Source: Acidiphilium iwatense (GTDB lineage: Bacteria > Pseudomonadota > Alphaproteobacteria > Acetobacterales > Acetobacteraceae). From it: a stretch of 38,122 nucleotides of DNA. Positions within the stretch are counted from its first letter, which is position 1. Each line of letters begins with the position of its first letter. The notes beneath the pieces were generated by a model. That model made no database searches and was not told where the DNA came from. It saw only the letters and a list, made by a program, of their open reading frames with translations. Both the position numbers and the translations under genes were made by a program. Location: NCBI RefSeq assembly GCF_021556475.1, contig NZ_JAKGBZ010000035.1, forward strand, positions 1 through 38,122. Reading direction: 5' to 3'. Shown here in pieces: positions 1 through 38,122 of the stretch.

Positions 1-118
1 TCGGGGCATCACCAAACCCCCCGCCACGTCCTGACATTATGTTGCGTGGAAGCCGTCGATCGCCTGCGGCACAAAGCCCAACCGCAGATCCGCAACATAA
101 CTTTCGCCGCAACATGTT
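1..118. mobile_element. Terminus of an unidentified mobile element
   Basis: The sequence left of about position 118 does not continue the primase-like gene that reads leftwards from 314, although that gene matches its family up to that point. The simplest reading is that the window starts inside a mobile element that landed in the gene. Short repeats of cgcaacat and its complement lie directly at the junction, as expected for recombinase-binding sites at an element end. No transposase or integrase of this element is inside the window, so the family cannot be named. The boundary is inferred from loss of protein similarity only and could be off by several bases. Confidence 0.45.
37..115. repeat. 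Inverted and direct repeats at the element end
   Basis: A perfect 10-bp inverted pair is seen: ttatgttgcg at 37-46 and cgcaacataa at 91-100. A third partial copy, cgcaacat, sits at 108-115 just before the junction with the interrupted gene. The layout of two same-orientation copies near the tip and one inverted copy further in resembles subterminal recombinase sites. Confidence 0.5.
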
Positions 119-314
119 CGGTCCATTTGCCCGCGGCACCCCGGCCGGCGTCCGGCCCGGTGAGCCGCACAAACAGGCTGCGGCCCGGGGTGTTCTGGAC
201 ATCGCCGACCAACCAATAGCGCCCCTGGCGGCGGCCGTTCGAGAGGTAGTAGCGGCACACCGCCTCGGCCTCGCGCGCGAGGCGGTGCGCCAGTTCGGCG
301 GCAGGGCAAACCAT
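119..314 (-). pseudogene. Toprim/primase-like protein (DUF7146 type), N-terminal fragment
   Basis: The first 65 or so residues resemble the start of plasmid-borne Toprim-domain primases, which I recognise by motifs such as RYWLVGDVQNTPGRSLFVRL and GAAGKWT. These proteins usually run to several hundred residues, but here similarity stops after GKWT at about position 119 and a short unrelated tail follows. The ATG at 314 has GGAG six bases upstream. It starts 12 bases after the stop of the large helicase gene, so the two were probably one operon. The fragment lacks the Toprim catalytic part and is judged non-functional. The family name comes from memory of such proteins and was not searched. 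Confidence 0.6.
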
Positions 315-326
315 GGTTTTCTCCGC

Positions 327-3300
327 TCAAAGTGAGGCTTTGTCAGCGACACGCACAAGCGGATAGCGATCAAGTACGGTGCCGAGGATCGCCGGTCCGT
401 TGACGCCCATCGGTATGAAGAGCCGCAGCTTCCAGGTGATGATCTCGGAGACGAGACCCATCGCTTTCAACCGGTCGACCATGCCGTCGGTGAAGCCGGA
501 CAGTTCGATGCGGAACTCGCCCATCGCCTTGACCCGACGCAATTGCAACCCGCCGGCGAGTTCGAGGATGGTCCGTCCGTCCAGCAGTGCCGACCACGCA
601 TCGTCCGGCGAGAGCGATGGCGTGTCCGCCTCGACCGCCTGGGCGACCCAGGCCGGCGAGACCAGGCGGCCGATCACCCGTTCGCCGTCATCGGTCTGCA
701 AGCGATAGACCCGGCAACTGTCCTGGGGCAGGCGCCGCCAGATCGGCAGCAAAAGACCGGTAACGATGTGGATGGTGCTGGTGGTGAATGCGGGAACGCT
801 CGCGACCTCCTGCTCCCAGGCGGCGATGAAGGATTTTTGCTCGGCTTCCCGCCAATGCGTCTGGGCGAGACTGCCGAGCGGCATGGCGATCCGCTCCATC
901 GGCCGCACCAGGCGGACGCGGCGCTCGACCTCACCGTCGTCGAGCATCAGGCTCGGTGCCGGCACCTGCACGGCTGCGCGGCCAGACTGGGTGTTGAGGA
1001 GCAGAACAGCGCGCGGATCGTTCGCCTGTGCCAGCGCCTCGTCGAGGCCGAGCGGTTTGTTGCGGTCTCGCCGGGCAATGGCGAAGATCCGGGTTTCCGC
1101 GCCGGTCTCAGGATGCGCATAGAGGGTCCGGCGTTCGGCGATCGTCAGGCTCTCGGCGGTCAGCGTCTCGACGCCGAGATCATAGGTGCCGGAGACAATG
1201 GCGCCCTCGATCTTGGCGGTGAGAAGCCCCTCGAATGCGGCAAAAATTGTATTCTGCAGATCGATGGTCAGCGCCAGTAGGCGATTGAGGAAGGTGGTGA
1301 TCGGCGGCAGGTCCTCGCGCAGGCTGCCGTCCCGGTCGGTGAGCTTCAGCCCGGTCGCGTCCTCGAACGCCTGGAGCGAGCAGGTTTCGATCCTGCCGGT
1401 GTAGAGGAGCATGTAAAGCTGGCGCAGGGCGGCGCGGCCATAGACCGATTCCAGGTTGTCGTCGGCGCGGAACAAGCCTTGGCCGCCGGTCTGACGCTGG
1501 CCCTTGGTGATCGCGCCCAGCGTGTCGAGCCGGCGCGCGATGGTCGAGAGAAACCGCTTCTCGGCTTTGACATTGGTCGCTATCGGCCGGAATAAAGGTG
1601 GCTGCGCCTGGTTGGTGCGGTTGGAACGGCCGAGGCCCTGGATCGCGGTATCGGCCTTCCAGCCAGCTTCGAGCAGATAATGCACGCGCAAACGCTGGTT
1701 TTTGGCGCCGACATCGGCGTGATACGAACGGCCGGTACCGCCGGCGTCAGAAAACACCAGGATGCGCTTCTCGTCATCCATGAAGGCCTGGGCTTCGGCC
1801 AGATTGGCCGAACCGGCGCGGTTCTCCATGACGAGACGATCCGGGCCGTCCGCTCCGTGCTTGCGCACGATGCGGCGCGAGCGGCCGGTGACCTCGGCAA
1901 CCTGATCGGTGCCGAAGCGCTGGACGATCTGATCGAGGGCACCCTGGATCGGGGTCAGGGCGGCGAGCCTTTCGATCATCCGGTCGCGCCGTTCGACCGC
2001 CTCGCGGCACTGCACCGGCTGACCGTCGAGAAACACCGGCCGCGAGGAGAGATTGCCCTCGTCGTCGGTGAACGGCTCGTAGAGCTGGGTCGGGAAGGAA
2101 TGCGCGAGATAATCCAGGACGTATTCGCGCGGCGTGATATCGACCTGGACATCGCCCCAATCCTCGGTCGGGATCTCGGCGAGCCGGCGTTCAGTCAGCG
2201 CCTCGCCGGTCGAGACGATCTGGATGATCGCGGCATGACCGGCGGCGAGATCGCGCTCGACCGAAGCGATCAGGGTGGTTGCCTTCATCGAGGTGATCAG
2301 ATGGGAGAAAAAACGCTGCTTGGCACTCTCGAAGGCCGAGCGCGCGGCGGATTTGGCCTGGGCGTTCAGCGTGCCGCGTTCACCGGTGACGTTTGCGGCG
2401 TTCAGCGCTTCGGTCAGGTTGTTGTGGATGATTTGGAACGCGCCGGCATAGGCGGCATAGATCCGGGTCTGGCCCTCGGTCAGCACGTGTTCGACCAGCT
2501 CATACTCGACGCCCTCGTAAGAGAGCGACCGCGCCGCATAGAGGCCGAGTGCCTTCAAGTCACGCGCCAGCACTTCCATGGCGGCGACACCACCGGCCTC
2601 GATCGCCTGGACGAATTCGGCGCGGGTGGCGAACGGGAAATCAGCACCGCCCCAGAGACCCAGCCGCTGGGCGTAGGCGAGGTTGTGGACCGCGGTGGCG
2701 CCGGTCGCGGAAACATAGACCACGCGAGCGTCCGGCAGGGCGTGCTGCAGCCGCAGCCCGGCGCGGCCCTGTTGCGATGGTGCCTTGTCGCCGCGCTCGG
2801 ATTTTTCACCGGCGGCATTGGCCATGGCGTGGGATTCGTCGAACACGATTACGCCGTCGAAATCGCGGCCAAGCCAGTCGACGATCTGCTGCAGGCGTGA
2901 TGCCTTGGTCTCGCGCGCCTCGGAGCGCAGCGTGGCATAGGTGGTGAAGAGGACCCCTTCCGCAAGGCGGACCGGCGTACCCTGCTTGAATCGGGAGAGC
3001 GGGGTTATCAGAAGACGCTCCTGGCCCAGCGCCGCCCAATCGCGCTGGGCGTCCTCGATCAGCTTGTCCGACTTGGAAACCCAGACCGCGCGGCGCCGCC
3101 CCTTCAGCCAGTTGTCGAGGACGATACCGGCGACCTGACGGCCCTTCCCGGCACCGGTGCCGTCGCCGAGGAACCAGCCGCGCCGGAATTTTGCTCCGGC
3201 CTCCGCATCGTCGGATGCCGCGGACACGACGTCAAATGTCTCGTCGACGATCCAGGATCCGGCGAGATGACCGGTATGGGCTTCCCCGGCATAGATGACG

Positions 3301-4865
3301 CTTTCGAGTTGGGCATCGGACAGCAGGCCATCGGTGACGACGGCCGGCGGCAGATGCGGCCGGTAGCGCGGCTTGGGCGGTGCCACGGACGCCATTGCCG
3401 CCGACTGCACCAGCTGGGTCGGATGCGGGCGGGCGCCGGGGATGCGGATCGACTGGAGCGTATAGCCCTCGTACAGCGCGTCGGTGATCGTGCCGTTCCG
3501 AGACGGCGCCCAGTCGCATTGTTCATAGGCGAGTTCGACGGCTTCGGCAGGGCTAAGCGCTGACGGTGCCGGGGTTTTTGACGACGTGAAGACCCGAGCG
3601 GGACATGAATTTATCCGCGGCGCTGACAGCGTGGCAATGACCGGGGCCGGGTCGAGCGACAGTGCGGGTGCGGGTGTGGGTGCCGGTGTCGCCGAGTTCG
3701 CCGACGGCGGCGGTGGTGGCGCAGACCGTGCTGGCATCGGTGTCATTGCAGCCGGTGCCGGTGCCGGTAGCGGTTCCGACGCCAGTGTCGGCGATGTCAC
3801 GGCGGTCGTCGGCAGAGCCGGAGCCGCGACGGTCAAAGCCGGGCGCTCCGGAACACCGGCGATGACCCAGGCGAGCAAGGCCGCCGGATCGGGTGCGGTG
3901 CCCCGCGGCGCCGGAAACTTGGTGGGATCGTCGGCGGGAACGCGGTCGATCACGGTCAGCCTGGTACCGACGGTGGTGCCGTGGCGGGCATAGGCACGGC
4001 CATCGACGGCCGCCGAAAACACCACCCGGCCGCGCTCCTGCAGCCGCACGAAGTTTTTGCGCCAGGCCGGATTCTCAGGCGACAGGCTGACCCCGGTGAT
4101 CGCGACCAGGCGGCCGCCTGGGACGAGACGCGCCAAGGCTGAAGACATGTGGCGCAGGGCGGCATCGGCGACCCGCCCCTCCACATGGGCCCCGGCCGAA
4201 AAGGGCGGGTTCATCAGAACGACCGACGGCGTGATCGCGGGATCGAGGTAGTCATGGATCTGCGCCGCGTCGTGCCGCGTCACCGTCACCCCCGGAAACA
4301 GGGCACCGATCAGCCCGGCGCGCTGATCCGCGATCTCGTTGAGCGCCAAGCGCGCGCCGGCAAGCTCCGCGAAAATGGCAAGCAGGCCGGTGCCGGCCGA
4401 CGGCTCGAGCACGAGATCGGCCGGGGTGATCGCCGCCGCAATCGCCGCCGCGAAACCAAGCCCGATCGGCGTCGAAAATTGCTGGAGAGCATTGCTCTCC
4501 TCGGATCGCCGTGTCTGCGTCGGCACCAGTGCCGCGACCTTGGCCAGCATGGCGAGGAACCCGCCCGGCGATCCTGCCCTTGTGCGCATCGCGGCGCCGA
4601 ATTTGCGCAGGAACAGGATCTGGGCCGCCTCGCAGGAATCGTAGGCGGATTTCCAGTCCCAGGCCCCTTCGGCATCGGACGCACCGAAGGCGGCCTCCAT
4701 GGCGGCGCGGAGGGCGCGGGTGTCGAGCGCACGGCCCTGACCGAGGCTCCGTGCCAAACTACCGGCGGCCTGGAACAGGGCCGACGCCGGATCCGGTCGA
4801 GGTTGGTCCGGGAACAGCGGCAACGGGGCCGCTTCCTGTGCAGCGGCGGGAGCAAAAAAATTCAT
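327..4865 (-). CDS. Methyltransferase-strawberry notch helicase fusion protein
   Basis: This 1512-residue protein combines two parts. Residues about 125-310 look like an N6-adenine-type methyltransferase, with the AdoMet motif EPSAGTG (154-160) and the catalytic NPPF (219-222). A Pro/Ala-rich linker covers about 345-440. The rest is a strawberry-notch-type superfamily 2 helicase with Walker A GDGTGAGKG (about 566-574), a DESH Walker B (about 675), a motif III-like VSATG and an arginine-finger motif GRSNRTNQ (about 1077). Such fusions are typical of large alphaproteobacterial plasmids and ICEs, where they are thought to act in DNA modification, restriction evasion or transfer. It starts at an ATG preceded by AGGAGGA and is followed 12 bases on by the primase fragment. 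All key motifs are intact. The exact role in the cell is unknown. Confidence 0.85.
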   Translation of the reverse strand: MNFFAPAAAQEAAPLPLFPDQPRPDPASALFQAAGSLARSLGQGRALDTRALRAAMEAAFGASDAEGAWDWKSAYDSCEAAQILFLRKFGAAMRTRAGSPGGFLAMLAKVAALVPTQTRRSEESNALQQFSTPIGLGFAAAIAAAITPADLVLEPSAGTGLLAIFAELAGARLALNEIADQRAGLIGALFPGVTVTRHDAAQIHDYLDPAITPSVVLMNPPFSAGAHVEGRVADAALRHMSSALARLVPGGRLVAITGVSLSPENPAWRKNFVRLQERGRVVFSAAVDGRAYARHGTTVGTRLTVIDRVPADDPTKFPAPRGTAPDPAALLAWVIAGVPERPALTVAAPALPTTAVTSPTLASEPLPAPAPAAMTPMPARSAPPPPPSANSATPAPTPAPALSLDPAPVIATLSAPRINSCPARVFTSSKTPAPSALSPAEAVELAYEQCDWAPSRNGTITDALYEGYTLQSIRIPGARPHPTQLVQSAAMASVAPPKPRYRPHLPPAVVTDGLLSDAQLESVIYAGEAHTGHLAGSWIVDETFDVVSAASDDAEAGAKFRRGWFLGDGTGAGKGRQVAGIVLDNWLKGRRRAVWVSKSDKLIEDAQRDWAALGQERLLITPLSRFKQGTPVRLAEGVLFTTYATLRSEARETKASRLQQIVDWLGRDFDGVIVFDESHAMANAAGEKSERGDKAPSQQGRAGLRLQHALPDARVVYVSATGATAVHNLAYAQRLGLWGGADFPFATRAEFVQAIEAGGVAAMEVLARDLKALGLYAARSLSYEGVEYELVEHVLTEGQTRIYAAYAGAFQIIHNNLTEALNAANVTGERGTLNAQAKSAARSAFESAKQRFFSHLITSMKATTLIASVERDLAAGHAAIIQIVSTGEALTERRLAEIPTEDWGDVQVDITPREYVLDYLAHSFPTQLYEPFTDDEGNLSSRPVFLDGQPVQCREAVERRDRMIERLAALTPIQGALDQIVQRFGTDQVAEVTGRSRRIVRKHGADGPDRLVMENRAGSANLAEAQAFMDDEKRILVFSDAGGTGRSYHADVGAKNQRLRVHYLLEAGWKADTAIQGLGRSNRTNQAQPPLFRPIATNVKAEKRFLSTIARRLDTLGAITKGQRQTGGQGLFRADDNLESVYGRAALRQLYMLLYTGRIETCSLQAFEDATGLKLTDRDGSLREDLPPITTFLNRLLALTIDLQNTIFAAFEGLLTAKIEGAIVSGTYDLGVETLTAESLTIAERRTLYAHPETGAETRIFAIARRDRNKPLGLDEALAQANDPRAVLLLNTQSGRAAVQVPAPSLMLDDGEVERRVRLVRPMERIAMPLGSLAQTHWREAEQKSFIAAWEQEVASVPAFTTSTIHIVTGLLLPIWRRLPQDSCRVYRLQTDDGERVIGRLVSPAWVAQAVEADTPSLSPDDAWSALLDGRTILELAGGLQLRRVKAMGEFRIELSGFTDGMVDRLKAMGLVSEIITWKLRLFIPMGVNGPAILGTVLDRYPLVRVADKASL

Positions 4866-4910
4866 CAGGAGGATCTCCGAGAGCGAGGGGGAGTGGACCC
4901 GGTGCGCGCT

Positions 4911-4950
4911 CTCTTCACCCGCCGGGTCTCACCTCGCTTCCGGCCGAACT
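4911..4950. repeat. Leader repeat copy A, upstream of the helicase gene
   Basis: This 40-base stretch recurs at 6036-6075 in the same orientation with five differences. It lies just upstream of the helicase start and includes the right arm (4922-4928) of a GACCCGG/CCGGGTC inverted pair whose left arm is 4896-4902. A separate 12-mer, ccggtgcgcgct, at 4899-4910 recurs at 6649-6660 upstream of the gene that starts at 7460's neighbour block. These are shared non-coding leaders of minus-strand genes. Confidence 0.6.
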
Positions 4951-5053
4951 CTCGCTCTGAGCCTGGACCATGCGACGAGTGCCAACCCCGCTTGCATCAT
5001 CGTCGCCCTCATCCTATCTTACTAGCGTCTTACTTCCTCCGTGGAGCCCCGCC

Positions 5054-5335
5054 ATGGCGTCGCCTGAGAGACTGACGACCACCGTATCGACCAAGGGCCA
5101 GGTCATCCTGCCCAAGACCATCCGCGAGCAGCGGCATTGGGACGCCGGCACACGGCTGGTCGTGGAAGACACGGCCGACGGAGTTCTGCTGAAGGCCGCA
5201 CCGGTCTTCGCGCCGACCCGGTCGGCCGATGTCTTCGCCTCGCTTCCCCCGATCGGGGCGCCAAAGACCCTGGCGGAAATGGACGCGGCAATCGCCGCGG
5301 AAACGAAGCGGCGGCATGCTCGCAATCGATACTAA
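5054..5335 (+). CDS. vapB: AbrB/MazE-type antitoxin
   Basis: A 93-residue protein with an N-terminal SpoVT/AbrB swapped-hairpin domain (about residues 5-50), recognised by TTVSTKGQVILPKTIRE and the following GTRLVVEDTADGVLLK. The acidic and charged C-terminal part (LAEMDAAIAAETKRR) is the expected toxin-binding segment. It would bind the paired PIN toxin and the operon promoter. The ATG at 5054 was chosen over an upstream one because GGAG lies seven bases before it and the domain starts directly after. Its end overlaps the toxin start by 20 bases. The pair is transcribed against the surrounding minus-strand genes and so looks like an inserted addiction module. Confidence 0.85.
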   Translation: MASPERLTTTVSTKGQVILPKTIREQRHWDAGTRLVVEDTADGVLLKAAPVFAPTRSADVFASLPPIGAPKTLAEMDAAIAAETKRRHARNRY

Positions 5336-5705
5336 TCTGATCGTCCGTTATCTCACTGGTGATCACCCCCGGCAGTCGGCACAGGCGCGAACGCTGATCG
5401 ACAGCGAGGATGTGTTCGTCTGCACAACGGTCCTGCTCGAGAGCGAGTGGGTGCTGCGCAGCGTCTATGGTTATGCCGCCGATCGGCTCGCCAGTGCACT
5501 GCGCGCCTTCGCGGGTCTTCCGCACGTCACGATCGAGGATGCGGGTCAGACCGCCCAGGCGCTGGACTGGATGGAAGCCGGTATGGATTTCGCCGATGCG
5601 CTGCATCTGGCGAAGGCGATCGGTTGCGACGCCTTTGTCAGTTTCGACCAGCACTTTGTACGGGCGGCCAATCGGCTCGGCACGATCAAGGTTCGGGTGC
5701 CGTAG
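5316..5705 (+). CDS. vapC: VapC-type PIN-domain toxin
   Basis: This 129-residue PIN protein has the expected acidic residues: D5 in AIDTN, E43 in LESEW, D in MDFADALHL and D in FVSFDQHF. Such proteins are Mg-dependent endoribonucleases that cleave tRNA or rRNA and are blocked by the co-encoded antitoxin. The length and motif order are normal and nothing is missing. The ATG at 5316 lies inside the antitoxin gene, which fits translational coupling. Its last 20 bases overlap the end of a convergent decayed gene (stop at 5686-5688). Confidence 0.87.
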   Translation: MLAIDTNLIVRYLTGDHPRQSAQARTLIDSEDVFVCTTVLLESEWVLRSVYGYAADRLASALRAFAGLPHVTIEDAGQTAQALDWMEAGMDFADALHLAKAIGCDAFVSFDQHFVRAANRLGTIKVRVP

Positions 5706-5993
5706 ACGCATCACCGGCTTCAGACGGACCATCGGCGACGCCAAACTTCTTCTCCATGCGGAACTCCACGATGATGTCCTTCGTGAATTTGCCGAGGATC
5801 GCACCCGCCGCGATCAGCACCGCCACGCCGCCGGAGCCATCCGGCCGCATCTTCGAACCGGCGAAGGCCGTGACGGCGGGTCGTCCAAAGCCAACGCCGC
5901 CGTGACGGCGCGGTAGAGATCAAGAGCCTGTGCGGCGTTGTCCGGCGTACTGACATCGGGTGGGCGGGAGAAGTGCGTAAAAAAGCCAGCCAT
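5686..5993 (-). pseudogene. Small hypothetical plasmid protein, frameshifted
   Basis: From the ATG at 5993 (GGAG-like sequence upstream) the frame reads MAGFFTHFSRPPDVSTPDN and continues to about ALALDDP. There the good reading frame jumps by one base. The second frame continues AVTAFAGSKMRPDGSGG and runs to a stop at 5686-5688. Adding one G in the GACCCGCC stretch near 5880 would restore a single reading frame of about 100 residues. The second half resembles part of the intact neighbour at 6702-7460 (shared KMRPDG.GG and a following hydrophobic stretch). The function is unknown. A sequencing or assembly error is possible, because the lesion is one base in a GC run. Confidence 0.6.
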
Positions 5994-6035
5994 GGAGGAT
6001 ACGCCCAACATGAAAAAGTGCGTCGCGATGGCCGG

Positions 6036-6075
6036 CTCTTCACCCGCTGGGTCTCATCTCGCTCCCGGCCAAGCT
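6036..6075. repeat. Leader repeat copy B
   Basis: This is the second copy of the 40-base stretch at 4911-4950, with five differences. It lies just upstream of the frameshifted minus-strand gene that starts at 5993. Copies placed before two different genes suggest either a duplicated promoter/leader or a past gene duplication in this block. Confidence 0.55.
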
Positions 6076-6159
6076 CTCCTTCTTCCGCTGCACCACCATA
6101 AGAAAGGGACCGGCACCGCACGCCGGACCCCTTGATCTCTCTGGACGGAAACCCCGTGT

Positions 6160-6620
6160 TCATTCTGGTAACGGATCGACGAGCCGGTAGGCCCGGTTCC
6201 TGATGTCGGGAATGCGATAGAGGCAGCTCGAGCCCGGCGCGCGGAAAAGCACCGTCCGGGGGCTGCGCGGATTGGCAATCACCGCCAGCCGGCCGACACT
6301 GTTGCCATCGGCGAAGACGATCGGTTCGTCGAAAATAATTGTCTATCCAGCGCGCGGGCTTGGTTTGACTCGTCTCGCGCGACGGGCGGCGGCGTTGGCG
6401 CGGCAGTCAGCCCGCCATTGCCGCGCATATTCGCTGTCGGTCGGCGTCAGCAAATCGAGGATCGGCTCGGGGTCAATGGCGGCATAGTAGACGCGCCTCC
6501 CGACAAATGCCGAGCGTAGCACGATCGAGACGGTGTCGAGACGCGTCCAGGTGAACTGGGCGTCTAGGTATTGGCGCGGGCCGGAATGACCCTCAAGGGA
6601 CTGCATGTAAGCCAGCCCAT
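6160..6620 (-). pseudogene. DUF6927-like hypothetical protein, decayed
   Basis: A strong GGAGG five bases before the ATG at 6620 opens a frame MGWL, but the continuing family-like frame MQSLEGHSGPRQYLDAQF is one base out of phase. One extra T in CTTACATG would join them. The frame then runs to a TAG at 6343-6345. The same frame continues past it with TIIFDEPIVFADG to RLVDPLPE and a stop at 6160-6162. I recall that DUF6927 family proteins start MGWLxMQSL, are longer in the middle and have GQTI at the point where TAG stands. That implies a CAG-to-TAG change and an internal in-frame deletion after VYYAA. The sequence shows the frame continuity and the stop; the family and the deletion are inference. 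The gene is probably dead. Confidence 0.6.
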
Positions 6621-6701
6621 GGTGGCCTCCTTTCGATGGGGATAAAGCCGGTGCGCGCTGGTGACGGGCGCGGCGCCGTGAGGGACGGAAATTTCCGGCG
6701 G

Positions 6702-7460
6702 TCAGCTCGCCGCGGCGAGGCGTTGCTCGGCCTCGCGGATAGCGGCCAAGCCCGCCTTGAACACCGCGGAATCCTGTTCCTCGGTGAGGTTCGTCCGTTC
6801 GACCGTGACCAGGCAGCCGGCGCGGATATCGGCGCCGGTGATGGCGTCGGCGGCGATCGCCGTCAGCGTGTCATCGCTCTCGATGATGCAGGGGATTGCG
6901 GCGCGGACGCTCTGTTCGTCGAGCCGCAGCAGTACATGTTCGCCAAACCCTGGCGCAGTCATGATGGGGCCATGTTCGGCCTCGTCGAGGAGATCACACA
7001 AAATGTCGTCGGTGCTCTTGCCCTTGATGGCATCGGCGGTGATAAGCGCGGCCATGCCGCCGAAACCGTCGGGCCGCATCTTCGTGCAGGTGAATGCGGA
7101 AACGACTGTCACGTGATCGAGGGTGCTGGATCGGCGGACGATGCCCTGCAGGATGAACTCCCATGATGTCAGGCTGAGGTCGAGTTGGACATGGGCAGCG
7201 TTGTCGTCGAGGTCCTTCAACTGTTTGCGCACGAAGGCGGCGGCTTCGCTGTCGATGCCATCCGACGCCGCAAGCGCCATCCGCACGGTTTCGACCGGTA
7301 ATTCGATCTGATCGCACGGCGACGTCTCCGCGAAGAAATAGACTCCATCTCCGTCCGGTTCGCTGTCGAAGATCTGCGTCAACAGCAATCGTTCGAGCGC
7401 GGTCATATCGGTGTTGGGAATCGTCGGTTGCACCACCGTCGGTGAAAAATATTCGGTCAT
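6702..7460 (-). CDS. Hypothetical plasmid protein, 252 aa
   Basis: The start at 7460 (MTEYFSPTVVQ) has GGAG seven bases upstream. The protein is soluble and acidic, with no membrane segment or signal peptide. I do not recognise a named domain. The middle part (TCTKMRPDGFGGMAALITAD) is similar to the second half of the frameshifted gene at 5686-5993, so the two are related and were probably duplicated within this block. Proteins like this are commonly carried beside ParB and strawberry-notch genes on alphaproteobacterial plasmids. It follows parB on the same strand after a stem-loop. Confidence 0.7.
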   Translation of the reverse strand: MTEYFSPTVVQPTIPNTDMTALERLLLTQIFDSEPDGDGVYFFAETSPCDQIELPVETVRMALAASDGIDSEAAAFVRKQLKDLDDNAAHVQLDLSLTSWEFILQGIVRRSSTLDHVTVVSAFTCTKMRPDGFGGMAALITADAIKGKSTDDILCDLLDEAEHGPIMTAPGFGEHVLLRLDEQSVRAAIPCIIESDDTLTAIAADAITGADIRAGCLVTVERTNLTEEQDSAVFKAGLAAIREAEQRLAAAS

Positions 7461-7480
7461 GTCGGATCTCCGGAAATGCG

Positions 7481-7506
7481 AAAGCCCGGTGTGAGGACCG
7501 GGCTTT
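7481..7506. terminator. Perfect stem-loop between parB and the next gene
   Basis: AAAGCCCGGT (7481-7490) and ACCGGGCTTT (7497-7506) form a perfect 10-bp stem with a 6-base loop. It lies 60 bases past the parB stop and 20 bases before the next minus-strand start. The three T residues of the arm are not followed by a longer T run, so it may be a weak terminator or an RNA-stability element. Confidence 0.6.
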
Positions 7507-7566
7507 GCGATGGAATGAATGAGTGAAGAGGACGTAGGACGGCTCGAGCCGCCTCGCAGATCCGCG

Positions 7567-9669
7567 TTATTCGGCGGCAAAGGCGTGTGGCAGGGGCTCG
7601 TCGGTGTTGGAACTCGCCTCGTTCTCACCTGCGAGGAAGGCCGGCAGCGCCTCAGCTTCGGTTTCAACTTGTCCGGTTGGCCCCGCGCCGGGTTCGGCGC
7701 CGGTCTGGCGCAGCGGCTCGGGCAGCCAGCCGGTGCCATCGAGCAGCCGCTCGGCCTCGTTCGCCATATCCGGCTTCTTGAGATGATCGATGAGCTGCGT
7801 CGCAGCCTCGCCCTTTGCCTCTCGCACGGCCTCGAGAATACGCGCCTTGGTGACCCGGCCGAGATAATTGTCGACCGTCGGTCGCCATCCCGCCACAACC
7901 ATGTCGAGGCTGACGGCCTGGGCGAGCCGGTCGCCGTGGGCGATGGCATCCGGCCGGCGATGCCACGGCTCCTTCACGACATTGACCGTCAGGCCGGCGC
8001 AATGGGCGAACAGGTTTTCACGGCTGTCGCCGTCGAACGCCATGAGCACACCCCAGAGACCGGCAGGATCTTCGGGCAGTTGCCGCATCCAGGTCGCATG
8101 ACGCGCGTCGACCGCCCTGGCCGCGGCGGTATCGGCAAGGCCGGGCGCCTGGACGCCGAAGTTCGCGCTCTTCGCGGTAATCTCGAGACACGTATTTGAC
8201 GCATGGCGGTAGAAGCCCTGCAGGCACAGTGCATGCAGGACCGCGATGAAGGCCGTGCCCGGATCGTTGGCGAGCGCGTCCCGCAACGCCAGCGTCCGGT
8301 GGGCGGTCAGCTCGGTAACGAGACGGTCGGCCAGCGGCTTGATGCCGTCGTCTTCTTCGGGGATTTCGGCATCGGGCGCCGCCTCGCCGCCGGTGGCGAT
8401 CGCGGCAGCCCGGACGGTGTTATCCGTGGCGTCACTGGCAGGCGGATCGCCATCGGTACCACCATCGGTTTCCGCTTCGGCCGCGACGGGCGTCTCGTCT
8501 TCCGGCCGAACATAGCCGCGCTCGATCCGCGATCCGCCATCGCCGTCGATGCTGAGAAACACGCCCGCACGCGCGATGTCGGCCGGGTCGTAGACCACCG
8601 GGCGGTTGTCGAAGGCTTCGAGTTCGGTCTCGATCTCGCCGAGGCGCTGGTCGATCGCGTCGGGCAGTTCCTCGGCCTCGGCATAGTCGGCTTCGAGCTT
8701 GCCATATTCGGCGCGCAATGCATCGTAGCGTACCTGCTCGTCCCCGGTGAATGCAACGGTCTGCCCAGTGAGACGGCGCAGGCGGGCGGCATGGCCATAG
8801 GGGAACTCGATCCCGATTTCGATCCATTTCCAGCCTTCGGCGCGGATCGCCTCTGCCTCGGCAGCCAGCTTCTCGGTGACGAGCCGGTCGAGCAGTGCCG
8901 TATCCTGCAGCCAGCCACCCTGGTCCTGCTCGAACAGATCGCGCATCACCACGCCGCCGGCTGCTTCATAGGATTCCAAACCGACAAACTGGACCCGCTT
9001 GTCCGAGGCGCGGATCGCGCCCTCGGTGAGGTGACGGCGGATGGCATACGGTTCCTTGTTGTAGGACCGTGCGAGCGCCTCCCACACCTGCTCCTGGCGC
9101 ACATGGTCGTTGGTGACGGTAAAGGCCATCAGCTGTTCCAATGTCATCTCGTCGTCGACGTAGACATCGAGAAGCCTGGGCGAGACGGCGGCGAGCTTGA
9201 GCCGCTGTTTTACCACGCCGGGGGCAACGAAGAACCGGGCCGCGATCTCTTCCTCGCCGAACCCCGCATCGCGCAAGGTCTGGAAGGCACGGAACTGATC
9301 GAGCGGATGCAGCGGCGCACGCTGGACGTTCTCGGCAAGCGAATCCTCCTCCGCGATGCCGCCCTCGCGCACGACGCACGGTACCGGCTGGGTCTTCGCC
9401 ATGCGCTTCTGTTTGACCAGCAACTCAAGGGCGCGGAACCGCCGGCCGCCGGCCGGCACCTCGTAGATGCCGGTTTCCACGCCGTCTGCGTCGCGCACCG
9501 GGCGCACGCTCAGGCTTTGCAGCAGGGTGCGGCGGGCAATATCCTCCGCCAATTCGCCGATCGAGATTCCGGTCTTCACGCGGCGGACATTGGCCTGGGA
9601 CAGGACCAGCTTGTTGAAAGGTATGTTTTCGGACCGGCTCAGGACGATTTTGGGGTCGGTGTTGGCCAT
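7567..9669 (-). CDS. parB: ParB/RepB/Spo0J-family protein
   Basis: A 700-residue protein whose N-terminal ParB-type CTPase/DNA-clamp domain (about residues 12-120) shows GGRRFRA (74-80) and ENVQR (113-117). A helix-turn-helix region follows (about 138-170). The remaining 500 residues are acidic and coiled in places, much longer than chromosomal ParB (about 300), which is typical of large plasmid versions. No parA gene lies beside it, so it may act in plasmid gene regulation or DNA clamping rather than classical partition. The ATG at 9669 was chosen because GGAG stands nine bases before it and the conserved region starts directly after. It is intact. Confidence 0.85.
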   Translation of the reverse strand: MANTDPKIVLSRSENIPFNKLVLSQANVRRVKTGISIGELAEDIARRTLLQSLSVRPVRDADGVETGIYEVPAGGRRFRALELLVKQKRMAKTQPVPCVVREGGIAEEDSLAENVQRAPLHPLDQFRAFQTLRDAGFGEEEIAARFFVAPGVVKQRLKLAAVSPRLLDVYVDDEMTLEQLMAFTVTNDHVRQEQVWEALARSYNKEPYAIRRHLTEGAIRASDKRVQFVGLESYEAAGGVVMRDLFEQDQGGWLQDTALLDRLVTEKLAAEAEAIRAEGWKWIEIGIEFPYGHAARLRRLTGQTVAFTGDEQVRYDALRAEYGKLEADYAEAEELPDAIDQRLGEIETELEAFDNRPVVYDPADIARAGVFLSIDGDGGSRIERGYVRPEDETPVAAEAETDGGTDGDPPASDATDNTVRAAAIATGGEAAPDAEIPEEDDGIKPLADRLVTELTAHRTLALRDALANDPGTAFIAVLHALCLQGFYRHASNTCLEITAKSANFGVQAPGLADTAAARAVDARHATWMRQLPEDPAGLWGVLMAFDGDSRENLFAHCAGLTVNVVKEPWHRRPDAIAHGDRLAQAVSLDMVVAGWRPTVDNYLGRVTKARILEAVREAKGEAATQLIDHLKKPDMANEAERLLDGTGWLPEPLRQTGAEPGAGPTGQVETEAEALPAFLAGENEASSNTDEPLPHAFAAE

Positions 9670-9764
9670 GGGGCAATCTCCAGGAACGGGCCGGCCGGAG
9701 CCTCTCTCTCGGCCTCCAAACCCGTCAGCCGAACCCCTCCGCCCTCTGCCTTTTATGGGGTGGG

Positions 9765-10433
9765 TCAAGAACCGCGTTTCCGGGGAAGGACGACGGCTGA
9801 ACAGCCCCCGCCTGTATTCAAGGCGCGCACGATCGGCGCCGGCGCAGCGCCGCTGGCGCGCGGGTCGAAGCCGACGATCCCTTGTGTCAGCAGCAGTCCC
9901 CGAATGCGGTTGGTATGCGCGGTGCAGTCGCAAACCAAGCTCTGCCGTTCCCGTACGAGCCGACGGTGGTCCTCCTGCTCCACGCTAGGAACGTTGACGG
10001 CGCTGAGCACCTGGTCCTCGCCCCTGTTGTAGGCCATCAGCGCACGGATCATCGCCTTCGCGTCGATCCGATCCGTCTTCGCGCGCTTGGCGCGTCGGTT
10101 GACCAGCAGGCTGGAAGGGTCGATCACCAAGACAAGGAGCCCGGCGGCGGCGAGCCGGCGGTAAAGCCAGAAGCCTTCGTACCCGGCTTCGTAACAGCAC
10201 AGGACCGGCACGTCCGCGATGCCGACGACGGCGGCGGCACGAGATCGGAGCCGCTCGACGAGAGCCAGCAAGGCGGCCGCGTCACCCCATTCGACGGTAT
10301 GAATTCCCACTTTGCTCGACGTGGGAATGTGAGTACCCACGACCCACTTCGACCGGCTCATCTCGATCGCGACGAAGATCGGATCGGTATTGATGGACGG
10401 AGCTGGGGCGGCGACTTCCTTCTCGGCAAACAT
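9765..10433 (-). pseudogene. IS110-family transposase, C-terminally truncated
   Basis: From the ATG at 10433 (GGAAGG seven bases upstream) the product shows the RuvC-like DEDD domain: FVAIEMSRSKWVVG, CYEAGYEGFWLYRRL and KTDRIDAKAMIRALMA. Similarity continues to about GIVGFDPRA near 9855. The serine-containing second domain (transposase_20) that should follow is absent, and the frame runs into unrelated sequence ending at 9765. A full protein of this family has about 330-400 residues. The element cannot transpose by itself. The breakpoint lies about 190 bases upstream of parB, so the truncation may have come with the joining of two regions. Confidence 0.8.
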
Positions 10434-10950
10434 GTTGAATCCTTCCAGAGATGAACCCCCCGCGTAGCCCGGTATGGCCGCGCTGCGCTCATCCCCATAG
10501 GATCTCTCCGATTTTGCGGCGGGTCTGTAGGCCGGGTAAGGCAAACACTCCTCGTCGATGGTGCAATACGGCCCATGTTCCGCCGCAGCGGCGACAACGA
10601 CGCAATTGATCGGGCGCCGATGACCAGAACGTCAGCTCGGGCCCGACATGCAAGGCGGCCTGCACCTGCAAAACTAAGGCGTAGCAAAGAACTAACTCTT
10701 GCATGGGTTGTTACGCGCTGTGGCGACCTGGAGGAGTGCCTCTGTCCCGAGCGGTCGATAACAGATCATGCGCACGTTTGCCCAATACCTAGTGAACAGC
10801 GATGGAACGAGACCGCATGAAAACTATTGATCGGCTCGGTTACCAAGCCTCGAATTCGCCGGGACACGAACTATAATTCAGGCTGCGACCATTAGCCTCC
10901 ACAACCTCATCGCGATGTTCGGAGCTTGGTTGGACTCTGTGATCTGCCGT
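10434..10950. other. Gene-free stretch upstream of the IS110 remnant
   Basis: I find no convincing gene here. The part next to the transposase start (10434 to about 10700) is where IS110-group elements carry their non-coding left end, which encodes the bridge RNA, so a relic of it may be present. I could not recognise its stem-loops by eye. The part from about 10700 to 10950 is lower in GC than its surroundings and holds nothing I can name. Confidence 0.3.
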
Positions 10951-11175
10951 TCAGTCGCTGCTTTCGTTTTCTGGTTGAACGAGTTCGACATGGCTGACTC
11001 CAAGCGCTTGCGCGAGTTCAAACAGCGTAATTATTGTTGGATTGCGACGACCGCGCTCGAGGCTACTCAGGTACTGTTGGCTAAACCCCGAACGAGCTTC
11101 AATTTCTTCCTGCGTCAGGCCCTTCGACCGACGCAGGCGGGCGAAATTCCGGCCAACCAGCTTACGCATATCCAT
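10951..11175 (-). CDS. Xre-family transcription regulator
   Basis: A 74-residue protein that is almost entirely one helix-turn-helix_3 domain (KLVGRNFARLRRSKGLTQEE through SLERGRRNPTIITLFELAQA). The motifs LTQEEIEARSGFSQQYLSSLERG are those of Cro/C1-type repressors. It probably regulates its own promoter and nearby mobile-element genes. ATGs at 11175 and 11169 are both possible, and neither has a strong ribosome-binding site. The charged tail PENESSD is a normal end. Confidence 0.85.
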   Translation of the reverse strand: MDMRKLVGRNFARLRRSKGLTQEEIEARSGFSQQYLSSLERGRRNPTIITLFELAQALGVSHVELVQPENESSD

Positions 11176-11193
11176 GCGCAACGGGTTGCCTGT

Positions 11194-11228
11194 TTACACA
11201 CTCTAAGTTTATCAACTATAATGTGTAA
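11194..11228. promoter_or_regulatory. Inverted repeat in the Xre promoter region
   Basis: TTACACA (11194-11200) and TGTGTAA (11222-11228) flank a 21-base AT-rich segment directly upstream of the Xre gene. Its position suits autoregulation by the small repressor. This is a prediction from symmetry only. The 345 bases from 11229 to the next gene hold nothing else I can support. Confidence 0.35.
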
Positions 11229-11573
11229 TCGGCCAGTACGGCGGTTTTAGCCGGGTCATGGTTGCCGTGGATTGCTCAAGGCAGCTCAATCAGCGCGCAA
11301 TAGGAGTGGTGCAAATGAACAGACCCACCGTCAGCACATGGATCATGAAATCACGTGGGGAGATACAGCAACGGCAAACGTCGGCTCCAACCGAGTCTCT
11401 GCACGCGTGGGCACTGGGAGCCGAGCCGAGTTGTCGACACGATGGCGGGTCACCTGCCAGAACATTCTACCTGTCGAATCAGGAAGGAAGCGGAGCAATA
11501 CGTCTGGCGTGGCTCCATGTGGTTGCACGTAATTATGAAATCGGCGAACAGCTTCATGTTGGGTCAATCTCCC

Positions 11574-11849
11574 ATGGCTGAACTGACCCCTGCGGTCACT
11601 GACCCGCTGATCTGGTCGGACCAGGTGACGCCATATGACCAGCAGCACTTCATCACATACGCGCGCCTCCTGGACGCGGAAGCGGAGCATGCGGATTGGC
11701 ACGACGTCGCGCGCATCGTCCTCCGGCTCGATCCCGAGAGTAACCCTGACGGGGCGCGTCGGTGCTGGCAGGCCCATCTCGCCCGCGCCAAATGGATCGT
11801 GACGACCGGCGTCAAGCAGATGGTCGAGCAGTCGGAGGAGACAGACTGA
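11574..11849 (+). CDS. Small DUF2285 (RovC-like) DNA-binding protein
   Basis: A protein of about 91 residues that matches the C-terminal DUF2285/RovC-type DNA-binding domain seen on integrative elements, recognised by VTPYDQQHFITYARLLDAEA, ADWHDVARIVL and GARRCWQAHLARAKWI. The start is uncertain: ATGs at 11535, 11556 and 11574 are in frame, and none has a clear ribosome-binding site. I use 11574 because the domain starts close to it. It converges with another RovC-like gene nine bases on. A regulatory role for mobile-element transfer genes is inferred. Confidence 0.65.
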   Translation: MAELTPAVTDPLIWSDQVTPYDQQHFITYARLLDAEAEHADWHDVARIVLRLDPESNPDGARRCWQAHLARAKWIVTTGVKQMVEQSEETD

Positions 11850-11858
11850 AGACGCGTT

Positions 11859-12729
11859 TCAGCGCAGCAGCGCCTGATAGCCGCCGTTGACCATCCGATG
11901 CCCACCCCGCACAAGCCGCTGGACACGCAAGCGAAGGCAATCCGATCCCCTGCCCCAGTTCTGGCGGACCATAGTCCCGCTGAAGAGCGCGAACGCGATG
12001 TCGCGATGGTGGGCCCCGTCCTGCAAAGCGTCATGGGCCCGCAACGCCGCGATCCAGCGTGGCGCCCGTGGCTCACGCGGGTACAGATGACGGGCGAACC
12101 GGCCCAGCCGATTCAGGGATACCAAGCGGCGTAAGCTCATGATCCTGCCATCGATGCCGCCAAGCCCGTCAAGCAGGTAACTGAGGCGGACAGGACCATG
12201 GCAAAGCGTGCCGCGCGCGACATCAATGCGAATACGGCGATATCCGTCCGAAAGAACAACGTGTTCACCACCACCTGATCCAATGACGGCCGTTGCCATG
12301 CCAGCGAAACGTGCGAGATCAAACGCATCTGGATTCCCGGCCGCGGCCGGAATCGCCTCGGCGGTCAGAACCGAAGCGTCATGCCGCGCGTCCCAGATAA
12401 GCCGCGCCCGCACGGCGGGACAATCGGCCGCCTCCGCGAAAGCACAGCCCCCAGGCAGGGGCGCGATCATGCGCCGCCGCGGCGAGTTGAATTGGCCGAA
12501 TGGTGCCGGCTAAAGCGTTGGTTTCCGAACTGATTGCGTTCCCTTGGTCAACCTCACCGACATAGTCGCGATGACGCCGCAGCCACTCCCAGGCCCAGCC
12601 GGCACGATCAAGATCCAGCAGATGCCGATAATCGTCCGGATTACGCCAGTCGGGCTTTGCCTTTGCACCAGCTACCTCGTGTTTCGTCCATCGGTGGCTT
12701 CCGCTCCGGCCCCGAATATCCGGCATCAT
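11859..12729 (-). pseudogene. RovC-like (DUF6499/DUF2285) regulator, frameshifted
   Basis: The upstream frame, starting at 12729, carries the N-terminal module (PDWRNPDDYRHLLDLDRAG, WAWEWLRRHRDYV) and ends in a wrong-frame tail after GLCF. The downstream frame carries the DUF2285 part (FAEAADCPAVRARLIWDA, GGGEHVVLSDGYRRIRIDVA) to a stop at 11859. Removing one base (the extra C of TTTCGCGG, plus-strand position about 12438) would give one protein of about 289 residues. The start ATG overlaps the stop of the dioxygenase gene (ATGA), so it was or is translated from the same transcript. The defect may be real or a sequencing error. Confidence 0.65.
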
Positions 12730-13646
12730 GGATCGGAATGAGCGGCCGGCTGCGTCGCATCGTCAGACGCCGTTTGTTCCGCCAGGTATCCGTCCAGTGC
12801 GGCCTGCTGATCCGGCCGCAAAGCATCGGTCGCAGCGAGATAATCGGGCGGATTGTCCCCGAGTAGCACCGCTGGTGACTGACCTTCATAATTGCCGAGA
12901 TTGGGCCGGTGCAGGCTGTAGCCCACGAGGGCGGCGAGTTCCGGATCGAAATGCCGGGCGATCGCGGGCGGGTAGCACAGCCACTGATTTTCGAATGGTT
13001 TCAGCCAGCCGAGGCAGTAGCTGATGATGATCCCGCGCCGGATCGAAGTGGATCTGTTCGCACCCGCGCCATGCAACGTCGATCCCAGGAAAACCAGCGC
13101 CGCGCCGGGCGCCATTTCTGCCACGATTGGATCACCCTGGGGTGGCAATTCAAGTGCTGCCCGATCGTGACTACCCGGCCAGACCAGCGTCGCACCGTTC
13201 TCGGCGGTAAAATCGCTCAGTGGCCAGATGACGTTGAGCAGATATTGCATCTGCCCCTTTGCCCCTTGCCACATATCCTGATCCCGATGCGGATACTGGG
13301 CAGGGGCGTCTGGATAGATTTCGATGGCCTGAGTCAGATTCAGATTGAAACAGTCGCACCAGGACCCCAGCGCGTTCCTCGCCATCTCGAGGATGAACGG
13401 GTGCCGAATGAGATCGGCTACGGTATCCGCTCGCCGCAGGAGGGCGCCAAAGCGTTTGGTGCGGCGCCCGTAGAATCCGCCTTTGCAGAACGGAGTACGC
13501 GCAAACCGATCATCGAGTTCGTCATTCAACGCCTTCACGGTTGTCTGCGGAACCGAATCAGGAATGATGCAGTACCCATCATCAAGGAGGCGCACCGTCC
13601 AAAGATTGATCGCCGTGGATGACGGCTTTTGCAGTGAAGTTGTCAT
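12726..13646 (-). CDS. Phytanoyl-CoA dioxygenase (PhyH) family oxygenase
   Basis: A 306-residue Fe(II)/2-oxoglutarate oxygenase. The metal triad is visible as H120-x-D122 (YPHRDQD) and H192 (GSTLHGAG), with R203 or R204 suited to bind 2-oxoglutarate. No signal peptide is present, so it is cytoplasmic. The ATG at 13646 shares its A with the luxI stop (TGATG), and a GTG at 13649 is a second choice. This tight coupling right behind a LuxI-type synthase suggests a role in quorum sensing. It might hydroxylate an acyl-homoserine lactone or its acyl precursor, or make a regulated product. That role is inference. Its stop overlaps the following RovC-like start. Confidence 0.85.
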   Translation of the reverse strand: MTTSLQKPSSTAINLWTVRLLDDGYCIIPDSVPQTTVKALNDELDDRFARTPFCKGGFYGRRTKRFGALLRRADTVADLIRHPFILEMARNALGSWCDCFNLNLTQAIEIYPDAPAQYPHRDQDMWQGAKGQMQYLLNVIWPLSDFTAENGATLVWPGSHDRAALELPPQGDPIVAEMAPGAALVFLGSTLHGAGANRSTSIRRGIIISYCLGWLKPFENQWLCYPPAIARHFDPELAALVGYSLHRPNLGNYEGQSPAVLLGDNPPDYLAATDALRPDQQAALDGYLAEQTASDDATQPAAHSDP

Positions 13647-14278
13647 CACATGTCTCCGAAAATTGGTTCAACGCCGGCACGCTTACCGATCGCCGTCGCG
13701 GAATAGATACCGGTGGCGCGAAGCCGGTGCGGAGTCGCCTCGTCGATATCGATGCGAAACGCACCGATCATCGAGCCGTTGACAATCCGAGGCGATCCCA
13801 GCACCTCGCACCGCCATCCCATTGCTAAAATCCGGGAGAGGAACCGTGCGCTGACGACACCGGTGAACGTCTGAATGCCGTGTGCCAGCGCGTAATCGAC
13901 CATGGCCGTAATCAGTTGGTTTCGAATATGAAGACGCTCGACCGCCGGAAGCCGGGGGCTGAGGCAAAGGCGGGTAATCTCGGCGGTGCAGGAGTCCGCC
14001 GGAACTCCATGCTCGCACAAATCGGGAAAAACGCTGCCGAGGAGATGAGGGCGATCGGCACGCAGCAGGCGCAGTGAGCCTCGATGATCGCCATTCTGGT
14101 CTGTGATCAGAAGATAGACTGCCGTGGTATCGTCGAACTGGTCGATCTCAAAACGGCCATTACTGACAGGAAGGTTCCATTTGAAAAGATCAACGAACAC
14201 ACGCTTGCGATCTTCGAACATCGAGTCCAGTTGCCTGGCAAACTGCCCCCTGTTCGCACCTGTGATGATATCCAACAT
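13646..14278 (-). CDS. luxI: LuxI-family acyl-homoserine lactone synthase
   Basis: This 210-residue protein carries the LuxI invariant residues at nearly canonical positions: R24, F28, W34, D46, D49, R70, F84, E100 and R103. It should make an N-acyl-homoserine lactone from S-adenosylmethionine and an acyl carrier protein or CoA. The acyl chain cannot be predicted. The ATG at 14278 has GGGGAG eight bases upstream; a longer TTG start at 14308 would bypass it and is unlikely. The gene lies 56 bases after luxR and is coupled to the oxygenase gene behind it. An inverted repeat covers its ribosome-binding site. Confidence 0.9.
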   Translation of the reverse strand: MLDIITGANRGQFARQLDSMFEDRKRVFVDLFKWNLPVSNGRFEIDQFDDTTAVYLLITDQNGDHRGSLRLLRADRPHLLGSVFPDLCEHGVPADSCTAEITRLCLSPRLPAVERLHIRNQLITAMVDYALAHGIQTFTGVVSARFLSRILAMGWRCEVLGSPRIVNGSMIGAFRIDIDEATPHRLRATGIYSATAIGKRAGVEPIFGDM

Positions 14279-14283
14279 TTTCC

Positions 14284-14316
14284 GGTCTCCCCACTTGTCG
14301 TCAAGCAAGGGAGACC
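14284..14316. promoter_or_regulatory. Dyad covering the luxI ribosome-binding site
   Basis: GGTCTCCC (14284-14291) pairs exactly with GGGAGACC (14309-14316), and inside it CTTG and CAAG form a second short pair. The element lies in the 56 bases between luxR and luxI and contains the luxI Shine-Dalgarno sequence in one arm. It may be a LuxR-binding site, although it does not match the classical 20-bp lux box, or an RNA hairpin that limits luxI translation. Confidence 0.5.
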
Positions 14317-14334
14317 AGACTGAACCACCAGCGA

Positions 14335-15138
14335 CTATTCCCGCTTCGGCGGGAATTGCCAGGACAAGGCTTCAACGAAGCTGATTTGACCGTCGAAAAT
14401 AGCGTGGACGGCGAGCGGCAAACGCTTGGTCACCCCATAACGCCCGCGCGCCATATCAAGATGCTGGGAGACGGTTTCTTCGCTCAATCCCAAAATGCGA
14501 CCAATCTCCCAATCGGTCTTGCCCCTGATCGCCCAGATTAGGCAGTCGCGCTGGCGCGGTGTCAGGTGCCGTGGACGTTTCTGGGACATCGAACCCAATC
14601 CGTTTAGGCGCCGCGCCGCCTGAAACGCGAAGGCTCCAATCAGCTGCGCGAGCAAAAGATTCCGGACGGGCGGCCTGTGACCTCGGCGCATCGCGAAGGA
14701 GCAGGAACCGCTGCTTTCGCCCGGTATGTTCGCCGGCACCGTGAAACCATCACCGATACCGTGCCTGGCCGCGTTCTCCAGGATCGATCGCTGTCGGGTC
14801 GTCATCGCAATCATTCGTGGTACTTCGGCCCATTCAAACCCGAGGTTAGTGGTCAGGCAGGCATGAATAATCGGGTCGTGGGCATATAGGCTTTCCTCGA
14901 CGAAACACTGCGCCCAGGAGTCCGGATAATTTTCCAGATGGATGACGTTATGCGATGGGCAACGCAGATCGACGTGGTTGACCAATGCGAAAAAATCAAA
15001 GCCGATCTCGACGGTGATCTCTTCCATGAGCCGAAAGAGGTCGGCTTCAGCTTGTGTGGTCCTTGCTTGATCTATGAATGACTGGGTTATTTCAAGACGC
15101 GACACGATTGATCTTTTGGATCTTGGGTAGAGGATCAT
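14335..15138 (-). CDS. luxR: LuxR-family quorum-sensing regulator
   Basis: A protein of up to 267 residues with an autoinducer-binding domain (about residues 20-175) and a C-terminal LuxR helix-turn-helix (about 192-250: LTPRQRDCLIWAIRGKTDWE and following). Key ligand-pocket residues are present as YPDSW (71-75), DP (88-89) and W103. It should respond to the product of the adjacent luxI. A GTG at 15105 (VSRLEITQSF) is an alternative start, and no start has a strong ribosome-binding site. It overlaps the end of a small upstream frame. It is intact. Confidence 0.88.
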   Translation of the reverse strand: MILYPRSKRSIVSRLEITQSFIDQARTTQAEADLFRLMEEITVEIGFDFFALVNHVDLRCPSHNVIHLENYPDSWAQCFVEESLYAHDPIIHACLTTNLGFEWAEVPRMIAMTTRQRSILENAARHGIGDGFTVPANIPGESSGSCSFAMRRGHRPPVRNLLLAQLIGAFAFQAARRLNGLGSMSQKRPRHLTPRQRDCLIWAIRGKTDWEIGRILGLSEETVSQHLDMARGRYGVTKRLPLAVHAIFDGQISFVEALSWQFPPKRE

Positions 15139-15352
15139 AAAGCTCGGTAAACGGCAGTCTCTCTTCGGTCATCGGGTTCTCCAGGTTCAGGTTGAAGTCC
15201 CGCAACTCCACCATAACCCGCCAATCCGATGGCCCCCCACTTCGCACCATTACCAATTCCAAAGGTCTACCACCAGCGCGGATATTACCATAATCGGCCC
15301 AAGCGATCGGCTCGTCTCGTAGAGCTAGTTGTATCCGCCATAAGCTCGCCAC
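15092..15352 (-). CDS. Small hypothetical protein upstream of luxR
   Basis: An 86-residue frame (GTG start) whose codons look coding and whose product has a sensible composition (LALRDEPIAWADYGNI, DWRVMVELRDFNLNLE). I do not recognise it. It has no signal peptide or membrane segment. It overlaps the luxR start region by up to 47 bases, so the two may be translated together. The start is doubtful, and the gene may be the truncated end of a longer protein. The 200 bases between here and the porin gene hold only a tight palindrome, AGGGCGC/GCGCCCT at 15442-15456, and nothing else I can name. Confidence 0.4.
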   Translation of the reverse strand: MASLWRIQLALRDEPIAWADYGNIRAGGRPLELVMVRSGGPSDWRVMVELRDFNLNLENPMTEERLPFTELYDPLPKIQKINRVAS

Positions 15353-15552
15353 GCTGGGCCCGGAATTGCGCCGTCATTGACAGATCAACCCGGGCAGCAC
15401 GACGTGGCGCGATGGACTGAAGGTTTTATCGATCGGACTGGAGGGCGCAGCGCCCTTCGGTACCAGTTCGACGATCACGGCCCCCTTCAATAACCAGCCC
15501 GCCTTCGGCGCCGGCTGGCATAGTGGTGCCTTTGATCCACAGGCGCACCGAT

Positions 15553-16923
15553 TCAGAGTCCGAAGTTCAACCGAGTGCCCACCGCCAGCGCGTGGCGGAT
15601 GTTCGGGTTCGGCGAGGGCACGTCGAACAGGAACTGGTCGGGGTTCAGCGTCAGGTCGATATATGGCTCGAGCGTGATGCCGTGCTCCAGGGCGATGCCG
15701 TAATTCACCTCGAACACCGCTTCGGTGTTCGACATATGACCGGTCCCGCCATTCGCCGCGATCACGTCGTTCAGCGATCCGGTTACGCGCTGGTTGAACA
15801 CGTAATAGGCCGCCGAAATACCCGCCGTATCGTGCGGCCGGCCTGGGAAGGTGCCCTGCATGACCGCGCCGAGCTGATAATACGAGGCGACCGGCGCATG
15901 GCCTTCCACCGCGAACTGTCCCGCCGCGAACCCCCAGAGTCGGCGCGCGCCCTTGGCCGCGCCAGCGCGCCAGAGCACCTGTTCGGCCTGCAGATAGACC
16001 ACGCTCTGCGCCCCGTCACGCGCCGGACTACCCCCGGTGAACGCCAGCCTGCCCCCGGTCGCGTTATACCGCGCGTCGGCAAAGTTCGAGGAATCATAAT
16101 AGAAGCCGGCATCGTAGCGTCCCGGCATCTTGCTGCCGTCGGTCTCCGTGGTGTAGCCGAATTCGACCGGCACGAACGCGCCGGTCGCGTTCTTGAACGA
16201 CCAGCCATTGTTCCACGGAAAGCCGCCGCCGCCGTACTGGCTGGGGTTCGATTCCGAAACGCCGAGTTTCATGTAGGTCCGCTGGGTCGGATCGATTTCG
16301 ATCTCCCCGGCCCAGACCGCGATCGGATAGAACGGCTCGTTGCTGTCGGCCGACCAGTTGAACGGCACCAGATTGCTGCACAGCGAGGATTCGAATTGAC
16401 AGTAAAGCGACGACGTGCCGAAATAATTGGCCAAGGTGGTGCGGCCGAGCACATAGGAAAACGCGCCGCCGGCCAGCTTTTGGCTGAAGGTCAGTTCGGT
16501 CAGACGCGCCCGATTATCCGGCCCGGCGCCGCTCAGAAAACCGACCGAACTGCCGGTCAGGTCGTTCACCCCCTGCGGAAATCCGCCGAAGCGTGAATCG
16601 ATCGAAAAATCGATCTGCGCCCCCGGAATGCCCGCGAGTTTCGCCAGATCGAAATTGGCGCCGAACGCCAGGTCGCTGAAATAGACATTGGTCCGTTTCA
16701 GCCCGCCCCCGACATTGGCGTACAGAGTCCCCTGGTAATAGCCGGTGATGTCGATGCCGGAATTATGCAGGCTCTGTTCCGCCGCGGCGACCGTCTGCAG
16801 CGGGCTGGTACCGGCTGCACGCTGCGCGCCGGTCCGGGCCAGGGCGATGCAGGGCGCCATGCAGCACAAAGCGAGCGCGATCGAGGGGGCAGTTCGGGAA
16901 TATCCACCATGGGTCTTGGTCAT
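15553..16923 (-). CDS. OprB-family carbohydrate-type porin
   Basis: A 456-residue outer-membrane protein with an N-terminal signal peptide (a basic start, then SIALALCCMAPCIALA) and alternating beta-strand patterns rich in aromatic residues and glycine. Motifs such as GIDITGYYQGTLYANVGGG, QIDFSIDSRFGG and the C-terminal LEPYIDLTLNPDQF are typical of OprB porins. OprB proteins pass sugars and other small molecules through the outer membrane. Here the gene follows an NCS2 nucleobase permease by 81 bases on the same strand, so it may admit the same heterocyclic substrate. The ATG at 16923 was chosen for its AGAAAG site and signal peptide. It ends in L instead of the usual aromatic residue. Confidence 0.87.
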   Translation of the reverse strand: MTKTHGGYSRTAPSIALALCCMAPCIALARTGAQRAAGTSPLQTVAAAEQSLHNSGIDITGYYQGTLYANVGGGLKRTNVYFSDLAFGANFDLAKLAGIPGAQIDFSIDSRFGGFPQGVNDLTGSSVGFLSGAGPDNRARLTELTFSQKLAGGAFSYVLGRTTLANYFGTSSLYCQFESSLCSNLVPFNWSADSNEPFYPIAVWAGEIEIDPTQRTYMKLGVSESNPSQYGGGGFPWNNGWSFKNATGAFVPVEFGYTTETDGSKMPGRYDAGFYYDSSNFADARYNATGGRLAFTGGSPARDGAQSVVYLQAEQVLWRAGAAKGARRLWGFAAGQFAVEGHAPVASYYQLGAVMQGTFPGRPHDTAGISAAYYVFNQRVTGSLNDVIAANGGTGHMSNTEAVFEVNYGIALEHGITLEPYIDLTLNPDQFLFDVPSPNPNIRHALAVGTRLNFGL

Positions 16924-17004
16924 GTGATAACTTTCTTTCTGGAATTTGAACAGCATGGCCGCTCCGCCAAACCGGGCGGCCGACGATCAGACTTGAACTC
17001 GCGG

Positions 17005-18390
17005 TCAGGGTAGCGTGGAGACGGCAGGCGCCCTGGCGGACGCGGTCGCGTGCGGGTTTGGTATGCCGTGTACGTTCTTGGCATCGCGTGGGGCGCCGTT
17101 GAACCACAGATTGCTCAGCACGGCCGACAGGGCGGCAAGAAAAATGCCGCTTTGCACGAAGGGGTGCAGGCCGAGTGGCACCGCCTGGAAAAACTTGTCC
17201 GCGACCACCGGGATCATCGAAATCCCCAAGCTGATCGCCACGATATATGAATTGTGCTGCTGCTTTTTGAAATCGATCGTATGCAGGATGCGGATGCCGG
17301 CCGCCATCACCATGCCGAACATCACGATACCGGCGCCGCCCAGCACGAATTGCGGGATCGAGGCGATGATGAACGATATTTTTGGTATCAGCCCCAACGA
17401 CAGAAGAATAAGGCCGGCGGTCGCGCAGACCCAGCGGCTGCGCACCTTGGTGATTTCGACCAGCCCGACATTCTGTGCGAACGAGGTGTGCGGAAACGAA
17501 TTGAACGTACCACCGATCACGGTGGCCAGACCGTCGACCAGAAGCCCGCGCCTGATATCCTTATCGTCGACCGGATGGTCCACGATCGTGCCGAGCGCCA
17601 TGAACATGCCGCTGGATTCGATGAACATGACCATCATCACCACCACCATCGTGGCGATCGCGACCGGGTGGAACGTCGGCATGCCGAAATGAAACGGCGT
17701 GATCACCCCGAACCAGCTCACCTTGTCGATTCCGTGCAGCGAAACCTGCCCCAGCAGCACCGCCTCGATAAACCCGAAGATTAACCCCAGCAGGACCGCG
17801 ATATTGCCGATGAACCCTTTGCCGTATTTCGCCAGCACCATGATGAACAGCAGCACGCTGAGCGAGACGATCAGGAATTTTGGCGCACCGTAATGCGGAT
17901 TGCCAACACCGCCGGCCGCCCAGTTGATGCCGACCGGGATCAGGTTGAGCCCGATCGCGGTAACCACGATGCCCTGCACCAGCGGCGGAAAAAATCGCAA
18001 CAATTTGCTTGCGAACGGCGCCAGCCCGATGGCGATGAACCCGGCCGCGATGGTCGCACCATAAATCCCTGGCAGGCCGAGTGCTGGATCGCCGATCATC
18101 ATGATCATCGGCCCAACCGCGGTGAAGGCAACTGCCATGATCACCGGCATGCGGATGCCGAATGGACCAAGCCCGACCGACTGGAGCAGCGAGCCGATGC
18201 CGCAGCAGAACATGTCGGCGCTGATCAGGTATCCGGTCTGCGCGGTCGACAGATGCGCGACTCCGGCAATGATGAGCGGCACTGCGACGGCACCCGCATA
18301 CATCACCAGAACATGCTGAAGCCCGAGGGTGAAAAGTCGCCCCGGTGGCAGCCAGGCGTTGATGCCGTTTTCAACCGTGAAGCTGGACAT
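17005..18390 (-). CDS. NCS2-family nucleobase:cation symporter
   Basis: A 461-residue inner-membrane permease with about 12-14 membrane segments. The family signature is clear: LQHVLVMYAG in the first segment, FIESSGMF in the eighth and the NAT signature QNVGLVEITKVRS. Members move uracil, xanthine, urate or related compounds with a proton or sodium ion. The gene heads a two-gene unit with the porin and diverges from the GntR regulator and Mo-hydroxylase genes. That suggests the imported purine- or pyrimidine-like compound is the substrate of those enzymes. The ATG has GGAGG in the upstream leader. The exact substrate is not determined. Confidence 0.9.
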   Translation of the reverse strand: MSSFTVENGINAWLPPGRLFTLGLQHVLVMYAGAVAVPLIIAGVAHLSTAQTGYLISADMFCCGIGSLLQSVGLGPFGIRMPVIMAVAFTAVGPMIMMIGDPALGLPGIYGATIAAGFIAIGLAPFASKLLRFFPPLVQGIVVTAIGLNLIPVGINWAAGGVGNPHYGAPKFLIVSLSVLLFIMVLAKYGKGFIGNIAVLLGLIFGFIEAVLLGQVSLHGIDKVSWFGVITPFHFGMPTFHPVAIATMVVVMMVMFIESSGMFMALGTIVDHPVDDKDIRRGLLVDGLATVIGGTFNSFPHTSFAQNVGLVEITKVRSRWVCATAGLILLSLGLIPKISFIIASIPQFVLGGAGIVMFGMVMAAGIRILHTIDFKKQQHNSYIVAISLGISMIPVVADKFFQAVPLGLHPFVQSGIFLAALSAVLSNLWFNGAPRDAKNVHGIPNPHATASARAPAVSTLP

Positions 18391-18812
18391 AAGGTTCCCT
18401 CCTCATCCTGCGGGCGTTTTGCCGCTGTTTTGGGCGCTCGCTCACGATTCTGCGCTTGCGGAATCCAGTTTATGGTCAACTGGCGTGGCGCATCATCCGA
18501 AATGTGCGGCATAAGTGAAAGCGTATAGCGTGGCCTGGCGAGGCAGCGTTCATGCCACGAGCTGACGTGAATTCGTTGCAAACATGCCGCGCATCACCGG
18601 GTCGGTTTCGATCCGAACCTATGCCAACGTCTCATCAGGGATGACCTGCGGTGCGACGCAAATATGTGCCTGCATCGACCCTTACGCTCCGCACATCTTG
18701 CAATTGATCCTTTTTCCGTCGAGTTCCACATTGGTCTTCGGAAACGGGATTCTACGCTGCCTGAAATGCTGGTGGGTCCGCCTGCATGAGATAAGGCAGC
18801 AAACGCTATGAG
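18391..18812. other. Gene-free divergent region
   Basis: This stretch separates the permease start from the integrase remnant. I find no supported gene, and the short frames here lack coding character. It presumably holds the promoter of the permease-porin unit, but I could not pick out a convincing -35/-10 pair or a copy of the ATTGTTGACAAT palindrome here. Confidence 0.4.
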
Positions 18813-19007
18813 ATGCCGGCCCACCACAATCTGGAAGCCTATCTCCACTCCTACATAGAGGCGGCCGGACTCCATGACGAGCCCCGCACCACCAAGCTCT
18901 ACGACCGTACCCGCGATACCATCACGCTCGATGAGGTTGAGCGGATCATCATTAGACATAAAATAGGACGCCCAGCTCAACGACCGGCACAATTAGCTGT
19001 GACATGA
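18813..19007 (+). pseudogene. Tyrosine recombinase remnant with internal deletion
   Basis: The 64-residue frame joins two parts of a tyrosine recombinase that are normally about 80 residues apart. PAHHNLEAYLHSYIEAAGL comes from the region before the catalytic core. RTTKLYDRTRDTITLDEVER comes from the C-terminus and includes the nucleophilic tyrosine. The Arg-His-Arg catalytic segment between them is missing. No start or N-terminal domain is present. It is a dead relic of an element that once carried or bordered the catabolic region. The family recognition is from memory of such proteins. Confidence 0.65.
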
Positions 19008-19077
19008 ATCGATTTCCGATCCGCCAGTCAGGCGCTTGCGCGCATTGCGCTCTAAATATCACCTGCTTGGAGAATAG

Positions 19078-19089
19078 ATTGTTGACAAT
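19078..19089. promoter_or_regulatory. Predicted GntR operator O1
   Basis: ATTGTTGACAAT is a palindrome (ATTGT, 2-base spacer, ACAAT). It contains a perfect -35 box, TTGACA (19082-19087). An inverted copy lies at 19115-19126 and a direct copy at 24964-24975. Short AT-rich palindromes of this form are usual for GntR/FCD regulators, so the adjacent regulator is the likely binder. Confidence 0.65.
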
Positions 19090-19110
19090 CGTGACTGAGG
19101 AGCATAGGCT
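19082..19110 (+). promoter_or_regulatory. Predicted promoter of the GntR gene
   Basis: TTGACA at 19082-19087 is followed 17 bases later by the weak -10 box TAGGCT (19105-19110). Transcription would begin near 19117, inside operator O2. Operators over both the -35 box and the start site fit autorepression. Confidence 0.45.
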
Positions 19111-19114
19111 GAAA

Positions 19115-19126
19115 ATTGTCAACAAT
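19115..19126. promoter_or_regulatory. Predicted GntR operator O2
   Basis: ATTGTCAACAAT is the exact reverse complement of operator O1 and lies 37 bases downstream of it, directly before the first ATG of the GntR gene. Two sites at this distance could be held by one dimer of dimers. Confidence 0.65.
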
Positions 19127-19127
19127 C

Positions 19128-19859
19128 ATGGCGACCCGGATGATCAGTTCTTCCTTCATCAGCGCAGTAGGAGAGGCATCGCTGCAGAAGAGCGGCCCCC
19201 AAGCCGAGGAGCGCGTCGTCAACACTGTCCTCGAAGCGATCCTGTCGAATCGGGTGGTGCCGGGTGAACGGCTGATCGAGCGCGAGCTTGCCAATACCTC
19301 TGGGGCCGGACGGATGGCGATCCGCAATGGCCTGCTGCGGCTGGCCGCAGCAGGGCTGGTTGAAATTCACCCCAATCGCGGCGCTTCGATTGTGCGCACA
19401 TCCCCCGATGAGATGCGCCAGATTTTTGAGACCAGAATCCTGATCGAGGAGGCGGCGCTGCGCGGGCTGCCCGCGAGGCTGAATGATTCCGGCCACGAGA
19501 TTCTGGAGGGGATTCTGCGCGAGGAGAGCTCTGCCTATGAAGATGGTCGGATCGAGGATGCCCGTCATGCCTCGCGGCGCTTTCACATCGCCATAGCTGA
19601 ACTTGCGGGCAACACGATCCTTGCCAAGCTCCAGCGCGACTTGATCCACTGCCAGCCGCTTCTGGCGTCCTCGCGTTCCGGAAGGGCGTCGCGGTTCTCC
19701 GGAGTTTCTGCGCATGTCGAGACTTATGCCGCACTGGTGCGCGGCGATGGCGAGGAGGCAGCGCGCGTGAATACTGCCCTGCTGAAAGCTCTACAGCGCG
19801 AGATGGCACTCGACCGACACGAGGAGGATTCGGCCGAGCGGCCCGAAGCGCCGGACTGA
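19128..19859 (+). CDS. GntR-family (FCD) transcription regulator
   Basis: A 243-residue regulator with an N-terminal winged helix (about residues 25-95: ERVVNTVLEAILSNRVVPGE to LVEIHPNRGASIVR) and a C-terminal FCD ligand domain (about 100-225) with the metal-binding-type histidines in RRFHIAIAELAGN and SAHVETYAALV. The recognition helix reads GAGRMAIRNGLLRL, unlike the more common SRTPVREAL, so its operator should differ from that of FadR types. ATGs at 19128 and 19140 are possible; a TTG at 19116 is in frame but lies inside operator O2. It stands 96 bases ahead of the Mo-hydroxylase genes on the same strand, and probably represses until a pathway intermediate binds. Confidence 0.9.
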   Translation: MATRMISSSFISAVGEASLQKSGPQAEERVVNTVLEAILSNRVVPGERLIERELANTSGAGRMAIRNGLLRLAAAGLVEIHPNRGASIVRTSPDEMRQIFETRILIEEAALRGLPARLNDSGHEILEGILREESSAYEDGRIEDARHASRRFHIAIAELAGNTILAKLQRDLIHCQPLLASSRSGRASRFSGVSAHVETYAALVRGDGEEAARVNTALLKALQREMALDRHEEDSAERPEAPD

Positions 19860-19955
19860 TCCAACCAAGAGAAACGGCGAAGCCCCTTTTCCGAGGACAG
19901 CGGCCGGTGACATTCGTTCGCCGCGCCCGCGTGGCACTTAGAAAGGAAGGAATCG

Positions 19956-20819
19956 ATGCGCCGCTTCGAATATCATGAGCCAGCATCCTTGGCCGAGGCA
20001 TCCGAATTGTTGCTGTGCCTGGGTGAGGGCGCCTTTGTCTTTGCAGGCGGAACCGATCTTCTCGTCGAGATCCGCGAGCGCCTGCGCCGCGTCCATCACA
20101 TCGTCAACATCAAGCGCATTCCCGGGCTCGACGAACTCATGATTAGTGCCGAGGGGGGGATTTGGTTCGGCGCCTTGGTGACGGCCGGGCGGATCGAGCG
20201 GTCTAGCGAAATTGCGCGGCTCTATCCGAACCTGCACGACGCGGTCCGCAATCTGGGCTCCATACAGGTACGCAACCGGGCCACTGTGGTCGGCAATATT
20301 TGCCGCGCCTCGCCTTCGGCCGACACGATACCGCCACTGGTTGCCGACAGCGCGGAAATCGAGATCTTCGGCCCCGGCGGTACGCGCCGCACGGCCCTCG
20401 CGGAATTCTTCACTGGCCCCGGACGTACAACCCTTTCCCGCGGCGAGATAGCGACAGGGATCCGGGTGCCGCCGCCCGCGGAAGGCAGCGGGCGGGTTTA
20501 TCTGAAGCATGGACGTCGCAAGGCAATGGAGCTCGCCACCGTTGGCGTCGCCGTCAGCCTGAATCGGTCGAGAGGAACGTGCAGCGACATCAGCATTGCC
20601 CTGGGTGCGGTCGGCCCAACGGTGCTGCGCGCGCCGAAGGCCGAGGCGATGCTACGGGGTGCGGTACTCTCGCCAGAGATGATTTCCGCCGCAGCCAATC
20701 AGGCGATGGCCGAATGTACCCCGATCAGCAATGTCCGCTCGTCAGCCGACTATCGCCGCGCGATGGTCGGCGTCTTGACCCGTCGTGCCGTTACACGGGC
20801 ACTGGAGGCCACAGCATGA
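19956..20819 (+). CDS. Molybdenum hydroxylase FAD-binding subunit (CoxM/XdhB-like)
   Basis: A 287-residue medium subunit of the xanthine dehydrogenase family. The FAD-binding motif AGGTDLLVEIR (about 30-40) and the second motif TVVGNICRASPSAD are visible; the second is usually TIGGN, so one glycine is replaced. It passes electrons from the iron-sulfur subunit to an acceptor. The ATG has GGAAGG upstream. Its stop overlaps the start of the iron-sulfur subunit (ATGA). The subunit order M-S-L is that of CO dehydrogenase-type operons, but the large subunit resembles xanthine dehydrogenase types. Confidence 0.92.
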   Translation: MRRFEYHEPASLAEASELLLCLGEGAFVFAGGTDLLVEIRERLRRVHHIVNIKRIPGLDELMISAEGGIWFGALVTAGRIERSSEIARLYPNLHDAVRNLGSIQVRNRATVVGNICRASPSADTIPPLVADSAEIEIFGPGGTRRTALAEFFTGPGRTTLSRGEIATGIRVPPPAEGSGRVYLKHGRRKAMELATVGVAVSLNRSRGTCSDISIALGAVGPTVLRAPKAEAMLRGAVLSPEMISAAANQAMAECTPISNVRSSADYRRAMVGVLTRRAVTRALEATA

Positions 20820-21298
20820 AACAGCCTATAGAAATGTATATCAACGGCGAAGCACGCAGCGTTACGGTCGACCCATACCGCTCGCTTCTCGATACGCTCC
20901 GCGGCGAGGTTGGCCTGACCGGCACCAAGAAGGGCTGCGATGTCGGCGATTGCGGCGCTTGTACGGTGATCGTAGACGGCAGACCTCTCAACGCTTGCCT
21001 GATGCTGGCGGTGGAGGCCGGCGGCTGCCGGGTCGAGACGGTCGAGGGTCTTCAGGCCAGCCCGGACCAGCTGCATGTGCTGCAGGACGCTTTCATGCGT
21101 CATGGCGCAGCGCAGTGCGGCTTCTGCACCCCGGGCATACTTATGATGGCCAAGTCTTTGTTGGAGAACAACGCCAATCCCAGCGACGACGAGATCCGCT
21201 TCGGCTTGTCGGGCAACATATGCCGTTGCACCGGGTACACCAAAATATTCGACGCGATCCGAAGCGCGGCGCGACAATTGCAGGAGACCCCGGCATGA
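20816..21298 (+). CDS. Molybdenum hydroxylase [2Fe-2S] subunit (CoxS/XdhC-type small subunit)
   Basis: A 160-residue protein with both clusters of the family. The plant-ferredoxin-type site uses C41, C46, C49 and C61 (GCDVGDCGACT). The second site uses C101, C104, C136 and C138 (CGFCTPG and ICRCTGY). All eight cysteines are present. It carries electrons from the molybdenum centre to FAD. The start ATG overlaps the preceding stop by four bases, and its own stop overlaps the next start by four, so the three subunits are translationally coupled. Confidence 0.94.
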   Translation: MKQPIEMYINGEARSVTVDPYRSLLDTLRGEVGLTGTKKGCDVGDCGACTVIVDGRPLNACLMLAVEAGGCRVETVEGLQASPDQLHVLQDAFMRHGAAQCGFCTPGILMMAKSLLENNANPSDDEIRFGLSGNICRCTGYTKIFDAIRSAARQLQETPA

Positions 21299-23610
21299 AC
21301 AAGCCGCACGTTCCCGTCGAAGCGCGGCGCGCCTTTACCATCGTCGGGCAAAGCGTCCGGCGCAACGATGTCCTCGAAAAGGTCACGGGTGAGGGGCTTT
21401 ACACCGCCGACATCAACCGGCCGGGCCTTCTGTTCGGCAAGATCAAGCGCTCCAACGTCGCCCACGCCAAGATTTCTCGCATCGACACCTCGAAGGCGCT
21501 GGCCCTGCTTGGAGTAAAGGCGGTGCTTACGCACGAAGACGTCCCCCGTTTCCTGCATTACGGTTCACCGCACCCACGATCAGCCTCCTGCACACGCGAC
21601 CAGTACATCTTGGACGACAAGGTACGGTTCTGGGGGGAGGGCATTGCCGCCGTTGCCGCGACCAGCGAGGAGATCGCTGACGAGGCGCTCGACCTGATTG
21701 AGGTGGATTACGAGGAGTTGCCCGGTGTCTTCGACATCGACTCGGCCCAGGCACCAGGCGCACCGCTGATCCACGAGGTCGGGCCTGGTAGCAATCTTGT
21801 TCTGCCTCCCGTGCGCGTAGAACGCGGCGATGTGGAGAACGGCTTCGCCGAGGCCGACTTCGTGCTCGAAGGCGTGTTCGAGGGCGGCCGCCCGGTGCCC
21901 GCTTACATGGAACCCAATGTCTGCATGGCAGACTGGGATGGGTCTAATAAGCTAACATTCTGGACCTCGACCCAAACCGCCTTCATGGTGCGCGGAAGTC
22001 TGGCGGAAGTGCTCGGTCTTCCGCTCAACAAAGTACGGGTGCTCGTCGATCACATGGGCGGCGGCTTTGGTGCTAAGCAGGATCTGTTTCAGCATGAATA
22101 TCTCTGCGCGCTGCTGGCACGACAGACGCGGCGTCCGGTGCGCATGGAATTCACCCGCGCCGAAACTTTTATCGCCGGACGCTCGCGCCATCCCTGCCGA
22201 ATATTGTTGAAACAGGGGTTCCGGAAGGACGGGACAATCTGCGCGCGCGATATGAAGATCATCTACGAATCCGGTGCTTACGGCTCGCACAGTCCCGGCG
22301 TCACCACCGTCGGCACCAATGCCGCCACCTCGCTTTATCGGTGCGAGAATGTCCGATTGGAGGGCTGCGCGGTCTATACCAACACACCCATCGCAGGTGC
22401 CTTCCGAGGCTACGGCGTGGTCCAGGCCTACTATGCGCTCGATATCCAGATGGACGAGGCGGCAGAACGTTTGGGCATGGATCCGGCGGAACTGAAACTG
22501 AAAAACGCGGTGCGCGAGGGCGACATTGCGCCCTCTGGTCATCCGATCGTCGGGCGCGGACTCGAAGCCTGTCTGAAGCACGGGATTACCGCCTTTGACT
22601 GGATTGCCAAACGCACCGAGACGCCGCGCAACGATCCGGCTCAGCCGGCGATCCGGCGCGGCTGGGGGGTAGGCTGCGAGATGCATGGCTCAAGTGCCTA
22701 CCCGGGGATCCGCGAGCAGGGCAATGCCACGGTCAAGATGAACGAAGATGGCAGCGTGACCCTTCTGACAGGTGCGGCGGGGCTTGGTACCGGGGCGCAC
22801 ACGGCGCTGGCGCAAATCGTGGCGGAAGAGCTTGGCGTCACCTTCGAAAGCGTCTCGGTCGTGCATGGCGATACCGATGTCGTTCCCTGGGATATTGGCG
22901 CTTTCGCTAGCCATACGACTTATCTGGTGGGGTCGGCTGCGAAGATTGCGGCGGGCAAGCTGCGTGCCGCGGTGCTTGCGAGGGCAGCGGAGAAGCTTCA
23001 GACGCCAACAGAGGCGTTGGATATGGTGGCGGGTAGGATATTCATCGCCGACGCTCCCGATCGCGGCCTGACGGTGGCCGATGCGATGGGGCCGTCAAAG
23101 GGCATCCCGGCAGATCACCTGATCGAGACGGGTAGTTACACACCCACAAAATCTTATTCCTTCGCGGCGCATTTCGTCGAGGTCGCCGTGGATATCGAGA
23201 CAGGATTGGTGGACGTGCGCCACGTCATGCCTGTGCATGACGTCGGCCGGGTGATCCACCCGATCGCGGCGGCCGGGCAGATCGAGGGCGGCATCCAGCA
23301 AGGCATTGGCCACACGCTGACCGAAGACTACCTCATCGACCGTACCAACGGCCGCTCACTCAACGCCGGGCTTGTCGACTACAAGATGCCGCTATCGATG
23401 GACATGCCCAAGATTGAGACGGTAATCCTCGAGGCCGCTCCTGACCCTGGCGGCCCCTGGGGCGCGAAAGGCGTAGGCGAAGATCCAATCATCGCCATCG
23501 GCCCTGCCATCGCGAACGCCATTCACGACGCGATTGGCGCGCGCTTCCACCACTATCCAATCACCCCTGAGGACATCCTTTGCGCCCTCGCGGCCCAGAA
23601 GAAAGAATAA
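21295..23610 (+). CDS. Molybdenum hydroxylase large (molybdopterin) subunit
   Basis: A 771-residue catalytic subunit that would hydroxylate an aromatic N-heterocycle or aldehyde with water as oxygen donor. The Mo-cofactor motif GGGFGAK is at 255-261, the active-site arginine motif AFRGYG at about 369-374 (R371), and the catalytic glutamate in GAKGVGED at E729. The residue after GGGFGAK is Q262, where purine-type xanthine dehydrogenases have glutamate. A substrate other than xanthine is therefore likely. There is no CoxL-type active-site cysteine loop, so it is not a CO dehydrogenase. No XdhC-type sulfurtransferase or MobA-like chaperone gene is in the window. It is intact and coupled to the small subunit. 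Confidence 0.92.
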   Translation: MNKPHVPVEARRAFTIVGQSVRRNDVLEKVTGEGLYTADINRPGLLFGKIKRSNVAHAKISRIDTSKALALLGVKAVLTHEDVPRFLHYGSPHPRSASCTRDQYILDDKVRFWGEGIAAVAATSEEIADEALDLIEVDYEELPGVFDIDSAQAPGAPLIHEVGPGSNLVLPPVRVERGDVENGFAEADFVLEGVFEGGRPVPAYMEPNVCMADWDGSNKLTFWTSTQTAFMVRGSLAEVLGLPLNKVRVLVDHMGGGFGAKQDLFQHEYLCALLARQTRRPVRMEFTRAETFIAGRSRHPCRILLKQGFRKDGTICARDMKIIYESGAYGSHSPGVTTVGTNAATSLYRCENVRLEGCAVYTNTPIAGAFRGYGVVQAYYALDIQMDEAAERLGMDPAELKLKNAVREGDIAPSGHPIVGRGLEACLKHGITAFDWIAKRTETPRNDPAQPAIRRGWGVGCEMHGSSAYPGIREQGNATVKMNEDGSVTLLTGAAGLGTGAHTALAQIVAEELGVTFESVSVVHGDTDVVPWDIGAFASHTTYLVGSAAKIAAGKLRAAVLARAAEKLQTPTEALDMVAGRIFIADAPDRGLTVADAMGPSKGIPADHLIETGSYTPTKSYSFAAHFVEVAVDIETGLVDVRHVMPVHDVGRVIHPIAAAGQIEGGIQQGIGHTLTEDYLIDRTNGRSLNAGLVDYKMPLSMDMPKIETVILEAAPDPGGPWGAKGVGEDPIIAIGPAIANAIHDAIGARFHHYPITPEDILCALAAQKKE

Positions 23611-23614
23611 CGCC

Positions 23615-24670
23615 ATGGCAGTTCATGAAATCGAGGCCCGCAAGGTGCCCGTGACCATCCTCACCGGCTTCCTCGGCTCGGGCAAGACGACGCTGCTTAA
23701 CTACATCCTCACGGAGCGCCACGGTCACCGCATTGCCGTGATCGAGAACGAATTCGGCGAGGTCGATGTGGACAGCGACCTCGTCCTGGCTTCGGACGAG
23801 GAAATCTTCCAGATGCGAAACGGCTGCATCTGCTGCTTCGTCGATGTACGCAACGACCTGATCAACGTCATGAAAAAGTTGCTCTCCCGCAAGGAACAGT
23901 TCGACCACGTGATCATCGAGACGAGCGGCCTCGCCGATCCGACCCCGGTGGCCACCTCCTTTTTCGCCGACCGCGCGGTAGCCGACGCGGTACAGCTTGA
24001 CGCTATCGTGACGTTAGTCGATGCCGCCCATATCGACCGGCACCTTTTCGATCCAGTGCTGGATGGCAAAGACAATCAAGCCGTCGACCAAATCGTGGCC
24101 GCGGATCGGATTATCCTCAACAAGATCGATCTAGCAAACCCTACGGATCTGGACCGACTTGAGGCGGACCTGCGCATGCTGAACGAGACCGCCGGGATAC
24201 TGCGGTCAAGCTATGGCCGGGTGGATCTGGACACCATTCTCGGGATAAGTGGCTTCACCCCCTCCTACGTGGCCGAACGTGCAAAGCTTCTGAACCTGAG
24301 TCTCGATGACGACGACCACAATAAACATCACCACCACGCGCATATGCACGATCCGACGGTCGGGTCGGAATCATTCACCTATTCCGAAGATTTCGACTTG
24401 GACCGGCTTCAGGCGTTCCTTACTGCATATCTCGCGACTCACGGCGACGATGTGTTTCGCACCAAAGGTATCATCGCCATCGACCAGGACGAGCGGTTCC
24501 ACGTCCTTCAGGCGGTGCATCGCCTGATCGACCTGCGCCCCGATCACCCATGGCGGGGTGAGACGCGGCGTTCGAAAATTGTACTCATCGGCCGCAATCT
24601 CAATCGGGCGGCGCTTGAGGCGGGACTGAGAGCAAGTCTGGCACAGCCGAAACAGGCGGTCGCCACCTGA
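23615..24670 (+). CDS. CobW-family (G3E) GTPase metallochaperone
   Basis: A 351-residue P-loop GTPase with Walker A GFLGSGKTT (18-26), the metal motif CICC (C71, C73, C74), ETSGLADP (Walker B region) and NKID for guanine binding. A histidine-rich loop (DDDDHNKHHHHAHMHD) before the C-terminal domain can hold zinc or a similar ion. These proteins load metal into client enzymes. It starts four bases after the large Mo-hydroxylase subunit with GAAAGAA upstream. The most likely clients are the metal-dependent amidohydrolases downstream, which is inference from neighbourhood. Confidence 0.9.
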   Translation: MAVHEIEARKVPVTILTGFLGSGKTTLLNYILTERHGHRIAVIENEFGEVDVDSDLVLASDEEIFQMRNGCICCFVDVRNDLINVMKKLLSRKEQFDHVIIETSGLADPTPVATSFFADRAVADAVQLDAIVTLVDAAHIDRHLFDPVLDGKDNQAVDQIVAADRIILNKIDLANPTDLDRLEADLRMLNETAGILRSSYGRVDLDTILGISGFTPSYVAERAKLLNLSLDDDDHNKHHHHAHMHDPTVGSESFTYSEDFDLDRLQAFLTAYLATHGDDVFRTKGIIAIDQDERFHVLQAVHRLIDLRPDHPWRGETRRSKIVLIGRNLNRAALEAGLRASLAQPKQAVAT

Positions 24671-24681
24671 CGAAGTGATAC

Positions 24682-24909
24682 ATGAGGCTATCCCGGCGCA
24701 TGGGGCGACGGCCACGCAGCGCCTTTCGAGAGCATCAAGATTTGCGGGACCGGAGGATCGATGCGGTTGATCGGCAAAACGTGAGCCGGCGGGCAGCGGT
24801 CCCCAGGTTCGACGTCAGCCGCTCGACGGCGATCAAATTATTGCAATGCTACCGTGATAATGGGGCACGCACGCTGGTGGGCATGGTGCCCGTCGTCCTT
24901 CCGCCCTGA
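24682..24909 (+). pseudogene. IS630-type transposase N-terminal remnant
   Basis: The frame contains the N-terminal helix-turn-helix of IS630 transposases (DLRDRRIDAVDRQNVSRRAA, then PRFDVSRSTAIKLLQCYRDN) and stops after about 75 residues. The DDE catalytic domain is absent. It sits in the gap between the CobW gene and the amidohydrolase operon. Apart from the operator at 24964, the rest of this 588-base gap holds nothing I can support. Confidence 0.6.
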
Positions 24910-24963
24910 AGCCGCACCGCCCGAACCGTTTGCGTTCAGGGCAGAGGTCCAACTGCGGGAAAA

Positions 24964-24975
24964 ATTGTTGACAAT
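24964..24975. promoter_or_regulatory. Predicted GntR operator O3
   Basis: This is the third exact copy of ATTGTTGACAAT. It lies 284 bases upstream of the first amidohydrolase and again embeds TTGACA (24968-24973), although only a weak T-rich -10 candidate follows at about 24991. It links this operon to the GntR regulator of the Mo-hydroxylase genes. Confidence 0.6.
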
Positions 24976-25258
24976 CATGCAGGGCCATGTTTTTCTGCTG
25001 TTCGAGTAGAAGCCACACCCCGCGGAAGAAATAGCGCGGCGCCAATTGCTCATCGTTCCTTGGCTTGGAAGGATAGGCAGAACACTTGGCTTCGGGAATC
25101 CTCAAAACCCTGACAGCTACTCGATTGACGCAATCGTCATCTCGAGCACCCTTCGCCGTGACCGGGACGCGTTGCGCGCCCGGGTTGCGGCGGTCAGCTG
25201 CGCCTGTCCGGTGTCCATGCCGCGCTTCACTTCCGATTACAGACGACAGGAGAACCAC

Positions 25259-26185
25259 ATGATCATCGATCTGAGCTGTTATCCGACAGATCTTGTCGAC
25301 CTTGCCTGGCGCCACGACGGCGAACCGTTCACCGGCGACCGGCTTTTGAAGATGATGAACGGCCCTTATATCGTGAACGGCAAGCCGCGCCGGATCGACA
25401 AGGCCTTCATCCAGCCGCCGCAGGGCAACACCATCTATACTGACGGGCTCGGCGATCTAACCGGCAAAGCCGCGATCCGACAATACATGGCCTATACTGA
25501 GAAGATGGTGACTGAACATCCCGACCGCTTTCTGGGCTGTTTCGTCTACAACCCGCGCTATGGCACCCAGAACGGCGCCGAAGAAATCGAACGTTATGCC
25601 AATGAGTTTGATTTCAAGATGGTGCAGTTGCAGGCCAATATGCATGCCTACCGGCCCGACCGGGCGCTCGACTGGTTGCGCCCGGCGATGCGGAAATGCG
25701 CCGACCTAGGCCTGATGGTGAAAGTACATACGGGCGACGGGCCCTATTCGATCCCGACCGAGTTCTACCCGATCATCCGCGAGTTCCCGGAGGTCAACTT
25801 CATCCTCGCCCACTTCGGCGTGCAGACTGGCGGCGTGTACGTCTTCGAGCCGTTCCAGATGGCGATGGACGCACCCAACGTCTATGTCGAGTCCGGCTGG
25901 TGCCTGCAGTCACGGATCGTGGAATTCGCCAAGGAACTGCCGAAACATAAGATCCTGTTCGGCACCGACACGCCTCCGAACGAGCCTGGCATGTGGCTGC
26001 GGCTTCTGGAGGTGCTTTGCCATGAACCGCCTCAGGGCCTCAATCTCGACGAGGGCACGCTCGAAGATTACCTCGGCAACAACGTCGCCCGGATGATCGG
26101 GCTGGAAACCACCCTGCCGCCTGCCACTGTCGCTGAGGCGGAGGCTTATCTCCGCGGCCAGGACATCGCGCTCGAGACCGCCTGA
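25259..26185 (+). CDS. Amidohydrolase-2 family paralogue lacking the HxH motif
   Basis: A 308-residue TIM-barrel protein of the ACMSD/amidohydrolase-2 family, strongly similar along its full length to the next gene. The later metal and catalytic residues are kept: H157 (VHTGDG), H185 (LAHFGVQTGG) and D237 (FGTDTPP). The beta-1 HxH is gone: where the partner has DTHLH (H6, H8) this protein has DLSCY (S6, Y8). A second change is QLQAN for KLHAN. It may be a catalytically inactive partner of a heteromer, use another metal site, or have a different reaction. AGGAGA stands five bases before the ATG at 25259. It heads the operon with the paralogue, UbiD and UbiX. Confidence 0.88.
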   Translation: MIIDLSCYPTDLVDLAWRHDGEPFTGDRLLKMMNGPYIVNGKPRRIDKAFIQPPQGNTIYTDGLGDLTGKAAIRQYMAYTEKMVTEHPDRFLGCFVYNPRYGTQNGAEEIERYANEFDFKMVQLQANMHAYRPDRALDWLRPAMRKCADLGLMVKVHTGDGPYSIPTEFYPIIREFPEVNFILAHFGVQTGGVYVFEPFQMAMDAPNVYVESGWCLQSRIVEFAKELPKHKILFGTDTPPNEPGMWLRLLEVLCHEPPQGLNLDEGTLEDYLGNNVARMIGLETTLPPATVAEAEAYLRGQDIALETA

Positions 26186-26223
26186 TCGCGTGGACTGGGA
26201 CCAAATACCAACAGGAGACGACA

Positions 26224-27165
26224 ATGATTATCGACACCCACCTGCACCCGACGAACCTCGTGGACGAAGCTTGGCGGCATACGGGCTCGCCGTTCAACGG
26301 TGAGCGAATGCTGAAGCTTATGGATGGCCCCTACATGATCAACGGCAAGCCGCGCCGGATCGACATGGGCTTCATTCAGCCACCGCCGGGTAACACCGGC
26401 TACCGTGACGGCAACCGCATGGGCCGCGATGGGATCCGTGACTATATGTCCTACATCGCGGAACTGTGCCAGAAATACCCTGACCGCTTCATCGGCAACT
26501 TCACCTTCAACCCACGCTGGGGTCCCGAGAACGGCGCGGCAGAGCTGGAATTCCACGTCAAGGAATACGGCTTCAAGATGCTGAAGCTGCACGCCAACAT
26601 GCACGGCTACCGGCCCGACCGGGCGCTGGAATGGCTGCGCCCGGCGATGAAAAAATGCGCTGAACTCGGCGTTGTGGTGCTGATCCACACCGGCGATGGG
26701 CCCTACACGATCCCGACGATGTTCTACCCGATCATCCGGGAGTTTCCGATGGTCAACTTCATCATTGGCCATTTCGGTATCCAGACCGGAGGCAACTACT
26801 CTTTCGAATCCTTCTGGATGGCAATGGACACACCGAACGTCTATTGCGAATCTGGCTGGTGCTTCCAATCGCGGATAGTCGAATTCGCGAAGCAATTGCC
26901 CAAGCACAAGATTGTATTCGGCACGGATTCGCCTCCGAACGAGCCGGGCATGTGGCTGCGTGAGCTTGAGGTTCTGTGCCAAGAGCCACCCCACGGCATG
27001 AACCTTTCGGAAGAGGATCTGGAAGGCTACCTAGGCAACAACATCGCGAAGCTCGTGGGGATCGCCCCGACTCTGCCGCCCGCAAACCTCCAGGAAGCGA
27101 AGGCGCGCCTCAAGGACACCTATGCCGGGCTGAACCGCGCCACCAACCGGCTGGTGAACGCCTGA
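26224..27165 (+). CDS. Amidohydrolase-2 family metal-dependent hydrolase or decarboxylase
   Basis: A 313-residue TIM-barrel enzyme of the family that includes ACMS decarboxylase, gamma-resorcylate decarboxylase and iso-orotate decarboxylase, along with true hydrolases. The metal site is complete: H6 and H8 (DTHLHPT), H155 (IHTGDG), H183 (IGHFGIQTGG) and D235 (FGTDSPP). It should bind one divalent metal and act in the cytoplasm. The gene follows its paralogue by 38 bases with AGGAGA upstream. Neighbours suggest ring cleavage or decarboxylation of a hydroxylated N-heterocycle. The reaction itself cannot be told from sequence. Confidence 0.88.
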   Translation: MIIDTHLHPTNLVDEAWRHTGSPFNGERMLKLMDGPYMINGKPRRIDMGFIQPPPGNTGYRDGNRMGRDGIRDYMSYIAELCQKYPDRFIGNFTFNPRWGPENGAAELEFHVKEYGFKMLKLHANMHGYRPDRALEWLRPAMKKCAELGVVVLIHTGDGPYTIPTMFYPIIREFPMVNFIIGHFGIQTGGNYSFESFWMAMDTPNVYCESGWCFQSRIVEFAKQLPKHKIVFGTDSPPNEPGMWLRELEVLCQEPPHGMNLSEEDLEGYLGNNIAKLVGIAPTLPPANLQEAKARLKDTYAGLNRATNRLVNA

Positions 27166-27173
27166 CCTGGGCT

Positions 27174-27205
27174 GGGGCGGTGCTTCGTGCTCTCTGCACC
27201 GTCCC
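27174..27205 (+). terminator. Stem-loop after the second amidohydrolase
   Basis: GGGGCGGTGC (27174-27183) pairs with GCACCGTCCC (27196-27205) with one mismatch and a 12-base loop. No T run follows. It may attenuate transcription into ubiD or stabilise the amidohydrolase transcript. Confidence 0.4.
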
Positions 27206-27269
27206 AACCTAACACTCTTCACCCCCGGCACCTCCCCTCCGTTGAAGGCATTCCGACAAGGAAGCAGAC

Positions 27270-28655
27270 ATGACCACCGCCGTATCCCACTTTCATCCCC
27301 AAGACGTCCGACGATTCCTAGCAGACTACCGCGCCGCACATCCGGAGGACGTGCTAACCATTGCCGACGAGGTGTCGGACGATCAGGACATTACGGCGAT
27401 GATCTGGCAGCTTGCCGCCGAGGGACGCGCGCCGGTGCTGGAACTGAATCGCGTGACGAACCATATCGGACCTGTCGTCACCAACATCTTCGGCTCGCGC
27501 AGTCGGATCGCGCGCATGTTCGGCACCACCGAGAATCGGTTGCACCAGGCATACCAAGCCGCCGCCCGCCGGGCCTGCCCGCCCGAAGACGTAACGGACG
27601 GACCGGTGGCGGAAGAGGTCATATCGGACCGGATCGACCTCAATTTGATTCCGATGCTCAGGCATTTCCAGACCGATCGCGCGAAATACATCACGAGCGG
27701 TATCATCATCGGTGAGCATCCCGAAACCGGCGCCGGCAACCTCAGTTATCACCGGGCAATGATCAACTCACCCAACACACTGGCCACCAGCCTGCACTCA
27801 CGCGGACACTTGTGGCGCCTGATGAACATGGCAAAGGATGCCGGAAGACCGATGCCCGTGGCCATGGTGATCGGCGCGCACCCGCTGTTCATGATCGCGG
27901 CGTCGGCACGCCTCGCATTCGGCGAAGACGAGCGCGATATCGCGGGCGGCCTGCTGGGCGCGCCGCTCCAGGTTGTGCGCACGCCGCGACATGGCATCCG
28001 CGTGCCGGCGCAGGCCGAAATTGTGCTGGAAGGCGTGATCGACCCCGAAGCACATGTATCCGAAGGACCGTTCGGCGAATTTACGGGCTATTCCTCGGAC
28101 CGTTCCACCAACAACCTGTTCACAGTTCAGACAATCTTACGGCGTCGGGCGCCAATGCTGGTCAGTGTAGCGGGAGGCAATTCGGCGGAACACCTGAATC
28201 TCGGACGCGTGCCCCGCGAGGCCGAAATGGCAGAAAAGCTCAAGGCCCGCTTCCCCAGCGTGACGGCAGTGCACTATCCGGCCTCTGGGACGCACTTCCA
28301 CGCTTATGTGGCGGTCGATCAGCAGCGACCGGGCGAAGCGCGGCAGATCCTGGTAGGGCTTCTGGGGTGGGACCAGTATCTCAAGACCGTGATCGCGGTG
28401 GATTCTGATATCGATGTGACGCGCGACAGCGAAGTTCTCTGGGCGCTCGCCACCCATTTCCAGCCGCATCGCGACGTGATGGTGATCGAGGGGCTGCCGG
28501 GCAACGCGCTCGACCCGTCAGCCAGCGGCATCGGCACAACCTCACGGATGGGCCTCGATGCGACGCGCGGGCCCGATTTCCACGGCGTCCGGGCCGAGAT
28601 CTCGGAAGCCGCGAAGAGCCACGCCGCGCGTCTTCTGGCCGGGGTCCGCGGCTGA
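27270..28655 (+). CDS. ubiD: UbiD-family prenylated-FMN-dependent decarboxylase
   Basis: A 461-residue reversible (de)carboxylase. The catalytic Glu-Arg-Glu set is visible as R162 (SYHRAMI) and E265 and E270 (SEGPFGEFTGYSS), with the five-residue spacing seen in this family. It needs prenylated FMN, which the adjacent UbiX would make. Its place among catabolic genes, with its own UbiX, argues for a role on an aromatic or heteroaromatic acid and not in ubiquinone synthesis. GGAAG stands seven bases before the ATG. It follows the amidohydrolase pair after 104 bases. Confidence 0.9.
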   Translation: MTTAVSHFHPQDVRRFLADYRAAHPEDVLTIADEVSDDQDITAMIWQLAAEGRAPVLELNRVTNHIGPVVTNIFGSRSRIARMFGTTENRLHQAYQAAARRACPPEDVTDGPVAEEVISDRIDLNLIPMLRHFQTDRAKYITSGIIIGEHPETGAGNLSYHRAMINSPNTLATSLHSRGHLWRLMNMAKDAGRPMPVAMVIGAHPLFMIAASARLAFGEDERDIAGGLLGAPLQVVRTPRHGIRVPAQAEIVLEGVIDPEAHVSEGPFGEFTGYSSDRSTNNLFTVQTILRRRAPMLVSVAGGNSAEHLNLGRVPREAEMAEKLKARFPSVTAVHYPASGTHFHAYVAVDQQRPGEARQILVGLLGWDQYLKTVIAVDSDIDVTRDSEVLWALATHFQPHRDVMVIEGLPGNALDPSASGIGTTSRMGLDATRGPDFHGVRAEISEAAKSHAARLLAGVRG

Positions 28656-28674
28656 TGCGCCTGGAGAACAGACA

Positions 28675-29280
28675 ATGATGAGCCGGGACATATCGCCAAG
28701 GCCGCGGATCGTTATCGGGATTTCCGGGGCATCCGGAGTGATCTACGGAATCCGGATTCTGGAGGTGCTGCGCGGCCGCGGGATAGAGACCCATCTGATA
28801 ATGTCCCGAGCGGCGCATCTGACACTCGCGTCGGAATCCCACTTGGCTCCGCGTCAGGTCGAAGCGCTGGCCAGCGTCACCCACAACAACAAGGACGTGG
28901 GAGCGGCCTGCGCCAGCGGATCATTCCACACGCTGGGCATGATAGTTGCTCCGTGTTCGGTCAAGTCGCTCGCCGAGATCGCTACCGGCACCACCTCGAC
29001 CCTGCTGTCGCGCGCCGCCGATGTGACGCTGAAGGAGCGCCGTCGATTGGTCCTGATGCTGCGCGAGACGCCGCTGCATCTAGGCCATATCCGCGCGATG
29101 GCAGCGGTCACGGAGATGGGAGGGATCGTCTATCCGCCAGTGCCTGCCTTCTACGCGAAGCCGCAGTCGGTGGACGAGATGGTGGATCACACGGTCGGTC
29201 GCGTCCTCGATCTCTTCGATCTCGATGTTGGTCTGGCGCATCGCTGGGATGGGATGCGCAAAGTAATCAGCACCCGCTGA
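28675..29280 (+). CDS. ubiX: UbiX-family flavin prenyltransferase
   Basis: A 201-residue enzyme that joins a dimethylallyl group to FMN to make prenylated FMN for UbiD. The family motifs are present: GISGASG (15-21), APCSVKSLAEIATG (with C94 to K97 and E101) and ETPLHLGHIRAM. GGAG stands nine bases before the ATG at 28675, and the gene begins 19 bases after ubiD. It is the last gene of the operon, 23 bases from the convergent LysR gene. Confidence 0.93.
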   Translation: MMSRDISPRPRIVIGISGASGVIYGIRILEVLRGRGIETHLIMSRAAHLTLASESHLAPRQVEALASVTHNNKDVGAACASGSFHTLGMIVAPCSVKSLAEIATGTTSTLLSRAADVTLKERRRLVLMLRETPLHLGHIRAMAAVTEMGGIVYPPVPAFYAKPQSVDEMVDHTVGRVLDLFDLDVGLAHRWDGMRKVISTR

Positions 29281-29303
29281 ATCGAGTGGCAGCGCGCCGA
29301 ATG

Positions 29304-30200
29304 TCAGCTTCGCCAAGGTGTCGCGGCAAGCAAGAACTCCTTCATCCGATGGGCCGCGGGTGAAAGGATGTGCACGCGGTTTTGCAGCACTGAGACGTCG
29401 CGACTTATCGATGGCTCCACGAGTTCAATAGCCTTCACGTCGACGACCGGGGCCAGTTGTCGCGAATTCTCCGGCAGGACAGCAACCCCCAGCCCAGCCG
29501 CGATCATGCTGATCGCCGTCGTCGAAAAGCGCACCTCGTAAGCCGGTCTTACCGGAGTGCCCGCCGCAAGCAGCGCCCGTTCGACGAGGTCGCGCAGCGG
29601 ATTTTCCTGCGCCAGACCGATGAGATTTTCCCCGGCCAGTTCGGCCCACCGGATGCTCTTGCGCCGTGCAAAGCGATGGTCCGCGCGACAGACCAAAGTC
29701 AGCCTGTCACGCATGACGTGAGACGCGACGATTTCCGGATCGTCGCTGGAGACAGTCCCGATAGCCAGATCGACTTCGTTGCGTTTCAGCGCTGGGCGGA
29801 TTTCCTCCTCCGGCATGTCGCGCACAACGACGGATATTTCTGGATATCGTTCGGTAAAGCGGGCTATCGCTGGCGGCAGGATGGTCGCGGCAAGCACGAT
29901 GGCGGAGGCGATCGTCACGCGGCCACGCTGCAGAGTGGCCAAATCATGAATGGCCCCCACCGCTATTTCGAGATCCGCCATGATCTTCTTGGCCTGCGGC
30001 AAGAATTCCCTTCCCGCACTGGTCAGGCTCACCATACGGGTGTGGCGGTCAAACATTCGGTGCTTGAGTTCAGTCTCCAGTTCCTTGATCAAGATGCTGA
30101 CTGCGGATTGGGTCAGACCAATCTGGCCGGCGGCCAGATTGAAGCGCCCGAGTTCGGCCACCGCCACGAAAGCCTTGAGCTGCCGAAAGGTTACATTCAT
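29304..30200 (-). CDS. LysR-family transcription regulator
   Basis: A 298-residue regulator with an N-terminal winged helix (about residues 3-60: FRQLKAFVAVAELGRFNLAA, LTQSAVSILIKELE) and a substrate-binding domain of two lobes. The start ATG at 30200 has GAGGGGG six bases upstream; earlier starts at 30206 and 30215 overlap that site. It converges with the UbiX operon and lies behind the ABC importer operon on the same strand. It may control either. No clear T-N11-A site could be tied to a target. Confidence 0.9.
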   Translation of the reverse strand: MNVTFRQLKAFVAVAELGRFNLAAGQIGLTQSAVSILIKELETELKHRMFDRHTRMVSLTSAGREFLPQAKKIMADLEIAVGAIHDLATLQRGRVTIASAIVLAATILPPAIARFTERYPEISVVVRDMPEEEIRPALKRNEVDLAIGTVSSDDPEIVASHVMRDRLTLVCRADHRFARRKSIRWAELAGENLIGLAQENPLRDLVERALLAAGTPVRPAYEVRFSTTAISMIAAGLGVAVLPENSRQLAPVVDVKAIELVEPSISRDVSVLQNRVHILSPAAHRMKEFLLAATPWRS

Positions 30201-30334
30201 CCGCATCCCCCTCACACAGAGCGGTTTTCAGACCAATATTTGATCCAAGCCTACTATGGACACAGATAATCATTTTATGAAATAAAGAATTCTCGGGGCT
30301 GTTTCGAATTTGACCAGCATGACAGAAGCCCACA

Positions 30335-31879
30335 CTATCCCGTTGCCGCCGCCAGCCGCGCCGCCTCCGCGGTGTTGCCAGCCATGAGAAGCCCTAGTTC
30401 CTCCAGCCGCCCACGATCCGGAGGGAGTTCACCGACCAAGCGGCCGCCGAACATTACAAAAATCCGGTCGCAAACGGCTAACAACTCTTCAAGCTCGGTC
30501 GAGATCAGTAAAATTGCTCGCCCCGCAACTTTCTGGCGCAGCACCTCCTGCATGACGAACTCAATGGCTCCGATGTCGATGCCTCGCGTCAATTGATTGA
30601 TCAGCAGGAGATCAGGGTTGCGGGCGAGCTCACGGGCGACGACCAGCTTCTGCTGATTGCCGCCTGATAAATTCCGGATCGCTACGTCCTCGTGCGACGC
30701 CTTGACCTGGAATTGCCGCATGAGCTCGCGTGTGTGTGCCGCTATCGCCCCGAAGCGCAACAATCCGCGCGTGGCAAACGGAGGATCGGTGTAGCGATGC
30801 AGAATAACATTCTCGGCCAATGACAAGGACAGGACGATACCCATCTTGTGGCGGTCTTCCGGTATGTGTGCAAGCGGCAGCCGCCTGACCGCTGTCGAGC
30901 ACATTCCGGTGACTTCCTTGTTGTTCAGCTTGATGCTGCCCGATTTAGCCGGCAGTAGCCCCGCCAAAGCCAGCGCCAGTTCGCTTTGGCCGTTGCCCGA
31001 AACGCCGGCGATGCCGACGATTTCTTTCTGTCTTACCTCGAAAGACACGTCTCGAACAGCGGGCCGCTCCAATTCGTTGTTACAGGAAAGCCCGGTGACC
31101 GACAGGACGACTTGCCCGCACTCGACTGGCTCGCGCGGCAATTCCATCAGCACATCGCGCCCGACCATCAATCGCGCAAGCTCGCGCGGGCTGGTCTCGG
31201 CGGTCTTCACCGTGCGAACCACCCGTCCGTCGCGCATAATGCTCACTCGGTCGCTAACCCGCATCACTTCATCGAGTTTGTGCGAGATGAAAATTACGGT
31301 CTTGCCGTCGGCGACGAGATCGCGCAGGAGAAGCAAGAGGCGATCTGTTTCCTGGTGCGTCAACACAGCCGTCGGTTCGTCGAGAATCAAAACGTCGATC
31401 CCCTGGAACAGGACTTTCAAGATCTCCACGCGCTGCTGCTGGCCCACGGAAAGATCCTCGAGGAGAGCATCCGGCTGGACGTCGAGCCCATAGCGATCAC
31501 TCAACGCCCGGATGCGGTCGCACAGTTCGCTCCGATCACGGATAAGGCGCAGCGGTGAGCCCTGGCCGAGCATGTAGTTCTCGGCAACCGTCAAGTTATG
31601 CACGAGCATGAAATGCTGGTGCACCATGCCGATCCGGTGCTGGATTGCCTCGCGCGGCGATCCGAGTTTCAGCGGCGCTCCCTTGAAAACGATTGATCCC
31701 TCGTTCGGCGCCAGTACACCGCACAATATGTTCATCAAAACGCTTTTCCCGGCCCCGTTTTCCCCCAGCAGGGCATGGATCTCATTCTCGGCCACTTCAA
31801 GCGTAGCGCCCGCGCTGGCCACAACGGAGCCGAAGCGCTTATGGATATTCTCCATCTTGAGGAAAATCTCAGTATTCAT
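30335..31879 (-). CDS. BMP-type ABC importer, ATP-binding protein (two NBDs)
   Basis: A 514-residue double nucleotide-binding protein. The first domain has a full Walker A GENGAGKS (39-46), the signature LSVGQQQR (143-150) and Walker B LILDEP. The second has a degenerate Walker A (GVSGNGQSE, 292-300), as is normal for the YufO/RbsA-like nucleoside importers, and a signature LSGGNQQK. It drives uptake by the two adjacent permeases. It is the last gene of a five-gene minus-strand operon and starts 11 bases after the second permease. Confidence 0.92.
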   Translation of the reverse strand: MNTEIFLKMENIHKRFGSVVASAGATLEVAENEIHALLGENGAGKSVLMNILCGVLAPNEGSIVFKGAPLKLGSPREAIQHRIGMVHQHFMLVHNLTVAENYMLGQGSPLRLIRDRSELCDRIRALSDRYGLDVQPDALLEDLSVGQQQRVEILKVLFQGIDVLILDEPTAVLTHQETDRLLLLLRDLVADGKTVIFISHKLDEVMRVSDRVSIMRDGRVVRTVKTAETSPRELARLMVGRDVLMELPREPVECGQVVLSVTGLSCNNELERPAVRDVSFEVRQKEIVGIAGVSGNGQSELALALAGLLPAKSGSIKLNNKEVTGMCSTAVRRLPLAHIPEDRHKMGIVLSLSLAENVILHRYTDPPFATRGLLRFGAIAAHTRELMRQFQVKASHEDVAIRNLSGGNQQKLVVARELARNPDLLLINQLTRGIDIGAIEFVMQEVLRQKVAGRAILLISTELEELLAVCDRIFVMFGGRLVGELPPDRGRLEELGLLMAGNTAEAARLAAATG

Positions 31880-31890
31880 TTATCAGATCC

Positions 31891-32823
31891 TCAAGCTTTA
31901 TTGTAGGGAACGCCAAGGGTGCGCGGAGCATCCTGCTTGTTATGGACAAAGACAAGCGCAAGGATGGTCAAAATGTAAGGCATTGCCTGAAGGGCCTGGT
32001 AGGGAATCCCCAACGACGGTTGAGCCTGGAGTTCCAACTGCAGCGCATAGAAAAGCCCGAATATCAGGGACACGAAGAAAGCGCCAACCGGGGACCAGCG
32101 GGAGAAGACGACGACAGCGAGCGCGATGAAGCCGCGCCCGTCGGTCATGCCTTCCACGAACTGATTGACGTCGGCCAACGTCAAAAACGCACCGCCTAGG
32201 GCGGCCAGCGAGCTGCCGATCATGATTGCGCCATAGCGGTATAGTACCACGCTCCGCCCGGTGATAGCGACGGCCTCTGGATGGTCGCCGGTGGCGCGCA
32301 AGGTGAGGCCGAACGAGGTCGAGAACAGCACGAAGCGGGCCAAAAATGCAACGGCAAGGCTGAGATACACGATGATGTTCTGCTGAAACAACGCAACGCC
32401 GAAAAATGGCAAGCCGCTCAGGATCGGAATATGCACAGCCGGCATGTTCGGCACACCGCTTCCCGTATGCACGAAATAGGTACGGAAAAGAAAAGACGTC
32501 AGACCAAGGCCGAGAAGATTAAGCGCTACACCGACGACGACCTGGTTGGCTTTGATCGTAACCGTGAAGCAGGCAAAAAGCAGACCGGTGAGCATGCCCG
32601 CAGCAATTGCGGCCGTAAAGCCCAGAGCAAGGCTGCCAGTCAAATCGGTTGTCGCGAAGCCGACGAAAGCGCCAATCAGCATTGTGCCTTCGATGCCGAT
32701 ATTGAGCACTCCTGCCCGTTCGGTGAATATCTCGCCAACGGCGGCGTAAATGATGGGTGTCGCTGTCTGCCAGGCGGCGGCAAGCGTAACGGCTAGGAAG
32801 ACAAGAAGGTTGAAATGCTCCAT
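31891..32823 (-). CDS. BMP-type ABC importer, permease (YufQ-like)
   Basis: A 310-residue inner-membrane protein with about nine hydrophobic segments and the family cue GEIFTERAGVLNIGIEGTML near the N-terminus. The start at 32823 is set by AAGGGGGG six bases upstream and by the 11-base gap from the preceding permease stop. The frame is open far upstream of this ATG, but that part lies in the other permease gene and is not coding. It forms the channel together with the neighbouring permease. Confidence 0.92.
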   Translation of the reverse strand: MEHFNLLVFLAVTLAAAWQTATPIIYAAVGEIFTERAGVLNIGIEGTMLIGAFVGFATTDLTGSLALGFTAAIAAGMLTGLLFACFTVTIKANQVVVGVALNLLGLGLTSFLFRTYFVHTGSGVPNMPAVHIPILSGLPFFGVALFQQNIIVYLSLAVAFLARFVLFSTSFGLTLRATGDHPEAVAITGRSVVLYRYGAIMIGSSLAALGGAFLTLADVNQFVEGMTDGRGFIALAVVVFSRWSPVGAFFVSLIFGLFYALQLELQAQPSLGIPYQALQAMPYILTILALVFVHNKQDAPRTLGVPYNKA

Positions 32824-32834
32824 TTTACCCCCCT

Positions 32835-33941
32835 TCAGACCGCCGAGCGGCCGGCGCGCATTCCTAGCGCGCCGAACGCGACGACGGATAGGATTACCAT
32901 GCCTTCGATAACGAAGACCAGGACCTGCGGCACCTGTGAGTTCATCTGCATGAGCACAGAGCCTGCGCTCAGCACGGCAAAGAGAATGCCCGAAAAAATA
33001 GCGCCGATCGGACGGTTGTAGGCCAGAAGCGCGACCGCGATGCCGGTGAAGCCGTAGCCTGGCGAAATGTTCTGGTAAAGCCTGAAATCGACGCCGGCGA
33101 TCTGTATGGCGCCGGCCAGACCGGCCAGAGCGCCGCTGATGGAGATTGCCAGCACGACGCTGCGTCGCACGCTGATGCCGGCATAGCGGGCGGCGTGTGG
33201 ATTGATTCCGACAACCCGCAGCGCATAGCCCGCACTGCTCCTGAACAGAAACGCCTGCACGATGACGGCGAGCGCAATCGCGATGAGGATGCCGATATGC
33301 AAGCGCGTGTGCGGCAGAAGAATCGGCAGCCGCAATGCGTGTGGCAACTCTGTGGATTGCGGATACGTGACGCCGGCCTCCATCATGGGCCCGGTCACGA
33401 GATAGCTCGTCGCGATCGTAGCAATATAATTCAGCATGATGGTCGTGACGATCTCGCTGGCGTTGAAGTAGATTTTCAGAAGGCCGGCGATCGCTGCCCA
33501 GGCCGCTCCAGCAATGCTCCCTGCCGCAAGGATTAGCACTATGTGAAGTGGCGCGGGCAAACCGTTCAGATGAACTCCGAAAAAGGTTGCCGCGACCGCA
33601 CCGGCATAGTACTGACCTTCCGCGCCGATATTCCACATACTGCACCGGAAGGCCACGCATAGCCCGACGCCAATTAGGATCAGCGGTGTCGCAATCAGCA
33701 GCATTTCAGTAATGGAATGGATGTTGCGAAACACGCCACCGATCATCACGGTGAAAACGTCGAGGGCGTTGAAGCCGTTGATCGCGAGAAGCGCGGCGCC
33801 GGCGCACAATGCCACGAGAACAGCCGCGATGGGGAAGCCGATGGCGCGAAGCCTTTGCAAGGACCGTATACGGATGGACGTAGAGATGTCGTACAAATAC
33901 AGCTTCGCTGGCGCAGGCGGTCGAATGTCGATGTCGTCCAT
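32835..33941 (-). CDS. BMP-type ABC importer, permease (YufP-like)
   Basis: A 368-residue permease with a cytoplasmic N-terminal stretch of about 30 residues, then about ten membrane segments and the cue FRCSMWNIGAEGQYYAGAVA. This subfamily carries nucleosides and related heterocyclic compounds. GGTGGAG stands five bases before the ATG. It follows the binding-protein gene after a 74-base gap with a hairpin. Confidence 0.92.
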   Translation of the reverse strand: MDDIDIRPPAPAKLYLYDISTSIRIRSLQRLRAIGFPIAAVLVALCAGAALLAINGFNALDVFTVMIGGVFRNIHSITEMLLIATPLILIGVGLCVAFRCSMWNIGAEGQYYAGAVAATFFGVHLNGLPAPLHIVLILAAGSIAGAAWAAIAGLLKIYFNASEIVTTIMLNYIATIATSYLVTGPMMEAGVTYPQSTELPHALRLPILLPHTRLHIGILIAIALAVIVQAFLFRSSAGYALRVVGINPHAARYAGISVRRSVVLAISISGALAGLAGAIQIAGVDFRLYQNISPGYGFTGIAVALLAYNRPIGAIFSGILFAVLSAGSVLMQMNSQVPQVLVFVIEGMVILSVVAFGALGMRAGRSAV

Positions 33942-33975
33942 TAAGCTCCACCTTTCGGCAAGGTACGGAGGGACA

Positions 33976-33996
33976 GGCGCTGGACTCGCCAGCGCC
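33976..33996. terminator. Hairpin behind the binding-protein gene
   Basis: GGCGCTGG (33976-33983) and CCAGCGCC (33989-33996) form a perfect 8-bp stem with a 5-base loop. It lies between the binding-protein stop and the first permease. No T run follows. Such hairpins often protect the upstream message, giving more binding protein than permease. Confidence 0.5.
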
Positions 33997-34015
33997 CGGA
34001 GGGCGCAGGACGCAG

Positions 34016-34999
34016 CTAACCCGCCATCGTCTTGATCTGGCCTGCGATGATCTTGGACTTCACTTCGTCCACATATTTGCGGACGTCCTGCGGCACTGGC
34101 GTGGCGGCATTGTCGTTGTAGGTGAACCTGATGACATCGGGATCCCCAAGGCCAAAAGTCACATTCGAATGCGGGATCGAGGTGCCGTTTTTGATGCCGG
34201 TGACGACACGCACAATTCCGGCGCCGTAATCGGCGATGTAGGTGCCGAGAATGTTCTTGCCCGCGACCTTCGAGTAGTCGGTGTAAACGCTGAAGGTCTT
34301 GATTTGAGGGCCCGCCTCGTGCACCGCCAGATATACGCCGAGGCTGGCAGCATCGGCATCGGGTACGATGAAGTCCACGCCTTGTTTGATCATGCTGATG
34401 GCGGCTTCCTTCGCTGCCACCTCGTTTTCGAAACTCCCAATATAGACCCTGCCTATTCCGAAGCCGGGCTTGGTCGTCAGGGCGCCGTTGCGGAAGCCGC
34501 CAAACGCCTGGCTAATTGGCGGAATCTGCATACCACCGATGAGGCCAGCGGACTTGCCCATCTTCGCCGCGATCACGCCCATCAGATAGAAAGGCTGACT
34601 GCTGTCTAAGTTGATCCCGATAACCTTGCCCTGATGGATCGAGCTGGAGGAGATCAGAAAATAGGAGTCGGGATAGTCTTTGGCCACTGTCACGGCGGCA
34701 TCCTGAAATTCGAAGCCGTTGCCGAGGATGACCTGATAGCCCTGACTGGCATAATCCCTGAAGGCGCTCTCGAACGAAGCCGGGTCCTGCTGGAGTTCGA
34801 CGTAGCTCACCTTCGCGCCGAGCTTTTTCTTGACGGTCATCAGCGCATCGTAGGCGAGGCGATTCCAGCCGTTCTCGGCCACGCTGCCCGTCACCAGCAG
34901 GCCCATCTTGAATTCGGCCGCCGCATGGGCTCGGCCAATAAGCGTTGCAGTCGCAAGCGCACCGCCTGCCGCCAGAATCTGCCTGCGATTAACGATCAT
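34016..34999 (-). CDS. BMP/PnrA-family substrate-binding protein
   Basis: A 327-residue periplasmic binding protein of the basic membrane protein family (purine-nucleoside type). The N-terminus NRRQILAAGGALATATLIGR has a twin-arginine pair and a hydrophobic stretch ending in AHA-AA, so Tat or Sec export with signal-peptidase I cleavage is likely; there is no lipobox cysteine. Typical family text includes LVTGSVAENGWNRLAYDAL and the periplasmic-binding fold. The ATG has GGGAG six bases upstream and overlaps the hydrolase stop by four bases (ATGA). It delivers the ligand to the two permeases. Confidence 0.92.
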   Translation of the reverse strand: MIVNRRQILAAGGALATATLIGRAHAAAEFKMGLLVTGSVAENGWNRLAYDALMTVKKKLGAKVSYVELQQDPASFESAFRDYASQGYQVILGNGFEFQDAAVTVAKDYPDSYFLISSSSIHQGKVIGINLDSSQPFYLMGVIAAKMGKSAGLIGGMQIPPISQAFGGFRNGALTTKPGFGIGRVYIGSFENEVAAKEAAISMIKQGVDFIVPDADAASLGVYLAVHEAGPQIKTFSVYTDYSKVAGKNILGTYIADYGAGIVRVVTGIKNGTSIPHSNVTFGLGDPDVIRFTYNDNAATPVPQDVRKYVDEVKSKIIAGQIKTMAG

Positions 35000-36297
35000 C
35001 GTGTTTCTCCCATTCGTGTTGTTATATTTTCGTCTGCCTTGTGCCATGAAGAGCCCGGTCGCTCCGAAACCGGCTGCCCCCTCGACATCACTAACATTCG
35101 ATCCGGGCCGCGCGAAATCAGATCGATGACGTCCTCGCAGTCGGTGATAACCAGATCTGCGCGTGCCCCCTCCCGCAAGCCGTAGTTTTGCAATCCCATG
35201 AGGCGTGCTGGCACGGTCGTGATCATGGCGTACACCTGGGCCATATCATCGGCGTGGAGATGTCCCGCAAGCAGTGTCCATCGGCCGACTTCCAACATGT
35301 CGCCGGAGCCGGTCGGCACGAACGGATCCTGAATATTGTCCGACGCGGTCGCTAGGGGTACCTTGCCCCGCACCAGATCGGCGACCCGAGTAAGACCGCG
35401 CGGGGGCAGCACGTCCTGGTCTCTTCCCTGCAGGTACAAATTGGCGGCCGGCAGGGTGACAACGCCTATGTCGAGTTCCAACATGTGCTCGCGAATGCGC
35501 TCAAACGCCTTGCGCGGCACGGCACTCAGGACCGACGAATGGCTGAGCACGGTACGGCCCTGCATATTGTATTTTTCCACCCGATCGAAAACGGCCTCGA
35601 ACAGATGGCGGCTGGCATCGAGATGTTCGTCCATATGAAGGTCAAGCGGGCGGCCATGGCGCGCCGCGCTTGCGAAGAGGATATCCAGATACCGATTTGG
35701 ATCCTCGCTGACGGCCGGCGTGCCGCCCACGGCATCGGCCATGGCCACGGCGGAATCGATATTGTCCTCCAGCCATTCGAGATCCTGGTTTGGATGCGGA
35801 ATGAGGAAGGCCACAAGCTGCAGGACCATCCTGTCGGACCATTGCTGTCGCAGTGCGGCCATCGCCTCGATGCCCCTGAAGCCCGCATCCTTGTCGACAT
35901 TGATATGGGTTCGGATTGCTGTCGTGCCGCGGCTGAGACAGCGCGCCATAGTGCGCGTTGCGCGCAGGATGATATCGTCGGCTGGCGCGAAGCGCGCATA
36001 TCCAGCGAAGGCGTCACGCGCGCCCTGCAGGGTGCCAGACGGATTCGGCGCGAATTTGAGAACGCCGGTCTTGTCGAGATGCTGGTGGCAATCGACGAAC
36101 GCAGCAGAGACAAGGGCGCCGGAAAGTTCGATGCGCTCTACAGCGCCCTCCAAATCAAGCCCGATGCGCTCTATCTTCCCATCCGACGAGACGAGAATAT
36201 CCGCTCTCGACGGCACCGCATCGGCCGTCAGAAGGCGCCCCCCACACAGCAGGTAAGGACGTCCAGCCAGCATGCGTTTCAAGCGCTCTATATCCAT
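34996..36297 (-). CDS. Cytosine-deaminase-like amidohydrolase
   Basis: A 433-residue metal-dependent hydrolase of the CodA/AtzC group. The metal and catalytic residues are H71 and H73 (VDCHQHLDKT), H221, D223 and E224 (LHMDEH), H253 (LSHSSVLS) and D320 (ASDNIQDPF). The motif NLYLQGR followed by RGLTRV also matches cytosine deaminases. It should remove an amino or alkylamino group from a pyrimidine-, purine- or triazine-like ring. As the first gene of the ABC importer operon it probably acts on the imported compound. The ATG at 36297 was preferred over a TTG at 36303. It is intact. Confidence 0.88.
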   Translation of the reverse strand: MDIERLKRMLAGRPYLLCGGRLLTADAVPSRADILVSSDGKIERIGLDLEGAVERIELSGALVSAAFVDCHQHLDKTGVLKFAPNPSGTLQGARDAFAGYARFAPADDIILRATRTMARCLSRGTTAIRTHINVDKDAGFRGIEAMAALRQQWSDRMVLQLVAFLIPHPNQDLEWLEDNIDSAVAMADAVGGTPAVSEDPNRYLDILFASAARHGRPLDLHMDEHLDASRHLFEAVFDRVEKYNMQGRTVLSHSSVLSAVPRKAFERIREHMLELDIGVVTLPAANLYLQGRDQDVLPPRGLTRVADLVRGKVPLATASDNIQDPFVPTGSGDMLEVGRWTLLAGHLHADDMAQVYAMITTVPARLMGLQNYGLREGARADLVITDCEDVIDLISRGPDRMLVMSRGQPVSERPGSSWHKADENITTRMGETR

Positions 36298-36339
36298 CCC
36301 CAAGTCCTGATATTGGTAGCTTCACCAGAAGGTAGCGGT

Positions 36340-36412
36340 GGAATAATTCGTTAGTCTAATTCATTATTAGTATATATTATTTCATTTTTTTTATTATTCG
36401 CTGATTATGCAT
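36340..36412. promoter_or_regulatory. AT-rich divergent promoter region
   Basis: A strongly AT-rich stretch (TATATATTATTTCAT and neighbours) in an otherwise GC-rich window, between the importer operon and the racemase-like gene. It includes the palindrome TTAGTCTAA near 36352-36360. The composition and the position between divergent genes suggest promoters for both directions and possibly a site for a silencer or for the LysR regulator. Confidence 0.5.
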
Positions 36413-36463
36413 TCAGGAGACCGCAATCTGGCAGGCCTGCCTTGGTAAGGAGAGAGAAACGAA

Positions 36464-36553
36464 GTGATCTTCGCCGATCATGAGCGACACGGCCCAGCGC
36501 CATTGTCTCACCGCTGTCATGGGGACATAATCGTCAAGACGAAATGCGAATAG
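36464..36553 (+). CDS. Possible short leader peptide
   Basis: AAGGAGAG at 36447-36454 is a strong ribosome-binding sequence and is followed about 10 bases later by GTG and a 29-codon frame (MIFADHERHGPAPLSHRCHG and nine more). The next gene starts 30 bases after its stop and has only a weak site itself. It may be a leader that couples or regulates translation. It may also be chance. Confidence 0.25.
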   Translation: MIFADHERHGPAPLSHRCHGDIIVKTKCE

Positions 36554-36583
36554 AGCCTTTTATATCAGGATCAATAAGCCGCC

Positions 36584-37312
36584 ATGACGATACGACTCGG
36601 CGTTCTAACCCCTTCATCCAATACCGCTCTCGAACCGCTGACCTATCGCATCATAGCAGCGCTGCCTGAAGTGACGGCACATTTCGCCCGCTTCCCGGTC
36701 ACCGAGATCGCGCTAAGCCCTGCGGCGCTTGCTCAGTTCGACGATAGCAGGATTCTCGCTGCCGCGGTGCTGCTGGCAGATGCAAAGGTTGATGTCATCT
36801 GCTGGAGTGGGACAGCGGCCGGCTGGTTAGGTTTTGCCGCCGATGTCGAGCTGTGTCGCCGAATCGAAACCGCGACCGGCATTCCGGCGACGACGTCGGT
36901 TCTGGCCCTGAACGAGGCGCTGACGATGGCGGGATGTTCCGCATTCGGTCTGGTGACGCCTTATACCGCGGAGGTTCAGCAGCGTATTCTTGACCATTAC
37001 GCCGATGGCGGATTTCGTTGCTTGAGCGAAAGACATCTAGGGCTGCATATGAATTTCGATTTTGCATCGGTTCCGGCCGGCGATCTCGCAATCTTGTCGA
37101 AAGCGGTAGCCAGTGAGATCTCGCTCCGGCCGGCGGCGCTGGTGAGTTTCTGTACCAACCTCTGGTCGGCACATCTCGCACCCGAGATTGAAGCCGCTAC
37201 GGGGCTGCCTTTTTATGATACCGTCTCAACAGTAATCTGGAAGGCGCTCCGCATGGTGGGAATTGACCCGCGCCGGATCACGGGCTGGGGTAGCCTGTTC
37301 CGGCTGATGTAG
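36584..37312 (+). CDS. Asp/Glu racemase superfamily protein, AMDase/maleate isomerase-like
   Basis: A 242-residue protein starting with the family motif GVLTPSSNTALEP. The C-terminal catalytic cysteine is present (C190, SFCTNLWSA). At the first cysteine position the sequence is WSGTAAG, so glycine replaces cysteine, as in arylmalonate decarboxylase, where one cysteine is enough. Maleate isomerases and racemases need both. A decarboxylase-type reaction on a malonate or related small acid from the pathway is a reasonable guess. The ribosome-binding site is weak. It is divergent from the deaminase/importer operon. Confidence 0.8.
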   Translation: MTIRLGVLTPSSNTALEPLTYRIIAALPEVTAHFARFPVTEIALSPAALAQFDDSRILAAAVLLADAKVDVICWSGTAAGWLGFAADVELCRRIETATGIPATTSVLALNEALTMAGCSAFGLVTPYTAEVQQRILDHYADGGFRCLSERHLGLHMNFDFASVPAGDLAILSKAVASEISLRPAALVSFCTNLWSAHLAPEIEAATGLPFYDTVSTVIWKALRMVGIDPRRITGWGSLFRLM

Positions 37313-37414
37313 TCGGGCCGCGGCGATTTTGCCACGTTGGTCGCGACGGACGCGGAACCTGGCGAATTATAGGCCTGGCTTCGTCAGATTTGGATTATGA
37401 GTGAGTTATAACGA

Positions 37415-37442
37415 AAGTGGTTGCGGGGACACGCAACCACTT
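37415..37442 (+). terminator. Perfect stem-loop behind the racemase-like gene
   Basis: AAGTGGTTGCG (37415-37425) and CGCAACCACTT (37432-37442) form an 11-bp perfect stem with the loop GGGACA, 103 bases past the racemase stop. The arms end in TT without a longer T run. It may end transcription from both sides, since the convergent gene fragment stops at 37482. Confidence 0.55.
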
Positions 37443-37481
37443 GCGCTCACGTACGCCTAACTGCGATCAATAAGTCCCAGC

Positions 37482-37771
37482 TCAGCCACCGGCCCGAAAG
37501 GGGTTAATGATTTGCAGCCCTCCATCGAGGGTCATTCCGTGTTGCATGTCTTCCGACCACAGCGTTTCGCAACCGGCGTGGAGTGCCGAGGCAGCGATCA
37601 TCGCATCGTAAATGGAGAGGCTGTAGCGCTCCGCGAACGCCAGTCCGGTTTCGTGGATCTCCAGCGTAACCGAATGGACCGTCAGCAGCCCACGCAGCAT
37701 AGCCAGAAAGGCGTTCGTATCAGTCCAGGACATCCGCATCTTGCGCCGCGCGACGTTCGTGAGTTCGTTTA
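37482..37771 (-). pseudogene. VapC-like PIN toxin, C-terminal part, cut by an IS
   Basis: The C-terminal half of a PIN protein, with ELTNVARRKMRMSWTDTNAF and then SLSIYDAMIAASALHAG and LWSEDMQHG, which include the last acidic active-site residues. The frame runs upstream into the end of an IS5-type element at 37772, so the N-terminal half with the first aspartate is displaced. No antitoxin gene is visible in the window. It cannot be functional here. Confidence 0.75.
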
Positions 37772-38122
37772 GAGTCTGACTCGGAACTCATGTGTAACGA
37801 GCGAGTCGGCGGGTGAGGAGCATGACGGATGCGGCGTAGAGGAAGGCGGTAGCGGAATGGATTGTACCCTCGAAATCCTTTGCCAGACGCCGGTTCCGGT
37901 TGAGCCAGGCGAAGCAGCGTTCAACTACCCAGCGCTTTGGATGAACGGCAAAGCCAACTTGATCTGGCGGCTTTCGGACGATCTCGATCGCGATATTAGT
38001 GGCCTGCGCCACCCGTTCGCCGGCATAGGCGGAATCGGCGAAGACGCGTTCAACAAACGGGAAACTGCGCCGCGAAAGCTGCAACAGCGGCACCGCCCCG
38101 TCTCGATCCTGGACCGAGGCGG
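37772..38122 (-). mobile_element. IS5-family (IS1031-like) insertion, partial
   Basis: The element end begins GAGTCTGACTC, which resembles the terminal repeat of acetobacterial IS1031-type elements, and is preceded by TTA (37769-37771), fitting the TNA target of this group. The rest of the element, including its other end and second TTA, is outside the window. Confidence 0.65.
37788..38122 (-). CDS. IS5-family transposase, C-terminal part
   Basis: The C-terminal 111 residues of a DDE transposase, open to the window edge. It shows the second catalytic aspartate (FADSAYAGE) and the catalytic glutamate in RWVVERCFAWLNRNRRL, then the usual ending FLYAASVMLLTRRLARY. The stop at 37788 lies 16 bases inside the element end. 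Members of this group often need a frameshift between two frames, which cannot be judged here. Confidence 0.85.
   Translation of the reverse strand, partial: ASVQDRDGAVPLLQLSRRSFPFVERVFADSAYAGERVAQATNIAIEIVRKPPDQVGFAVHPKRWVVERCFAWLNRNRRLAKDFEGTIHSATAFLYAASVMLLTRRLARYT

Follow-up and report, generated by a model that had tools for sequence, protein, structure and literature searches.

A widespread pair of adjacent PF04909 amidohydrolase paralogues, one without the beta-1 HxH motif, in a putative pterin catabolic cassette

Introduction

To our knowledge, the heteromeric use of two PF04909 amidohydrolase paralogues is known only from AibH1H2, the 2-aminoisobutyrate hydroxylase. The family as a whole comprises more than 100,000 proteins (PMC10811679). 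In AibH1H2, the two subunits are encoded by adjacent paralogues, their metal sites are asymmetric, one of them is auxiliary, and the metal ligands of AibH2 are D25, H27, H211, E265, D337 and H340, with D342 (PMC7782822, PMC10401708, PMC12141560). Here we describe a pair of PF04909 genes, A and B, which resembles AibH1H2 as two adjacent paralogues with predicted asymmetric metal sites and a possibly auxiliary partner, and lies in a 38,122-nt stretch of Acidiphilium iwatense DNA (referred to below as the window). Our literature search found no description of this gene pair.

In ACMSD-type enzymes, the HxH motif, two further histidines and an aspartate serve as metal ligands. ACMSD, LigW, 2,6-dihydroxybenzoate decarboxylase and isoorotate decarboxylase share the fold and this set of residues with the product of gene B; the fold alignments show 10–19% identity, and we know of no asymmetric partner for decarboxylases of this type. 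Cofactor-free PF04909 enzymes of the LigI type demonstrate that members of the family can act without a metal; LigI keeps its barrel histidines, whereas A has two of them replaced and comes paired with B.

A further point of comparison is tetrahydroxypteridine cycloisomerase (EC 5.5.1.3), which converts tetraoxypteridine into xanthine-8-carboxylate. A tetraoxypteridine isomerase of Alcaligenes faecalis was reportedly studied by McNutt in the 1960s, and we know of no gene or sequence for this activity. A literature search for the reaction or its pathway gave no description, the only mention being putative assignments of both compounds in a mass-spectrometry table (PMC5941619).

Results

Genes A and B (Table 1) encode proteins that are 65% identical (200/308 residues, with 245/308 positive, by BLASTP), which bears out the original prediction that they are closely similar along their length. 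By comparison, AibH1 and AibH2 share 28% identity, and each of them binds metal (PMC7782822, PMC10401708, PMC12141560). An AGGAG sequence lies upstream of the start codon of A at 25259. The N-terminus of A reads MIIDLSCYPTD and that of B MIIDTHLHPTN, and reading both proteins also confirmed the exchange of KLHAN in B for QLQAN in A. These differences are fixed: S6, C7, Y8, Q123 and Q125 were found in 81/81 A sequences, as were H157, H185 and D237, whose retention in A had been predicted, while H6, L7, H8, K121, H123, H155, H183 and D235 were found in 80/80 B sequences (window included in both counts). Overall, 144 columns conserved at 95% or more are common to A and B, and 23 are fixed differently.

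Table 1. Features of the window around genes A and B, with their occurrence over 83 loci
Feature	Position	Strand	Length	Remarks
NCS2 permease, PbuX xanthine-permease subfamily	17005..18390	-		NCS2 permease in 67/83 loci
Molybdenum hydroxylase, FAD subunit	19956..20819	+		
Molybdenum hydroxylase, [2Fe-2S] subunit	20816..21298	+		
Molybdenum hydroxylase, Mo subunit	21295..23610	+		Matches 13 NCBIfam models, all with scores under their cut-offs
CobW/COG0523 GTPase, probable metallochaperone	23615..24670	+		Start inferred; in 78/83 loci
Gene A, PF04909 amidohydrolase paralogue without beta-1 HxH (S6, C7, Y8; Q123, Q125)	25259..26185	+	308 aa	
Gene B, PF04909 amidohydrolase with H6, H8, K121, H123, H155, H183, D235	26224..27165	+	313 aa	
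UbiD-family prFMN decarboxylase	27270..28655	+		Best solved relative PtHmfF; in 81/83 loci
UbiX flavin prenyltransferase	28675..29280	+		Reading frame open from 28558, start placed by inference at onset of family match; in 79/83 loci
LysR regulator, possibly of the cassette	29304..30215	-		Similar LysR in 24/83 loci
BMP-type ABC importer, possible importer for the pathway	30335..35047	-		Pfam: ATPase 30335-31879, binding protein 34016-35047
Cytosine-deaminase-like deaminase	34996..36303	-		In 20/83 loci; 2PAJ-type deaminase instead in other cassettes

The Amidohydro_2 (PF04909) profile, with a cut-off of 26.4 bits, matched B with 170.5 bits over residues 3-280 and A with 126.7 bits only from residue 82 (to 282), as expected if the beta-1 motif has been lost in A. 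In B, the complete ACMSD-type pattern is present, namely HxH on strand beta-1, a histidine on beta-5, a histidine on beta-6 and an aspartate on beta-8 (strands taken from the predicted structure), while in A the beta-1 motif is replaced by S6 and Y8 in all 81 sequences. From these motifs, B is probably a metal hydrolase or lyase of ACMSD type. In classical amidohydrolases, a lysine such as K121, which in B falls on predicted strand beta-4, goes with a binuclear site, and it could render the site of B binuclear as well. We infer that A is a partner which lacks both HxH and this lysine and keeps most of the other conserved residues.

To what extent the pair is conserved was followed in related genomes. 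A carries SCY at 80/80 related loci, as the original prediction proposed to look for in other genomes, and HxH in none of them; it adjoins B at 79/80, the remaining contig ending there. Moreover, the pair is present in 29/60 genomes of one genus, and all 29 carriers have both genes side by side (a statement on gene presence only), so that A was not encountered alone with an intact HxH, an outcome that would have spoken against a pair. The median dN/dS over 20 hand-picked genome pairs was 0.047 for A and 0.027 for B. In an unrooted tree of 81 A and 80 B genes, the two groups are split with a support of 1.0, and the mean patristic distance is 0.46 within A and 0.23 within B, A thus diverging about twice as fast. 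These data show that A is under strong purifying selection and that A and B form a well-separated, conserved duplicate pair, which is maintained together in many proteobacteria.

Single-chain AlphaFold2 models of A and B reached pLDDT values of 81.2 and 80.3 and pTM values of 0.86 and 0.84, respectively. Both are predicted (beta/alpha)8 barrels, and their best Foldseek matches are amidohydrolases, with a TM-score of ~0.6 and an rmsd of mostly 5-8 Å, hence loose matches. LigW2, 2,6-dihydroxybenzoate decarboxylase, ACMSD and isoorotate decarboxylase are among the best solved folds for B, and most of the characterised PF04909 enzymes with folds close to B are decarboxylases or hydratases, not cycloisomerases. 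The model of A matched 8ful (AibH1H2) and 8sm6 (SfbO) at ranks 40-50. A PDB profile search with alignment A2 gave no match at 1e-6.

The genes around the pair recur over the 83 loci (Table 1). The UbiD-family protein is nearest to HmfF (231 bits, against 141 for the next enzyme), and since HmfF acts on furan dicarboxylate, an HmfF-like UbiD suits a five-ring heteroaryl acid as substrate. A molybdenum subunit of either type was found in 75/83 loci, 30 being XDH-like and 45 of another type; in addition, the host genome has a separate true XDH (1229 bits for a cut-off of 849.5). The ORFs between the ATPase and binding-protein genes of the BMP-type importer were assigned as permeases from their position. 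No Rfam match reached the gathering threshold within the window, where riboswitch control was looked for.

The deaminase varies more. One type or the other is present in 69/83 loci, 49 having the 2PAJ type and 20 the cytosine-deaminase-like type, and the two never occur together in one locus; this mutual exclusion tracks lineage and may reflect inheritance only. The 14 loci that have no deaminase consist of 5 stretches shorter than 15 kb and 9 of about 21 kb. For the deaminase of locus L037, the closest solved relative is 2PAJ (461 bits, compared to 297 for the next chain), which we take to be an isoxanthopterin deaminase and presumably one of the Sargasso Sea relatives of 8-oxoguanine deaminase. 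Such relatives accept isoxanthopterin and pterin-6-carboxylate (PMC5270733). The L037 protein scored 778.9 bits with the NCBIfam model PRK12393 (cut-off 543), a model that states no function, and reached 432 with that for 8-oxoguanine deaminase, whose cut-off is 532. The window's own deaminase is not closest to 2PAJ, its best matches being cytosine deaminases, and the sole 2PAJ-like match in the host genome is 42% identical and lies elsewhere than the cassette. Cloned bacterial pterin deaminases have been placed near cytosine deaminases (PMC9513972).

In the genus mentioned above, an orthologue of the L037 deaminase at 67% identity or more occurs in exactly the same 29/60 genomes as the pair, one of these matches (G472) being partial. 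At 1e-100, 35/60 genomes match; in the 6 of these that lack the pair, nothing closer than a 53-55% relative is present. In 26 of the 29 carriers, the deaminase and the pair are 6-16 kb apart; in the other 3, they are on different contigs.

Discussion

We tentatively propose, well short of confidence, that A and B are the two subunits of one enzyme, or two enzymes that jointly perform a single inseparable step, and that their cassette serves the breakdown of a pterin-like heterocycle. By analogy, an A:B heteromer is likely: AibH1H2 is a solved heteromer of PF04909 proteins, and the PDB title of 4ifk describes a zinc decarboxylase of the family with essential arginines from the neighbouring subunit, which makes a heteromer or a shared active site plausible.

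From the gene context, we infer that the cassette serves pterin catabolism to xanthine. In such a route, the deaminase would strip the 2-amino group from isoxanthopterin to give 7-oxolumazine, and the dedicated molybdenum hydroxylase would convert this into tetraoxypteridine. A and B would then break the pyrazine ring and close it again to yield xanthine-8-carboxylate. This is the EC 5.5.1.3 reaction, and it would supply the step missing between the deaminase and molybdenum hydroxylase on one side and UbiD on the other. UbiD, with the prFMN made by UbiX, would release CO2 from xanthine-8-carboxylate, and the housekeeping XDH would take the resulting xanthine onward. B, to which CobW may deliver the metal, would use it to hydrolyse the lactam, while A would complete the active site or aid a metal-free ring closure. 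In its most specific form, this reading makes A/B a tetraoxypteridine cycloisomerase, an asymmetric heteromer in which the metal subunit would cleave the pyrazine lactam and the paralogue without metal would guide ring closure towards the imidazole, in a pterin-to-xanthine cassette of rhizobia, pseudomonads, Paraburkholderia and others; so detailed an assignment is speculative and, in our judgement, improbable.

If true, it would provide genes for an old orphan enzyme and for the decarboxylation of xanthine-8-carboxylate. More generally, the gene context points to a defined reaction and to a bacterial route recycling pterins into the purine pool, and A/B is a second candidate PF04909 heteromer. 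It is widespread and shows tight conservation, and the loss of both beta-1 ligands is fixed in one partner.

B could instead be a decarboxylase of the ACMSD or isoorotate-decarboxylase type acting on a pterin or purine carboxylate (e.g., oxolumazine-6-carboxylate), with A assisting it structurally or allosterically, while a second decarboxylation in the same pathway would fall to UbiD. The ligand pattern of B and the decarboxylases among its best solved folds agree with this, as does the acceptance of pterin-6-carboxylate by deaminases related to the 2PAJ type (PMC5270733). However, two different decarboxylase chemistries would be needed in one short cassette, the ring opening would be left without a gene, and the retention of A is not by itself explained, so we regard this as possible but improbable.

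We would give a similarly low chance to two consecutive enzymes that form no complex, B being a metal-dependent hydrolase and A a metal-independent PF04909 enzyme acting on the product of B. The large excess of shared over differently fixed columns fits such a scheme, and cofactor-free PF04909 enzymes are documented (PMC10811679). Nevertheless, the strict co-retention and fixed gene order suit a complex too, and A lacks two metal ligands as well as the counterparts of K121 and H123, with no obvious replacement catalyst.

A purine substrate is a weaker candidate still, and we consider it rather unlikely. Here A/B would open the ring as in the clostridial xanthinase pathway, UbiD would act on an aminoimidazole carboxylate, and deamination would follow. 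The xanthinase pathway of Clostridia and Bacilli opens the purine ring by hydrolysis and then decarboxylates (PMC12507026), and the cassette combines a xanthine-type permease, a decarboxylase and a deaminase. Moreover, PRK12393-type genes occur downstream of xanthine/urate riboswitches (PMC7373994), which favours purines. Against this, 2PAJ is a closer relative of the L037 deaminase than 8-oxoguanine deaminases are, a separate true XDH is already encoded in the host genome, and the cassette's own molybdenum hydroxylase would be superfluous for xanthine hydrolysis; by our reasoning, the xanthinase pathway should get by without a molybdenum step downstream of xanthine and without a deaminase of the isoxanthopterin type.

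That A and B form a dinuclear oxygenase (ARO) like AibH1H2 is very unlikely. The Foldseek matches of A to 8ful and 8sm6 point this way. AibH1H2 combines two amidohydrolases in an alpha2-alpha'2 heteromer, and an acid at the place of AibH2 D342 is described as marking binuclear members (PMC7782822); by spacing, B keeps an acid there (E240 in 60/80 sequences, D in 20/80). Yet B reads H6xH8, H155, H183 and D235-S/T-P-P-N-E/D where the set of these oxygenases (AibH2, SfbO, PtmU3) is D-x-H, H, E and D-x-x-H-x-D. When the residues are assigned from the order of the motifs rather than from a superposition, H8, H155, D235 and the last acid of B fit, whereas D25, E265 and H340 have no counterpart, B having H6, H183 and P238 instead. 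Compared with AibH1H2, B thus has HxH rather than D-x-H and is without the Glu and the second His (PMC7782822, PMC10401708, PMC12141560), and we judged the oxygenase unlikely on its ligands, half of the set being absent. In addition, a Pfam scan of 28 proteins encoded in the window and in L037 revealed no Rieske ferredoxin or reductase.

Finally, A has practically no chance of being a decaying duplicate, despite its two lost metal ligands and faster divergence, since the low dN/dS and the invariant S6-C7-Y8, together with a mean identity of 83% within A, contradict simple decay, as had been argued from the sequence beforehand.

Some observations run against the proposed cycloisomerase pathway, namely the loose fold matches near decarboxylases and hydratases, the loci lacking a deaminase, the non-2PAJ deaminase of the window and the varying type of molybdenum enzyme. 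On pSymB of S. meliloti, a BMP protein and a permease adjoin the cassette.

Conservation and divergence of the A/B pair

The proteins encoded by genes A and B are 65% identical over 308 residues, and the PF04909 profile match starts at residue 3 in B but not before residue 82 in A. B carries H6xH8, K121-L-H123, H155, H183 and D235, where A reads S6-C7-Y8, Q123-L-Q125, H157, H185 and D237; the original prediction, that HxH is replaced in the first gene and kept in the second, is correct on this residue reading.

Features of the window
Feature	Position	Strand	Description
1512-aa open reading frame	327-4865	-	
LuxI-type autoinducer synthase and LuxR-type receptor genes	13646-15138	-	adjacent to each other
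OprB porin gene	15553-16956		
Gene A	25259-26185	+	308 aa, PF04909 amidohydrolase
Gene B	26224-27165	+	313 aa, PF04909 amidohydrolase
BMP-type ABC importer	30335-35047	-	
Arylmalonate decarboxylase / Asp-Glu racemase family protein	36584-37312	+	

The same pair with the same S/Y replacement recurs in other genomes. Among the best 80 of 282 relatives confirmed in a scan of genome contigs, S-C-Y occupies the beta-1 site in 80 of 80 A genes, and B, with H-L-H in every case, directly follows A at 79 loci; L082 is the exception, its contig breaking off shortly past A. The motif state of A was read in these 80 loci and the window only. Over 81 A and 80 B sequences, window included, 144 columns are at least 95% conserved and identical in A and B, and 23 are conserved but differ between them, among these S6/H6, C7/L7, Y8/H8, K48/M48, Q55/P55, Q123/K121, Q125/H123 and K155/L153. 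A sequences share 83% identity on average and B sequences 90%, against 65% for A compared with B, and an unrooted tree separates the two groups with support 1.0. Median dN/dS is 0.047 for A and 0.027 for B (20 hand-picked genome pairs, a few of them with dS near 1), and mean patristic distances of 0.46 and 0.23 (400 random pairs each) indicate that A diverges about twice as fast. A is a maintained gene despite this faster divergence. The argument that conservation speaks against simple decay of A is borne out, and a decaying gene is excluded.

Distribution of the pair

In one genus, 29 of 60 genomes carry the family, all 29 with two adjacent strong matches. Among 398 genomes of that genus's family, 84 match at 1e-15, and 82 of these have two or more strong matches, a count in which the A gene is partly inferred from the number of matches; in genome G664 of this set the A gene lies 516 bases from the contig end, the next gene being necessarily cut, and G435 gives a weak match only. 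Four of 397 phylum genomes match, the window genome among them, with both genes in each. Across 394 order genomes the pair occurs in the window's own genome only, with a weak 31% match in two others, and 40 nearest-kin genomes, own included, gave no match besides the own genome.

Plasmid records matching B fall at 80-95% identity (91 of 142) or below 60% (51 of 142), the weak ones reaching at most 29.3% among the matches listed; the A/B family is therefore discrete. None of the matches listed is a single-copy relative at an intermediate level of identity. A and B almost certainly form an obligate functional pair. Copies lie on many plasmids, S. meliloti pSymB among them, which together with the patchy distribution suggests horizontal movement. 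One genome (G747) has the pair twice, on contigs C3 and C4. The pair on JAFKDC010000004.1, titled Enemella evansiae, is nearly identical to that of Mameliella alba (A dN 0.003), and this contig may be mislabelled or contaminated.

Fold, metal site and a candidate heteromer

AlphaFold2 predicts a barrel for each protein with moderate confidence (pLDDT 81.2 for A, 80.3 for B). Foldseek matches of these models, among them LigW, 2,6-dihydroxybenzoate decarboxylase, LigJ, ACMSD and isoorotate decarboxylase, are loose (TM near 0.6, with rmsd in most cases 5-8 A). The residues of B fit an ACMSD-type site, which has four ligands. Since A retains only one His and one Asp of these four, a normal metal site in A is unlikely. 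Classical binuclear amidohydrolases carry a bridging lysine on beta-4; K121 of B falls within the strand predicted as beta-4 (residues 119-122), so the site of B may be mono- or binuclear.

The heteromer originally proposed is plausible, and we regard a physical A + B complex as a fairly likely candidate. In AibH1H2, two PF04909 paralogues are described as assembling into a heterotetramer (PMC7782822, PMC10401708), and AibH1 is termed auxiliary (according to PMC12141560); cofactor-free PF04909 enzymes are also reported (PMC10811679), and the title of PDB entry 4ifk mentions essential arginines supplied by the neighbouring subunit. Compared with AibH2 by motif order, B lacks three of six metal ligands, whereas the acid at the place of D342 is kept. 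Asymmetric PF04909 pairs are already known; A/B is a further one that differs in form, and its candidate function can be tested.

Genes around the pair

The surroundings were compared at 83 loci, made up of the 80 relatives plus the window, S. meliloti pSymB and a Ponticoccus plasmid, with minima of 33% identity and 55% coverage, relatives being limited to about 10 kb per side or the contig end. A was present in 83, B in 82, UbiD in 81, UbiX in 79, CobW in 78 and an NCS2 permease in 67. A molybdenum subunit occurs in 75, XDH-like in 30; in 45, as at the Pseudomonas locus L037:6009-9184 (-), another type takes the place of the XDH-like one, and the L037 representative gives a TAT signal match that is weak and below cut-off. 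The window subunit falls below the cut-off of every NCBIfam model matched, and its genome has a separate true XDH (1229 bits). A deaminase is found in 69 loci, 2PAJ-like in 49 and cytosine-deaminase-like in 20, never together. Of the 14 loci without one, 5 are below 15 kb and 9 about 21 kb; three of these nine are Sinorhizobium/Ensifer, and a longer S. meliloti 1021 stretch has one.

A possible pterin-to-xanthine route

An old bacterial route leads from isoxanthopterin through 7-oxolumazine, tetraoxypteridine and xanthine-8-carboxylate to xanthine, with EC 5.5.1.3 as the cycloisomerase; neither the route nor this enzyme was found described in the literature searched. The deaminase, molybdenum hydroxylase, A/B step, UbiD and xanthine-type permease of the cassette would match this route. 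A/B would take the isomerase step, as the only widely conserved cassette member left for it. B would open the lactam with metal-bound water, and imidazole closure, like lactam opening, would be amidohydrolase-type chemistry; this might be why a pair persists, whether with related active sites in each protein or with a single site that they share. UbiD would decarboxylate a five-ring heteroaryl acid: the window UbiD scores highest with PtHmfF (231 bits, the runner-up enzyme reaching 141), whose group is presented as furan dicarboxylate decarboxylases (PMC8988006).

The L037 deaminase scores 461 bits with 2PAJ, which we take to be the isoxanthopterin/pterin-6-carboxylate-deaminating enzyme, and 297 with the next chain. 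2PAJ-like enzymes are reported to deaminate both compounds (PMC5270733), and the window deaminase is nearest to cytosine deaminases, near which cloned pterin deaminases have been placed (PMC9513972). Against a pterin reading, however, PRK12393, the NCBIfam model of the L037 deaminase, carries no function, and its genes are described behind xanthine/urate riboswitches (PMC7373994). An orthologue of the L037 deaminase (67% or more) occurs in exactly the 29 of 60 genus genomes with A/B and 0 of 31 others, 6-16 kb from the pair in 26 and on another contig in 3, one of the 29 matches being partial; a 53-55% relative occurs in 6 of the 31 without the pair. Shared ancestry also contributes to this co-occurrence. 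We give a pterin-type substrate about an even chance, and consider the whole pterin-to-xanthine model tentative and rather doubtful.

The arylmalonate decarboxylase / Asp-Glu racemase protein has relatives in 12 of the 83 loci and is possibly a later pathway step. The S. meliloti counterpart of the BMP-type importer, beside the cassette, matches NCBIfam models named 'putative B6 ABC transporter', though below their cut-offs. Elsewhere in the window, the OprB porin gene is next to the LuxI/LuxR genes.
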